Shown here one piece after another: positions 1-64,000 of a DNA stretch of 64,000 nucleotides. Each line of letters opens with the position of its first letter. Position 1 is the first letter of the stretch. The notes beneath the pieces are model-generated. The model had not been told where the DNA came from. It made no database searches and worked only from the letters and a program-made list of their open reading frames with translations. This stretch comes from Ryuthela nishihirai. Taxonomy: Eukaryota; Arthropoda; Arachnida; Araneae; Heptathelidae. Location of the stretch: the NCBI GenBank assembly GCA_038380435.1, contig JAWZYU010000034.1:38564901-38628900 (forward strand), given 5' to 3'. The translations under genes were made by a program, and so were the position numbers.

Positions 1-283
1 CCGCCTTGCCCACGGTCAGTAGGGGACACCAATGGGCTTGGAAAGGCCGCCGTCCGTCGGATGGGACGTTAAGCCGTGGCCCCGTGTGCGGGAGAGCCAT
101 TCCTTGTGCAGCGGAAAAGAACACGCTGGATGGCCTTAACGGGAGGCTACCATCTGTCTCCCAACAGCTGTTCCAGTGGGTCCCCTCCCCCAACCTTCTC
201 TGAGCCTTCGGGGTCCATGTGACCTGGCCATTTAGCCCATGGTGTGCAAAAAAGTGCCGCTCAGAGGTAAAACAATCCAACCC
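1..283 (+). mobile_element. SINE1 copy, cut by window start
   Basis: This is the body and tail of the dominant SINE of the window (SINE1). Full copies have a tRNA-like head with A box TGGCTCAGTCGG and B box GGTTCGAGTCC, a central part with the paired motifs GGGACGTTAAGCCG and GCACGTTAAAGAAC, and a tail of repeated AACCC. The central motif pair resembles, from memory, the conserved central domains of widespread metazoan SINEs. Only the part after the head is inside the window. Confidence 0.85.
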
Positions 284-784
284 TGTGCATTTTTCGTGAA
301 ATTTTCTGAAAACCACTAAAACGAAGGGGAAAATGTTACATTGCAATGAAAATCGTCCCCTGCTCCCCCCACACCCATTTTTTTCCACATCTGGGCCTGA
401 CTGCAGAGAAGGAAGAGTGATATTTCTCGAAAAATAAAGAGAATAAATGTTTTTTTTTTTAAGGAAAAAAGGTAGTTGTTGACTGCATTAAAAATATTAA
501 ATTTTCTACTAAATTATTTAGCGTTGAATCAGAAAATTTATTCACATTGGGTGAATTATATTTAATTAAATTGTATTTATAAATTAAATTGTATTTATTA
601 TAATTAAACTGTTTGACATTGTATGTCAAAATTATTTGACATACAATGAACTAAATCAGGCATGACAAAGATACGGCCCGAGGGCCATGAGGTGCCCCCC
701 CGGGGCATTTAGAATGCGGCCCGCGACCTCAATTAATAATACTCGAATTTCATGAATAGTTTTTCTATACATTGAACACATTGG
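284..784. other. AT-rich spacer, no gene seen
   Basis: No credible coding frame. A short hairpin lies at 617-648 (arms CATTGTATGTCAAA and its complement). A GC-rich patch at 659-732 containing GCGGCCCGCGACC looks like a decayed end of a hAT-type nonautonomous element, but no terminal repeat pair could be matched. Confidence 0.5.
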
Positions 785-998
785 TACAGTCGCTCAAAAA
801 AGTATCCGACCACTATGGTTGATTACCGAATTCAGAAAAAATATCTGGCAACGATTTTTTTTAGAAATTAGTGATCTGGCAACCGTGTCACGTGACACGA
901 AGGTTGCCAGATCACTAATTTCTAAAAAAATCGTTGCCAGATATTTTTTCTGAATTCGGTAATCAACCATAGTGTTCGGATACTTTTTTGAGCGACTC
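785..998. mobile_element. Palindromic Tc1/mariner-type MITE
   Basis: It starts TACAGTCGCTCAAAAAAG and ends with the inverted form. The two halves are complementary around the centre GTCACGTGACAC, so the whole 214-bp unit can fold into one hairpin. The terminal sequence and TA dinucleotide fit a nonautonomous Tc1/mariner element. The last bases are CTC instead of GTA, so the right-hand TA is lost. This is the reference copy for the family found about ten more times in the window. Confidence 0.75.
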
Positions 999-1170
999 AA
1001 CCCATTCAAATACGACCATTTCTGATACAAATTACCATTTCTGATACAAAATACGACATTTCTGATTCAAATACGACCATTTCTGAATTCGGTAATCAAC
1101 CATAGTGGTCGGATACTTTTTTGAGCGACTCAACCCATTCAAATACGACCATTTCAAATACGACCCATTC
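948..1170. repeat. Tandem duplication of a MITE end plus a simple ACGACCATTTC repeat
   Basis: The right end of the MITE and the following ATACGACCATTTC motif are repeated about 137 bp downstream (about 1084-1170). Short ATACGACCATTTC units repeat between them. There is no coding content. Confidence 0.6.
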
Positions 1171-1470
1171 AAATACCTCCATTTCCACGAAAGAGCTGTC
1201 CCAGTTATTTAAATAATCAATGCAGGTTTGGTAAAATTTATGAATTGCATTTTTAAATATGTTGTCATCAATGTTTTGGGTTTTTTTTAAATGTAAAATT
1301 TTGCTTTAGTATTTATAAGTAAAAACCTATAATAACCTATTATTATCACAAAATAAAGGACAAAAATGACAAAATTTAAAAATTACAATTTTAGAAAAAA
1401 AATAAATCTAAAAGACAGAGCAGTGAAATAAAGAACTGTCCTCTTAAATAAAGGACGTATGGTCACCGTA
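1171..1470. other. AT-rich spacer, no gene seen
   Basis: A+T-rich sequence without a credible reading frame or a recognisable repeat boundary. Confidence 0.4.
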
Positions 1471-1597
1471 GCCATAGCAGAAGGTCTGTGAGGATGGCAG
1501 GACCTCAGCAGAAAAACGACACATACATCCATACCTTACCCGGGGCTCGAACCCAGGTCCCGTAGATCAGTAGCCAAGCGTGCTAACCACTCGGCCA
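1471..1597 (-). mobile_element. SINE2 copy (5' part)
   Basis: SINE2 is a second tRNA-derived family. Its head has a Leu/Ser-like A box (GGCCGAGTGGTTAG) and B box GGTTCGAGCCC. It is followed by GGCATGGATGT, a GAGGTCCTGCCATCCTC block, a CTGACAGGCTCCTGTCAG hairpin and an ATTT tail. This minus-strand copy has the head and central block only. Confidence 0.8.
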
Positions 1598-2445
1598 AAT
1601 AAAAACAAAACAAAACTGCTGTGTGCTTTAAAAAAACTGCAAGTTGCACAACAAAACATCACAGTCCTTGAACATTTAATAACAAATAATAAAAACAGAA
1701 TTAAGTTCCAATCACAAAACCGAACTTTCTGTGAAAGAGTCAACTTGTAATACATGTGAATCAAAGAAATAAAAAATGCTGTGATAATCCTGGAAACAAG
1801 GAACATCTAACTCCATATATGGGAACAACTGTGCTCGGAAGAAAAGGATTTTGGCAATATTTTAAAACAGTGTCTAAAGGTATTTATAACTATGTATTTA
1901 GTCAATGCAGGAGTTTACCTTTAAACTGCCCCCAGCTTTAATAGTGCATTATCGCTAAACTTACCTAAATAATAAATTGAAAGTTTCACTCAAATGTCTC
2001 TAAATTTCTCTTTTTAACAATATGTCCTTGATATTTAAAGAGTTATTGAAGCTGAAATATTTAACTTTTTTACACCCAAATTGGTGAAAACTGGAAAATC
2101 AAAATCTTTTCCCAAACTTCAAATATTACATGTTAGTGAACGATTTGTTATAACAGTTGCGGATTATTTGTTGAATAAAATTTTCATGATTAACAAAAGT
2201 TACGGTTAACCTTTCAGCCTCCATAATTCCTTAAATATTAAACGACTATGAGTCCCATGTTGACAGATATAATTCCTTTGCTACTCATTTATTTTCAAAG
2301 TTAAGGAGCTTTTCGTTATTAATGGGACTTTTCATTAATATATATAATATATAATTACATAAATATTATAAATAAATATAAAATATTTATTATTTTAATA
2401 TAAATATTTAATAAATGCATAATATTTATTACATTAATTATATTG
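1598..2445. other. AT-rich region, no gene seen
   Basis: The region is rich in A-runs and TAAATATTTA-type sequence. The open frames here are short, antisense to each other, and have no protein-like composition. I see nothing I can name. Confidence 0.4.
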
Positions 2446-2657
2446 GCCGTACCGTGGCCGAGTGATTAGTGCGCTTGGCTACTGATCTTAGGGACCTGGG
2501 TTCGAGCTCCGGGTTAAGGCATGGATGTATGTGTGGGTTTTCTGCTGAGGTCCTGACATCTTCACAGACCTTCCTACTATGGCATGTAAACTGACAGGCT
2601 CCTGTCAGACCTCTGTGGCAAGCAGCTGCTTGAGGGGAGAATTTATTTATATTTTTT
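2446..2657 (+). mobile_element. SINE2, near full length
   Basis: It runs from the GCCGTACCGTGGCCGAG head through the B box (GGTTCGAGCTC, one change), the CTGACAGGCTCCTGTCAG hairpin and the ATTTATTTAT tail. It is inserted in an ATATT-rich stretch, so the target duplication cannot be delimited. Confidence 0.8.
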
Positions 2658-3120
2658 AATATATAATAAATATTATATTAATATATTATTGCGAATTTTA
2701 AAAATGGATAGGCACTGAGCGTGAGTATTAATAATTATATTTTCAAACCAATTACAATACAATGCAAATTGTTACAAAAATATGGATGAAGTATCTTATA
2801 AACAAATTAACTACTATCATACATAAGTCATTAACCTTTTTTTTACAGAGTATACAATATCAGTTCTGTCTGTTGTACTAAAATACTACCTCTTCACTTT
2901 GTTTACCATGTCACTTGAATACCTTCTGACGTAAACTCTCGTCCTATGCTAGTTCACTAAACTTTTGTTACTAACAACAGAAAACAAACACCAGCGCACA
3001 CACTAATAAATATATTAATTATTTTCACTTAACGCGCACTGAATCAGACCATCTGAAAGACCTTTGAGATCTCACAACTTTAACACACTGCACTGCTATC
3101 ATTTTTTTATTCTTCCGAAT
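2658..3120. other. AT-rich unique spacer
   Basis: No coding frame, tRNA or recognisable repeat seen. Confidence 0.4.
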
Positions 3121-3133
3121 CGTTCTAAGTTCC

Positions 3134-3522
3134 TGGGGCGGGGGTGGCTCAGGTGGTAGCGCGCCAGGCTCGTAATCTGTAGTTCCCAGGTTCGAGTCCC
3201 AGCTGGGTCAGCGTTGAGATTTATCTCCACAAAATTCCCCGCCCTGCCCACGGTCAGTAGGGGACACCGATGGGCTTGGAAAGGCCGCCGTCCGTCGAAT
3301 GGAATGTTAAGTCGTGGCCTCGTGTGCGGGAGAGCCATACCCTGTGCACGTTAAAGAAAACGCTGGATGGCCTTGACGGGAGGCTACCATCTGTCTCCCA
3401 ACAGCTATTCCAGTCGGTCCCCTCCCCCAACCTTCTCTGAGCCTTCGGGGTCCATGTGACCTGGCCATTTAGCCCATGGTGTGCAAAAAAGTGCCGCTCA
3501 GAGGTAAAACAACCCAACCCAA
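3134..3522 (+). mobile_element. Full-length SINE1 with 13-bp target duplication
   Basis: This is a complete SINE1 from the GGGGCGGGGGTGGCTC head to the AACCCAACCCAA tail. It is flanked by the direct repeat CGTTCTAAGTTCC at 3121-3133 and 3523-3535. That shows LINE-type target-primed insertion and gives the true SINE boundaries, about 389 bp. Confidence 0.93.
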
Positions 3523-3566
3523 CGTTCTAAGTTCCAATTCGTTGGCTAAATTTAATCTCACGTATC

Positions 3567-3638
3567 TCCTACTATGGCATATAAACTGACAGGCTCCTGT
3601 CAGACCTCTGTGGCAAGCAGCTGCTTGAGGGGGTATTT
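3567..3638 (+). mobile_element. SINE2 3' fragment
   Basis: Only the 3' third is present, with ACTATGGCATATAAACTGAC and the CTGACAGGCTCCTGTCAG hairpin, followed by an A-rich tail. It lies about 120 bp from the oppositely oriented copy at 3760-3960. Confidence 0.75.
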
Positions 3639-3759
3639 TAAAAAAAATAAAATAAAAAAAAGCACAAACGAGTGTTCAAGTCACGTTAAGTCATGAAGTC
3701 ACTGCTGCTCGTTCATCTGTCGTAACAATATAATAAATATTATATATATATAAAAAATA

Positions 3760-3960
3760 AATAAATCCCCCCTCAAGCAGCTGCTTGCCACAGAGGTCTG
3801 ACAGGAGCCTGTCAGTTTATATGCCATAGTAGAAGGTCTGAGAGGATGGCAGGACCTCAGCAGAAAAACAACACGAACGTCCATGCTTTACCTGGGGCTC
3901 GAACCCAGGTCCCTTAGATCAAGTAGCCAAGCGTGCTAACCACTCGGCCATGGGACGGCT
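3760..3960 (-). mobile_element. SINE2, near full length
   Basis: Minus-strand copy with ATTT-type tail, hairpin block, B box and head ending in GGCCGAGTGG (read on the minus strand). With the plus-strand fragment at 3567-3638 it forms an inverted pair. Confidence 0.8.
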
Positions 3961-4065
3961 AATATATATAAGAATTAAATAATTCATTATTATTTAATGG
4001 GACTTTTCATTCACATTTGTAATATAGCTTATAAACATCGAACTTGTTTCGTTGCCTGTAACTTT

Positions 4066-4797
4066 GGGGCGGGGGTGGCTTAGCCGGTAGCGCGCCAGGC
4101 TCGTAATCTGTAGTTCCCAGGTTCGAGTCCCAGCCGGGTCAGCGTTGATATTTATCTCGGCAAAATTTCCCCGCCCTGCCCACGGTCAGTAGGGGACACC
4201 GATGGGCTTGGAAAGGCCGCCGTCCGTCGGATGGGACGGTAAGCCGTGGTCCCGTGTGCGGGAGAGCCATACCGTGTGCACGTTAAAGAGCACGCTGGAT
4301 GGCCTTGACGGGAGGCTACCATCTGTCTCCCAACAGCTGTTCCAGTGGGTCCCCTCCCCCAACCTTCTCTGAGCCTTCGGGGTCCATGTGACCTGGCCAT
4401 TTAGCCCATGGTGTGCAAAAAAGTGCCGCTCAGAGGTAAAACAACCCAACGTTAAAGAACACGCTGGATGGCCTTGACGGGAGGCTACCATCTGTCTCCC
4501 AACAGCTGTTCCAGTGGGTCCCCTCCCTCAACCTTCTCTGAGCCTTCAGGGTCCATGTGACCTGGCCATTTAGCCCATGGTGTGCAAAAAAGTGCCGCTC
4601 AGAGGTAAAACAACCCAACGTTAAAGAACACGCTGGATGGCCTTGACGGGAGGCTACCATCTGTCTCCCAACAGCTGTTCCATTGGGTCCCTCCCCCAAC
4701 CTTCTCTGAGCCTTCGGGGTCCATGTGACCTGGCCATTTAGCCCATGGTGTGCAAAAAAGTGCCGCTCAGAGGTAAAACAACCCAACCCAACCCAAA
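4066..4797 (+). mobile_element. SINE1 with its 3' half triplicated (about 169-bp units)
   Basis: A full head and body are followed by three tandem copies of the segment from GTTAAAGAACACGCTGG to the CAACCC tail. Each repeat joins tail to body at the junction CAACCCAACGTTAAAGAAC. A TGTAACTTTG/TATAACTTTG repeat at about 4057-4066 and 4801-4810 brackets the whole. Either the already triplicated copy inserted as a unit, or the triplication followed insertion. Confidence 0.85.
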
Positions 4798-4810
4798 GTC
4801 TATAACTTTG

Positions 4811-5230
4811 AAAGAACGCAAGCATTTTGAGTTGATGGAGTTAATTCTTTTTCTTATCGCAACTCCTCCCTGATGAGCTTTCAATCACTCATCTATCCTC
4901 AGGGAGCTAAAAGATGAATAGAAGAGATGGAGAAGATTCTGAGAAGACAGCAGATTCTCGAGGAACGATATAGTCACTCGTAAATCTTGTGATTCTCCCC
5001 TGGTATTGATTGCAGACACTCTATTAACCGATGCCTCCGTTACTATAGTAACCAGGTGCGGATGTTAGCTTTCTTATCATGCTTTTTGAAATTGGAAACC
5101 AGTAAGTGTACGGCCACACGGAAAGTTGTTTTTTGCGGTGTAAACATTACGGCCATTTCGCCATTTCGTAACTTTGTGGAGTCTTAGAACAAAACCATTG
5201 TGAAAAATCGGTTCTGACAGGTGCTTTCTT
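4811..5230. other. Unassigned spacer
   Basis: Mixed-composition sequence with no frame I would call a gene. A minus-strand frame at 5077-5259 reads 60 residues without family resemblance. Confidence 0.35.
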
Positions 5231-5364
5231 GAACACAATGGTCTAAATAGCCAGGTCACAAGGACCCCAAGGGCTTAGAGAAGATTGGGGGAAGGGGTTG
5301 GATTGGTATTCCTCTAAGAGTCACTTTTTTGGCACAAAACGGACTAAATGGCTAGGTCACAAGG
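5231..5364 (-). mobile_element. Old SINE1 3' fragments
   Basis: Two degenerate pieces of the SINE1 tail region, recognisable by GGTCACAAGGACCCC, GAGAAGATTGGGGGAAGG and ATGGCTAGGTCACAAGG. They flank the younger copy that begins at 5365. Confidence 0.6.
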
Positions 5365-5710
5365 GTTGGGTTGTTTTACCTTTGAGCGGCACTTTTTTTG
5401 CACACCATGGGCTAAATGGCCAGGTCACATGGACCCCGAAGGCTCAGAGAAGGTTGGGGGAGGGGACCCACTGGAACAGCTGTTGGGAGACGGTAGCCTC
5501 CCGTCAAGGCCATCCAGCGTGTTCTTTAACGTGCACAGGGTATGGCTCTCCCGCACACGGGGCCACGGCTTAACGTCCCATCCGACGGACGGCGGCCTTT
5601 CCAAGTCCATCGGTGTCCCCTACTGACCGTGGGCAGGGCGGGGAGTTTTGCGGAGATAAATCTCAACGCTGACCCAGCTGGGACTCGAACCTGGGAACTA
5701 CAGATTACGA
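5365..5710 (-). mobile_element. SINE1, head partly missing
   Basis: It runs from the GTTGGGTTGTTTTACC tail to the B-box region and stops within the head at ACAGATTACGA, so the A-box end is lost. Similarity to younger copies is high. Confidence 0.85.
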
Positions 5711-5747
5711 TTGAATCGGACTGTGTTTGGGATTGAATCACAGACGC

Positions 5748-5954
5748 AGGTTGGGTTGTTTTACCTCTGAGCGGCACTTTTTTGCACACAGTGGGCTAAG
5801 TGGCCAGGTCACAAGGACCCCAAACACTCAGCGTTGTTTACAGGAAGGAAGTATTGGGTTGTTTGACTCTGAACGGCACTTTTTTTGCCCACCACGTGAT
5901 AAATAGCCAGGTCACAAGGACCCCGAAGGCTCAGAGAAGGTTAGGAGAGGGTTG
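5748..5954 (-). mobile_element. Two SINE1 3'-end fragments
   Basis: Two short tail segments (about 5748-5825 and 5850-5950) keep the GTTTTACCTCTGAGCGGCAC block and GGCCAGGTCACAAGGACCCC, but not the head. Confidence 0.7.
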
Positions 5955-6328
5955 TTGGGTTGTTTTACCTCTGAGCGGCACTTTTTTGCACACCATTGGT
6001 TAAATGGCCAGGTGACAAGGACCCCGAAGTCTCAGAGAAGGTTGGGGGAGGAGACCCACTGGAACAGCTGTTGGGAGATAGATAGTAGCCTCCGGTCAAG
6101 GCCATCCAGCGTGTTCTTTAACGTGCACAGGGTATGGCTATCCCGCACATGAGCTTAACGTTCCATCCGACGGACGGCGGCCTTTCCAAACCCATCGGTG
6201 TCCCCTACTGACCGTGGGCAGGGCGGGGAATTTTGCGGAGATAAATCTCAACGCTGACCCAGCTGGGACTCGAACCTGGGAACTACAGATTATGAGCCTG
6301 GCACGCTACCGACCGAGCAACCCCCGCC
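5955..6328 (-). mobile_element. SINE1, near full length
   Basis: Tail to head, ending in GACCGAGCAACCCCCGCC (read on plus). The following 6329-6351 (CTCAGAGGTAAAACAACC) is a plus-oriented tail remnant of another copy. Confidence 0.85.
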
Positions 6329-6456
6329 GCTCAGAGGTAAAACAACCGAACAGTGTAAGGTTCCTTTTCATTGTTTCAAAGTTTCCAGCCACCTCTTTAA
6401 AGTAATTAATAAGAGAGTTTTACTTTGGAATAGAAGCAGCTTTTCCAATGAACAAT

Positions 6457-6849
6457 GGGGCGGGGGTGGCTCTGTTGGTAGCGCGCCAGGCTCATAATCT
6501 GCAGTTCCCAGGTTCGAGTCCCAGCTGGGTCAGCGTTGAGATTTATCTCCGCAAAATTCTCCGCCCTGCCCACGGTCAGTAGGGGACACCGATGGGCTTG
6601 GAAAGGCCGTCGCCCGTCGGATGGGACGTTAAGCCGTGGCCCCGTGTGCGGGAGAGCCATACCCTGTGCACGTTAAAGAACACACTGGATGGCCTTGACG
6701 GGAGGCTACCATCTGTCTCCCAACAGCTGTTCCAGTGGGTCCCCTCCCCCAACCTTCTCTGAGCATTCGGGGTCCATGTGACCTGGCCATTTAGCCCATG
6801 GTGTGCAAAAAAGTGCCGCTCAGAGGTAAAACAACCCAACCAACCCAAC
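6457..6849 (+). mobile_element. Full-length SINE1 with GAACAAT target duplication
   Basis: Complete copy bracketed by GAACAAT at 6450-6456 and 6850-6856. Confidence 0.9.
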
Positions 6850-6856
6850 GAACAAT

Positions 6857-7389
6857 AATCCTATACAAACGTTAGAATAGTTAATACGATTATGGCGCCA
6901 ACACCGAGAAATAGAAACCAGCGTCTTATTATCTCGAAGAAACAAGAACTTAAAAAAAAAGAATTTAAAGAATTAAAAGTCAAAAACAGAGCTTAAAATG
7001 GAAGTTCAAAAAAAAATGTTAAAGGCTGTTTTAATTTCCGTCTTTCACTGATGTTCGCTGAATCTGTCCACACATTACACGAATAAAAAAGAAAAATGTT
7101 GATTCTCTTTTAAGCAATTGTCTGGAATTTTCAGATATTCGTGGCCACTTTTTTTTTTCTGGGAGAACAAGTTTTTGATCTTCGGAAAATTTAATTTTTC
7201 CTTCTTGTTCCAAGCAGGAAAGATCTGAGATATTTTTTGTTAGAAAGGAAAAGTTATTTCCTGGAATTTATTGTTTTTTTTTAATCAAATCCCGAATACA
7301 TTCCCCAAATTTTCTCATAATCTCAGGTCAGAGTTGGGAAATTGGAAACTTTGGTCAAACACATATTGCAGTATCGAATTTTTGTTCGG
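6857..7389. other. AT-rich spacer, no gene seen
   Basis: A and T runs and short antisense frames only. No recognised repeat or gene. Confidence 0.4.
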
Positions 7390-8221
7390 TTGGTTTACAT
7401 TTGAGAGGCACTTTATTTGCACACAATGGACTAAATGTTCAGGTCACAAGGACCCCATGGACTCAGGGATAGTTAAGGGGAGGGGAACCAGGGGACAGTT
7501 GTTAAGAGAGAGATGGAAGCCTCACATCAAGACCATCCAGTGTGTTCTTCAACTTGCACACAATGGGCTAAATGTCCAGATCATCAGGACCTTATAGGCT
7601 AAGGGATTGGGTTGGGTTGTTTTACCTCTGAGCGCCACTTTTTGTACACCATGGGCTAAATGGCCAGGTCACAAGGACCCCGAAGGCTCAGAGAAGGTTA
7701 GGGGAAGGAACCCACTGGAACAGCTGTTGGGAGACAGATGGTAGCCTCCCGTCAATGCCATCCAGCGTGTTCTTTAACGTTGGGTTGTTTTACCTCTGAG
7801 CGGCAATTTTTTGCACACAATGGGATAAATGGCCAGGTCACAAGGACCCCGAGGGATTAGGGATAGTTAAGGGGAGGGGAACCAGGGGACAGTTGGTAAG
7901 AGAGAGACGGAAGCCTCATCTCAAGACCATCCAGTGTGTTCTTTAATGGCAGACAATGGGCTAAATGCCCGGGTCAAAAAGACCTCATGGGCTCAGGGAC
8001 AGCTGTTAAGAGAGAGATGGAAGCCTAAACTCAAGACCATCCAGTGTGTTCTTTAATGGCAAACAATGGGCTAAATGTCCAGGTCACAAGGACCTCATGT
8101 GCTCAGGGATAGTTAGGGGGAGGGGAACCAGGGGACAGGTGCTAAAAGACAGGCGGAAACCCTACCTAAAGGCCATCCAGTGTGTTCTTCGACTTGCACA
8201 CGATGGGCTAAATGTCCACGT
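7390..8221 (-). repeat. Divergent SINE1-derived tandem units (edge of the 137-bp satellite)
   Basis: About six irregular units descend from the SINE1 3' half. Markers are GGCTAAATG, CACAAGGACC, GGGATAGTTAAGGGGAGGGGA and CATCCAGTGTGTTCTT. Units at 7610-7790 keep the ancestral TTGGGTTGTTTTACCTC block. Units at 7930-8220 have lost it and join TTCTTTAATGG directly to CAAACAATGGG. They show intermediate stages between the SINE and the homogeneous satellite that follows. Confidence 0.75.
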
Positions 8222-8612
8222 TGGTTGGGTTGGGTTGTTTTACCTCTGAGCGGCACTTTTTTGCACACCATGGGCTAAATGGCCAGGTCACATGGATCCC
8301 GAAGGCTCAGAGAAGGTTGGGGGAGGGGACCCACTGGAACAGCTGTTGGGAGACAGATGGTAGCCTCCCGTCAAGGCCATCCAGCGTGTTCTTTAATATG
8401 CACAGGGTATGGCTCTCCCGCACACGGGGACACGGCTTAACGTCCTATCCAACGGAGGGCGGCCTTTCCAAGCCCATCGGTGTCCCCTACTGACCGTGGG
8501 CAGGGCGGGGAATTTTTGCGGAGATAAATCTCAACGCTGACCCAGCTGGGACTCGAACCTGGGAACTACAGATTACGAGCCTGGCGCGCTACCGACTGAG
8601 CCACCCCCGTCC
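8222..8612 (-). mobile_element. SINE1 inserted into the satellite, 14-bp target duplication
   Basis: Full copy whose target duplication CTAAATGTCCACGT (8208-8221 and 8613-8626) is satellite sequence. The satellite therefore already existed when this copy landed. Confidence 0.92.
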
Positions 8613-11600
8613 CTAAATGTCCACGTCACAAGGACCCCATGGGCTCAGGGATAGTTAAGGGGAGGGGAACCAGGGGACAGGTGCTAAAAGACAGGCGGAA
8701 GCCTCACCTGAAGGCCATCCAGTGTGTTCTTCAACTTGCACACAATGGGCTAAATGTCCACGTCACAAGGACCCCATGGGCTCAGGGATAGTTAAGGGGA
8801 GGGGAACAAGGGGACAGGTGCTAAAAGACAGGCGGAAGCCTCACCTGAAGGCCATCCAGTGTGTTCTTCAACTTGCACACAATGGGCTAAATGTCCACGT
8901 CACAAGGACCCCATGGGCTCAGGGATAGTTAAGGGGAGGGGAACAAGGGGACAGGTGCTAAAAGACAGGCGGAAGCCTCACCTGAAGGCCATCCAGTGTG
9001 TTCTTCAACTTGCACACAATGGGCTAAATGTCCACGTCACAAGGACCCCATGGGCTCAGGGATAGTTAAGGGGAGGGGAACCAGGGGACAGGTGCTAAAA
9101 GACAGGCGGAAGCCTCACCTGAAGGCCATCCAGTGTGTTCTTCAACTTGCACACAATGGGCTAAATGTCCACGTCACAAGGACCCCATGGGCTCAGGGAT
9201 AGTTAAGGGGAGGGGAACAAGGGGACAGGTGCTAAAAGACAGGCGGAAGCCTCACCTGAAGGCCATCCAGTGTGTTCTTCAACTTGCACACAATGGGCTA
9301 AATGTCCACGTCACAAGGACCCCATGGGCTCAGGGATAGTTAAGGGGAGGGGAACCAGGGGACAGGTGCTAAAAGACAGGCGGAAGCCTCACCTGAAGGC
9401 CATCCAGTGTGTTCTTCAACTTGCACACAATGGGCTAAATGTCCACGTCACAAGGACCCCATGGGCTCAGGGATAGTTAAGGGGAGGGGAACAAGGGGAC
9501 AGGTGCTAAAAGACAGGCGGAAGCCTCACCTGAAGGCCATCCAGTGTGTTCTTCAACTTGCACACAATGGGCTAAATGTCCACGTCACAAGGACCCCATG
9601 GGCTCAGGGATAGTTAAGGGGAGGGGAACCAGGGGACAGGTGCTAAAAGACAGGCGGAAGCCTCACCTGAAGGCCATCCAGTGTGTTCTTCAACTTGCAC
9701 ACAATGGGCTAAATGTCCACGTCACAAGGACCCCATGGGCTCAGGGATAGTTAAGGGGAGGGGAACCAGGGGACAGGTGCTAAAAGACAGGCGGAAGCCT
9801 CACCTGAAGGCCATCCAGTGTGTTCTTCAACTTGCACACAATGGGCTAAATGTCCACGTCACAAGGACCCCATGGGCTCAGGGATAGTTAAGGGGAGGGG
9901 AACCAGGGGACAGGTGCTAAAAGACAGGCGGAAGCCTCACCTGAAGGCCGTCCAGTGTGTTCTTCAACTTGCACACAATGGGCTAAATGTCCACGTCACA
10001 AGGACCCCATGGGCTCAGGGATAGTTAAGGGGAGGGGAACCAGGGGACAGGTGCTAAAAGACAGGCGGAAGCCTCACCTGAAGGCCATCCAGTGTGTTCT
10101 TCAACTTGCACACAATGGGCTAAATGTCCACGTCACAAGGACCCCATGGGCTCAGGGATAGTTAAGGGGAGGGGAACCAGGGGACAGGTGCTAAAAGACA
10201 GGCGGAAGCCTCACCTGAAGGCCGTCCAGTGTGTTCTTCAACTTGCACACAATGGGCTAAATGTCCACGTCACAAGGACCCCATGGGCTCAGGGATAGTT
10301 AAGGGGAGGGGAACAAGGGGACAGGTGCTAAAAGACAGGCGGAAGCCTCACCTGAAGGCCATCCAGTGTGTTCTTCAACTTGCACACAATGGGCTAAATG
10401 TCCACGTCACAAGGACCCCATGGGCTCAGGGATAGTTAAGGGGAGGGGAACCAGGGGACAGGTGCTAAAAGACAGGCGGAAGCCTCACCTGAAGGCCATC
10501 CAGTGTGTTCTTCAACTTGCACACAATGGGCTAAATGTCCACGTCACAAGGACCCCATGGGCTCAGGGATAGTTAAGGGGAGGGGAACCAGGGGACAGGT
10601 GCTAAAAGACAGGCGGAAGCCTCACCTGAAGGCCATCCAGTGTGTTCTTCAACTTGCACACAATGGGCTAAATGTCCACGTCACAAGGACCCCATGGGCT
10701 CAGGGATAGTTAAGGGGAGGGGAACCAGGGGACAGGTGCTAAAAGACAGGCGGAAGCCTCACCTGAAGGCCATCCAGTGTGTTCTTCAACTTGCACACAA
10801 TGGGCTAAATGTCCACGTCACAAGGACCCCATGGGCTCAGGGATAGTTAAGGGGAGGGGAACCAGGGGACAGGTGCTAAAAGACAGGCGGAAGCCTCACC
10901 TGAAGGCCGTCCAGTGTGTTCTTCAACTTGCACACAATGGGCTAAATGTCCACGTCACAAGGACCCCATGGGCTCAGGGATAGTTAAGGGGAGGGGAACC
11001 AGGGGACAGGTGCTAAAAGACAGGCGGAAGCCTCACCTGAAGGCCATCCAGTGTGTTCTTCAACTTGCACACAATGGGCTAAATGTCCACGTCACAAGGA
11101 CCCCATGGGCTCAGGGATAGTTAAGGGGAGGGGAACCAGGGGACAGGTGCTAAAAGACAGGCGGAAGCCTCACCTGAAGGCCTTCCAGTGTGTTCTTCAA
11201 CTTGCACACAATGGGCTAAATGTCCACGTCACAAGGACCCCATGGGCTCAGGGATAGTTAAGGGGAGGGGAACAAGGGGACAGGTGCTAAAAGACAGGCG
11301 GAAGCCTCACCTGAAGGCCATCCAGTGTGTTCTTCAACTTGCACACAATGGGCTAAATGTCCACGTCACAAGGACCCCATGGGCTCAGGGATAGTTAAGG
11401 GGAGGGGAACCAGGGGACAGGTGCTAAAAGACAGGCGGAAGCCTCACCTGAAGGCCATCCAGTGTGTTCTTCAACTTGCACACAATGGGCTAAATGTCCA
11501 CGTCACAAGGACCCCATGGGCTCAGGGATAGTTAAGGGGAGGGGAACCAGGGGACAGGTGCTAAAAGACAGGCGGAAGCCTCACCTGAAGGCCATCCAGT

Positions 11601-12975
11601 GTGTTCTTCAACTTGCACACAATGGGCTAAATGTCCACGTCACAAGGACCCCATGGGCTCAGGGATAGTTAAGGGGAGGGGAACCAGGGGACAGGTGCTA
11701 AAAGACAGGCGGAAGCCTCACCTGAAGGCCATCCAGTGTGTTCTTCAACTTGCACACAATGGGCTAAATGTCCACGTCACAAGGACCCCATGGGCTCAGG
11801 GATAGTTAAGGGGAGGGGAACAAGGGGACAGGTGCTAAAAGACAGGCGGAAGCCTCACCTGAAAGCCGTCCAGTGTGTTCTTCAACTTGCACACAATGGG
11901 CTAAATGTCCACGTCACAAGGACCCCATGGGCTCAGGGATAGTTAAGGGGAGGGGAACCAGGGGACAGGTACTAAAAGATAGGCGGAAGCCCCACCTGAA
12001 GGCCGTCCAGTGTGTTCTTCAACTTGCACACAATGGGCTAAATGTCCACGTCACAAGGACCCCATGGGCTCAGGGATAGTTAAGGGGAGGGGAACCAGGG
12101 GACAGGTGCTAAAAGACAGGCGGAAGCCCCACCTGAAGGCCGTCCAGTGTGTTCTTCAACTTGCACACAATGGGCTAAATGTCCACGTCACAAGGACCCC
12201 ATGGGCTCAGGGATAGTTAAGGGGAGGGGAACCAGGGGACAGGTGCTAAAAGACAGGCGGAAGCCCCACCTGAAGGCCGTCCAGTGTGTTCTTCAACTTG
12301 CACACAATGGGCTAAATGTCCACGTCACAAGGACCCCATGGGCTCAGGGATAGTTAAGGGGAGGGGAACCAGGGGACAGGTGCTAAAAGACAGGCGGAAG
12401 CCCCACCTGAAGGCCGTCCAGTGTGTTCTTCAACTTGCACACAATGGGCTAAATGTCCACGTCACAAGGACCCCATGGGCTCAGGGATAGTTAAGGGGAG
12501 GGGAACCAGGGGACAGGTGCTAAAAGACAGGCGGAAGCCTCACCTGAAAGCCATCCAGTGTGTTCTTCAACTTGCACACAATGGGCTAAATGTCCACGTC
12601 ACAAGGACCCCATGGGCTCAGGGATAGTTAAGGGGAGGGGAACCAGGGGACAGGTGCTAAAAGACAGGCGGAAGCCCCACCTGAAGGCCATCCAGTGTGT
12701 TCTTCAACTTGCACACAATGGGCTAAATGTCCACGTCACAAGGACCCCATGGGCTCAGGGATAGTTAAGGGGAGGGGAACCAGGGGACAGGTACTAAAAG
12801 ATAGGCGGAAGCCCCACCTGAAGGCCGTCCAGTGTGTTCTTCAACTTGCACACAATGGGCTAAATGTCCACGTCACAAGGACCCCATGGGCTCAGGGATA
12901 GTTAAGGGGAGGGGAACAAGGGGACAGGTGCTAAAAGACAGGCGGAAACCTCACCTGAAGGCCATCCAGTGTGTT
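8613..12975. repeat. 137-bp satellite, about 32 units
   Basis: Head-to-tail units of exactly 137 bp, nearly identical, each containing GGCTAAATGTCCACGTCACA, GGGATAGTTAAGGGG and CATCCAGTGTGTTCTTCAAC. Every unit is recognisably the SINE1 3' half, read in the tail-to-body direction, lacking the roughly 32-bp tail block (GTTGGGTTGTTTTACC and neighbours). Variable sites include GAACAAGG/GAACCAGG, GGCCATCC/GGCCGTCC, GCCTCACC/GCCCCACC and a GGTACTAAAAGATAGG variant seen in two units about 822 bp apart. The 68-residue open frame in each unit is a by-product of the repeat and not a gene. Confidence 0.95.
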
Positions 12976-13662
12976 CTTTAACATGCATACAATGGGCTAA
13001 ATGTCCAGGTCATTACGACCCCATCTGCTCAGGGATAGTTCAGGGAAGGGGAACCAGGGGACAGCTGCTAAAAGACAGACGGAAGCCCCACCTGAAGACC
13101 ATCCATTGTGTTCTTTAATGGCACACAATGGGCTAAATGTCCAAGTCATTAGGACCCCATGTGCTCAGGGATAGTTAAGGGGAGGGGAACCAGGGGACAG
13201 GTGGTAAAAGACACATGCGGAAGCCTTACCTCAAGACAATCCATTGTGTTCTTTAATGGTACACAATGGGCTAAATGTCCAGGTCACAAGGACCTCATGG
13301 GCTCAGGGATAGTTAAGGGGAGGGGAACAAGGGGACAGCTGTTAAGAGAGAGACAGAAGCCTCATCTCAAGACCATCCAGTGTGTTCTTTAATGAACACA
13401 CTGGATGGTCTTGAGATGAGGTCTAGGTTACTAGGACCCCTTGGGCTCAGGGATAGTTAAGGGGTGGTGAACCAGGGGACAGCTGCTAAAAGATAGGCGG
13501 AAGCCTCACCTTAAGACCAGTGTGTTCTTTAATGGTACACAATGGGCTAAATGTCCAGGTGACAAGGACCCTTTCAGCTCAGAGATAATTAAAGGAAGGA
13601 GACCCACTAGACAGCTGTTAAGAGACAGATGGAAATGTTACATCAAAGACATCCAGCGTATT
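12976..13662. repeat. Divergent downstream edge of the satellite
   Basis: About five decayed units follow the homogeneous array, with the ancestral TTCTTTAATGGCACACAATG junction instead of TTCTTCAACTTGCACAC. A short inverted piece near 13390-13425 (GAACACACTGGATGGTCTTG) reverses the unit. Confidence 0.75.
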
Positions 13663-13670
13663 ATCTACTC

Positions 13671-13850
13671 CAAGAGTTCTCAACGTGGAGTCCGCGGTAA
13701 AAGTTTTTGGGGTACGGCGTGAGAGCTCAAAAGTCCTTAAGTTGGTATTATTATACTATAACTATAGTGTTATCTATCTATATAAGGGATACGCCAGTTA
13801 CATACACATTTCCAGGGGGTACGTGAAGCATAAAAGGTTGAGAACCACTG
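13671..13850. mobile_element. 180-bp hAT-type MITE
   Basis: The ends are imperfect inverted repeats containing GTTCTCAAC on the left and GTTGAGAACCACTG on the right. They are flanked by 8-bp direct repeats ATCTACTC (13663-13670) and ATCTAGTC (13851-13858) with one mismatch. The TTCTCAAC termini and 8-bp duplication are hallmarks of hAT elements. It encodes nothing. Confidence 0.75.
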
Positions 13851-13858
13851 ATCTAGTC

Positions 13859-14205
13859 TATTGAGTGAATTGAACATTCACTCAATAGACTAAATCTCCA
13901 GGTCACAAGGACCCAATGTTTCATTGATAATTAAATCAAGGGTTCCAGCACTTAAGAGATAAATGTAAGCCTCACGTCAAAGCTTATTCAGTGTGTGTTC
14001 TTGAACGTGCATAGGATATGTTTCGCATGCACGCGAGACCACGGCTTAACGTTCATGAAATGGGTGGCAGCCTTTTCAAGCCCATTGGTGTCCGCTACCG
14101 AGCGAAGGAACACCGCCGTATGGGACACCGCTGTCAATGCTGGCCCAGGTGGGACGCCGTATGGGACACCGCTGTCAATGCTGGCCCAGGTGGGACTCGA
14201 GCCTG
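13859..14205 (-). mobile_element. Old SINE1 body with a 41-bp internal duplication
   Basis: A short hairpin (TTGAGTGAA...TTCACTCAA) is followed by a degenerate SINE1 body (GACCACGGCTTAACGTTC, TTCAAGCCCATTGGTGTCC). A 41-bp segment starting GCCGTATGGGACACCGCTG is repeated exactly at 14115 and 14156. Confidence 0.6.
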
Positions 14206-14520
14206 GTTGGGTTGGGTTGTTTTACCTCTGACCGGCACTTTTTCTGCACATTATGGGCTAAATGGCCAGGTCATAAGGACCCCGAAGGCTCAGAGAAGAT
14301 TGGGGGAGGGGACCCACTGGAATAGCTGTTGGAAGACAGATGGTAGCCTCCCGTCAAGGCCATCCAGCTTGTTCCTTAACGTGCGCAGGGTATGGCTCTC
14401 CCGCACATGGGCTGCGGCTTAACGTCCCATCCGACGGACGGCGGCCTTTACAAGTCCATCGGTGTCCCCTACTGACCGTGGGCGGGGAGTTTTGCGGAGA
14501 TAAATCTCAACACCGACCCT
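14206..14520 (-). mobile_element. SINE1, head truncated
   Basis: Tail through body, stopping at ATAAATCTCAACACCGACC just before the B box. It abuts the next copy directly. Confidence 0.85.
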
Positions 14521-14908
14521 GGGTTGGGTTGTTTTACCTCTTAGTGGCACTTTTTTGCACACAATGGGCTAAATGGCCAGGTCACATGGACCCCGAAGGC
14601 TCAGAGAAGGTTGGGGGAGGGGACCCACTAGAACAGTTGTTGGAAAGACAGATGGTAGCCTCCCGTCAAGGCCATCCAACGTGTTCTTTAACGTGCGCAG
14701 GGTATGGTTCTCCCGCACATGGGGACACGGCTTAACGTCCCATCCGACGGACGGCGGCCTTTCCAAGCCCATCGGTGTCCCCTACTGACCGTGGGCAGGG
14801 CGGGGAATTTTGCGGAGATAAATCTCAAGGCTGACCCAGCTGGGACTCGAACCTGGGAAATACAGATTACGAGCCTGGCGCACTACCGACTGAGCCACCG
14901 CCGCCCCT
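14521..14908 (-). mobile_element. Full-length SINE1
   Basis: Complete copy from the GGGTTGGGTTGTTTTACC tail to the CTGAGCCACC head end (plus-strand reading). Confidence 0.9.
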
Positions 14909-15007
14909 GGTGGAGGAGGAACTTCTTCTAAGTTTTCATTACTTCCCAATTTTACATTCCTTTCTCTCATTCTTTCTCTCTTTTATTAGAATCTACCTCA
15001 AAAATCA

Positions 15008-15385
15008 AGGGGGGGGGGGGGTGGCTCAGTCTGTAGCGCGCCAGGCTCGTAATCTGTAGTTCTCAGGTTCGAGTCCCAGCTTGGTCAGCGTTGAGATTTA
15101 TCTCCGCAAAATTCTCCGCCCTGCCCACGGTCAGTAAGGGACACCGATGGACTTGGAAAGGCCGCCGTCCGTCGGATGGGACGTTATGACGTGGGTCCTT
15201 GTGCAGGGGAGTCATACCCGGTACACGTTAAAGAACACGCTGGATGGGAGGCTATCATCTTCTCCCAACAGCTGTTCCAGTGAGTGCCCTTCCCCAACAT
15301 TCTCTGAGGCTTCGGGGTCCATGTGACCTGGCTATTTAGCCCATGGTGTGAAAAAAAGTGCCACTCAGAGATAAAACAACCCAAT
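15008..15385 (+). mobile_element. Full-length SINE1 with 11-bp target duplication
   Basis: CTCAAAAATCA at 14997-15007 and 15386-15396 flanks the copy. The head begins with an expanded G run. Confidence 0.9.
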
Positions 15386-15659
15386 CTCAAAAATCATCAT
15401 GTTAATAGCCGTAATTCCGGTCTTGTGACGTCATTGGTGGCAGAAACTGTCGTTTTCCCTGTGGTTTCGCAGCTATTTGAATGATCGCTCCCAAATATTG
15501 TGGGATGGTCCCATTTAGTATTAACCATGTTTGAGTAAAATATCGGGATCCTAGCTATCATGGGTCGGGAGAGAGCCCTTGAAAAGCGACCGAGATTTCT
15601 GGGGGCGCTGCAGGCGCCTGCGTACTGAATGGAATAGTACGGGTTTAAAGTTGTGATCG

Positions 15660-15860
15660 AATTTTTCAATGGATATGTTACCACTAAAGCTCGAAAGCCG
15701 TTAATGTGATTACCGCTAAAGCTCGAAAGCCGTTAATGTGCACATTACCTAGGTAATCTGCAGATTAACTGATTTGCTCCGTTAACGTGTGGAATCAAGA
15801 GTTTTCCGCATTTTACCTAGGTAATGTGCACATTAACGGCTTCCGTATCGTTAAAGTTCA
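15660..15860. repeat. Iterated palindromic motif region (ACCTAGGTAAT type)
   Basis: Two direct copies of GCTCGAAAGCCGTTAATGTG are followed by inverted copies of CATTACCTAGGTAATCTGC. A mirror-image form of the same motifs lies at 30,046-30,197, beyond the SINE1 and the large palindromic element. GTTACC(A/G)CTAAAG at about 15,676 pairs with CTTTAGCGGTAAC at about 30,197, so these may be the two ends of an older inverted-repeat element. Confidence 0.5.
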
Positions 15861-15917
15861 AAAGTTTGTTTCTCTCATAGTGATGAATCTCTTGAATATG
15901 AATCTTCGTGTCACGTG

Positions 15918-16081
15918 ATTCACTCGTCCGCATTATAAAAAAACGCCCCGGATGAGCGGAGGCCAAGTGAGAATGAATCGGTAAAGTGATTCATTCTTGA
16001 TAACGAATCACTAAAATGATTCGTTCTCTCTTGGCCTGCTCATTTTGGGGGCGTTTTTTATAATTCGGACGACTGATTCAT
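15918..16081. mobile_element. Fold-back element
   Basis: Two imperfect inverted arms of about 60 bp (left from GATTCACTCGTCCGCATTAT, right to CGGACGACTGATTC) surround a short loop rich in GAATCA. Both contain the AAAACGCCCC block. No coding content. Confidence 0.7.
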
Positions 16082-16218
16082 GTTGACAGAGGGATGACCC
16101 TGGTTTCAACTCTACTCTCGGACACTAGATAAATAACATTATGTTAATTTAAGCGTACAGAAACGTTCCTGTTGTTCCAGCAAAGATCTTATTTTCACTT
16201 TAAGGAGTGCCTAGTAGG

Positions 16219-16531
16219 TTGGGTTGGGTTGTTTTACCTCTGAGCAGCACTTTTTTGCACACCATGGGCTAAATGGCCAGGTCACATGGACCCCGAAGGC
16301 TCAGAGAAGATTGGGGGAGAGGACCCACTGGAACAGCTGTTGGGAGACAGATGGTAGCCTCCCGTCAAGGCCATCCAGCGTGTTCTTTAACGTGCACAGG
16401 GTATGTCTCTCCCGCACACGGGGCCACGGCTTAACGTCCCATCCGACGGACGGCGGCCTTTCCAAGCCCATCGGTGTCCCCTACTGACCGTGGGCAGGGC
16501 GGGGAATTTTGCGGCGATAAATCTCAAGGCT
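16219..16531 (-). mobile_element. SINE1, tail-side part, split by the giant palindrome
   Basis: This is the tail and body of a SINE1 whose head resumes at 29,954. Its own target duplication, CCTAGTAGG, is at 16,210-16,218 and 30,037-30,045. The two parts were therefore one insertion before the 13.4-kb element entered. Confidence 0.93.
16526..16531. repeat. Left 6-bp target duplication of the Polinton-type element
   Basis: AAGGCT, matched by AAGTCT at 29,954-29,959 (one mismatch). Removing the element and one copy restores the normal SINE1 order CTCAAGGCTGACCCAGC. Confidence 0.85.
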
Positions 16532-16735
16532 AGTAGTATTGTGCCACCCGGGGAATCCCCCACTACTGCTTTCCCCCTATGACGTCACCGACCACCGCCC
16601 TATGACGTCGCCGACTACGCCCACTCCCTTATGACGCAACACACGTAATCATTACATAATCATTACGTAACAGGCCACGCCCCTTTATTAATAATTAATA
16701 ATTCCTCCCCCTTTATTAAACCCCCTTTCCCCCTC
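16532..16735. repeat. Left terminus with repeated TGACGTC motifs
   Basis: This is the outer part of the terminal inverted repeat. It contains CRE-like TGACGTCA (16,580-16,587), TGACGTCG (16,603-16,610) and TATGACGCAA, then an ATTACGTAACAGGCCACGCC block. The right end has two perfect TGACGTCA copies (29,874-29,881 and 29,897-29,904). Confidence 0.75.
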
Positions 16736-16998
16736 AGTGGCGCCATCTGTTGACAGTGAGAAGTACTATTTTCCCAAAAAACCCTTTATTTTCACTCTAA
16801 TTTCTCGTTTTCGGACCCCCCGGTCGCCCTACCTATATTTTAAGCCCTCCCCCTTATTAAAAACCCTCCTGGCGCCATCTGTTGACAGTGAGAAGTACTA
16901 TTTTCCCAAAAACCCCTTTATTTTAAGTCTAATTTCTCGTTTTCGGCCCCCACGGTCGACCTACCTATATTTTAAGCCCTCCCCCTTATGAAAAACCC
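16736..16998. repeat. 131-bp tandem repeat in the left arm, CTCF-like motif in each unit
   Basis: Two units, each starting GGCGCCATCTGTTGACAG (about 16,738 and 16,870), then GAGAAGTACTATTTTCCC and a CCCTCCCCCTTAT end. GCGCCATCTGTTG resembles the reverse of the CTCF core. The open frame across the repeat is a repeat artefact. Confidence 0.7.
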
Positions 16999-18090
16999 TC
17001 TGGTTGACCATTTTAAGGCCCCACTCCTTCACTCGGCTGATGTAAGTCTCAGAATAATTGCATGGAACGATTGACTGGTCTTAGAATAATTGTACAGAAA
17101 AGGATGATACAAAATTCCTTAGTAATTAAACACTCATCAAAATTCCCTTACCTCTATTAAAAATCATGCTACAGTTGAAATTCATTTTACTCTTACTGTT
17201 TCCATAGAAAATACCATAGGGGGAAATTAATAATGGTTTAAATTATTCGTAGGGATGACATGTTAAATCTGCTTTTAGAACACACGTCTGCAGTGGAAAT
17301 ATTTTCAAACTCCGTTAATCAACTCCCTAGTAATTAAACACTCGTCAAAATATTCCTCACCTTTATTAAAATCACTCCACGGTCGAAATAAAAATTAGTT
17401 TTCTGTAGATGTGTTTCACCGGGGGAAAAAAAAAAAAATCGTCCCTCGCTCTGTGGATTCCGTCCGACTGTCTTGGGTTCCCGGACTATACCGTGTACTT
17501 GCTGTGGCTTAGATGTGGGGCAGACATTTCAGATATTAACCTAGCATTCTTTATAACTAGCTTTTTCTATGCATTTCTTACATCAAAGCCAACACTAGCA
17601 CTGAACTCTTTTGAATGCAGATCTCAAATTGTAAATCAACTCGCAGAGTTGTATTTATTCCTTAGTAATTAAAACTCTTTGCTATTCATTTAGCCAGGAC
17701 GACTAAACGATTCCTTTATAATTAAAATTCCCTGCTATTAAACTCCCTAGTAATTAAACACTCATCAAAATTCCCTTACCTTTATTAAAAAAACCACCGT
17801 ACGGTTGAATCAGTTTTCTGTATATGCGTTTTATCGAAAAAAAAAAAACACTCCGGCCAACGAGACTCGAACGCACTACCCCAGCTTTACTCTATTCTTG
17901 AACAAGAATCAACCTGCAATGGAAAAGCCTCTGTTCCTGCATTCGTGGAGTCATGCACATACGTGTCACTCACTTACCGGTCAGGTAGCAAGCTTCGAAA
18001 CATCTCGTGACACGATGATGCAATCGCCCCGGGAGTTTGAGTGTCCAGCGCTCAGTGTGATTACTCATACGTTGTTGTTCTGTAAGGGTA
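16999..18090. repeat. Left arm, iterated noncoding segment
   Basis: A segment beginning AGTAATTAAACACTC and continuing into TTTATTAAAA recurs at about 17,121, 17,330 and 17,749. The last two are followed by a TTTTCTGTA(G/T)ATG block about 420 bp apart. The frames at 17,409-17,672 and 17,805-18,095 start at different points in the two arms because of homopolymer indels. I do not count them as genes. Confidence 0.5.
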
Positions 18091-18092
18091 GG

Positions 18093-18172
18093 TGACGTCA
18101 CAGCAAGGGGAAAGTAACGTGGAGTGACCAGCGAGTGACACGTATCAGAAGGCTGAGCACTGTTTATATATA
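18093..18172 (+). promoter_or_regulatory. Promoter of the left TAF9-like gene
   Basis: A perfect TGACGTCA at 18,093-18,100 is followed by a TATA element (TTTATATATA, 18,163-18,172). An arthropod-style initiator TCAGT lies at 18,204-18,208, about 40 bp downstream and slightly further than ideal. The ATG at 18,256 follows, giving a short 5' leader. Confidence 0.5.
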
Positions 18173-18255
18173 CAGGGGACTTGTTAAGACATGAACATTC
18201 TGCTCAGTGTTCTGTCGGTCTCTCGAGCTGTCATAGTTTTGAAGTCTCTGGTAGA

Positions 18256-18582
18256 ATGTCGAGAACGCGTCAATCGTTTTATGTGACTGCACGATGCATA
18301 TTGGCGTCTGTAGGTATTCCTTCATATCAGAAAGATATAACCTACGAGGAATGCTTGCAGACATTAATGAATGTTATAACCGACAAAATCCTGCATATGC
18401 TCAGTACGATGCAAGGTGAGGCGGTCATAGAAACGTACGACATTGCCCATGAGTTTCTATGCCGTGTGTGTTTTGCGGAAGTAGAAGCGTTAAACCACGT
18501 CAAAAGGATGGACTACCTATCGGTGGTCGAGGATGCCATGACCTCGATAGAGATTGCTGGCATTGTGGAGGTTGTAGGATAA
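18256..18582 (+). CDS. TAF9-like histone-fold protein, left copy
   Basis: 108 residues from the first in-frame ATG, downstream of a TATA box and TCAGT initiator. An upstream in-frame extension to 18,181 has only a TTG start, so I excluded it. Residues 9-68 align well with the histone fold of TAF9, a TFIID/SAGA subunit. Visible shared points are a leading ARCIL helix, GI followed by Y two residues later, a long central helix (LQTLMNVITDKIL) and an Asp-Ile before the last helix (TYDIAHEFL). A second helical segment (VEALNHVKRMDYL, DAMTSIEIAG) completes the protein. TAF9 normally pairs with TAF6, so a role in binding host TFIID-type partners is inferred, not shown. The copy in the other arm encodes the identical protein. 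The fold assignment is from alignment by eye. Confidence 0.6.
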   Translation: MSRTRQSFYVTARCILASVGIPSYQKDITYEECLQTLMNVITDKILHMLSTMQGEAVIETYDIAHEFLCRVCFAEVEALNHVKRMDYLSVVEDAMTSIEIAGIVEVVG

Positions 18583-21573
18583 TTAAAAACAACAACAACA
18601 AAAGGTTCTTTTCAGAACCACTTCATTTGTGTAGAAAGGATTATCGATCGTACAATTTCTGTTCACAACTCTTCTCTATCTATACATTTTTCTTCTCTAT
18701 CACCCCCCCCCCCCCGTTAACAGAGTAAATTTTAAAGGGATGTTTAACCTTCAGTATAATTTTACACAGTGTGTTAGGATTAACAACTCTTATAGCATAG
18801 TTATTGCGGGTAGGCTCCCTCTCCACTTTTAAAATTTAGATCTTACACCGACAGTCTTTTCATATACGTATTTTTATAACCATTTTAAAACCAACACTTA
18901 TTTCTTTTATCCCTAGCGATTACTGGTTGTTGCATTTTTTACTAGAAGAAACCCTACCCCTGCAGTAACAGCCCCCGCAGAAAATAAAAAAAAAAAAAAT
19001 GCTATCGGGCGAAAAATTAATAAAATCTGATTTTATTCGTCGTGATGAAAAATATTGATGGGGTAATAGGTTCGACTTAAAAGACTTCGTGTTCGGATCC
19101 TCACCACGGACAACCTCTCGCTGACGGACGGTTGAACCCTACGAAATTATTCCAAACGGGGAATCACAAGGTTTTTATTGACGAATGAATCTTGGACCTG
19201 TACTGCTTCCGTACATCGTGAAAACCCACTCACAGCCTTGATCCGTGTTCCCAATTTCCTTTACTAAGTCACTTCAAAAAACATTGTGATTGCAAAAGTA
19301 TGACTAACTGTTTTATTACGTCACGTTTTAAAAATACTTATTACTGTTGTAATCCGCTGTACGGGAGAGTAACACTGTTCGAAGAAAAATCAGATAAAAC
19401 AGTTTTTAAAAAAATCGTTTCCTCCGTCGTTTGCGTATGTCTCATCACGCTGGTGAAACCGGGTGAAAAAATATTTTTTTTTTGTACGAAGGAACTAACG
19501 CTACTCGATGCAGTCCCAGTTACATGCTTTTACCGAGTAAAGACTGTGCGCCCGAATGTTAAAAGTAGAATTCATACGTTTCCGTAAAAAAAAAAACTTT
19601 AGTTCCTGCTTAAAGGAGTATGGTTCGATTCAGGAAGAATAGGATTTGACCTCGTGCATTAGAAAAGGGAACAAATCTGTCCCCGGTGTCCTTTGTTAGG
19701 TGGTAGTATTAGTATCCTTATACAAGCTCACTTCAAATTTTCATATGACATTCTGGGGTTGAGTTTCAACCTTTTTATTTTTTCCAACCGCGATAATGCG
19801 CAGTTTTCTGCGGAACGCGAGCGACTTCGACGCCAAGGACGACCCGCACTAAACGATACGACCGTGCACTAGAAAACCGTGAACGGACTTGTGTGAAACG
19901 TAATGTACAAAGCTTGACAACAGTAATATAGACTGGGATCCTCGCTCACTATACTATCATAAGCCTCGAGAAATTATCAAATATGAATAGACCTCTATAA
20001 AGTTCCGATCCCACAATCTTCTGAGTTCATTCCCCGGTCGATGCTGTCAGGACCACAAGGGATGTTTTACACCTTCAACGACTTTTTCTGACATTCGCTA
20101 ATCAAAGTGTCTATCTACACATCAGACTTGTCATTACATCGACAAACTACCTGTCCATAGGCTGAGTAAGCATTTAGAATGAAAAATTGAGTCAGCTTCA
20201 CGACACAGATTCGTAAAACGCTCATTAATTATTTTGTGAGAGAAAGCATGCATAAAGTTCAAACACTAATACATCTTCCCTTTCTAATAAACCATACGAT
20301 CAAAGCAGATAAATTGCAAGCATCATCGGATCTGATTCCGTATATCTGCTTACGACGAAAATCTCACAATAGCCTATTCAGTACTTTAACCCCCCGATAC
20401 AGTACGTTACTAGGTCGTTTAACTAAATTACGTGCATAAACGAAAATGTAAAGGGATATCTGTAAATTCGCACAACGGGATAGGTGAATATTTTTACAAT
20501 TCTTTTGAAGGCAGAATAACTGTGACGAGAGAGAAAGTATAAAAATGCAGTGGGATGGCTGTAAAAACAACACATTACAGCGCAAATACTGTAAGATAGA
20601 AAAAAACGACTATTAACAAGTGTCATATAAGGAGCGATCGATAAAAGTCACACCGTAGCGGAAGGAGTAATACAGGAAAAATCATAAAATATTAACCCCC
20701 CTCCCCCACGCTAGTAAATCACGGTCCATTGCGTACACACGGATGAATATCACAAAAATACTTTGCATATAGTAAAGAACCACCGAAGTTTGGAAATTTA
20801 AAATCTGAAAACTCACTGTTTATAGTATTTCCGTGAAAAGTCACCCCCCAGAATCGAGATCTAGCTCTGTCGCCAGTTATTCCAGCGTACTATCTCTTTT
20901 CAGCACGTTTGAATAAGTGCATGTGAAGGTGGCTAGCTGCAGACACAAGCTGTTCGACAAAGATAGGATGTTTCACTACAATCTAACACGGAGATGTCTG
21001 TTAAGTTATTTTTTCCTCCTATTTCTACACTAGTGTGGAAGTCTTAGAACAAGTGGTTCGGGTTAGCACACGTTTTTGATATTATCTTGTTTGTCAATCT
21101 GAAAGAACACTGTCTGTGGAACATTACCTCTCTGCAAGCTAGTACTAATTACTTCACGATTCTGAGGGACGAAGGTTGTAATCGTTGGCAGATATTTTTC
21201 AGAAATATGTAATCAACCATAGTGTTCGGATATTTGATCCACAGTAAGACATGAACGTTGTTTACCTGTCATCAGCGACCCCTTCTACGGATCGTATGAG
21301 AGGTAATTGTTACGACAATTAGCTACGTGAAGTCGTGTTTATTTTAAAAGCAAAGACACACTAATTACCGACTAGCTAGAGAACGATATATTAACCTGCT
21401 AAAGTTTGATTTTAACGATCAGATAGTGTATATATCATCACTATTTTAGTTCGTAATAATATTCCAACTCTTAAAGGAAATATTGTCTCGTTATAAGCGA
21501 TTACATACAAAGAGATACACACTCTATACTTTAAATCTATAGAGACAACGATCACTATCCATGGAACACATCT
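18583..21573. other. Left arm, 3 kb without a convincing gene
   Basis: Frames here are short and do not stay intact in the mirror copy. For example, the 19,300-19,587 frame differs in its C-terminal half at 26,922-27,185 because of an A-run length change. A poly-C/G run lies near 18,705. At about 21,183-21,237 there is a fragment of the Tc1-type MITE end (AATCAACCATAGTGTTCGG), also present in the right arm. Confidence 0.5.
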
Positions 21574-21578
21574 GTGAA

Positions 21579-21642
21579 ATATCACCACATTTTTGTTTTT
21601 AACGTACGGTTGAATCGTTCTACGATGCTAGCTTTGGTTTCC
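21579..21642. repeat. Outer member of the inverted pair around the left PC4-like gene
   Basis: A 63-bp segment containing TTTTTAACGTACGGTTGAATC and CGATGCTAGCTTTGG. An inverted copy lies at 23,086-23,148, so the PC4-like gene is bracketed by inverted repeats. Confidence 0.75.
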
Positions 21643-21813
21643 CATCTCTTTCTTTTACACTCACCCGATATAAAACATTCGACCCAACATAGCTTGCTAG
21701 CTGTGCGAGGTCTTGATACAGAGAACAATATTAACACTTCTAAGGCTGACCTTAAAATCCCCGTTAACTATACAAAAGAAATCACATTGACAAAAATATC
21801 AGAGACATTCATA

Positions 21814-21819
21814 TTTATT
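21814..21819 (-). terminator. Poly(A) signal of the left PC4-like gene
   Basis: AATAAA on the minus strand, 22 bp after the stop codon. The mirror-image copy is at 24,663-24,668. Confidence 0.6.
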
Positions 21820-21841
21820 TACATTAAGGTCACATTAATAT

Positions 21842-22744
21842 TTAGTTCGTACATACCAGTTCACCGTGCACCTCTTTTAGTACTGTTGCAAAGTTCAATT
21901 TAGACATAAATGTAATATTAGCAGGACGATTTAGTTCAATACATGATTCTTCCACAAAACGTTCGGCAATATCGGTTAAATTAACGTTTCTTACCACTTC
22001 TGTGAAATAATCGTAAGCTGATTCAGCGTTTATGGTGAGGCACGAATGGCGAAGTTGACTCGGATGATCCACTTCACACCCGAAACAGTTCTTACGTAGC
22101 AGCGTAAACAGTTCTTTTCGGAGAACTGTTTTCAAAGTCCGCTTTAAACAGTCCATAAGCTTTACGAAATCACTGTTGTCTTGTTCAAGGGGTCGATCGT
22201 TAGATGGTGGGCTTCGAGGAAGATTTGCCGCTAATTCTACCTTCCGCATTGCATTCCAAAATTTACCGTTTTCAAACTTCAGAGCCATCAAACTGTAGGT
22301 GATTGGATCGCATAAATCTGTCAACTGCTGCCACTGTTCGACGCTGAGTCGAACCGATGACGAAAATATAAGTCCTCCGTCACGGGGGATGCTTTTTTTA
22401 ACGACCACGCCGTGTCCACCTTTGAGCACGACGAGGCAAACCATAGCGTCCAGTTCATACTCGCCGTATTCGACATCTTCGAACGCTTCGACGATTGTAG
22501 ACGCATACGAAACCAGTTCATGCCACTGCTCTTCAGACAGCATCACACCGTCCTTTGTAGGATATAGTTTTAACGAGTCATCACTCTGGAACGCACGTAT
22601 GTGCACTTTAGGATATGACCGATATTCACAAACGCTCGCAAACAAATCCGATCCGAGTTGAAACATAAGTCTATCATCATCTCTAACAGCAAGTCGCTTC
22701 GCAGGAAGATCACCATCGGTCAGGGGACGTTTAGCACAAGCCAT
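21842..22744 (-). CDS. Double PC4/Sub1-like domain protein, left copy
   Basis: 300 residues. The N-terminus has a basic nuclear-localisation-like stretch (KRPLTDGDLPAKR). Residues 27-90 match the single-stranded-DNA-binding domain of the coactivator PC4/Sub1: MFQLG start, SVCEY, a VHIR strand, then a Gly-containing turn and LSEEQWHEL. Residues 100-155 are a second, more divergent copy ending RLSVEQWQQL. Residues 195-215 are a Lys/Leu-rich helix, and C220, C223, H227, H233 and C235 form a possible zinc site. PC4 proteins bind melted DNA and basal factors at Pol II promoters, so the likely role is transcription or replication of the element (inference). Start chosen by the ATG after a TATA and CCAAT promoter. 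Compared with the right copy only residue 190 differs (Asn here). Confidence 0.8.
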   Translation of the reverse strand: MACAKRPLTDGDLPAKRLAVRDDDRLMFQLGSDLFASVCEYRSYPKVHIRAFQSDDSLKLYPTKDGVMLSEEQWHELVSYASTIVEAFEDVEYGEYELDAMVCLVVLKGGHGVVVKKSIPRDGGLIFSSSVRLSVEQWQQLTDLCDPITYSLMALKFENGKFWNAMRKVELAANLPRSPPSNDRPLEQDNSDFVKLMDCLKRTLKTVLRKELFTLLRKNCFGCEVDHPSQLRHSCLTINAESAYDYFTEVVRNVNLTDIAERFVEESCIELNRPANITFMSKLNFATVLKEVHGELVCTN

Positions 22745-22794
22745 AGCAAGTCGATACTGGAAAAAATAATGCCTTACTGCCCGTCGAAGGGTAA

Positions 22795-22843
22795 TACTTA
22801 TACCTTAAACCTGTGACGTGTCCCTGTAACTCCATCCCATTGG
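22795..22843 (-). promoter_or_regulatory. Promoter of the left PC4-like gene
   Basis: Minus-strand TATAAGTA (22,795-22,802) lies about 50 bp upstream of the ATG, with CCAAT further upstream at about 22,839-22,843. The mirror copy in the right arm has the same spacing. Confidence 0.55.
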
Positions 22844-23085
22844 TCGAGATCCGGTAGATTTGTCATCTCTTAGTAAACATAATGACGTCTACAAATATTT
22901 ACGAGCTTGTATAGACGTGCTTTCGAAATATGCATGTGGTGCTCCTTTAAAAAGGAAATCGTGGGAGCTTTTGATCACAAAAACCTTTCAGAACACCTCT
23001 GAAATTACAAACAGATAAGGGGGGGGGGGGGGGTTGAATTCACTAACAGAGGATTTCAAAAGCATCTTAAAAACACACTCATAAT

Positions 23086-23148
23086 GAAACCAAAGCTAGC
23101 ATCGTAGAACGATTCAACCGTACGTTAAAAACAAAAACGTGGTGATAT
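23086..23148. repeat. Inner member of the inverted pair, left arm
   Basis: GAAACCAAAGCTAGCATCG to GTGGTGATAT, complementary to 21,579-21,642. An outer poly-G run lies at about 23,020-23,033. Confidence 0.75.
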
Positions 23149-23159
23149 AAAGAGGGGTG

Positions 23160-23300
23160 TTTTAATAAGGGGAGTGGCCTGCCACGTAATGATTATGTAA
23201 TGGGGAGTGGCCTGCCACGTAATGATTAAACGTGATGATAACACGTAACGATATAAGGGGAGTGGCCTGCCACGTAATGATTATGTAATGATTACGTGGC
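23160..23300. repeat. Centre of the palindrome, repeats resembling the element ends
   Basis: Three plus-strand copies of a GGGGAGTGGCCTGCCACGTA motif (from about 23,169, 23,204 and 23,259) meet one inverted copy at 23,291. The block ATTACGT..CAGGCCAC..CCCCTT..ATTA is also present about 130 bp inside the true ends (ATTACGTAACAGGCCACGCC). The centre therefore looks like two degenerate subterminal regions joined head to head. The AGTAGTATTGTGCC terminus itself is absent. Confidence 0.7.
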
Positions 23301-23332
23301 AGGCCACTCCCCTTATTAAAACACCCCTCTTT

Positions 23333-23396
23333 ATATCACCACGTTTTTGTTTTTAACGTACGGTTGAATCGTTCTACGATGCTAGCTTTGGTTTCA
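23333..23396. repeat. Inner member of the inverted pair, right arm
   Basis: 63 bp complementary to 24,841-24,903. Mirror of 23,086-23,148. A poly-C run follows at about 23,449-23,463. Confidence 0.75.
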
Positions 23397-23638
23397 TTAT
23401 GAGTGTGTTTTTAAGATACTTTTGAAATCCTCTGTTAGTGAATTCAACGCCCCCCCCCCCCCCTTATCTGTTTGTAATTTCAGAGGTGTTCTGAAAGGTT
23501 TTTGTGATCAAAAGCTCCCACGATTTCCGTTTTAAAGGAGCACCACAGGCATATTTCGAAAGCACGTCTATACAAGCTCGTAAATATTTGTAGACGTCAT
23601 TATGTTTACTAAGAGATGACAAATCTACCGGATCTCGA

Positions 23639-23706
23639 CCAATGGGATGGAGTTACAGGGACACGTCACAGGTTTAAGGTATAAGTATTACCCTTCGACG
23701 GGCAGT
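23639..23706 (+). promoter_or_regulatory. Promoter of the right PC4-like gene
   Basis: CCAAT at 23,639-23,643, TATAAGTA at 23,680-23,687 and a GCAGT initiator-like site at about 23,702-23,706, ahead of the ATG at 23,738. Confidence 0.55.
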
Positions 23707-23737
23707 AAGGCATTATTTTTTCCAGTATCGACTTGCT

Positions 23738-24640
23738 ATGGCTTGTGCTAAACGTCCCCTGACCGATGGTGATCTTCCTGCGAAGCGACTTGCTGTTAGA
23801 GATGATGATAGACTTATGTTTCAACTCGGATCGGATTTGTTTGCGAGCGTTTGTGAATATCGGTCATATCCTAAAGTGCACATACGTGCGTTCCAGAGTG
23901 ATGACTCGTTAAAACTATATCCTACAAAGGACGGTGTGATGCTGTCTGAAGAGCAGTGGCATGAACTGGTTTCGTATGCGTCTACAATCGTCGAAGCGTT
24001 CGAAGATGTCGAATACGGCGAGTATGAACTGGACGCTATGGTTTGCCTCGTCGTGCTCAAAGGTGGACACGGCGTGGTCGTTAAAAAAAGCATCCCCCGT
24101 GACGGAGGACTTATATTTTCGTCATCGGTTCGACTCAGCGTCGAACAGTGGCAGCAGTTGACAGATTTATGCGATCCAATCACCTACAGTTTGATGGCTC
24201 TGAAGTTTGAAAACGGTAAATTTTGGAATGCAATGCGGAAGGTAGAATTAGCGGCAAATCTTCCTCGAAGCCCACCATCTAACGATCGACCCCTTGAACA
24301 AGACAGCAGTGATTTCGTAAAGCTTATGGACTGTTTAAAGCGGACTTTGAAAACAGTTCTCCGAAAAGAACTGTTTACGCTGCTACGTAAGAACTGTTTC
24401 GGGTGTGAAGTGGATCATCCGAGTCAACTTCGCCATTCGTGCCTCACCATAAACGCTGAATCAGCTTACGATTATTTCACAGAAGTGGTAAGAAACGTTA
24501 ATTTAACCGATATTGCCGAACGTTTTGTGGAAGAATCATGTATTGAACTAAATCGTCCTGCTAATATTACATTTATGTCTAAATTGAACTTTGCAACAGT
24601 ACTAAAAGAGGTGCACGGTGAACTGGTATGTACGAACTAA
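23738..24640 (+). CDS. Double PC4/Sub1-like domain protein, right copy
   Basis: 300 residues with the same architecture as the left copy: basic N-terminus, PC4-like domain 27-90, second PC4-like domain 100-155, Lys/Leu-rich helix and C220-X2-C-X3-H-X5-H-X-C motif. It has Ser at residue 190 where the left copy has Asn. The two genes diverge from the palindrome centre with starts 993 bp apart. I saw no other coding difference, and overlapping frames also read identically. Both copies are therefore intact and nearly identical in DNA, unlike the more diverged flanks. Two PC4 domains in one chain is unusual for cellular PC4, which is a single-domain protein that dimerises. Confidence 0.8.
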   Translation: MACAKRPLTDGDLPAKRLAVRDDDRLMFQLGSDLFASVCEYRSYPKVHIRAFQSDDSLKLYPTKDGVMLSEEQWHELVSYASTIVEAFEDVEYGEYELDAMVCLVVLKGGHGVVVKKSIPRDGGLIFSSSVRLSVEQWQQLTDLCDPITYSLMALKFENGKFWNAMRKVELAANLPRSPPSNDRPLEQDSSDFVKLMDCLKRTLKTVLRKELFTLLRKNCFGCEVDHPSQLRHSCLTINAESAYDYFTEVVRNVNLTDIAERFVEESCIELNRPANITFMSKLNFATVLKEVHGELVCTN

Positions 24641-24662
24641 ATATTAATGTGACCTTAATGTA

Positions 24663-24668
24663 AATAAA
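24663..24668 (+). terminator. Poly(A) signal of the right PC4-like gene
   Basis: AATAAA 22 bp after the stop codon. Confidence 0.6.
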
Positions 24669-24840
24669 TATGAATGTCTCTGATATTTTTGTCAATGTGA
24701 TTTCTTTTGTATAGTTAACGGGGATTTTAAGGTCAGCCTTAGAAGTGTTAATATTGTTCTCTGTATCAAGACCTCGCACAGCTAGCAAGCTATGTTGGGT
24801 CGAATGTTTTATATCGGGTGAGTGTAAAAGAAAGGGATGG

Positions 24841-24903
24841 GAAACCAAAGCTAGCATCGTAGAACGATTCAACCGTACGTTAAAAACAAAAATGTGGTGA
24901 TAT
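24841..24903. repeat. Outer member of the inverted pair, right arm
   Basis: GAAACCAAAGCTAGCATCG to GTGGTGATAT, complementary to 23,333-23,396. Confidence 0.75.
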
Positions 24904-27900
24904 TTCACAGATGTGTTCCATGGATAGTGATCGTTGTCTCTATGGATTTAAAGTATAGAGTGTGTATCTCTTTGTATGTAATCGCTTATAACGAGACAAT
25001 ATTTCCTTTAAGAGTTGGAATATTATTATGAACTAAAATAGTGATGATATATACACTATCTGATCGTTAAAATCAAACTTTAGCAGGTTAATATATCGTT
25101 CTCTAGCTAGTCGGTAATTAGTGTGTCTTTGCTTTTAAAATAAACACGACTTCACGTAGCTAATTGTCGTAACAATTACCTCTCATACGATCCGTAGAAA
25201 GGGTCGCTGATGACAGGTAAACAACGTTCATGTCTTACTATGGATCAAATATCCGAACACTATGGTTGATTACATATTTCTGAAAAATATCTGCCAACGA
25301 TTACAACCTTCGTCCCTCAGAATCGTGAAGTAATTAGTACTAGCTTGCAAAGGGGTAATGTTCCACAGACAGTGTTCTTTCAGATTGCCAAACAAGATAA
25401 TATCAAAAACGTGTGCTAACCCGAACCACTTGTTCTAAGACTTCCACACTAGTGTAGAAATAGGAGGAAAAAATAACTTAACAGACATCTCCGTGTTAGA
25501 TTGTAGTGAAACATCCTATCTTTGTCGAACAGCTTGTGTCTGCAGCTAGCCACCTTCACATGCACTTATTCAAACGTGCTGAAAAGAGATAGTACGCTGG
25601 AATAACTGGCGACAGAGCTAGATCTCGATTCTGGGGAGTGACGTTTCACGGAAATACTATAAACAGTGAGTTTTCAGATTTTAAATTTCCAAACTTCGGT
25701 GGTTCTTTACTATATGCAAAGTATTTTTGTGATATTCATCCGTGTGTACGCAATGGACCGTGATTTACTAGCGTGGGGGAGGGGGGTTAATATTTTATGA
25801 TTTTTCCTGTATTACTCCTTCCGCTACGGTGTGACTTTTATCGGTCGCTCCTTATATGACACTTGTTAATAGTCGTTTTTTTTCTATCTTACAGTATTTG
25901 CGCTGTAATGTGTTGTTTTTACAACCATCCCACTGCATTTTTATACTTTCTCTCTCGTCACAGTTATTCTGCCTTCAAAAGAATTGTAAAAATATTCACC
26001 TATCCCGTTGTGCGAATTTACAGATATCCCTTTACATTTTCGTTTATGCACGTAATTTAGTTAAACGACCTAGTAACGTACTGTATCGGGGGTTAAAGTA
26101 CTGAATAGGCTATTGTGAGATTTTCGTCGTAAGCAGATATACGGAATCAGATCCGATGATGCTTGCAATTTATCTGCTTTGATCGTATGGTTTATTAGAA
26201 AGGGAAGATGTATTAGTGTTTGAACTTTATGCAGCTTTCTCTCACAAAATAATTAATGAGCGTTTTACGAATCTGTGTCGTGAAGCTGACTCAATTTTTC
26301 ATTCTAAATGCTTACTCAGCCTATGGACAGGTAGTTTGTCGATGTAATGACAAGTCTGATGTGTAGATAGACACTTTGATTAGCGAATGTCAGAAAAAGT
26401 CGTTGAAGGTGTAAAACATCCCTTGTGATCCTGACAGCATCGACCGGGGAATGAACTCAGAAGATTGTGGGATCGGAACTTTATAGAGGTCTATTCATAT
26501 TTGATAATTTCTCGAGGCTTATGATAGTATAGTGAGCGAGGATCCCAGTCTATATTACTGTTGTCAAGCTTTGTACATTACGTTTAACACAAGTCCGTTC
26601 ACGGTTTTCTAGTGCACGGTCGTATCGTTTAGTGCGGGTCGTCCTTGGCGTCGAAGTCGCTCGCGTTCCGCAGAAAACTGCGCATTATCGCGGTTGGAAA
26701 AAATAAAAAGGTTGAAACTCAACCCCAGAATGTCATATGAAAATTTGAAGTGAGCTTGTATAAGGATACTAATACTACCACCTAACAAAGGACACCGGGG
26801 ACGGATTTGTTCCCTTTTCTAATGCACGAGGTCAAATCCTATTCTTCCTGAATCGAACCATACTCCTTTAAGCAGGAACTAAAGTTGTTTTTTTTTTTAC
26901 GGAAACGTATGAATTCTACTTTTAACATTCTGGCGCACAGTCTTTACTCTGTAAAAGCATGTAACTGGGACTGCATCGAGTAGCGTTAGTTCCTTCGTAC
27001 AAAAAAAAAAATATTTTTTCACCCGGTTTCACCAGCGTGATGAGACATACGCAAACGACGGAGGAAACGATTTTTTTAAAAACTGTTTTACCTGATTTTT
27101 CTTCGAACAGTGTTACTCTCCCGTACAGCGGATTACAACAGTAATAAGCATTTTTAAAACGTGACGTAATAAAACAGTTAGTCATACTTTTGCAATCACA
27201 ATGTTTTTTGAAGTGACTTAGTAAAGGAAATTGGGAACACGGATCAAGGCTGTGAGTGGGTTTTCACGATGTACGGAAGCAGTACAGGTCCAAGATTCAT
27301 TCGTCAATAAAAACCTTGTGATTCCCCGTTTGGAATAATTTCGTAGGGTTCAACCGTCCGTCAGCGAGAGGTTGTCCGTGGTGAGGATCCGAACACGAAG
27401 TCTTTTAAGTCGAACCTATTACCCCATCAATATTTTTCATCACGACGAATAAAATCAGATTTTATTAATTTTTCGCCCGATAGCATTTTTTTTTTATTTT
27501 CTGCGGGGGCTGTTACTGCAGGGGTAGGGTTTCTTCTAGTAAAAAATGCAACAACCAGTAATCGCTAGGGATAAAAGAAATAAGTGTTGGTTTTAAAATG
27601 GTTATAAAAATACGAAATACGTATATGAAAAGACTGCCGGTGTAAGATCTAAATTTTAAAAGTGGAGAGGGAGCCTACCCGCAATAACTATGCTATAAGA
27701 GTTGTTAATCCTAACACACTGTGTAAAATTATACTGAAGGTTAAACATCCCTTTAAAATTTACTCTGTTAACGGGGGGGGGGGGTGATAGAGAAGAAAAA
27801 TGTATAGATAGAGAAGAGTTGTGAACAGAAATTGTACGATCGATAATCCTTTCTACACAAATGAAGTGGTTCTGAAAAGAACCTTTTGTTGTTGTTGTTT

Positions 27901-27904
27901 TTAA
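24904..27904. other. Right arm, 3 kb without a convincing gene
   Basis: Mirror of 18,583-21,573. The MITE-end fragment is at about 25,245-25,302. Scattered point differences and homopolymer indels from the left arm break every open frame seen there. Confidence 0.5.
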
Positions 27905-28231
27905 TTATCCTACAACCTCCACAATGCCAGCAATCTCTATCGAGGTCATGGCATCCTCGACCACCGATAGGTAGTCCATCCTTTTGACGTGGTTTAACGC
28001 TTCTACTTCCGCAAAACACACACGGCATAGAAACTCATGGGCAATGTCGTACGTTTCTATGACCGCCTCACCTTGCATCGTACTGAGCATATGCAGGATT
28101 TTGTCGGTTATAACATTCATTAATGTCTGCAAGCATTCCTCGTAGGTTATATCTTTCTGATATGAAGGAATACCTACAGACGCCAATATGCATCGTGCAG
28201 TCACATAAAACGATTGACGCGTTCTCGACAT
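27905..28231 (-). CDS. TAF9-like histone-fold protein, right copy
   Basis: 108 residues, identical in sequence to the left copy, with the same ATG choice. The histone-fold alignment covers residues 9-68 (ARCIL, GI..Y, LQTLMNVITDKIL, TYDIAHEFL). It is transcribed inward from the right end, so both TAF9-like genes point toward the centre and both PC4-like genes point outward. Confidence 0.6.
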   Translation of the reverse strand: MSRTRQSFYVTARCILASVGIPSYQKDITYEECLQTLMNVITDKILHMLSTMQGEAVIETYDIAHEFLCRVCFAEVEALNHVKRMDYLSVVEDAMTSIEIAGIVEVVG

Positions 28232-28314
28232 TCTACCAGAGACTTCAAAACTATGACAGCTCGAGAGACCGACAGAACACTGAGCAGAATGTTCATGTCT
28301 TAACAAGTCCCCTG

Positions 28315-28394
28315 TATATATAAACAGTGCTCAGCCTTCTGATACGTGTCACTCGCTGGTCACTCCACGTTACTTTCCCCTTGCTGTGACGTCA
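28315..28394 (-). promoter_or_regulatory. Promoter of the right TAF9-like gene
   Basis: Mirror of the left promoter: TATA element at 28,315-28,324 and TGACGTCA near 28,387-28,394. Confidence 0.5.
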
Positions 28395-29488
28395 CCTACC
28401 CTTACAGAACAACAACGTATGAGTAATCACACTGAGCGCTGGACACTCAAACTCCCGGGGCGATTGCATCATCGTGTCACGAGATGTTTCGAAGCTTGCT
28501 ACCTGACCGGTAAGTGAGTGACACGTATGTGCATGACTCCACGAATGCAGGAACAGAGGCTTTTCCATTGCAGGTTGATTCTTGTTCAAGAATAGAGTAA
28601 AGCTGGGGTAGTGCGTTCGACTCTCGTTGGCCGGAGTGTTTTTTTTTTCGATAAAACGCATATACAGAAAACTGATTCAACCGTACGGTGGTTTTTTTAA
28701 TAAAGGTAAGGGAATTTTGATGAGTGTTTAATTACTAAGGAGTTTAATAGCAGGGAATTTTAATTATAAAGGAATCGTTTAGTCGTCCTGGCTAAATGAA
28801 TAGCAAAGAGTTTTAATTACTAAGGAATAAATACAACTCTGCGAGTTGATTTACAATTTGAGATCTGCATTCAAAAGAGTTCAGTGCTAGTGTTGGCTTT
28901 GATGTAAGAAATACATAGAAAAAGCTAGTTATAAAGAATGCTAGGTTAATATCTGAAATGTCTGCCCCACATCTAAGCCACAGCAAGTACACGGTATAGT
29001 CCGGGAACCCAAGACAGTCGGACGGAATCCACAGAGCGAGGGACGATTTTTTTTTTTTCCCCCGGTGAAACACATCTACAGAAAACTAATTTTTATTTCG
29101 ACCGTGGAGTGATTTTAATAAAGGTGAGGAATATTTTGACGAGTGTTTAATTACTAGGGAGTTGATTAACGGAGTTTGAAAATATTTCCACTGCAGACGT
29201 GTGTTCTAAAAGCAGATTTAACATGTCATCCCTACGAATAATTTAAACCATTATTAATTTCCCCCTATGGTATTTTCTATGGAAACAGTAAGAGTAAAAT
29301 GAATTTCAACTGTAGCATGATTTTTAATAGAGGTAAGGGAATTTTGATGAGTGTTTAATTACTAAGGAATTTTGTATCATCCTTTTCTGTACAATTATTC
29401 TAAGACCAGTCAATCGTTCCATGCAAATTATTCTGAGACTTACATCAGCCGAGTGAAGGAGTGGGGCCTTAAAATGGTCAACCAGAGG
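28395..29488. repeat. Right arm, iterated noncoding segment
   Basis: Mirror of 16,999-18,090, with the same repeated GAGTGTTTAATTACT segments. Confidence 0.5.
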
Positions 29489-29752
29489 GTTTTTCATAAG
29501 GGGGAGGGCTTAAAATATAGGTAGGTCGACCGTGGGGGCCGAAAACGAGAAATTAGACTTAAAATAAAGGGGTTTTTGGGAAATAGTACTTCTCACTGTC
29601 AACATATGGCGCCAGGAGGGTTTTTAATAAGGGGGAGGGCTTAAAATATAGGTACGGCGACCGGGGGGTCCGAAAACGAGAAATTAGAGTGAAAATAAAG
29701 GGTTTTTTGGGAAAATAGTACTTCTCACTGTTAACAGATGGCGCCACTGAGG
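29489..29752. repeat. 131-bp tandem repeat, right arm
   Basis: Mirror of 16,736-16,998. The outer unit keeps AACAGATGGCGCC (near 29,733). The inner unit has changed to AACATATGGCGCC, which would spoil the CTCF-like core. Confidence 0.7.
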
Positions 29753-29953
29753 GTGAAAGGGGGGTTTAATAAAGGGGAGGAATTATTAATTATTAATAAA
29801 GGGGCGTGGCCTGTTACGTAATGAGTATGTAATGATCACGTGTGTTGCGTCATAGGGGAGTGGGCGTGGTCGGTGACGTCATAGGGGTGTGGTCGGTGAC
29901 GTCATAGGGGGGAAAGCACTAGTGGGGGATTCCCCGGGTGGCACAATAGTACT
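29753..29953. repeat. Right terminus
   Basis: Complement of the left terminus with about nine differences in the outer 150 bp, ending GGGTGGCACAATAGTACT. Confidence 0.8.
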
Positions 29954-30036
29954 AAGTCTGACCCAGCTGGGACTCGAACCTGGGATCTACAGCTTACGAG
30001 CCTGGCGCGCTACCGACTGAGCCACCCCGCCCCAAA
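29954..30036 (-). mobile_element. SINE1, head-side part, split by the giant palindrome
   Basis: It begins with the duplicated target AAGTCT, continues GACCCAGCTGGGACTCGAAC through the A box and ends GCCACCCCGCCCC. The SINE target duplication CCTAGTAGG follows at 30,037-30,045. Confidence 0.93.
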
Positions 30037-30045
30037 CCTAGTAGG

Positions 30046-30197
30046 TAATGTGCAGATTATCCAGGTAATTTGCAGATTACCTAGTTAATTTGAGAAATGA
30101 AACAATTTTCCGCACGTTAACGGATCACCCTAGTTAATCTGCACAATACCTAGATAATCTGTAGAATAACTGATTTCTGCACTTTAGCGGTAACAGA
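30046..30197. repeat. Iterated motif region, mirror of 15,660-15,860
   Basis: Repeats of ATTACCTAGTTAATTTG and ACCTAGATAATCTG type units, ending CTTTAGCGGTAAC. Probably the right end of the older element into which the SINE1 inserted. Confidence 0.5.
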
Positions 30198-30750
30198 TAT
30201 ATGTTTGGCGCGGGTTTAACTACTTTCAAATATTTATCTCTTAAGAGTGGTGCGTTTTTGCGAGGTTGTGGGCCAATGACAATGTCTTTGGCCTGGGTTC
30301 TCTCTCTCTCTGAGAGTAATAGCCAGTGACTCAGTGTGTTCGGATTACTGAGAATTCAGATTAACGTGGATTCGGATTATCGAGGTTGCATTGTATTGTA
30401 GTCGAGACATTCATTAATGAGCTCAATTGCGGAAACGTGTATCATGCCATAACACAATAAAGAATCCCCAAAAGTGAAACGAAGAAAAATAACCTATTAT
30501 TGAAAAAAAATTCATGTAAAAAATTTTTTTTTTCATATTAATAAATAAAAATAAATAATATGCTTTCGAAAAAGCAAAAAACAAAAAAAAAATCCAGATT
30601 TTTTTTAAGGAAAATAAAATATTAATTTTTGGTATACCTGGAGTTAAACGTAAATTAATTTTTCGGTCCATTTTTTCCTAAGGAGGGATAAATTTGTCTC
30701 TTCCCAGGACTTCTGAGCCTATCGAGAGCGAGTTGAAAGAATTGAATCTA
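30198..30750. other. AT-rich spacer, no gene seen
   Basis: A short CT dinucleotide run at 30,300-30,311 and long A and T runs at 30,500-30,610. No gene recognised. Confidence 0.4.
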
Positions 30751-31349
30751 GATCACAAAGACCCCGAGGGTTTAGAGAATGTTGGTGGGAGGTGACCCAC
30801 TGGGCAGCTGTAGGAAGTCAAATGGTATCCTCCCTTCAAATCAAATGGTATCCTCCCTTCAAGTCAGATGGTATCCTCCCTTCAAGTCAGATGGTATCCT
30901 CCCTTTAAGTCAAATGGCATCCTCCCTTCAAATCAAATGGTATCCTCCCTTCAAGTCAAATGATATTCTCCCTTCAAATCAAATGGTATCCTCCCTTCAA
31001 GTCAAATAGTATCCTCCGTTCAAATCAAATGGTATCCTCCCTTCAAGTCAAATGGTATCCTCCCTTCAAGTCAAATGGTATCCTCCCTTCAAATCAAATG
31101 GTATCCTCCCTTGAAATCAGATGGTATCCTCCCTTCAAGTCAAATGGTCTCCTCCCTTCAAATCAAATGGTCTCCTCCCTTCAAGTCCATCCACCTTGTT
31201 CTTAACGTGCACAGGGTGTGGCTCTCCCTCACACGGATCGTGGCTTAACGTCTCATGCTACGGATGGCTTTATGAAGTTTATAATTATCCCCAAAATTAT
31301 CCCATTGTTGCCCCTTACTGACCGAGGGCAGGGCGAAGAGTTTTGCGTA
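30751..31349 (-). mobile_element. Old SINE1 disrupted by a 23-bp minisatellite
   Basis: SINE1 body pieces lie on both sides (ACCCCGAGGGTTTAGAG on the left, CATCCACCTTGTTCTTAACG on the right). The internal SINE segment normally reading CAGATGGTAGCCTCCCGTC has expanded into the array below. Confidence 0.75.
30817..31187. repeat. 23-bp minisatellite, about 16 units
   Basis: Units of CAAATGGTATCCTCCCTTC plus four bases, varying at CAAATCAAA/CAAGTCAAA/CAAGTCAGA and once at GGCATCC. Because 23 is not a multiple of three and no stop occurs in the unit, all frames stay open. The 76- and 81-residue frames are artefacts. Confidence 0.92.
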
Positions 31350-31365
31350 CAGATAGAAAAGTTGT

Positions 31366-31748
31366 TTGTTTGTTATACCTCTGAGCGGCACTTTTCTGGA
31401 CATAATGGGTTAAATGGCCAGGTCTCAAGGACCCCGAAGGCTCAGAGAAGGTTGGGGGAGGGGACCCAATGGAACAGTTGTTAGGAGACAGATGGTAGCC
31501 TACCATCAAGGCTATCCAGCGTGTTCTTTAACGTGCACAGGGTATGGTTCTCCCGCATACAGGGCCACGGCTTAACGTCCCATCCGACGGACAGCGGCCT
31601 TTCCAAGCCCATCGGTGTCGCCTACTGACCGTGGGCAGGGCGGGGAATTTTTGCTAAGATAAATCTAAAAGCTGACCCAGCTAGTACTCGAACCTGGGAA
31701 CTACAGATTACAAGCCTAGCGCGCTACCGACTGAGCCACCCCACGCCC
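31366..31748 (-). mobile_element. SINE1, somewhat diverged
   Basis: Tail (TTTGTTATACCTCTGAGCGG) to head (GAGCCACCCCACGCCC), plus-strand reading, with scattered substitutions. Confidence 0.85.
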
Positions 31749-31976
31749 GAAGGTAGAAAAGGAAAAGAGTAAATGTAGGAGGGGGAGGGGAGAGAAGAGA
31801 AGGATTTCTAACTCACTATAACATCTCAACCTCGTTTTAAAAATCTTAAAAAAATTCTTGAGAAATACGGGGGGAAAAAATCCATAAATTTAATAATTTT
31901 TTTTCTTCCCTCTATCCCCCTTACCAGCATTCTCAAAGGAGGTGGGGGAAGGTGACCATGCCCCCCCCAGATCAGT

Positions 31977-33136
31977 TCCGCAAAATTCCCCGCCCTACCC
32001 ACGATCAGTAGGGGACACCGATGGGCTTGGAAAGGCCGCCGTCCATCGGATGGGTTGGGTTGTTTTACCTCTGAGCGGCACTTTTTTGCACACCATGGGC
32101 TAAATGGCCAGGTCACATGGACCCCGAAGGCTCAGAGAAGGTTGGGGGAGGGGACCCACTGGAACAGCTGTTGGGAGACAGATGGTAGCCTCCCGTTAAG
32201 GCCATCCAGCGTGTTCTTTAACGTTGGGTTGTTTTACCTCTGAGCGGCACTTTTTTACACACCATGGGCTAAATGGCCAGGTCACATGGACCCCGAAGGC
32301 TCAGAGAAGGTTGGGGGAGGGGACCCACTGGAACAGCTGTTGGGATACAGATGGTAGCCTCCCGTTAAGGCCATCCAGCGTGTTCTTTAACGTTGGGTTG
32401 TTTTACCTCTGAGCGGCACTTTTTTACACACCATGGGCTAAATGGTCAGGTCACATGGACCCCGAAAGCTCAGAGAAGGTTGGGGGTGGGGACCCACTGG
32501 AACAGCTGTTGGGAGACAGATGGTAGCCTCCCGTCAAGGACATCCAGCGTGTTCTTTAACGTTGGATTGTTTTACCTCTGAGCGGCAATTTTTTTCACAC
32601 CATGGGCTAAATGACCAGGCCACAAGGACCCCGAAGGCTCAGAGAAGGTTGGGGGAGGGGACCCACTGGAACAGCTGTTGGGAGACAGATGGTAGCCTCC
32701 CGTCAAGGCCATCCAGCGTGTTCTTTAACGTGCACAGGGTATGGCTCTCCCGCACACGGGGCCACGGCTTAACGCCCATCCGACGGACGGCGGCCTTTTC
32801 AAGCCTATCGGTGTCCCCTACTGACCGTGGGCAGGGCGGGGAAATTTTGCGGAGATAAATCTCAACGCTGACCCAGCTGGGACTCGAACCTGGGAACTAC
32901 AGATTACGCCGTCGGATGGGACGTTAAGCCGTGGCCCCGTGTGCGGGAGAGCCATACCCTGTGCACGTTAAAGAACACGCTGGATGGCCTTGACGGGAAA
33001 TTACCATCTGTCTCCCAACAGCTGTTCCAGTGGGTCCCCTCCCCCAACCTTCTCTGAGCCTTCGGGGTCCATGTGACCTGGCCATTTAGCCCATGGTGCG
33101 CAAAAAAGTGCCGCTCAGAGGTAAAACAACCCAACC
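31977..33136 (+). mobile_element. 5'-truncated SINE1 interrupted by a second SINE1
   Basis: The 5' part (31,977-32,053) starts within the head at CCGCAAAATTCCCC, and the rest resumes at 32,909. The target duplication CCCCAGATCAGT is at 31,965-31,976 and 33,137-33,148. The truncation at the 5' end with an intact tail fits incomplete reverse transcription. Confidence 0.88.
32054..32908 (-). mobile_element. SINE1 with four 169-bp units of its 3' half, nested
   Basis: Four tandem tail-to-body units with the junction TTCTTTAACGTTGGGTTG (the last GTTGGATTG) precede one body and partial head ending at ACAGATTACG. It sits inside the plus-strand SINE1, and the host motif CCGTC.(AT)CGGATGG is duplicated at 32,039-32,053 and 32,909-32,919. 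Confidence 0.88.
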
Positions 33137-33148
33137 CCCCAGATCAGT

Positions 33149-33749
33149 CCCTGTGTTTGTGCAGTTTGTTTAAAATTGTTAGAAAATGACTCTCAGATAA
33201 GATCAAAAAATGAAGGATTTTATTTTGGAATACAGCGAAATTTTAAAAGCATTCAAAAAATTACAAAAATTACATTTTCACTTTAAAGAAAAAAATCGTG
33301 GCTGAGTCACCAAGATTCACTGTAACGAATTTTTTTTTCCGCCAGATGCGTTACATTTTTTTTTATTAAAATAATGAGGTTTATTTTTTGATAATTTTTT
33401 CCGCTGCTTGTCGGTAAGTGATTGCTTATTTCACAATCGTCTTATCTTACTGGAGAGTCGATTTCTGCCAGTTAAAATGCGTATATAAAATATAAGCAAT
33501 ATCAATTTACTGTTGTTTCCTCGGGAGTTTATATAAATATATATATAGCTAATTCCTAGTATTTTTATATTTATAATGGGGCATTAAACAACAGAAGGTG
33601 ACATTTCAAAACGTACTTATTTGTAACATACTCTTTATTACATTGAAAAAGCATCTAAAATCTTTAAAGCTTTTTTTTTTCTTCCTATTGAAATTATCAC
33701 TATTGATTCGATATCTGATTTTGGATTAGAGCTGTGTTTAAAAAGCCTG
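33149..33749. other. AT-rich spacer, no gene seen
   Basis: Poly-A/T runs and TATATA stretches. No credible gene. Confidence 0.4.
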
Positions 33750-34373
33750 TACAGTCGCTCAAAAAATATCCGAACACTATGGTTGATTACAGAATTCAGA
33801 AAAAACATCCGGCAACGATTTTCTTTTTTTAGAAATTAGTGATCTGGCAACCTTTCGTGTCACGTGACACAAAAGGTTACCAGATCAATAATTTCTAAAA
33901 AAAAAAAAATCGTTGCCAGATATTTTTTCTGAATTCTGTAATCGATCAGAGTGTTTGGATATTTTTTAATATATATAATGCGTGTGAATATATAATGCAA
34001 TGAATATGGAGCGTGTGCAGTTACCGTTCACAGCAAACTGGAGCGGTTGCGGTTAATGTTCACAGCACATTGAATCGTTTGAGCTCACAAAAACCTGGAT
34101 CGTGTGGGCCCACTCACAGAAATATTGAGCGTGTGCAGTTACCGTTCACAGCAAACTGGAGCGTGTGCAGTAACTGCACACGCTCCAGTTTGCTGTGAAC
34201 GGTAACTGGAGCGTGTACAGTTGCTGTACACGCTCCAGATATTTTTCCTGAATTCCGTAATCACGTGACACGAAGGTTGCCAGATCACTAATTCCTAAAA
34301 AAATCAATGCCAGATATTTTTTCTGAATTTTGCAATCAACCATAGTGTTCGGATACTTTTTTGAGCGACTGTA
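33750..34373. mobile_element. Composite Tc1-type MITE with two hairpin modules
   Basis: Bounded by TACAGTCGCTCAAAAAA and its complement ending GACTGTA. Module A is the CTGGCAACG...GTCACGTGAC...CGTTGCCAG palindrome. Module B has GAGCGTGTGCAGTTAC, then palindromes around GTGTGCAGTAACTGCACAC and GTGTACAGTTGCTGTACAC. An AATATATAATGCAATGAATAT spacer links them. Confidence 0.8.
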
Positions 34374-34675
34374 CATGCATACAGATTCACGATATATATT
34401 GAATGGAAACGAAATCCTAGAAATGTATTTATTCTGAAGTAATGACGAGTCAGAGTCTTGGAGCTAACAACAATTTCCTTCGCTTAAGCGAACAACTGCA
34501 AATGATTTTTGAGGAATCCCAGCTGCTAGATCATTTTTATTAACTGACAATACAGGGTGAACAAAAATTAAACAATAATAGCTCTTGAACTTATAAGGAA
34601 CGTGTCTTTAGAGCGATTGCTGTTACAAGGTTCACAAATAATGGAAGTTTCTTACAATCGCAACTTCCATTTAAG
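34374..34675. other. Flank shared with 62,555-62,620
   Basis: The first about 65 bp (ACATGCATACAGATTCACG through CTAGAAATGTATTTATTC) recur next to the MITE at 62,555, so MITE and flank were copied together. The remainder is unassigned. Confidence 0.6.
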
Positions 34676-34689
34676 TATTGCTCGTTGTA

Positions 34690-35179
34690 GCCGTCCCGCA
34701 CCGATGGGCTTGAAAAGGCCGCCGTTCATCGGATGGGACGTTAAGCCATGGCCCCGTGTGCGGAAGAGCCATACCCTGTGCACGTTAAAGAACACGCTGG
34801 ATGGCCTTGACGGGAGGCTACCATCTGTCTCCTAACAGCTGTTCCAGTGGGTCCCCTCCCCCAACCTTCTCTGAACCTTCGGGGTCCATGTGACCTGGCC
34901 ATTTAGACCATGGTGTGCAAAAAAAGTGCCGCTCAGAGGTAACACAACCCAACCCAAAATTGTAGCCGTCACGTGGCCGAGTGGTTAGAGCGCTTGGATG
35001 CTTGATCTACGGGACCTGGGTTCGAGCCCCGGGTAAGGCATGGCTGTGTGTGTCGTTTTTCTGCTGAGGTCCTGCCATCCTCACATACCTTCTACTATAG
35101 CATATAAACTGACAGGCTCCTGTCAGACCTCTGTGGCAAGCAGCTGCTTGAGGGGGTATTTATTTTATTTATTTTTTTA
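34690..35179 (+). mobile_element. SINE2 interrupted near its 5' end by SINE1
   Basis: Target duplication TATTGCTCGTTGTA at 34,676-34,689 and 35,180-35,193. The first nine bases (CCGTCCCG and one) are split from the rest (34,966 onward) by the SINE1 at 34,699-34,959. Confidence 0.88.
34699..34959 (+). mobile_element. 5'-truncated SINE1 nested in SINE2
   Basis: Starts at ACCGATGGGCTTG in mid-body and ends in the AACCCAACCC tail. The target duplication TTGTAGCCGTC(C/A)CG at 34,685-34,698 and 34,960-34,973 includes SINE2 sequence, so it is the younger insertion. Confidence 0.9.
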
Positions 35180-35260
35180 TATTGCTCGTTGTAAGGACGA
35201 TATCCAGTTCCTAATCATAAGTGATAGGTTCACTGCTCCAGCCAATCCGAAAGAATAAGT

Positions 35261-35336
35261 TGGTGTGGGGCGTCCAGTTAGATGGTTTTGACTCTGAGCA
35301 ACACTTTCTTGCACACAATGGGCTAAATGGCCAGGA
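35261..35336. repeat. Long direct repeat, left copy, abutting a SINE1
   Basis: About 75 bp starting TGGTGTGGGGCGTCCAG. It is repeated at 35,726-35,800 with a few mismatches, mostly in the last 15 bp. The repeat itself contains SINE-tail-like sequence. Confidence 0.75.
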
Positions 35337-35725
35337 TTGGGTTGGGTTGTTTTACCTCTGAGCGGCACTTTTTTGCACACAATGGGCTAAATGGCCAGGT
35401 CACAAGGACCCTTGTAGGCTCAGAGAAGGTTGGGGGAGGGGACCCACTGGAACAGCTGTTGGGAGACAGATGGTAGCCTCCCGTCAAGGCCATCCAGCGT
35501 GCTCTTTAACGTGCACAGTGTATGGCTCTCCCGTACACGGGGACACGGCTTAACGTCCCATCCGACGGACGGCGGCCTTTCCAAGCCCATCGGTGTCCCC
35601 TACTGACCGTTTGCAGGGCGGGGAGTTTTGCAGAAATAAATCTCAACGCTAACCCAGCTGGGACTCGAACCTGGGAACTACAGATTACAAGTCTGTAGCG
35701 CCACCGACTGAGCCACCCCCGCCCC
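35337..35725 (-). mobile_element. Full-length SINE1 between long direct repeats
   Basis: The tail TTGGGTTGGG starts exactly where the left repeat ends, and the right repeat starts exactly after the head end CCCGCCCC. The repeats therefore behave as an unusually long target duplication. Confidence 0.85.
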
Positions 35726-35800
35726 TGGTGCGGGGCGTCCAGTTAGATGGTTTTGACTGTGAGCAACACTTTCTTGCACACAATGGGAGAAACAACCAGG

Positions 35801-36780
35801 TCACTAGGGTCCGAACGGTGACACTTTTTTGCAAACAATGGACTGAATGGCTAAGTGACAAGGCCTTCAATGGGCGCACTGTTTTTGCCCACAATGGGCT
35901 AAATGGCCAGGTGACAAGGCCTTCAATGGTGGCATTTTTTTCAAACAATGGGCTAAATGATCAGGAGACAAGGCCTTCAATGGCGGCTCTTTATTGCAAA
36001 CAATGGGCTAAATGGTCAGGTGACAAGGCCTTCAATGGTCGCACTTTTTTTTTTGCAAACAATAGGGTAAATGGTCAGGTGACAAGGCCTTCAATGGCGG
36101 CACTTTTTTTTGCAAACAATGTGCTAAATGGTGACAAGGCCTTCAATGGCGGCACCTTTTTTGCAAACAATGGGCTAAATGGTCAGGTGACAAGGCCTTC
36201 AATGGCGGCATTTTTTTTGCAAACAGTGGACTAAATGGTCAGGTGACAAGGCCTTCAATGGTCGCACTTTTTTTGCAAACAATGTGCTAAATGGTCAGGT
36301 GACAAGGCCTTCAATGGCGGCACTTTTTTTTCAAACAATGGGCTAAATGATCAGGAGACAAGGCCTTCAATGGCGGTTCTTTATTGCAAACAATGGGCTA
36401 AATGGTCAGGTGACAAGGCCTTCAATGGCGGCACTTTTTTTGCAAACAATGTGCTAAATGGTGACAAGGCCTTCAATGGCGGCACCTTTTTTGCAAACAA
36501 TGGGCTAAATGGTCAGGTGACAAAGCCTTCAATGGCGGCACTATTTTTGCAAACAATGTGCTAAATGGTGACAAGGCCTTCAATGGCGGCACTTTTTTTG
36601 CAAACAATGGACTAAATGGTCAGGTGACAAGGTCTTCAATGGTCGCACTTTTTTTGCAAACAATGTGCTAAATGGTCAGGTGACAAGGCCTTCAATGGCG
36701 GCACTTTTTTTTTCAAACAATGGGCTAAATGATCAGTAGTCAAGGCCTTCAATGGCAGCACTTTTTTGCACACAATGGCC
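35801..36780 (-). repeat. About 57-bp minisatellite from the SINE1 3' end, about 18 units
   Basis: Units read AAGGCCTTCAATGGCGGCAC, a T run, GCAAACAATGGGCTAAATGG and TCAGGTGAC. Some lack TCAGGTG. Two marker variants (GCTAAATGATCAGGAGAC, GGCGG(C/T)TCTTTATTGC) recur about 392 bp apart, so a block of several units was duplicated. The 168-residue open frame is a repeat artefact. Confidence 0.88.
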
Positions 36781-36895
36781 AACAGCAGGATTGGTTTCGC
36801 ACAGGTAAATCTCAACGCTGCACAGTTGGAACTCGAACCTAGGAACTGCAGATTACGACCTGGCACGTTATCGACTGCTTCACCACGTGGCACGC
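36781..36895 (-). mobile_element. SINE1 head belonging to the 57-bp array
   Basis: AGGTAAATCTCAACGCTG, a B-box region (AACTCGAACCTAGG) and ACAGATTACG-like sequence follow the minisatellite. The array is therefore an expanded 3' part of one old SINE1. Confidence 0.7.
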
Positions 36896-37016
36896 AGACA
36901 CTATGAGAGAAAAGCAGACGTATCTATTAGGACGTGATGACGTCAGAGTGCACTGAGCTTAAATGAATTAAACAAGCCATGGAGAAAGTTCTCTTTCAGC
37001 AGATTTCGGGGCCCTT

Positions 37017-37548
37017 GGTGATGTGCGGCATGAAATTAATAGACGAATAGGGATGGCTGCCGGGACTTTGAAGAATCTATGGAGATTGTGGAGAAATAGG
37101 TGTATACACTAAAGACTAAAATTAGACTGTATAATAGTTTGGTTCTTTCTAGGGTTAGTTATGGTAGTGAAACTTGGACACTTTGTAAACAAGATAACAG
37201 GAAACTAGATGCTTACGCAGTATCTTGGGCATTAGGTGGTTCAACTTTGTAACTAATGATGAGGTTAGGCAAAGGAGTTTGCAACCTCCTTTAAGCAGCA
37301 TATTGTGCAGAGAGAGACTCCGCTGGTTTGGCCATGTTGCCCGTATGGATAATTATAGATTGGCGAATAGGGTTATGAACAGTGTGCCTAGAGGCCTCAG
37401 AAGGAGGGGGAGACCTAGGATGCGGTGGGCAGACAATGTCAAACAGGACCTTGTTAGAATTGGTGTGCAGTGGCCAGATGCAGCAGATGAAGCTCAGGAT
37501 AGACTTGCTTGGAGAACTAAATTGCACGGTCTGGTTGGACCTCCGTAG
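37017..37548 (+). pseudogene. Non-LTR retrotransposon reverse transcriptase C-terminal fragment, frameshifted
   Basis: Three reading-frame pieces add up to the C-terminal end of a LINE-type polyprotein. They are GDVRHEINRRIGMAAGTLK (about 37,017-37,100), IRLYNSLVLSRVSYGSETW (37,121 onward) and LGIRWFNFVTNDEVRQRS through RLRWFGHVARM, RRRGRPRMRWADNV and LAWRTKLHGLVGPP (37,225-37,548). The last motifs are typical of the region after the RT domain in RTE/BovB-like and related elements. Stops and frameshifts between pieces, plus loss of the whole 5' end, make it dead. It ends in an (ATG)n run, a common 3' end for RTE-type LINEs. Confidence 0.85.
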
Positions 37549-37563
37549 CCCAAAGCTGCTTGA

Positions 37564-37582
37564 GGATGATGATGATGATGAT
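37564..37582. repeat. (GAT)n tail of the LINE fragment
   Basis: GATGATGATGATGATGATG immediately after the coding remnant. Confidence 0.8.
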
Positions 37583-37689
37583 GTAATTCCACAGATATTT
37601 GAACTATTGGTCCCAGTTTTCGTATACGGGTTTCCCACGTGTGATTCTAGGTTAGGTGAAAAAAAATCGGGACTGTATCTTCCGTTGGG

Positions 37690-37915
37690 CGATTTGGGTT
37701 GTTTCAGCTCTGAGGAGTACTTTTATGCACACAATGGGCTAAATGACCAGGTCACAAGGACCCGGAAGGCTCAGAGAAGATTGGGGACCCACTGGACAGA
37801 TGTTGGGAGACAGATGGTAGCTTTCGTCAAGACCATCCAGCGTTCTTTAACGTGCACAGGGTATGGCTGTCCCGCACTCGAAGCAACGTCTTGTCCGTCG
37901 GATGAAATATGCAAA
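37690..37915 (-). mobile_element. Degenerate SINE1
   Basis: Recognisable by GGTTGTTTCAGCTCTGAG, ATGGGCTAAATGACCAGG and GTGCACAGGGTATGGCTG, with several deletions. Confidence 0.7.
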
Positions 37916-37979
37916 AAATAAGGAAGATTAAATTTGATTATCGATAGGATATTGACCTTGCAACGTCCGTCGTATTTCT

Positions 37980-38385
37980 TCGTGACACGAAGGTTGCCAG
38001 ATCACTAATTTCTAAAAAAAAAATCGTTGCCAGATATTTTTCCTGAATTCTGTAGTCAACCATAGTGTTCGGATTTTTTATAATATATATAATGCGTATG
38101 AATATATAATGCAATTAATATGGAGCGTGTGCAGTTACCGTTCACAGCAAACTGGAGCGGTTGCGGTTAATGTTCACAGCACATTGAATCGTGTGAGCTC
38201 ACAAAAACCTGGATCGTGTGGGCCCACTCACGGAAACATTGAGCGTGTGCAGTAACTGCACACGCTCCAGTTTGCTGTGAACGGTAACTGGAGCGTGTAC
38301 AGTTGCTGTACACGCTCCAGATATTTTTTCTGAATTCTGTAATCAACCATAGTGTTCGGATATTTTTTTTGAGCGACTGTACTCC
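37980..38385. mobile_element. Composite Tc1-type MITE, left end missing
   Basis: Module A starts at its centre (GTGACACGAAGG). Module B and the right terminus TTTGAGCGACTGTA are intact. Confidence 0.75.
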
Positions 38386-38425
38386 CAAGGGGTACGCATG
38401 CGTACCCCATGTTGAGAACCCCTAG
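38386..38425. repeat. hAT-like end fragment with GGGGTACGCATGCGTACCCC palindrome
   Basis: A perfect 20-bp palindrome followed by GTTGAGAACCCCTAGG, similar to hAT termini. The partner end was not found. Confidence 0.45.
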
Positions 38426-38785
38426 GATAGACGATACTTTCAAAAAAATAAATTTGAATTTGAAATGTGAAAAAAATAAGAAAGATTAAGATTAATTATC
38501 GATAGGATATTGACCTTGCAACGAGTGCGGCTGATGTGGAAACTTGTTTATTAAAAAACTACCGTTTCTTGTGACTTTGTAACAGCAAATCTGCATAACG
38601 ATCCATTCATTAGTTTAAGAGTCAGGGCCGTATCCAAGGAAGGGGGAAGAGAGTAAGGCCCGTATCCCCCCCCCCTCCAGAAAATTCCTGTTAAATGCGG
38701 TCGTCTTATACAAAATCCCAAACTAATCTGCTTGCTTTGAAATCCATAAAAGTTGCCTTTAAACAATTTTATTCTTGACTCATAG
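38426..38785. other. Unassigned spacer
   Basis: The text AAAATAAGAAAGATTAA... with CGATAGGATATTGACCTTGC at 38,500-38,520 repeats sequence at about 37,917-37,965. The two flanks of the preceding MITE therefore share a roughly 50-bp direct repeat. No gene. Confidence 0.45.
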
Positions 38786-39582
38786 TACAGTCGCTCAAAA
38801 AACATCCGAACACTATGGTTGATTACAGAATTCAGAAAAAATATATGGCAACGATTTTTTTAGAAATTAGTGATCTGGCAACCTTCGTGTCACGTGATTA
38901 CAGAATTCAGGAGAAATATCTGGAGCGTGTACAGCAACTGTACACGCTCCAGTTACCGTTCACAGGAAACTGGAGCGTGTGCAGTTACTGCACACGCTCC
39001 AGTTTGCTGTGAATGGTAACTGCACACGCTCAATATTTCTGTGAGTGAGCCCACACGATCTAGTATCAAAATAATATGACCACCTACAGTCGCTCAAAAA
39101 AGTATCCGAACACTATGGTTGATTACAGAATTCAGAAAAAATATCTGGCAACGATTTTTTTTTTAGAAATTAATGATCTGGCAACCTTCGTGTCACGTGA
39201 CATGAAGGTTGTCAGATCACTAATTTCTAAAAAAAATCATTGCCAGATATTTTTTCTGAATCCTGTAATCAACCATAGTGTTCGGATATTTTTTATTATA
39301 TATAATGCGTATGAATATATAATGCAATGAATATGGAACGTGTGCAGTTGCCGTTCACAGCGAACTGGAGCGGTTGCGGTTAATGTTCACAGCACATTGA
39401 ATCGTGTGAGCTCATAAAGACCTGGATCGTGTGTCATAAGACCCACTCACAGAAATATTGAGCGTGTGCAGTTACCGTTCACAGCAAACTGGAGCGTGTG
39501 CAGTTGCTATACACGCTCCAGATATTTTTTTATGAATTCTGTAATCAATCATAGTGTTCGGATACTTTTTTGAGAGACTGTA
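38786..39582. mobile_element. Two composite Tc1-type MITEs end to end
   Basis: A left-end unit (38,786-39,084) loses its right terminus and runs into AATAATATGACCACC, the end of a second MITE type. At 39,085 a new TACAGTCGCTCAAAAAAG begins and runs to GAGAGACTGTA. Confidence 0.75.
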
Positions 39583-40072
39583 CATGTCCGACACTGAAAA
39601 TAGATTTTTGAAAGACAATTATAAAATTTCATTCCATAGAAAATATCATTTTTGACTTTCCTGTCCCGGTAGAATAGTTTTCAGTAATTGGGAAACATTT
39701 CTCAAGTCTTATTCTCAGACCCCCCTCCTCACCGAAATTAAATTAACTAAATTCTCGAACCCCACCCCCCTCCCGAAACTAAATCCTGGGTACGTGCATG
39801 TCACGAGTTCTTACCGTTGAATTTTTGTTACATTATTTTGTGCACACCCTATATTATTCAAACTTTACTCTAAACCAGTAGTTTCCAATCTCCTTCAGGT
39901 TGTGTCTGAGATTTGTGGTTTTTAATCATTTTCAGATTCTGTCTGAAATCTGAAATGAGAGCTTCTCACTACCCCCTCCCCACCAGATATTTTTGGAAGT
40001 TCGAGCAATTCATTTTCCAGTGAGAGTCACCACAGTTTTTTGTTTTTGCTTTTAATATTAACAGAATTGCTG

Positions 40073-40460
40073 CAGGGGTGGCTCAGTCGGTAGCTTCCCA
40101 GGCTCGTCATCTGTAGTTCCCAGGTTCGAGTCCCGCCTGGGCCAGGGTTGATATTTATCTCCGCAAAACCTTCGTGCCCTACCCTCGGTTAGTAGGGGAC
40201 GACGACAGGCTTGGAAAGGCCGTCGTTGGTAGGATGGGAGGTTGAGCCGTGGCCACATGTGCAGGAGAGCCATACCCTGTGCACGATAAAGAACATGTTG
40301 GATGGCCTTGACGGGAGGCTACCATCTGTCTCCTAACAGCTGTTCAGTGGGTCGCTTCTGCCAACCTTCTCTGAACCCTTTGGGGTCCTTATCACTTGGA
40401 CGTTTAACCCATTGTGTGCAAAAAAGTGTCACTCAGAGGTAAAACAACCCAACCTAACCT
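40073..40460 (+). mobile_element. Old SINE1, left arm of an inverted pair
   Basis: Diverged copy (GAGGTTGAGCCGTGGCCAC, ACATGTTGGATGGCC). The same diagnostic changes recur in inverse orientation at 41,160-41,394, so the pair arose by inverted duplication and not as two independent insertions. Confidence 0.75.
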
Positions 40461-40645
40461 TTCCCCAACTTTCTCTGAATCCTTGGGGTTCTTATGACTT
40501 GGACATTTAACCTATTGTGTGCAAAAATAGTGCAAGGATTCAGAGAAAGTTGGGAGGTTAGGTTGGGTTGTTTTACCTCTGATTGGCACTTTTTTCAACA
40601 CACAATGGTCTAAATATCCCAGTCATAAGGAGCCCAAGGATTCGG

Positions 40646-41033
40646 GTTGGGTTGGGTTGTTTTACCTCTGAACGGCACTTTTTTGCACACCATGGGCTAA
40701 ATGGCCAGGTCACATGGACCCCGAAGGCTCAGAGAAGGTTGGGGGAGGGGACCCACTGGAACAGCTGTTGGGAGACAGATGGTAGCCTCCCGTCAAGGCC
40801 ATCCAGCGTGTTCTTTAACGTGCACAGGGTATGGCTCTCCCGCACACGGGGCCACGGCTTAACGTCCCATCCGACGGACGGCGGCCTTTCCAAGCCCATC
40901 GGTGTCCCCTACTGACCGTGGGCAGGGCGGAGAATTTTGCGGAGATAAATCTCAACGCTGACCCAGCTGGGACTCGAACCTGGGAACTACAGATTACGAG
41001 CCTGGCGCGCTACCGACTGAGCCACCCCCGCCC
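40646..41033 (-). mobile_element. Full-length SINE1 with 13-bp target duplication
   Basis: CCCAAGGATTCGG at 40,633-40,645 and 41,034-41,046. The copy is close to the consensus and so young. Confidence 0.93.
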
Positions 41034-41159
41034 CCCAAGGATTCGGAGAAAGTTGGGAGGTTAGGCTGGGTTGTTTTACGTCTGAGTGGCACTTTTTTTT
41101 GCACACAATGGTCTAAATGTCCAAGTCATAAGGAACCCAAGAATTCAGAGAAAGTTGGG

Positions 41160-41394
41160 AGGTTAGGTTGGGTTGTTTTACCTCTGAGTGACACTTTTTT
41201 GCACACAATGGGCTAAACGTCCAAGTGATAAGGACCCCAAGGTTTCAGAGAAGGTTGGCAGAAGCGACCCACTGAACAGCTGTTAGGAGACAGATGGTAG
41301 CCTCCCTTCAAGGCCATCCAACATGTTCTTTATCGTGCACAGGGTATGGCTCTCCTGCACATGTGGCCACGGCTCAACCTCCCATCCTACGGTA
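41160..41394 (-). mobile_element. Old SINE1, right arm of the inverted pair
   Basis: Complementary to about 40,225-40,455, sharing CAACATGTTCTTTATCGTGC and GCTCAACCTCCCATCC. The terminal CAACCTCCCATCCTACGGTA is repeated twice. Confidence 0.75.
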
Positions 41395-41448
41395 TGGTAA
41401 TCAATCAACCTCCCATCCTACGGTATGCCTCAACCTCCCATCCTACTG

Positions 41449-42137
41449 TACAATCTGGTTGATTACAGAATTAAAAAAAATATCTGGCAACGTTTTTTTT
41501 AGAAATTAGTGATCTGGCAACCTTTCGTGTCATGTGACACGAAAGGTTGCCAGATTACTAATTTCTAAAAAAAATCGTTGCCAGATATTTTTTCTGAATT
41601 CTGTAATCAACCCTAGTGTTCGGATACTTTTTTGAGCGACTGTAGGTGGTCATATTATTTTGATACTAGATCGTGTGGCTCACTCACGGAAATATTGAGC
41701 GTGTGCAGTTACCGTTCACAGCAAACTGGAGCGTGTGCAGTAACTGCACACGCTCCAGTTTCCTGTGAACGGTAACTGGAGCGTGTACAGTTGCTGTACA
41801 CGCTCCAGATATTTTTTCTGAATTCTATAATCAACCATAGTGTTCGGATACTTTTTTGAGCGACTGTAGGTGGTCATATTATTTTAATACTAGATCGTGT
41901 GGGGCTCACTCACGGAAATATTGAGCGTCTGCAGTTACCGTCCACAGCAAACTGGAGCGTGTGCAGTAACTGCACACGCTCCAGTTTGCTGTGAACGGTA
42001 ACTGGAGCGTGTACAGTTGCTGTACACGCGACACGAAGGTTGCCAGATCACTAATTTCTAAAAAAAATCGTTGCCAGATATTTTTTCTGAATTCTGTAAT
42101 CAACCATAGTGTTCGGATATTTTTTTGAGCGACTGTA
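41449..42137. mobile_element. Three composite Tc1-type MITE segments in series
   Basis: Right termini GAGCGACTGTA at about 41,632-41,642, 41,856-41,866 and 42,127-42,137 follow modules A and B in varied combinations. The linker GGTGGTCATATTATTTTGATAC comes from the second MITE type. Confidence 0.75.
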
Positions 42138-42212
42138 CCAGAATAATATGACCACCTACCATAGTATATGTATGGTAGGTAGTCATATCATTCTGATACG
42201 ATCGTGTATATG
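42138..42212. mobile_element. Second palindromic MITE type
   Basis: Imperfect hairpin with AGAATAATATGACCACCTAC and its complement on either side of ATATGT. A cleaner copy is at 53,537-53,615. Confidence 0.65.
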
Positions 42213-42562
42213 CATTTGTTTTGGAGTGTCCAACCAAATTTTTTATCACATTACAAAATGTTCCACTATTCAAAAAATGATTGAAAATCCGTGCTCTTTA
42301 TTCTCGAATGTTAGTCTAATGCAAGCAATTCCAATTCAACGCGAAACAGAATGACACCTGAACTCTTGAGATTGGAAACCACTGCTCTATACACTTCCCT
42401 AGCACAATATTGATTTCCATGTTATGGCAATGGGAATCCAACTGCAATGCTCTATAACTTCTAAAATAGGCATTTAATGGAAAAAGCTGACTGAAGATAA
42501 AGGCCGTAATCGAATCTATTCAAATCTCGATTTTTCAACAATACTCGTTCAGTATTTAAAGA

Positions 42563-43957
42563 GTTGGGTTGTTTGGGTTGTTTTACCTCTGAGCGGCACC
42601 TTTTCCACACCATGGGCTAAATGGCCAGGTCACATGGACCCCGAAGGCTCAGAGAAGGTTGGGGGAGGGGACCCACTGGAACAGCTGTTGGGAGACAGAT
42701 GGTAGCCTCCCGTCAAGGCCATCCAGCGTGTTCTTTAACGTTGTGTTGTTTTACCTCTGAGCGGCACTTTTTTGCACACCATGGGGTAAATGGCCAGGTC
42801 ACATGGACCCCGAAGGCTCAGAGAAGGTTGGGGGAGGGGACCCACTGGAACAGCTGTTGGGAGACAGATGGTAGCCTCCCGTCAAGGTCATCCAGCGTGT
42901 TCTTTAACGTTGAGTTGTTTTACCTCTGAGCGGCACTTTTTTGCACACCATGGGGTAAATGGCCAGGTCACATGGACCCCGAAGGCTCAGAGAAGGTTGG
43001 GGGAGGGGACCCACTGGAACAGCTGTTGGGAGACAGATGGTAGTCTCCCGTCAAAGCCATCCAGCGTGTTCTTTAACGTTGGGTTGTTTTACCTCTGAGC
43101 GTCACTTTTTTGCACACCATGGGCTAAATGGGCAGGTCACATGGACCCCGAAAGCTCAGAGAAGGTTGGGGGAGGGGACCCACTGGAACAGCTATTGGGA
43201 GACAGATGGTAGCCTCCCGTCAAGGTCATCCAGCGTGTTCTTTAACGTTGAGTTGTTTTACCTCTGAGCGGCACTTTTTTGCACACCATGGGGTAAATGG
43301 CCAGGTCACATGGACCCCGAAGGCTCAGAGAAGATTGGGGGAGGGGACCCACTGGAACAGCTGTTGGGAGACAGATGGTAGTCTCCCGTCAAGGCCATCC
43401 AGCGTGTTCTTTAACGTTGTGTTGTTTTACCTCTGAGCGGCACTTTTTTGCACACCATGGGGTAAATGGCCAGGTCACATGGACCCCGAAGGCTCAGAGA
43501 AGGTTGGGGGAGGGGACCCACTGGAACAGCTGTTGGGAGACAGATGGTAGCCTCCCGTCAAAGCCATCCAGCGTGTTCTTTAACGTTGGGTTGTTTTACC
43601 TCTGAACGGCACTTTTTTGCACACCATGGGCTAAATGGCCAGGTCACATGGACCCCGAAGGCTCAGAGAAGGTTGGGGGAGGAGACCCACTGGAACAGCT
43701 GTTGGGAGACAGATGGTAGCCTCCCGTCAAGGCCATCCAGCGTATTCTTTAACGTGCACAGGGTATGGCTCTCCCGCACACGGGGACACGGCTTAACGTC
43801 CCATCCGACGGACGGCGCCTTTCCAAGCCCATCGGTGTCCCCTACTGACCGTGGGCAGGGCGGGGAATTTTGCGGAGATAAATTTCAACGCTGACGGACT
43901 CGAACCTGGGAACTACAGATTACGAGCCTGGTGCGCTACCGACTAAGCCACCCCCGC
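42563..43957 (-). mobile_element. SINE1 with seven 169-bp units of its 3' half
   Basis: Seven tail-to-body units at exact 169-bp spacing are joined at TTCTTTAACGTTG(G/T/A)GTTG. A complete body and head follow. Shared variants (CACACCATGGGGTAAATGG, GTTGAGTTGTTTTACC, GTTGTGTTGTTTTACC) recur in alternate units, which shows unit-level duplication. The 102-residue frames repeated here are artefacts. Confidence 0.92.
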
Positions 43958-44549
43958 CTCCAATGCGTCATCAGAATTTACCTCAGAAATGAACTAAAAC
44001 TTAAATAATCGTCATTGTTGTACACCATTTGATAAAGTAAATATACTTTTTAGAAGTTTGCGTAATGATTAGTTCAATATCAAATAATTGTGAATGTTTC
44101 CGTAGCAAAGGATCGGAGGATGTGCCTTTTGACATGGAACTCATGAAATAATAAGCTGAAAAAAAGTTGACTTTGCCGTAATTGGGAATCGAACCCCGTC
44201 TCTTGGAAACATGCCAGTTTTGCTAATCACTGCAACATCATCGGGTAACGGTTTTCCTTCAACTGGTATGATTTATAAACTTTCCCGCATTTTTATTTGT
44301 TTCTCGCAGTGGCGCCATCTATCGGGAAATGGACAATTATTTTGTCACAGGGAAGATGGAATTTAATATTTGTCACTCACGCATTAATTAATTTCTAATT
44401 TTTACGTAACAAGTCAATTTATTGTTAAATATAAAATATCACAAATTATCATTTGTTTTCTAAAGTTCTCAAGAAATACATTTTGAAACTGGACGATGTG
44501 GAAACTTTTTTGCATTAATCTACTATAACTGTTTATATGTATCATGGGT
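43958..44549. other. Spacer with a tRNA-like fragment
   Basis: Minus-strand 44,175-44,250 has tRNA-like features (GATTAGCAAAACTGG as A-box-like, GGTTCGATTCC as B box) but does not fold into a proper tRNA. A related piece is at 47,485-47,530. GTGGCGCCATCTATCGGG at about 44,310 is a second CTCF-like sequence. No gene. Confidence 0.45.
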
Positions 44550-44753
44550 GCCGTCCCGTGGCCGAGTGGTTAGCACGCTTTGGCTAATGATCTAAGGGAC
44601 CTGGGTTCGAGCCCCGGGTAAGGCATGGATGTATGTGTCGTTTTTCTACTGAGGTCCTGCCATCCTCTCAGACCTTCTACTATGGCATATAAACTGACAG
44701 GCTCCTGTCAGACCTCTGTGGCAAGCAGCTGCTTGAGGGGGTATTTATTTTAG
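44550..44753 (+). mobile_element. SINE2, full length
   Basis: GCCGTCCCGTGGCCGAGTGG head, B box GGTTCGAGCCCC, hairpin block and GGGGGTATTTATTTT tail. Confidence 0.88.
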
Positions 44754-44960
44754 CAGGCCCATGGCCGAGTGGTTAGCAAGCTTGGCTACTGATCTAAGGG
44801 ACCTGGGTTCGAGCCCCGGATTAGGCATGGATGTGTGTGTCGTGTTTCTTCTGAGGTCCTGCCATCCTCTCAGATATTATTCTTCTGTGGCATATAAACT
44901 GACAGGCTCCTGTCAGACCTCTGTGGCAAGCAGCTGCTTGAGGGGGTGTTTATTTTATTT
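44754..44960 (+). mobile_element. SINE2, tandem second copy
   Basis: Begins GCCCATGGCCGAGTGG directly after the previous tail and ends GGGTGTTTATTTTATTT. Confidence 0.88.
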
Positions 44961-45259
44961 ATGTAACATGGATATTGAATGTTTCTGACGTTCTGACTTT
45001 CACACTTCTGGATTACTAGAAATTTTTTGTTTCGAGTTGTTTTCGTTTTTTTTTGTGTATTATTCAATGTGACGACTGACGTTTTCAATTGAAATTGTTT
45101 CTATATTGAGATCTCACGAACGAGCCTGCTCTTGTGAGACTTCAAAAGTTCTTGTATACTGTAAAACATTATCTGAAATAAAAATTATCTATCTATCTAT
45201 CTATCTATATTCCAACTTCGATATTTCTTTAAACCCTCGCGAAACATTTCTCAAAATCG
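44961..45259. other. AT-rich spacer with a (TCTA)n microsatellite
   Basis: ATCTATCTATCTATCTATCT at about 45,187-45,208. Otherwise nothing recognised. Confidence 0.6.
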
Positions 45260-45271
45260 AGATTTAAGTAG

Positions 45272-45558
45272 TTGGGTTGTTTTACCTCTGAGCGGCATTT
45301 TTTTTGCACACCATGGGCTAAATGGCCAGGTCACATGGACCCCGAAGGCTCAGAGAAGGTTGGGGGAGGGGACCCACTGGAACAGCTGTTGGGAGACAGA
45401 TGGTAGCCTCCCGTCAAGGCCATCCAGTGTGTTCTTTAACGTGCACAGGGTATGGCTCTCCAGCACACAGAGCCACGGCTTAACGTCCCATCCGACGGAC
45501 GGCGGCCTTTCCAAGCCCATCGGTGTCCCCTACTGACCGTGGGCAAGGCGGGGAATAA
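45272..45558 (-). mobile_element. 5'-truncated SINE1 with AGATTTAAGTAG target duplication
   Basis: The duplication is at 45,260-45,271 and 45,559-45,570. The copy stops at GGCAAGGCGGGGAAT, before the head. Confidence 0.9.
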
Positions 45559-45737
45559 GATTTAAGTAGATTGGATTATGATTTTTAATTATCTTCAGTC
45601 ACGTTTTTCCATTAAATGCATATTTTAGAAGTTATAGAGTTTCGAAGTTAGATTTCGATTGTGAGTAAACAAGGAAAATTCTTTCACATTTTGGTAGATC
45701 ATTGTGTGATGCGAAAATGAAACTATGCAAACAATCC

Positions 45738-46838
45738 CTAAAGGTTACACGAATTCCCTCCTTTGGAATTAAAGTTTCTTGTGTGCTCCTTAATATTCTC
45801 TTTCCTCTGCGCATAAATGTTGAGACCTGGAATGATGTGAACTCTGAGTCCGATTCCGTCTCCGTTGCGGCGAGGATCTCTCTGCCTTCTCGAGAAGGTC
45901 ACGTGACTCTTACAGCAACAATAGTAAAAAAGTTTATTGAAAGCTTCGCGGAAATCCTTATTGGTCGCCGCGTAGACGTAGCTGTACACACAAGAATTGG
46001 CCAACGCCACCCACCACGAGGTGTCTTTGAGGTTGGCGGTGACAGGGCGATATGCGCTGATCGACGCCACCACTGCACACGGGGCCCACATGAACAACAT
46101 CAAGACGAACACGATGATGTTGCTTCTCAAGAGATGCTCATCCGTCAGGACGTAGGCGGTCGGGTCTTCAAGATTCTCGACTTGGAGTTTGAAGTTCTTG
46201 AGACGAAACACTGCTCTGGTGAAGAAGAGAACGGTGACGAGCAACGGGAAGATGACGAGGATTCCTCCAGCAGCCACGTGGTACGGATACCAGATTAGAT
46301 AAGGTGTACGACAGAATGTGGGACCATAATCCATCAGGTGTTGACCGACGACAAAGAACGACGCCATTGCCCAAATAGCCGCTACGGTAAACACTATTCT
46401 CATCTTGGTGCAGCACAAGTCGTAGGTGACCAGTCCTCCAAGTCCGAGATGGTTCTCCACTGCCATAAACATGAAAGAAAGGACGGATACGAGGAAGCAG
46501 ACCACCGTGGTCAGCCACTGGAAGGAACAGACCCCTGGCTCTGGAGGAATGTTGGCGAGGATGGCGACGCAAGATGCTGGGAGCACGAGACCTGTGACGA
46601 GGAGGTTAGCGAGGGCGAGGTTCACCAGGTAGATGTTGCCTTTCACTTGGAGAGGATCCATGACGGTGATGGAGCTGATGACGAACACGTTGCCCATGCT
46701 GCCTCCCGTTGCCACTAGCGACAGCATCACCAGGCGGAAGACGCCATTCCAGCTGACAGAGTCGTCATCTGGAGTCTTGTTCACGTGGTTGGTAACATGG
46801 TCTGCCCATAGCCCTAGCGCTGTCAAGTTACCAGTCAT
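45738..46838 (-). CDS. Atypical class A (rhodopsin-family) GPCR, single coding exon
   Basis: 366 residues from the ATG at 46,838. Two N-glycosylation sequons (NLT at 4, NKT at 20) lie in the extracellular N-terminus. Seven hydrophobic segments fall at about 34-58 (GN at 49-50), 67-93, 104-128, 146-166, 186-208, 240-262 and 274-292. Cys104 and Cys176 can form the usual extracellular disulfide. TM6 has MWAP in place of CWxP. A CCC cluster (307-309) after TM7 suits palmitoylation. Several core residues are changed: TM2 LANLL has Asn where Asp is near-universal, the DRY position reads ENH, and NPxxY reads YSYVY. The general pattern (NSC in TM7, NKDFREAF after it) recalls melatonin-receptor/Tre1/moody relatives, but I cannot place it. 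An acceptor-like TTTTTAG lies just before the ATG, so a 5' UTR or short N-terminal exon may exist upstream. Confidence 0.85.
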   Translation of the reverse strand: MTGNLTALGLWADHVTNHVNKTPDDDSVSWNGVFRLVMLSLVATGGSMGNVFVISSITVMDPLQVKGNIYLVNLALANLLVTGLVLPASCVAILANIPPEPGVCSFQWLTTVVCFLVSVLSFMFMAVENHLGLGGLVTYDLCCTKMRIVFTVAAIWAMASFFVVGQHLMDYGPTFCRTPYLIWYPYHVAAGGILVIFPLLVTVLFFTRAVFRLKNFKLQVENLEDPTAYVLTDEHLLRSNIIVFVLMLFMWAPCAVVASISAYRPVTANLKDTSWWVALANSCVYSYVYAATNKDFREAFNKLFYYCCCKSHVTFSRRQRDPRRNGDGIGLRVHIIPGLNIYAQRKENIKEHTRNFNSKGGNSCNL

Positions 46839-46846
46839 TCTTTGCA

Positions 46847-46860
46847 CTAAAAACGATATA
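46847..46860 (-). other. Possible 3' splice acceptor upstream of the GPCR
   Basis: Minus-strand ATATCGTTTTTAG followed by TGCAAAGAATG. The pyrimidine stretch is short. It could mark the end of a 5' UTR intron. Confidence 0.4.
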
Positions 46861-47036
46861 AGAGAAGAATAAATTGAATTATTTAATCATTCATTTTTCT
46901 TTTCATCAATGATATTCAATTTTAAAATGATATCAATTTTTTATGAATCATTTAATTTCAGCAATGTTATTATTACAAGTTCATCCAAGTTACAAAATAA
47001 AATTCACATAAACTAATTCAATAGTGGAGTGTGGCA
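46861..47036. other. AT-rich sequence upstream of the GPCR exon
   Basis: Possible intron or promoter sequence with no clear TATA box. No other feature. Confidence 0.35.
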
Positions 47037-47049
47037 ACAGACCTTGTAA

Positions 47050-47432
47050 TTGGATTGTTTTACCTCTGAGCAGCACTTTTTTGCACACCATGGGCTAAAT
47101 GGCCAGGCCACAAGGACCCCGAAGGCTCAGAGAACGTTTGGGGAGGGGACCCACTGGAACAGCTGTTGGGAGACAGATGGTAGCCTCCCGTCAAGGCCAT
47201 CCAGCGTGTTCTTTAACGTGCACAGGGTATGGCTCTCCCGCACACGGGGCCACGGCTTAACGTCCCATCCGACAGACGGCGGCCTTTCCAAGCCCATCGG
47301 TGTCCCCTACTGACCGTGGGCAGGGCGGGGAATTTTGTGGAGATAAATCTTAACGCTGACCCAGCTGGGACTCGAACCTGGGAACTACAGATTACGAGCC
47401 TGGCGCGCTACCGACTGAGCCACCCCCCGCCC
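47050..47432 (-). mobile_element. Full-length SINE1 with 13-bp target duplication
   Basis: A(C/T)AGACCTTGTAA at 47,037-47,049 and 47,433-47,445. Confidence 0.92.
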
Positions 47433-47484
47433 ATAGACCTTGTAAAGACGCGACTCTTGAATAATTACGTGAAATAATTCAGTT

Positions 47485-47628
47485 TTGCCGTGAGTGGGAT
47501 TCGAACACACGTCTGTCCCAGTTATGTGTCGTGTAATCTGCCGTCTCGTGGACGAAAGGTTAGCGTGCTCGGCTCCTGATCAGAGGGACCTGGGTTCGAG
47601 CCCGAGTAAAGCATGAATGTTTGTGTTG
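47485..47628. mobile_element. tRNA-like fragments: minus-strand piece and partial SINE2-like head
   Basis: 47,485-47,530 (minus) resembles the 3' half of a tRNA (GTGTTCGAATCCCACTCACGG). 47,540-47,625 (plus) has a SINE2-type A-box region and GGTTCGAGCCC, followed by a divergent end. Neither folds as an intact tRNA. Confidence 0.5.
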
Positions 47629-48775
47629 TTGCAAATTGAAAATCATTTGTGTTGTTGCACATTGCACATTGAATCATGTGAGCTCACAAAAACCTGGATC
47701 GTGTGGGCCCACTCGCAGAAATATTGAGCGTGTGCAGTTACCGTTCACAGCAAACTGGAGCGTACACGCTCCAGATATTTTTTCTGAATTCTGTAATCAA
47801 CCGTAGTGTTCGGATTTTTTTAAATATATATAATACGCATGAATATATAATGCAATGAATATGGAGCGTGTGCAGTTACCGTTCACAGCAAACTGGAGCG
47901 GTTGCGGTTAATGTTCACAGCACATTGAATCGTGTGAGCTCACAAAAACCTGGATTGTGTGGGCCCACTCACAGAAATATTGAGCGTGTGCAGTTACCGT
48001 CCAGAGCAAACTGGAGCGGTTGCGGTTAATGTTCACAGCACATTGAATCGTGTGAGCTCACAAAAACCTGGATCGTGTGGGCCCACTCACAGAAATATTG
48101 AGCGTGTGCAGTTACCGTTCACAGCAAACTGGAGCGGTTGCGGTTAATGTTCACAGCACATTGAATCGTGTGAGCTCACAAAAACCTGGATCATGTGGGC
48201 CCACTCACAGAAATATTGAGCGTGTGCAGTTACCGTTCACAGCAAACTGGAGCGTACACGCTCCAGATATTTTTTCTGAATTCTGTAATCAACCGTAGTG
48301 TTCGGATTTTTTTTAAAATATATATGATGCGCATGAATATATAATGCAATGAATATGGAGCGTGTGCAGTTACCGTTCACAGCAAACTGGAAGCGGTTGC
48401 GGTTAATGTTCACAGCACATTGAATCGTGTGAGCTCACAAAAACCTGGATCGTGTGGACCCACTCACAGAAATATTGAGCGTGTGCAGTTACCGTTCACA
48501 GCAAACTGGAGCGGTTGCGGTTAATGTTCACAGCACATTGAATCGTGTGAGCTCACAAAAACCTGGATCGTGTGGGCCCAGTCACAGAAATATTGAGCGT
48601 GTGCAGTTACCGTTCACAGCAAACTGGAGCGTGTGCAGTAACTGCACACGCTCCAGTTTGCTGTGAACGGTAACTGGAGCGTGTACAGTTGCTGTACACG
48701 CTCCAGATATTTTTTTCTGAATTCTGTAATGAACCATAGTGTTCGGATATTTTTTTGAGCGACTGTACACTTTAC
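47629..48775. repeat. Composite MITE array with 118-bp tandem units
   Basis: Units containing GAGCGTGTGCAGTTACCG, GGAGCGGTTGCGGTTAATG, CACATTGAATCGTGTGAGC and CCTGGATCGTGTGGGCCC repeat every 118 bp. They are interrupted by ATATTTTTTCTGAATTCTG MITE ends. The array closes with a hairpin and terminus GAGCGACTGTA. The 62-73-residue frames are artefacts. Confidence 0.85.
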
Positions 48776-48925
48776 AGGAAGATTTTCACGAGTTTAGACT
48801 ACTAATGCTGTTTTACCTCTGAGCAGCACTTTTCCCCAACCTTTCCTGAGCCTTTGGGGTCCTTGTGACCATGCCATTTAGTCCATTGTGTGCAAAAAGG
48901 GCCGCTCACAGTCAAAACAACCCAA
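48776..48925 (-). mobile_element. SINE1 tail fragment sharing its MITE junction with 63,440-63,490
   Basis: The first about 50 bp (ACACTTTACAGGAAG through CTACTAATGC) and the adjoining SINE tail occur in inverse orientation at about 63,440-63,490. The rest is an oppositely oriented SINE tail (CCCCAACCTTTCCTGAGCC). Confidence 0.7.
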
Positions 48926-48963
48926 CTCAGAACATGGTACAATAGTGATGTAATGTCTGGTTA

Positions 48964-49171
48964 AAATAAATAAATAAATACCCCCTCAAGCAGCTGCTTG
49001 CCACAGAGGTCTGACAGGAGCCTGTCAGTTTATATGCCACAGTAGGAGATCTGAGAGGATGGCAGGACCTCAGCAGAAAAACGACACACACATCCATGCC
49101 TAATCCGGGGCTCGAACCCAGGTCCCTTAGATCAGTAGCCAAGCGTGCTAACCACTCGGCCACGGGACGGC
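48964..49171 (-). mobile_element. Full-length SINE2 with 13-bp target duplication
   Basis: TAATGTCTGGTTA at 48,951-48,963 and 49,172-49,184. This fixes SINE2 at about 208 bp including the ATTT tail. Confidence 0.93.
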
Positions 49172-49184
49172 TAATGTCTGGTTA

Positions 49185-49772
49185 CGGTTACATTTAAAAC
49201 TTTTGCAGTTTTGGAAGTGAAGACGACTTTTCACTTCTCTCTAGTCCTTCAACTGTTGAAGTGTTGGCGAATGTTCCCTGCAGAGGGCAGCATAAGCCGT
49301 TGATCCTGATATGCTCTCGACGCTTCGAAAGCCCGCGCAGAAATTTCATTGAAACCAGCCGATTTTTATTAGTTTTTCTCATTTTTTATTGTTCTCTGGG
49401 TTTTAGAAACTGACAGTAAAAAAGCTATTTTTGGGACTTTGGTGCCGCTAGAGATTTTTGAGGAGAGCTCTGGTTGATATTTAGAGTCTCTGGGGTCGGG
49501 AGTGTTGGCAATTCTGGATCAGAAAGGATCCAGATGTCGCTGGCAGACTCAGACGGTGAAATAAAGACAGCGACTCAAGGCTCCACATTTCAGGGATCTA
49601 CTAAAATCGTTTCCTTTCATTATTTTATTGAGAACATTTCATTGAATGAAGGGGGAGGGGGTGGCGTGGGTCGGTTGGGAAAGATTTAGTCACCTGACCA
49701 CCTGGTTTTAGGTTCGAGTGAGAGGTGTGGTCGAGATTGTATCCGCAAATACCGCGTTGTCTTTTGTGGGAA
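49185..49772. other. Unassigned spacer
   Basis: A 62-residue minus-strand frame (49,194-49,382) and a 71-residue plus frame (49,474-49,689) have no family resemblance I recognise. Confidence 0.35.
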
Positions 49773-50335
49773 GGGGCGAGGGTGGCTCAGTCGGTAGCGC
49801 GCCAGGCTCGTAATCCGTAATTCCCAGATTCGAGTCTAACCTGGCTCAGCGTTGAGATTTTTCTCCGCAAAATTCCCCGCCCTGCCTACGATCAGTAGGG
49901 GACACCAATGGGTTTGGAAAGACTGCCGTCCGTCGGATGGGACGTCAAGCCGTGGCCCCGTGTGCGGGAGAGCCATACCCTGTGCACGTTAAAGAACACG
50001 CTGGATGGTCTTGACGGGAGGCTACCATCTGTCTCCCAACAGCTGTTCCAGTAGGTCCCCTCCCCCAACCTTCTCTGAACCTTTGGGGTCTATGTGACCT
50101 GGCCATTTAGCCCGTGGTGTGCAAAAAAGTGCCGCTCAGAGGTAAAACAATCCAACGTTAAAGAACACAGTGGATGGCCTTGACGGGAGGCTACCATCTG
50201 TCTCCCAACAGCTGTTCCAGTGGGTCCCCTCCCCCAACCTTCTCTGAGCCTTCGGGGTCCTTGTGACCTGGCCATTTAGCCAATGGTGTGCAAAAAAAGT
50301 GACGTTCAGAGGTAAAACAACCCAACCTTACCTTC
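49773..50335 (+). mobile_element. SINE1 with its 3' half duplicated
   Basis: Full head and body, a first tail at about 50,150 with the junction CAATCCAACGTTAAAGAAC, then one more 169-bp unit ending CAACCCAACC. Confidence 0.85.
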
Positions 50336-50610
50336 GGTCAGTAGGGGATACTGATGGGAGTGTAAATGCCGCCGTCCGTCGGATGGGACGTTAAGCCATG
50401 ACCCCTTGTGCGAGAGAGCCATACCCTATGCACGTTAAAGAATGCGCTGGATGGCCTTGACAGGAGGCTACCATATGTCTCCCAGTATTTGTCCAGTGAT
50501 TCCCCTCGTCCCAATATTCTCTGAACCTTCGGGGTCCTTGTGACCTATCTATTTACCCCATTGCGGTAAAAAAGAGCCGCTCAGAGGCAATCTGAAAGGG
50601 CCGCTCAGAT
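50336..50610 (+). mobile_element. Older SINE1, head missing
   Basis: Starts CGGTCAGTAGGGGATACTG and ends in a decayed tail (GCCGCTCAGAGGCAATC), with the motif repeated once. Confidence 0.75.
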
Positions 50611-51018
50611 TGCTTATCTGGCAACCTTCGTGTCACGTGACACGAAGGTTGCCAGATCACTTATTTCTAGAAAACATCGTTGCCATATATTTTTTATGGA
50701 TTCTGTAATCAACCATAGTGTTCGGATTTTTTTTATTATATATAATGCGTATGAATATATAATGCAATGAATATGGAGCGTGTGCAGTTACCGTTCACAG
50801 CAAACTGGAGCGGTTGCGGTTAATATTCACAGCACATTTAATCGTGTGAGCTCACAAAAACCTGGATCGTGTGGGCCCACTCAAAGAAATATTGAGCGTG
50901 CGCAGTTACCGTTCACAGCAAACTGAAGCGTGTGCAGTAACTGCACACGCTGCAGTTTGCTGTGAACGGTAACTGGAGCGTGTACAGTTGCTGTACACGC
51001 TCCAGATATTTTTTTCTG
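50611..51018. mobile_element. Composite Tc1-type MITE, ends missing
   Basis: Module A (ATCTGGCAACC, TTCGTGTCACGTGACACGAA) then module B with GTGTGCAGTAACTGCACAC and GTGTACAGTTGCTGTACAC. The outer termini are lost. Confidence 0.75.
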
Positions 51019-51033
51019 CAAGGTCAATATCCG

Positions 51034-51112
51034 GTGAAGTACGTCAATAATTTTCGGTGAAGTACGTCAATAAATCGGTTTGTAATTCCCGATTTATTGA
51101 CGTACTTCACCA
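51034..51112. repeat. Hairpin of GGTGAAGTACGTCAATAA
   Basis: Two direct copies of GGTGAAGTACGTCAATAA are followed by the inverted form after a 10-bp loop. Confidence 0.75.
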
Positions 51113-52059
51113 AAAGGTTCGAAATTTCGTAGGCGGGTTCCTCCTGCCTGACCCAATGTTTGGTTAGAAAATCAAGTCCCTAGCTGCAATGGAAAGCCTC
51201 AATAATGCTTTGGAAATGTCGGGAATCTGGCAACGGCAGTAGATTTAAATGCTATTTTAACTGTTTACTTTCAGAGTTAGGGAGCAGTAAATGGCAACAA
51301 TAAATTTGACAGCTATTCTCGTTTTCCGTAGGAACAGCATGGGAAATATTTTTGCTTGTAGCAAGTCCCCCTTTTGGACTTTCGACCTGAAATTCGGCAC
51401 TGCAATCCGGACCACAACCAGAGACATTCTCTGAAAATTTGGAGCGTTTACATTAATTTTCCGATGAGTTATGGCTGTCAGAGATTCAATTACTGAAGAG
51501 ACTGCTGCTGTTGGGCAGATCCTGCCTTTCTCTCATTTGGATAGAACTTTTTTTCCGAGTTCATCGTTGACTTTTTTACATCAGGTGTTTCCATAGAACG
51601 ACCCTCGTTTCCTTGGCAACAGTCTCTCGCGAGAGAAGAACGTTTAAGAATCCATTTTTCATGATCAGACCAGCGCTCTCTCCATCCTGAGAAGAGTGTG
51701 AAGAATAAAGAAGAGAGAGAGGGATAGATGAAAAGAAGAGCCACCATCAATCAACAGTGCTTTTGTATATTCTGAATTTCATCACGTGAGTGCACATCGG
51801 ACACGAAGTGGCAGCTCCTGTAGGATGCGAGGTCGATGGAGAAATTTTCGGATTTGTTCGTCGCCTCCTTGACAAGGTACGGCCACACAAAAAGCGATTT
51901 GAAAGGCTTAGCGTTATTAACTTCGACTGCCTAAAATTCTAAAAATATACTGGCTTCGAGAAAATGTGAAAGAAACAACTGAAATATACAATATTTGAAG
52001 TTCAGTTTCTTAAAGAGCCCATATCATTAATTAAATAAGAATCGGATTTTGAGTTTTCG
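51113..52059. other. Unique-looking spacer, no gene supported
   Basis: A minus-strand 86-residue frame (51,490-51,750) has a hydrophobic start and Ser/Gln-rich end but no recognisable family. No repeats seen. Confidence 0.35.
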
Positions 52060-52865
52060 TTCTTTCTTTCTTCCTCCCTAACCTCCGTCTCTCCTTTCTT
52101 TTCAACTTTATCACCCTCTTCCCCTTCTCTCTTTTCCTTCTTTATTAATCCACTCTCCTTATTCTTTCTCCATCTTTTATCTCATTTTTTTCACCCTTCC
52201 TTCTCCCTCTTTTGTCTACTTTCTTTTCTTCCTCCCTACCCTCTCTTTTCTTTCTTTTTTCTCCTTTATCCTTTATTCCTCCTTTCCTTTCTTTCTTACT
52301 CCCCTTGTCTTTTCTATTTTCTTCCTCCCTTTCTCCTCTCCTTTCTTCCTTTCTTTTCTACTTTATTCCTCCCTTTCCCTTTTATCATTTCCTTTTTTTA
52401 TTGCACCCCTCTCCTTCCTTCTCTCTCCCCTCTTTCCTTTCTTCTTTCACCCTTCCTTTCCCCTCTCTCCTGTCTTGCTCTTCCTCCTCTCTCTTGTCTA
52501 CTTTCTCCCTTTCTATCTCTTCTTCCTTCCTCTCTCATCCCTCCATTTCTTCCTTCCCCCTCCATCCCTCTCTCCTTTCTTTCTTTCTTTCTTTCTTTCT
52601 TCCTCATCACCCTTCTCTTTCCTTTCCTTTCTATCTCCCCTTTCCTTTCTTCTTCTTCCCTCCCCTCTCCTTTCTTCTTCTTCCCTCCCCTCTCCTTTTT
52701 TCTTCTTCTTCCCTCACCTCTCCTTTCTTCTTCTTCCCTCCCCTCTCCTTTCTTCTTCTTCCCTCCCCTCTCCTTTCTTCTTCTTCCCTCCCCTCTCCTT
52801 TCTTCTTCTTCCCTCCTCTCTCTCCTTTCTTCTTTTGCCTTTCCTCTCCCTCTCACCTTCCTTTC
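52060..52865. repeat. About 800-bp polypyrimidine tract with a 25-bp tandem core
   Basis: Almost only C and T on the plus strand. At about 52,640-52,815 the unit CCTTTCTTCTTCTTCCCTCC plus CCTCT repeats six to seven times. The 234- and 152-residue frames are low-complexity artefacts. Confidence 0.9.
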
Positions 52866-53079
52866 TTCATATTTCTATCGTGTCACCTTACAGATGAATA
52901 TCCAAATGAAACATAATAAACTCTTGATTCTGAATTCATAACTCTATGAATAGAAATAAGCAGAAAACGAGCAGCCAATTCCGATAAATTGATAGAACAT
53001 GAATTAATCAATTTTGTCGAGTCGTCTTCACTGGATGTTTCACATATTGCTCTGCAACAATGACAACGTCCCTCTGATT

Positions 53080-53466
53080 CGGGGCGGTGGCGGCTCAGTT
53101 GGTAGCGCGCCAGGCTCGTAATCTGTAGTTCCCAGGTTCGAGTCCCAGCTGGGTCAGCGTTGAGATTTATCTCCGCAAAATTCCCCGCCCTGCCCACGGT
53201 CAGTAGGGGACACCGATGGGCTTGGAAAGGCCGCCGTCCGTCGGATGGGACGTTAAGCCGTGTCCCCGTGTGCGGGAGAGCCATACCCTGTGCACGTTAA
53301 AGAACACGCTGGATGGTCTTGACGGGAGGCTATTATATGTGTGCCAACAACTGTTCAAGTGGGTCCCCTCCCCCAACCTTCTCTGAGCCTTAGGGGTCCT
53401 TGTAATCTGGCCATTTAGCCCATGGTGTGCAAAAAAGTGCCGCTCAGAGGTAAAACAAACCAACCC
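53080..53466 (+). mobile_element. Full-length SINE1
   Basis: Head GGGGCGGTGGCGGCTCAG to tail AACAAACCAACCC. Target duplication not clear. Confidence 0.88.
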
Positions 53467-53536
53467 ATTAAATTCATATTGTAGAAGTTATAGAAATTGG
53501 AATTAGAATCTCATTGACATAACGCAGTGTATACAC

Positions 53537-53615
53537 GGTCGTATCAGAATAATATGACCACCTTACCATACATTGACTATGGTAGGTGGTCATATTATTC
53601 TGATACGACTGTGTA
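53537..53615. mobile_element. Second palindromic MITE type, clean copy
   Basis: GTCGTATCAGAATAATATG on the left pairs with its complement on the right around CATTGAC. No coding capacity. Confidence 0.75.
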
Positions 53616-53694
53616 AAGGATAGCTGTATTGCTTTAAGAGATATTATTTCTTTTCGCTTCATACCTGTTTGGAATAACCGGGTTTTTGTCTTAT

Positions 53695-54073
53695 CTCTCA
53701 GCGACACATTTTTGTTCACAATGGGTCAAATGGCCAGGTCACAAGGACACCGAGGGCCTTGTGATCGGAGAACGTTGGGAGAAGTGGACCCACTGGAAGA
53801 GCTGTTTGGAGACAGATGGTAACCTCCCTTCAAGGCCGTCCAGCATGTTCTTTAACTTGCACACGGTGTCGCTATGTGCACACGGGTCCATGGCTTAACA
53901 TCCCATCCGACGGACGGTGGACTTTTCAAGTCCATTGGTGTCTCTAACTGACCGAGAGAAGGACGGGGAGCTTAGCGGAGATAAATATCAACGCTGACCC
54001 AGGTGGGAATCGAACCCGGGAACTGCAGATTACAAGTCTGGCGCGCTACCGACTGAGCCACCACTGCCTCGGT
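53695..54073 (-). mobile_element. Diverged SINE1
   Basis: Tail region decayed, body and head recognisable (GAATCGAACCCGGG, GACTGAGCCACC in plus reading). Confidence 0.75.
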
Positions 54074-54202
54074 TAAGTTGGAAAACATATTTTTAACAAC
54101 TTTCTTTCAAACCTTGGAATCCTTGTGACCTGGCTTATTATCCCGTTTCTACGAAATAGGAATCCTTTAAGTAGTTAGTGAACCAAAGCTTTAAGTCCTA
54201 AT

Positions 54203-55509
54203 TACAGACGCTCAAAAAAATATCCGAACACTATGGTTGATTACAGAATTCAGAAAAAATATCTGGCAACGATTTTTTTAGGAATCAGTGATCTGGCAAC
54301 CTTCGTCTACTGTACATGGCGGTTGCCAGATCACTAATTTACAGAATTCAGGAAAAATATCTGGCAACGATTTTTTTTAGAAATTGGTGATCTGGCAACC
54401 TTCGTCTACTGTACACGGTGGTTGCCAGATCACTAATTTACAGAATTCAGAAAAAATATCTGGCAACGATTTTTTTTTAGAAATTAGTGATCTGGCAACC
54501 GTCTACTGTACACGGTGGTTGCCAGATCACTAATTTACAGAATTCAGGAAAAATATCTGGCAACGATTTTTTTTAGAAATTGGTGATCTGGCAACCTTCG
54601 TCTACTGTACACGGTGGTTGCCAGATCACTAATTTACAGAATTCAGGAAAAATATCTGGCAACGATTTTTTTTAGAAATTGGTGATCTGGCAACCTTTGT
54701 CTACTGTACACGGTGGTTGCCAGATCACTAATTTACAGAATTCAGAAAAAATAACTGGCAACGATTTTTTTTAGGAATCAGTGATCTGGCAACCTTCGTC
54801 TACTGTACACGGCGGTTGCCAGATCACTAATTTACAGAATTCAGAAAAAATATCTGGCAACGATTTTTTTTAGGAATCAGTGATCTGGCAACCTTCGTCT
54901 ACTGTACATGGCGGTTGCCAGATCACTAATTTACAGAATTCAGAAAAAATATCTGGCAACGATTTTTTTTAGAAATTAGTGATCTGGCAACCTTCGTCTA
55001 CTATACACGGTGGTTGCCAGATCACTAATTTACAGAATTCAGAAAAAATATCTGGCAACGATTTTTTTTAGAAATTAGTGATCTGGCAACCTTCGTCTAC
55101 TTTACACGGTGGTTGCCAGATCACTAATTTACAGAATTCAGAAAAAATATCTGGCAACGATTTTTTTTAGAAATTAGTGATCTGGCAACCTTCGTCTACT
55201 TTACACGGTGGTTGCCAGATCACTAATTTACAGAATTCAGAAAAAATATCTGGCAATGATTTTTTTTAGAAATTAGTGATCTGGCAACCGTCTACTGTAC
55301 ACGGTGGTTGCCAGATCACTAATTTACAGAATTCAGGAAAAATATCTGGCAACGATTTTTTTTTAGAAATTGGTGATCTGGCAAATCCTTCGTGTCACGT
55401 GACACGAAGGTTGCCAGATCACCAATTTCTGAAAAAAAATCGTTGCCAGATATTTTTCCTGAATTCTCTAATCAACCATAGTGTTCAGATACTTTTTTGA
55501 GCGACTCTA
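54203..55509. repeat. MITE with module A amplified into about eleven 99-bp palindromic units
   Basis: Ends are TACAGACGCTCAAAAAAA and TTTTTTGAGCGACTCTA. Between them the unit ATCTGGCAACG...AGTGATCTGGCAACC, GTCTACTGTACACGG, GGTTGCCAGATCACTAATTT, ACAGAATTCAG repeats about every 99 bp. The centre GTCTACTGTACACGG replaces the GTGTCACGTGACAC of single-copy MITEs, except in the last unit. Confidence 0.9.
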
Positions 55510-55881
55510 CATATTTCATTATTTGAAGAGTAGAATAAAAAAATGTAAACGAAAAATTGTGTCATTAGCTCAGTAACACTTTGGGAAGTCTCCTTAAGAA
55601 AACTGGAATGAATTGGTGGATAGGGTTCGGATATTGTGATTAAAGTCCAGCATCCGACAGAGTTGTGAAGCTCTTCGAACTTCCCCTGACTGCATTCCTC
55701 GCTTCACGTGATTCGTGTGGCAGCTATCAGGAAAGATTTACGGTACTTCGTAAATTAAGCTTTAGTTTCTGCGGTCCTACTAGATGGTTCTCTCTCTTTG
55801 CAGAGGGAAGAAAAATGCCTCTCCAGAAACTGATTTCATGCAGGCCATTTATCAAATTTCTAATTAGTCCCCGGAACTTAC
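55510..55881. other. Spacer, no gene supported
   Basis: A 76-residue plus-strand frame at 55,665-55,895 has no recognised relative. On the minus strand this would be the intron downstream of the candidate exon at 55,882-55,931. Confidence 0.35.
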
Positions 55882-55931
55882 AACAGAGTGTATAAACCTG
55901 GAGGACAGTCAGCGGGCTTTACGGTAGCCAT
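55882..55931 (-). CDS. Candidate first coding exon (weak)
   Basis: Minus-strand ATG in a strong context (CACCATGG) opens MATVKPADCPPGLYTL and runs into a consensus splice donor GTAAGT at 55,881-55,876. An in-frame stop lies inside the donor. The coding stretch is only 50 bp and no downstream exon is visible before 54,203. The DCPPGL run faintly recalls the CPPGLEYL motif of phospholipid scramblases, but that is too short to assign. Confidence 0.25.
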
Positions 55932-56214
55932 GGTGATGGCTTTTCGAATGGGTTGGTCTTTAGAAGAAGGAGAGGAGGATGGAAGGTGTTGAGACATGTT
56001 GGTACTTGTATTTCGATGGGTTAGTTGAGAATGTCGCGTTGAAGGTTTTTTTTTTATTTGTTTCTCTGCTTCATTGAAAAGGTGAAGAGTAGAAATGCGA
56101 TTGAAAGAATCTTTTGCTCCACGTGGAAAGATGAAACGAAAAGTGGGTATTGCGGAAAGGAAAGGCAGAAGCTTAGGAAGTTTGGCCAATTGAGATTTAG
56201 ATAGAAATATGCGA

Positions 56215-57480
56215 AACCAATTTCATTTCAACCACAAGATGCGAAAAACTTTTCAATTAAGAAGAAATTTGGAAAAAAACATTTCAATTAAGAAGAAAAT
56301 TTGTGAAAATAAAATGTGACAAAACTTTCAATTTAAAAAGAAATTTGGATGAACATTTCAATTAGGAAGAAAATTTGTGACAAATATTTCGATTTAAAAG
56401 GAAATTTTAAAAAATAATTCAACTAAGAAGAATATTTGCGACAAACCTTTCAATTAAAAAAAAACTTTTCAATTAGGAAGAAATTTGGATGAACATTTCA
56501 ATTAGGAAGAAATTTTGTGACAAGCATTTCAATTTAAAAAGAAATTTAAAAAATCAAGTAAGAAGAAAATTTGTGACAAACCTTTCAATTTAAAAAGAAA
56601 TTTGGAAAAAGCATTTCAATTGAGAAGAAATTTTGTGACAACCCTTTCAATTAAAAAAACATTTCAATTAACAAGAAATTTTGTGACAAACATTTTAATT
56701 TAAAAAGAAATTTGAAAATACATTTCAATTAAGAAGAAATTTTATGACAAACATTTTAATTTAAAAAGAAATTTGGAAAAACATTTCAAATAAGAAGAAA
56801 TTTTGTGACAAACATTTCAATTAAGAAGAAATTTTGTGACAAACATTTCAATTTAAAAAGAAATTTGGAAAAATCATTTCAGTTAAGAAGAAATTTTGTG
56901 ACAAACCTTTTATTAAAGAAGAAAATTTCAATTGAGGAAAAATCTTGGGAAAAACAATTCTCTTCAGTTAGATGGAAAGAGGTGAAAAACATTTGTCCTC
57001 TTCCTTCAGCTAAGAAGATGTGAGAGAACTTTCAGTCAAGAAGAAAATTTCGAAAGTGATTTCTCTTCAGGTGGAAAGATGGAAAAAATATTTTTCCTTT
57101 GATGGAAAGATACGAAAAATATTTTTCTTGAGAAGAAAAGACGCAAAAAACATCTCTTTTCGGATAGAAATGTGCAAAAATACATTTTGTCCTTAAATGG
57201 AAATACGCGAAAATAATTCTTTTCAGATGAAAAGAGGCTAAATATGAAAAAAAAATAAGAAAATCGTTTCTTTTCAAAAGGTAAGATGATAACAGCAATT
57301 ATTTTCAAATGGAAAGGTGTGAAAAACATTTCTCTTCAGATGGGGAGATGTAAAATGTTTCTTTTTTTCAGATAAAAGAATCTTTTGCTTCACGTGGAAA
57401 GATGAAACGAAAAGAGGTCCCCGGAAAAGAGGTCCGGTAAAATTTATCTTCAGCTGGAAAAATACGAAAAAAACAAACCA
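56215..57480. repeat. Degenerate A-rich tandem repeat
   Basis: About 56,215-56,960 consists of irregular units near 60 bp (ACATTTCAATTAAGAAG, AAATTTTGTGACAAAC, ATTTAAAAAGAAATTTGG). About 57,030-57,420 has related units near 50 bp with TTTCTCTTCAGGTGGAAAG-like text. Confidence 0.75.
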
Positions 57481-57917
57481 ATTTCAACCAAAATACAAGA
57501 TGCAGAAACATTTAATTTAAGAAATATAAAATTCTGGATGCAGCAAAAACAATGTTGCCAAAATGAAAATCATAATCACGAAACGGTTTTCAGCTGTCGC
57601 TAAAATATTCACCAAATAAAATGTGATCAGTAAGCAATTATTAATGACAAAAACCAACCTCCTTTGGAGAATATAGGATGCTCGTTTTCGAAAGCAATTT
57701 TATCAGTCAATCATCGTTTTCAATTTCAGGCCTTTTAATAGTTGGAATACAAACAAGTGAAAGATTCCGAAAATGAATAGAGTAATATTTTATTAATACT
57801 TATCCAACTCCTAAGAAAATAATTTTCGTCGATAAGGAAATAACTGATGCTGTCATTGGAAATCTCTTGAACACTATTCTATATTTTAAATTTTAAATTT
57901 CTAAACATAAAAAGACG
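57481..57917. other. AT-rich spacer, no gene seen
   Basis: No supported feature. Confidence 0.4.
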
Positions 57918-57926
57918 GATTACAAT

Positions 57927-58308
57927 GGGGCGGGGGTGGGTCAGTCGGTAGCGCGCCAGGCTCGTAATCTGTAGTTCCCAGGTTCGAGTCCCAGCTGGGT
58001 CAGCGTTGAGATTTATCTCCGCAAAACTCCCCGCCCAGCCCACGGTCAGTAGGGGACACCGATGGGCTTGGAAAGACCGCCGTCCGTCGGATGGGACGAG
58101 CCGTGGCCCCGTGTGCGGGAGAGCCATACCCTGTGCACGTTAAAGAACACGCTGGATGGCCTTGACGGGAGGCTACCATCTGTCACCCAACAGCTGTTCC
58201 AGTGGGTCCCCTCCCCCAACCTTCTCTGAGCCTTCGGGGTCCATGTGACCTGGCCATTTAGCCCATGGTGTGCAAAAAAGTGCCGCTCAGAGGTAAAACA
58301 ATCCAACT
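57927..58308 (+). mobile_element. Full-length SINE1 with GATTACAAT target duplication
   Basis: The duplication is at 57,918-57,926 and 58,309-58,317. Confidence 0.92.
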
Positions 58309-58558
58309 GATTACAATATTACAGTTTAACTAATTCTACGCCTTCCAACAGTGCAAATTTAAACGATTCGAAGATTTGGAAAATGCGACGAGCAATATGT
58401 TATTGCCAATCCAACAGAACATAATGTGTTTTTTATAGATGAAAAAAAAGTTTAATGTCTGCAGACGAATAGATGCAAAGTGAAAACGATATTTCTTTCT
58501 TAAAAAACTAAACTAAAAATGAAATGTTATTTCGATGTTATTTGCATAACATGATTAT

Positions 58559-58731
58559 CACCCAAGTGGCCGAGGAGTTAGCTGGCTTTGGTGCACAACC
58601 AAAGCACCTGGTTCGAATCCTTCATTTTGTCTGCAGAGCGAAGGGGTTAGGGTTCGATGGTCTGTAAGGGACACCGATGGGCTTGGAAAGGTCGCTGTCC
58701 GTCGGATGGGACGTTAAGCCGTGGCGCCATG
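58559..58731 (+). mobile_element. Chimeric SINE: a different tRNA-like head on a SINE1 body
   Basis: The head has a Leu/Ser-like A box (GTGGCCGAGGAGTTAGCTGG), a six-base-pair anticodon-type stem (CTTTGG/CCAAAG) and B box GGTTCGAATCC, unlike the SINE1 head. It leads into SINE1 body sequence (GGGACACCGATGGGCTTGG, GGGACGTTAAGCCGTGG). The copy is cut by the LTR at 58,732, and a short continuation (TGCCGGAG) appears after 60,043. Confidence 0.6.
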
Positions 58732-59051
58732 TGTCATGTCCCTCGAATTTTATATTTATTTATTTATTGTATATTTTTGTTGTATTATATTGTTGTATAT
58801 ATTTTTATGTGTTCTTGGAACTGTTTGTGCTGGGATGACTCACTGTTGTTGTTTTCAGGTCTAAAGCTGCTCCATGTGAGTGGTGACGAATGCCAGCAGT
58901 TGTTTATGCCGTATACGACTACACTGCGGCGCAAAGTCCGCGCACGAGGCTAGGGGAAGGAGTTGGAAGTATCAGTTTTGGCAGTGAGCTTTCGAACGAG
59001 AGGGAGTCGTTTCGATGCGCATCAGAAGGACGCCGCCATACTCAAAGTGAA

Positions 59052-59135
59052 CCCTTGGAGTGAGTGAGGGTTCGATTCCAAGAGGGAATCCAGATTCTTG
59101 GAGAATCCGTCTTTTTATTCTTGTGGTTCAGAAGG
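59052..59135. repeat. 84-bp direct repeat, left copy
   Basis: CCCTTGGAGTGAGTGAGGG to GTGGTTCAGAAGG. The second copy at 59,569-59,652 has one clear mismatch. Confidence 0.9.
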
Positions 59136-59568
59136 TTTGGGTTGGGTTGTTTTACCTCTGAGCGGCACCTTTTTGCACACCATGCAACTAATGCATGGTG
59201 TGCAAAAAGGGCACACCATGCATTTTTTGGCTAAATGGCCAGGTCACATGGACCCCGAAGGCTCAGAGAAGGTTGGGGGAGGGGACCCACTGGAGCAGCT
59301 GTTGGGAGACAGATGGTAACCTCCCGTCAAGGCCATCCAGCGTGTTCTTTAACGTGCACAGGGTATAGCTCTCCCCCACACGGGGCCACGGCTTAACGTC
59401 CCATCCGACGGACGGCGGCCTTTCCAAGCCCATCGGTGTCCCCTACTGACCGTGGGCAGGGCGGGGAATTTTTGAGGAGATAAATCTCAACGCTAACCCA
59501 GCTGGAACTCGAACCTGGGAACTACAGATTACGAGCCTGGCGCGCTACCGACTGAGCGACCCCCGCCC
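59136..59568 (-). mobile_element. SINE1 flanked by an 84-bp direct repeat
   Basis: The tail TTTGGGTTGGG abuts the left repeat and the head end CCCGCCCC abuts the right repeat. Near 59,175-59,230 the tail contains an inverted duplication (CACACCATGCA...TGCATGGTGTG), a local fold-back unique to this copy. Confidence 0.88.
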
Positions 59569-60066
59569 CCCTTGGAGTGAGTGAGGGTTCGATTCCAAGA
59601 GGGAATCCAGATTCTTGGAGAATCTGTCTTTTTATTCTTGTGGTTCAGAAGGAACCGCAGTGTAGGCAAAGGAAAATCCTTTCGCCGAGTTTTTGAGGTC
59701 TGTAAAGTGAGAATTCGCAGAGTGTGCGATTCTCCACCTCAGTATTTTTATTTGAGGAGCAAAGGCCCACGGAGTGGAGCTCATTCCCAGCACGGAGTTG
59801 TACATATTATAAATAAAGTGTGTCGTTCCTATATAACTCTCGTGCATTTAATTGATGGAGAGTTCCCATTCTTCATTCAACACAGTAAAGTTGAGGCATA
59901 CAGTGGCACGGGCGTAAAAATCCGCGAATCTGTGAGTTTCACCGAAGTGAATTAAGTAGCAATACCATCCTCTCTCTCTGGGACTGGGTCATCACATCTG
60001 GCACAGTCGGACAGGATCCGAACACCGGGTCATTCACACCATGTGCCGGAGATTTAAAGTTAAACG

Positions 60067-60945
60067 TACAGTCGCTCAAAAAAAAATATCCGAACACTAT
60101 GACTGATTACAGAATTCAGAAAAATTATCTGGCAACGATTTTTTAGAAATTACTGATCTGGCAATCTTCGTGTCACATGACTAATTCGTGTCACGTGAAT
60201 TAGTGATCTGGCAATCTTCGTGTCACGTGACACGAAGATTGTCAGACGACTAATTTCTAAAAAAAATCGTTGCCAGATATTTTTTCTGAATTCTGTAATC
60301 AACCATGGTGTTCGGATTTTTTTTAATATATATAATGCCTATGATATATGTTCACCGCCCATTGAATCGTGTGAGCACACAAAAACCTGAATCGTGTGGG
60401 CTCACTCACAGAAATATTGAGCGTGTGCAGTTACCGTTCACAGCAAACTGGAGCGGTTGCGGTTAATGTTCACAGCACATTGAATCGTGTGAGCTCACAA
60501 AAACCTGGATCGTGTGGGCCCACTCACAGAAATATTGAGCGTGTGCAGTTACCGTTCACAGCAAACTGGAGCGGTTGCGGTTAATGTTCACAGCACATTG
60601 AATCGTGTGAGCTCACAAAAACCTGGATCGTGTGGGCTCACTCACAGAAATATTGAGCGTGTGCAGTTACCGTTCACAGCAAACTGGAGCGGTTGCGGTT
60701 AATGTTCACCGCCCATTGAATCGTGTGAGCTCACAAAAACCTGAATCGTGTGGGCTCACTCACAGAAATATTGAGCGTGTGCAGTTACCGTTCACAGCAA
60801 ACTGGAGCGTGTGCAGTAACTGCACACGCTCCAGTTTGCTGTGAACGGTAACTGGAGCGTGTACAGTTGCTGTACACGCTCCAGATATTTTTTTCTGAAT
60901 TCTGTAATCAACCATAGTGTTCGGATAATTTTTGGAGCGACTGTA
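60067..60945. repeat. Composite MITE with four 118-bp units
   Basis: TACAGTCGCTCAAAAAAA and GGAGCGACTGTA ends. Module A has the GTGTCACGTGACAC centre. Units of 118 bp start at about 60,396, 60,514, 60,632 and 60,750. Module B hairpins close it. Confidence 0.88.
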
Positions 60946-60952
60946 CATGTTA

Positions 60953-61117
60953 AAGGACACGCTGGATGGTCTTGACCAGAGGCTACCATCTATCTCCTAA
61001 CAGATGTCCAGTGGGTCCCTTCCCCCAACCTTCTCTGAGTCTTCTGGGTCCTTGTGACCTGGCCATATATCTCATTGTGTATAAAAAAAGTGACGCTCAG
61101 AGGAAAAACAGCCCAAC
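60953..61117 (+). mobile_element. SINE1 3' fragment
   Basis: TTAAAGGACACGCTGGATGG to a decayed tail GGAAAAACAGCCCAAC. Confidence 0.75.
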
Positions 61118-61532
61118 TTTATGTAGCTTGTGTTTCTGTGTTGGAGACATCTGAAAACAACTCCATTATTTAAAGAAAAAGGCAACTTTACCTAGAATAC
61201 TTATTGCAGTGTTCTAAGAAGAATCTCTTGCTCACTGAGCTAAAGCAATGCTTCGTCAACTGATGTTGACTTGTTTTCTGAATCGTTCGATCCTCTTGCG
61301 GTTCCTCCCTCACTTTCCATATCCGAATGCTGGTTTCTCTGTAAGGACATCGACTATGCTGAGAAGCCGCATTGAAGGCGTGTTGTTTTGTTCCGATTTC
61401 CTTCTTTGTTTCCTTTTTTATCTCGTTCGATCAATACGACTTTCTCCCATTCTCGAAGAACAGACAGAAGTGATGCGGAGGAAAGAGATTTGGGGACGAC
61501 CTTGTCACTTCTCGGAAATGTAGGAGGAATTA
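61118..61532. other. Unassigned spacer
   Basis: A 91-residue plus frame (61,248-61,523) shows no recognised family. Confidence 0.35.
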
Positions 61533-62554
61533 TACAGTCGCTCAAAAAAGTATCCGAACACTATGGTTGATTACAGAATTCAGGAAAAATATCCGGCAGC
61601 GATTTTTTTTTTAGAAATTAGTGATCTGGCAGCCCTTTGTGTCACGTGACACGAAAGGTTGCCAGATCACTAATTTCTAAAAAAAAATCGTTGCCGGATA
61701 TTTTTTCTGAATTCTGTAATCAACCATAGTGTTCGGATTTTTTTAAATATATGTAATGCGTATGAATATATAATGCAATGAATATGGAGCGTGTGCAGTT
61801 ACCATTCACAGCAAACTGGAGCGGTTGCGGTTAATGTTCACAGCACATTGAATCGTGTGAGCTCACAAAAACCTGGATCGTGTGGGCCCACTCACAGAAA
61901 TATTGAGCGTGTGCAGTTACCGTTCACATCAAACTGGAGCGTGTACAGTAACTGCACATGCTCCAGTTTGCTGTGAACGGTAACTGCAGTGTGTACAGTT
62001 GCTGTACACGCTCCAGATATATTTTCTGAATTCTGTAATCAACCATAGTGTTCGGATTTTTTTTAATATATATAATGCGTATGAATATATAATGCAATGA
62101 ATATTGAGCGTGTGCAGTTACCGTTCACATCAAACTGGAGCGTGTACAGTAACTGCACATGCTCCAGTTTGCTGTGAACGGTAACTGCAGTGTGTACAGT
62201 TGCTGTACACGCTCCAGATATATTTTCTGAATTCTGTAATCAACCATAGTGTTCGGATTTTTTTTAATATATATATAATGCGTATGAATATATAATGCAA
62301 TGAATATTGAGCGTGTGCAGTTACCGTTCACATCAAACTGGAGCGTGTACAGTAACTGCACACGCTCCAGTTTGCTGTGAACGGTAACTGGAGCATGTAC
62401 AGTTGCTATACACGCTCCAGAAAGTTTTCCTGAATTCTGTAATCACGTGACACGAAGGTTGCCAGATCACCAATTTCTAAAAAAAAGTTGCCAGATATTT
62501 TTTCTGAATTCTGTAATCATCCATAGTGTTCGGATACTCTTTTGAGCGACTGTA
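61533..62554. repeat. Composite MITE with a roughly 204-bp internal repeat
   Basis: Full MITE ends. Between them a block from AATATATAATGCAATGAAT through module B hairpins to AATCAACCATAGTGTTCGG is repeated about three times. Two adjacent units share the private changes GTTCACATCAAACTGG and GTAACTGCAGTGTG. Confidence 0.85.
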
Positions 62555-62639
62555 CATGCATACAGATTCACGATATATTGAATGGAAACGAAATCCTAGA
62601 AATGTATTTATTCTGAAGACTATAAAAGCTTGGAAAACC

Positions 62640-62830
62640 TATAAGCTTGGAAAGGCCGCTCCCCACACGACGGACAGCGGCCTTTCCAAAATTATAGGTG
62701 TCCCCTACTGACCAGGGCAGGACGGGGAATTTTACGGAGATAAATCTCAATGCTGACCCAACTGGGACTCGAACTGGGAACTGCAGATTGCGAACCTGGT
62801 ACGCTACCAACTGAGCCAACTCGCCCCCAA
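62640..62830 (-). mobile_element. SINE1 head and part of body
   Basis: GCGGCCTTTCCAAAATTATAGG to CAACTGAGCCAACTCGCCCC (plus reading). The tail half is missing. Confidence 0.75.
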
Positions 62831-62879
62831 ATAGTTGTGCAGAGGAGGAGAGTATTATCTTCCCCTTTTAAAGGTCGCT

Positions 62880-63066
62880 TCAAGTCAACTCCTAAAAAAT
62901 TTTTTTGGTCGCGACCCAGTATTCAAAAATGCATTTAGCTTGCGACCCATTTGAGAGTCGCAATACCTACAAGCAAACTGTCCTGGTCAATTATTATTAT
63001 TACTATTGCAATTTTTATTAAGGAGACAGAGGGCCTATTGCGACCCATCAGAAAATCCATGTGAAC
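62880..63066. mobile_element. hAT-like fragment
   Basis: GGTCGCGACCCAGTATTC, TTGCGACCCATTTGAGAG and TTGCGACCCATCAGAAAATC resemble internal/subterminal text of hAT MITEs. Ends not found. Confidence 0.4.
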
Positions 63067-63072
63067 CACCGG

Positions 63073-63455
63073 GGGAGGGGGGAGGGCTCAGTCGGTAGCG
63101 CGACAAACTCCCAATCTGCAGTTTCCAGGTTCGAGTCTCAGCTGGGTCAGCGTTGAGATTTATCTCCGCAAAATTCCCCGCCCTGCCCACGGTCAGTAGG
63201 AGACACCGATGGGCTTGTAAAGGCCGCCGTCCGTCGGATGAAATGTTAAGCCGTGGCCCCGTGTATGGGAGGGCCATACCCTGTGCGTGTTAAAGAACCC
63301 ACTGAATGGCCCTGACGGGAGACTACTATCTGTCTGCTAACAGCTGTCCAGTGAGTCCCCTCCCCCAACGTTTTCTGAGTCCTCGGGGTCCTCGTGACCT
63401 GGTCATTTCACCCACTTGGTGCAAAAAAGTGCTGCTCAGAGGTAAAACAGCATTA
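63073..63455 (+). mobile_element. SINE1, diverged
   Basis: Head GGCTCAGTCGGTAGCGCG, B box GGTTCGAGTCTC, tail GAGGTAAAACAGC. Its tail flank is shared with 48,776-48,825. Confidence 0.82.
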
Positions 63456-63490
63456 GTAGTCTAAACTCGTGAAAACCTTCCTGTAAAGTG

Positions 63491-63769
63491 TACAGTCGCT
63501 CAAAAAAGTATCCGAACACTATGGTTCATTACAGAATTCACAAAAAATATCTGGCAACGATTTTTTTAGAAATTAGTGATCTGGCAACCTTCTTGTCACG
63601 TGATTACATAATTCAGGAAAAATACCTGGAGCGTGTACAGCAACTGTACACGCTCCAGTTTGCTGTGAACGGTACCTGGAGCGTGTACAGTTGCTGTACA
63701 CGCTCCAGGTATTTTTTTCTGTATTCTGTAATCAACCATAGTGTTCGGATATTTTTTTGAGCGACTGTA
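63491..63769. mobile_element. Composite Tc1-type MITE, compact form
   Basis: 279 bp with both ends (TACAGTCGCTCAAAAAAG, GAGCGACTGTA). Half of module A joins two GAGCGTGTACAGCAACTGT-type hairpins, so the whole unit is palindromic. Confidence 0.82.
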
Positions 63770-63889
63770 CAGTTTTTCGATAAAAGTATTTGGCCGCTTC
63801 GCTCCCGTGTGTTTTCAAGGAAAGGCAAACGATTTGACTTTTACGCTAACACTTCTAAAATTAATTTTTACAGAGATATTACTTTTTTT

Positions 63890-64000
63890 TGCAGTTTCGG
63901 TTGTTCTTTTACCTTTGATAGGCGCTATTTTTCACACAGTGGGAAAAATGGCCAAAACACAAGAACCCCACAACTCTGAGAAAGATGGGGTTGGGTTGTT
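63890..64000 (-). mobile_element. Old SINE1 tail and start of another copy at the window end
   Basis: Decayed tail (TTCTTTTACCTTTGATAGG) to GAGAAAGATGGG, then TTGGGTTGTT at the last ten bases begins a new tail. Confidence 0.65.

Follow-up and report, generated by a model that had tools for sequence, protein, structure and literature searches.

The replication of linear viral DNA typically yields defective genomes of the fold-back type as a side product. Among transposable elements, Foldback (FB) and other long-terminal-repeat transposons consist of two long arms in inverted orientation, separated by a short middle. The snapback subgenomes of AAV are described as self-complementary molecules in which one end is joined to its mirror image, which occur in symmetric and asymmetric forms and replicate when Rep and helper functions are supplied (PMC8235507). 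In adenovirus, as described, the genome is linear and both of its ends bear a terminal protein, and the DNA of incomplete particles stems from the left end, in whose vicinity the packaging domain is located (PMC5033970). In vertebrates, the ends of Polintons, or Mavericks, are reported to carry the motif (AGT)2//(ACT)2, and these elements are thought to be virus-like, with particles unobserved according to the same account (PMC8097293). A literature search found no description of palindromic Polintons among the titles and abstract openings listed, and a search pairing Polinton with snapback found no paper.

The window analyzed here is a stretch of 64,000 nucleotides from the spider Ryuthela nishihirai, the genome of which measures 3.1 Gb. 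Within it lies a near-perfect mirror image that is confirmed as real. Self-blastn of the window returns a single inverted match, at 16531-29954, with 98.66% identity, and the global alignment of arm against arm contains 69 mismatches in 6698 compared columns with the centre included, or 45 mismatches (99.32% identity) without it. Chance cannot account for arms that match in inverted orientation over 6.6 kb at 99%. The first-pass annotation had described a giant palindrome of 13.4 kb, with arms of about 6.65 kb, a spacer of about 100 bp and a 6-bp target duplication, AAGGCT/AAGTCT. The palindrome is borne out by both self-blastn and the arm alignment, its coordinates, taken from a reading of the centre, are exact, and the duplication is present with one mismatch between its copies:

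16526..16531, no strand: left target-site duplication, AAGGCT (flanking hexamer, by reading of the sequence)
16532..23190, + strand: left arm of the palindrome, 6659 bp (self-blastn, arm alignment)
23191..23290, no strand: central spacer, a class A centre, 100 bp, built of repeat units of the Polinton subterminus, one extra tandem unit among them
23291..29953, - strand: right arm of the palindrome, 6663 bp (self-blastn, arm alignment)
29954..29959, no strand: right target-site duplication, AAGTCT, 1 mismatch from the left copy

The element has AGT tips, AGTAGTATTGTG on the left and AGTACTATTGTG on the right (reverse strand). Their assignment as Polinton-type ends holds, as a full-length Polinton in the same genome has identical tips.

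The window element belongs to a large Polinton-derived family. The tip pattern is found at 59 genomic places and at 0 in the control, and all 150 of the 150 integrase matches scored are at 96% identity or more. Ten palindromic copies, some of them asymmetric, were read through both ends and scored for duplications; nine have perfect 6-bp duplications, each different, and the window is the exception with its single mismatch. This test tolerated one extra AGT at the tip, as used for C26_9701, and the control did not; in that control, duplications of 12 elements, two full-length copies among them, were paired across elements, and none of the 132 pairings had one mismatch or fewer. Fold-back chimeras are present in some long-read libraries, and an assembly or sequencing artefact of this type could in principle produce a palindrome. 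Such an error is extremely improbable here because independent loci, nine besides the window, have different flanks and perfect direct 6-bp duplications, whereas a chimera would have inverted flanks as well. Also against it are the diverged arms of several copies and the nested insertions of other elements in two palindrome copies. Copy number, the duplications and the integrase matches together suggest that the family is mobilised in trans by intact relatives.

The arms hold the following gene features:

23738..24640, + strand: gene for a PC4-domain protein, 300 aa, right arm (PF02229, E 6.1e-10)
21842..22744, - strand: mirror PC4-domain protein gene, 300 aa, left arm, 1 difference in 1000 bp from the right-arm copy
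23345..23634, - strand: decayed Polinton integrase core with an in-frame stop, right arm, adjoining the centre (tblastn of C31 INT)
22848..23137, + strand: mirror of the decayed integrase, left arm (coordinates by reflection from arm symmetry)
24841..24909, + strand: second short integrase fragment, right arm, beyond PC4 (47.8% over 23 aa, E 0.001)
about 21573-21641: mirror of the second fragment, left arm (by arm symmetry)
27905..28306, - strand: 133-aa open frame, right arm, with its mirror at 18181-18582

PC4 is the sole intact gene of a recognised family in the palindrome, and its frame is free of stops in 21 of the 26 arm copies examined. A search for PC4 homologues gave 1793 candidates, with 0 at E <= 0.001. 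Its pN/pS is 0.60 between elements and 0.96 within elements, and lies between 0.29 and 1.45 in seven single pairs, one being undefined; because the pooled pairs are non-independent and the single-pair values range so widely, selection on PC4 is only suggested. The decayed integrase matches C31 INT at 32% over 77 aa and 50% over 20 aa (tblastn, E 1.3e-10). A search for integrase homologues gave 870 sequences at E <= 0.001, the best about 48-49% identical among the 120 matches listed, and the integrase fragment at 24715-24900 had only a chance-like best match in the PDB (E 0.77). The 133-aa frame has neither a Pfam nor a PHROG match, and arm segment 1632-2205, which holds it, is missing from several sister palindromes; the ORF141 frame likewise matches neither collection. 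When Polinton core genes were sought in the palindrome arm, the best polB match was chance-like (E 0.012 over 27 aa), the rve integrase was represented only by the decayed core domain with its in-frame stop, and the capsid and packaging genes gave E 0.27 for MCP and 0.29 for the protease-ATPase, with penton unlisted up to 0.5. Two small proteins score lower E values, one of 142 aa against the ORF141 frame (0.006) and one of 121 aa against the PC4 gene (0.004). The replication and capsid genes had been called absent from the letters alone; indeed no polB or capsid gene is detectable, and integrase is left only in decayed form.

The first-pass annotation had named copies in which the same ends enclose polB together with an integrase of retroviral type as the finding that would support its reading, and the Polinton at C31:48303808-48320661 fits that description. 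This full-length element of 16.9 kb has the same tips as the palindrome, a perfect 6-bp duplication (CATGGG), and DNA_pol_B_2 (4.9e-42), rve (2.6e-15) and PC4; further frames within it resemble capsid genes. Its polB-side end is 83.4% identical to arm positions 317-1515, and a second Polinton, C17, compared by its ends alone, is closer still:

16532..18046, + strand: outer 1.5 kb of the left arm, 89.7% identical to the C17 Polinton at its polB-side end
about 28439-29953: mirror of this segment, right arm

Both outer ends of the palindrome thus correspond to the polB-side Polinton end, with similarity that reaches past the shared terminal repeat. Ends shared with full-length Polintons, and no enzymes of its own, mark the palindrome as a non-autonomous Polinton derivative. 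No direct autonomous parent was found among the Polintons compared; C31 is only a distant relation in both integrase (32-50%) and PC4 (33%), each matched in short stretches. A candidate at C19:57104-57127k, taken as a full-length parent with the same arms, was rejected; what had looked like its polB-INT core belongs to another Polinton, which has inserted into the PC4 gene of an asymmetric palindrome.

The palindrome centres fall into two mutually unrelated classes, A, which is that of the window, and B. The class A centre turns within the Polinton subterminus, at GTAAT/ATTAC-type repeats, and its pieces match positions about 90-194 from the tip at 69.6-93.2%. A search with a single sequence of the class A centre finds 135 genomic places, and 0 in the control. 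Of 40 loci scored with a class A centre query, 17 are one-armed by script, and one of these, C30, is two-armed by eye. An order of PC4 followed by INT, as in C31, was rejected for the arm, where the integrase remnant lies between PC4 and the centre and points at the centre. A right-end origin of this centre is supported by no more than its content (PC4, INT) and the subterminal repeats. Since no unfolded class A site or monomer occurred among the matches listed, the fold-back of the window element is read from its centre, which suggests such an event.

The class B centre turns inside a PC4-like gene. Its mirror is full-length in 37 of 40 scored loci and extends past the centre in 2 more, or 39 of 40 by a strict count of match length with a query whose first 186 bases are self-symmetric; at C1:50058524 the mirror match is hardly longer than that self-symmetric part. 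With the mirror past the centre in 39 of 40 loci, the palindromes themselves have been amplified. An unfolded class B site was read at C6:89084330-89084730, a single locus of 401 bases, the rest being known by pattern alone. At the junction there is a 3-nt match and a 26-nt loop; in a second fold-back, nested in the first, the loop measures 10 nt. We infer the orientation of this site relative to the element end, and it could lie within a longer palindrome. In the pattern search, 15 of the 19 loci listed at 2 mismatches are unfolded, and the first fold is matched exactly at 14 loci; the second-fold pattern has 20 exact loci and 48 within 2 mismatches. The earlier view of a defective derivative is correct as far as it goes, and incomplete, as the palindromes have been amplified into a large family, in which fold-back centres of at least two separate kinds are present.

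The palindrome is a non-autonomous Polinton derivative that probably arose by fold-back and was then probably replicated and integrated with the enzymes of intact Polintons. On this view, synthesis of a DNA strand would run inward from the polB-side end, and the strand would fold back on a short inverted match and copy itself to the same end, to give an inverted dimer with two polB-side ends, which the polymerase and integrase of intact Polintons would then replicate and integrate in trans. Protein-primed strand synthesis would provide both the source and the direction of the fold-back, and helper dependence, packaging and hairpin replication would belong to the same scheme. Each kind of centre is likely to have begun as such a self-copying of a growing strand. 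One parental end, the polB-side end, is found at both ends of the inverted dimer, as in snapback genomes, and the short loop with a micro-match and the parent order on one side is found for class B only. The terminal repeats could instead have expanded inward, by strand switching or recombination between Polinton ends, until they met, with no single fold-back; the copies with one long and one shorter arm (C23, C26_3631 and C816) could be intermediates of this process. AAV snapback genomes are, however, described as having asymmetric forms as well (PMC8235507), and the class B junction shows an unfolded order with a 3-nt match and a loop of 26 nt, which, like the nested turn with its loop of 10 nt, is a signature of fold-back and makes expansion quite unlikely.

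Fold-back through a hairpin or snapback intermediate would make both arms identical before each insertion, and their divergence afterwards would act as an insertion clock. In the arm tree, where 5 of 19 inner branches are starred and the C10 arms are unresolved as sisters, 11 of 12 palindromes have their two arms as sisters; the tree needs 11 changes, the minimum, against a shuffled mean of 19.7, and 0 of 200 shuffles are as low. The arms of C26_9701 differ across 6.27 kb by a single gap and no mismatch, and the class B element C16 is 1 base from its own other arm and 7-9 bases from other elements (616 bases). The same likeness might come from ordinary transposition if, once in the chromosome, each arm were corrected against the other by gene conversion, a mechanism proposed for the palindromes of Y chromosomes. 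Arm mismatches are enriched in the outermost 500 bp (18 of 45 in the window, 12 of 21 in C6_8535), a pile-up that simple whole-arm copying does not predict and that fits conversion fading at palindrome edges. Conversion is nevertheless unlikely, as the arms of C20 and C25 differ by 1.3% and 1.5%, as much as from the nearest other elements (1.4-1.7%), and so have not been kept alike, and PC4-disabling changes, where present, are private to one arm in 4 of 4 two-armed elements. One broken PC4 arm is seen in 0 of 6 elements with one arm difference or fewer against 4 of 6 with at least three (two-sided p about 0.06, by hand), an association not used as evidence.

If the fold-back origin is true, integrated and multiplied fold-back genomes would speak indirectly for a phase in which Polintons replicate as free DNA by protein priming, arm divergence would be a built-in clock for each insertion, and parasitism of an endogenous virus in the manner of DI genomes would become testable from genome data. 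A bolder reading, plausible but tentative, is that these elements are "mirror satellites", heritable defective snapback genomes that would replicate as extrachromosomal hairpins protein-primed from one kind of end, with both arms rebuilt from one template in each cycle, re-folding into new centres and reinserted by the integrase of intact Polintons. The chromosomes would then preserve, as dated fossils, defective interfering genomes and the as yet unseen phase of Polintons as free DNA.

The palindrome resembles Foldback transposons in its long inverted arms and short middle, but its tips, duplication length and gene remnants are those of a Polinton. Adenovirus, as described, differs in being non-integrated (PMC5033970), and a polB-side packaging signal for Polintons is only putative here. 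The likeness to the AAV snapback subgenomes lies in the one end with its mirror and in the symmetric and asymmetric forms; AAV, however, is a parvovirus with another replication initiator, and its molecules are described from virions, whereas those considered here are integrated chromosomal families with duplications (PMC8235507). With the vertebrate Polintons, as far as they are described, the palindrome shares the (AGT)2//(ACT)2 end motif, the 6-bp duplication and homologous ends; further likenesses are the remains of an integrase and the presence, in one genome with it, of relatives at the full size of about 17 kb (PMC8097293). Unlike them, it is without detectable polB, ATPase, protease and capsid genes, and it is all terminal repeat, with two polB-side ends (PMC8097293).

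The palindrome at 16532-29953 of the window is 13,422 bp long and, on self-comparison, gives a single inverted alignment at 98.66% identity; with the centre left out, its arms differ at 45 positions (99.32% identity). Its tips are AGTAGTATTGTG and AGTACTATTGTG, and the hexamers on either side, AAGGCT and AAGTCT, differ by one base. The first-pass annotation had described a giant palindrome with Polinton-type ends, and its coordinates, tips, duplication, arm length and spacer are all borne out by the alignment and by a reading of the centre, tips and flanks. The features are as follows, with arms and spacer delimited from the centre as read in the sequence.

16532-23190, left arm
23191-23290, spacer between the arms
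23291-29953, right arm
18181-18582 and 27905-28306, 133-aa open frame of no assigned family, one per arm

Each arm also contains an intact gene for a 300-aa PC4-domain protein (PF02229, 6.1e-10) and, adjoining the centre, a decayed Polinton integrase core with an in-frame stop, which aligns to the integrase of a relative on contig C31 in stretches of 77 aa (32%) and 20 aa (50%), with E 1.3e-10. The 133-aa frame was assigned no family by Pfam or PHROG searches, and the segment of about 574 bp that holds it is missing from both arms in several sister palindromes. Fifteen protein queries, 13 of which came from two full-length relatives, were run against the right arm. Because the best matches were at E 0.012 for polB, 0.27 for the major capsid frame and 0.29 for the protease-ATPase, with none up to E 0.5 for the penton, no remnant of polymerase, ATPase, protease or capsid was detected in this arm. 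A 121-aa protein matches the PC4 gene (E 0.004), and a 142-aa small protein matches the 133/141-aa frame (E 0.006), a relationship that is only putative. Elsewhere in the window, a tRNA-Thr gene directly adjoins an array in which a 137-bp unit is present in 36.6 copies with 96% matches (8538-13628), and short arrays built on a 169-bp unit, related to one another, occur on both strands (4280-4787, 32054-32731, 42573-43755 and 49986-50330).

The genome comprises 3.11 Gb in 1680 contigs. The first 1 kb of the arm has at least 59 matches in it (40 candidates scored), and a 29-bp tip pattern is found at 59 places against none in a reversed control. Ten palindromic or asymmetric copies, named by contig, were read through both ends: the window, C6_88155, the outer C19 element, C26_9701, C306, C23, C26_3631, C6_8535, C29 and C816. 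The 6-bp duplications are perfect in nine of the ten, each different, with one mismatch in the window; when two full-length Polintons are added, making 12 elements, none of 132 cross-element pairings matches at up to one mismatch. The right tip of C26_9701 has one additional AGT unit, permitted in the duplication test and not in its cross-element control. A passage of PMC8097293 gives a tandem AGT tip as the commonest end motif of vertebrate Mavericks, as Polintons are also called, and repetition of the motif is taken there to aid the jumping back that protein-primed replication involves.

The first-pass annotation had also looked to copies with polB and a retroviral-type integrase between matching ends, and one lies at C31:48303808-48320661, with the palindrome's tips and a perfect target duplication. 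It encodes DNA_pol_B_2 (4.9e-42) and rve (2.6e-15), with a PC4 match just under cut-off (1.5e-5). From their position, we take its other frames to be protease-ATPase, major capsid and minor capsid; Pfam gave these only a sub-threshold Pox_A32 match, on the ATPase frame (0.0049). In a Polinton on C17, of which the ends were compared and the polB side assigned by homology to C31, the polB-side end matches arm positions 1-1515 at 89.7%, and the opposite end shows 80.6% identity to the shared terminal repeat (arm 1-412) and, over 64 bp, 79.7% to the palindrome centre. Both outer ends of the palindrome are thus polB-side ends. No direct autonomous parent, with PC4 and integrase nearer those of the palindrome, was found among the relatives examined. 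At C19:57103900-57127400 (loci L034-L036), the PC4 gene of an asymmetric palindrome is interrupted by a separate full-length Polinton with polB, integrase and presumably capsid-like frames; the ends of the two elements are about 75-78% alike. A very large, recent burst of autonomous Polintons is seen genome-wide (G000): with the nested integrase as query, 150 places out of 7709 first-look candidates were scored, all with an identity of 96% or higher, and 149 of these matches contain no stop.

The palindromes have two kinds of centre. In class A (the window, C29, C306, C6_8535, C26_3631, C23 and loci L052-L059), the turn lies in subterminal repeats with GTAAT/ATTAC-type units, about 110-140 bp from the would-be tip position, with one-sided losses at the centre in several copies. 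A search with one class A centre sequence found 135 places, a few of them local repeats, against none in the control. Ten divergent pairs appear among 40 hits to a PC4 query. With the window's centre as query, both arms are spanned in 17 of 40 scored loci, two divergent arms were found at six more by script and at a seventh, on C30, by eye, and the remainder have one arm only. Class B (C26_9701, C6_88155 and C816, with C4 and C16 assigned from the centre alone) shares most of its outer 4 kb with class A and turns inside a different PC4-like gene; of 40 scored loci, 37 give full-length mirror hits, two give shorter hits reaching beyond the centre, and one gives the self-symmetric centre only. 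In the middle of one class B palindrome (L032, C6:88162001-88170000) sits a Gypsy-type retrotransposon whose long frames are, we assume, gag and pol.

At C6:89084330-89084730, the class B PC4-like gene runs uninterrupted across the junction site. Starting at GTAAGGG, this unfolded form is collinear with one arm and the loop of the palindrome (165 bp at 95.8%), and the other arm attaches at the same GTA, exactly as would be expected if a TAC-ended strand paired with the internal GTA and extended, leaving a 26-nt loop. In a second state, the same palindrome is refolded at TGT/ACA with a 10-nt loop and reads AAGGGATGT-CGAATTATCT-ACATCCCTT. Genome-wide patterns give 15 unfolded-form loci among the 19 listed with two mismatches, the first fold exactly at 14 loci, and the second, classed by mismatch count, exactly at 20 and at 48 with up to two mismatches. 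The unfolded segment as query finds at least 40 places, one pair of which is divergent (C30:6201076 and 6202402), so some unfolded sites may lie within longer palindromes. A roughly 245-bp element at L063 (C18:28839390-28839745) has two Polinton tips, host flanks that form an inverted repeat, and no direct duplication; it may be a fold-back that continued into flanking DNA or may sit midway within a further inverted repeat.

An arm tree was built from a 1-kb PC4 segment of 26 arm copies, including 12 palindromes (the window, eight of the nine other divergent PC4-query pairs, and three other fetched copies). Own arms are sisters in 11 of the 12, four by identity, C10 being the exception; 5 of 19 inner branches are starred. 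Arm grouping requires 11 changes, the possible minimum, against a shuffled mean of 19.7, and none of 200 shuffles is as low. Element-specific deletions and insertions are present in both arms, and the arms of C26_9701 show no mismatch and one gap over 6.27 kb. The shared class B centre implies a single founding palindrome, and over 616 bases C16 shows one difference between its two arms against 7-9 from other class B elements; the arms were thus homogenised once the palindrome already existed. Homogenisation seems not to go on within the chromosome, since the arms of C20 and C25 have diverged by 1.3% and 1.5%, a distance similar to that from their nearest other elements. PC4 is disrupted in one copy in 4 of 12 two-armed elements and in both copies in none; we infer that the arms were identical at insertion. 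In several palindromes, mismatches between the arms cluster towards the tips, a pattern not shared by the remaining length: the outermost 500 bp hold 18 of 45 in the window, 12 of 21 in C6_8535, 7 of 20 in C6_88155, 4 of 14 in C306 and 5 of 35 in C29, and C26_9701, the sixth compared, has no mismatch. Such clustering would be compatible with tip exchange between the palindromes and other Polintons.

A linear element would replicate from its tips by protein priming, and a strand extended from the polB-side end towards the interior could fold back at a 3-5-nt match and copy itself to the end. The resulting dimer, with two origins and two integrase sites, would be copied and inserted by Polinton enzymes, and single strands of the palindrome would fold into hairpins in which one arm templates the other. 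In adenovirus, as described in PMC5033970, the packaging domain is located close to the left end, and incomplete particles contain left-end DNA; this end is a possible analogue of the polB-side end, where a packaging role is conjectural. Polintons, Polinton derivatives and snapback genomes are already known kinds, and a search of titles, abstract openings and some passages found no description of palindromic Polinton derivatives that form an amplified, integrated family and have readable fold-back junctions. A close functional parallel is AAV, which, according to a passage of PMC8235507, produces both symmetric and asymmetric snapback genomes.
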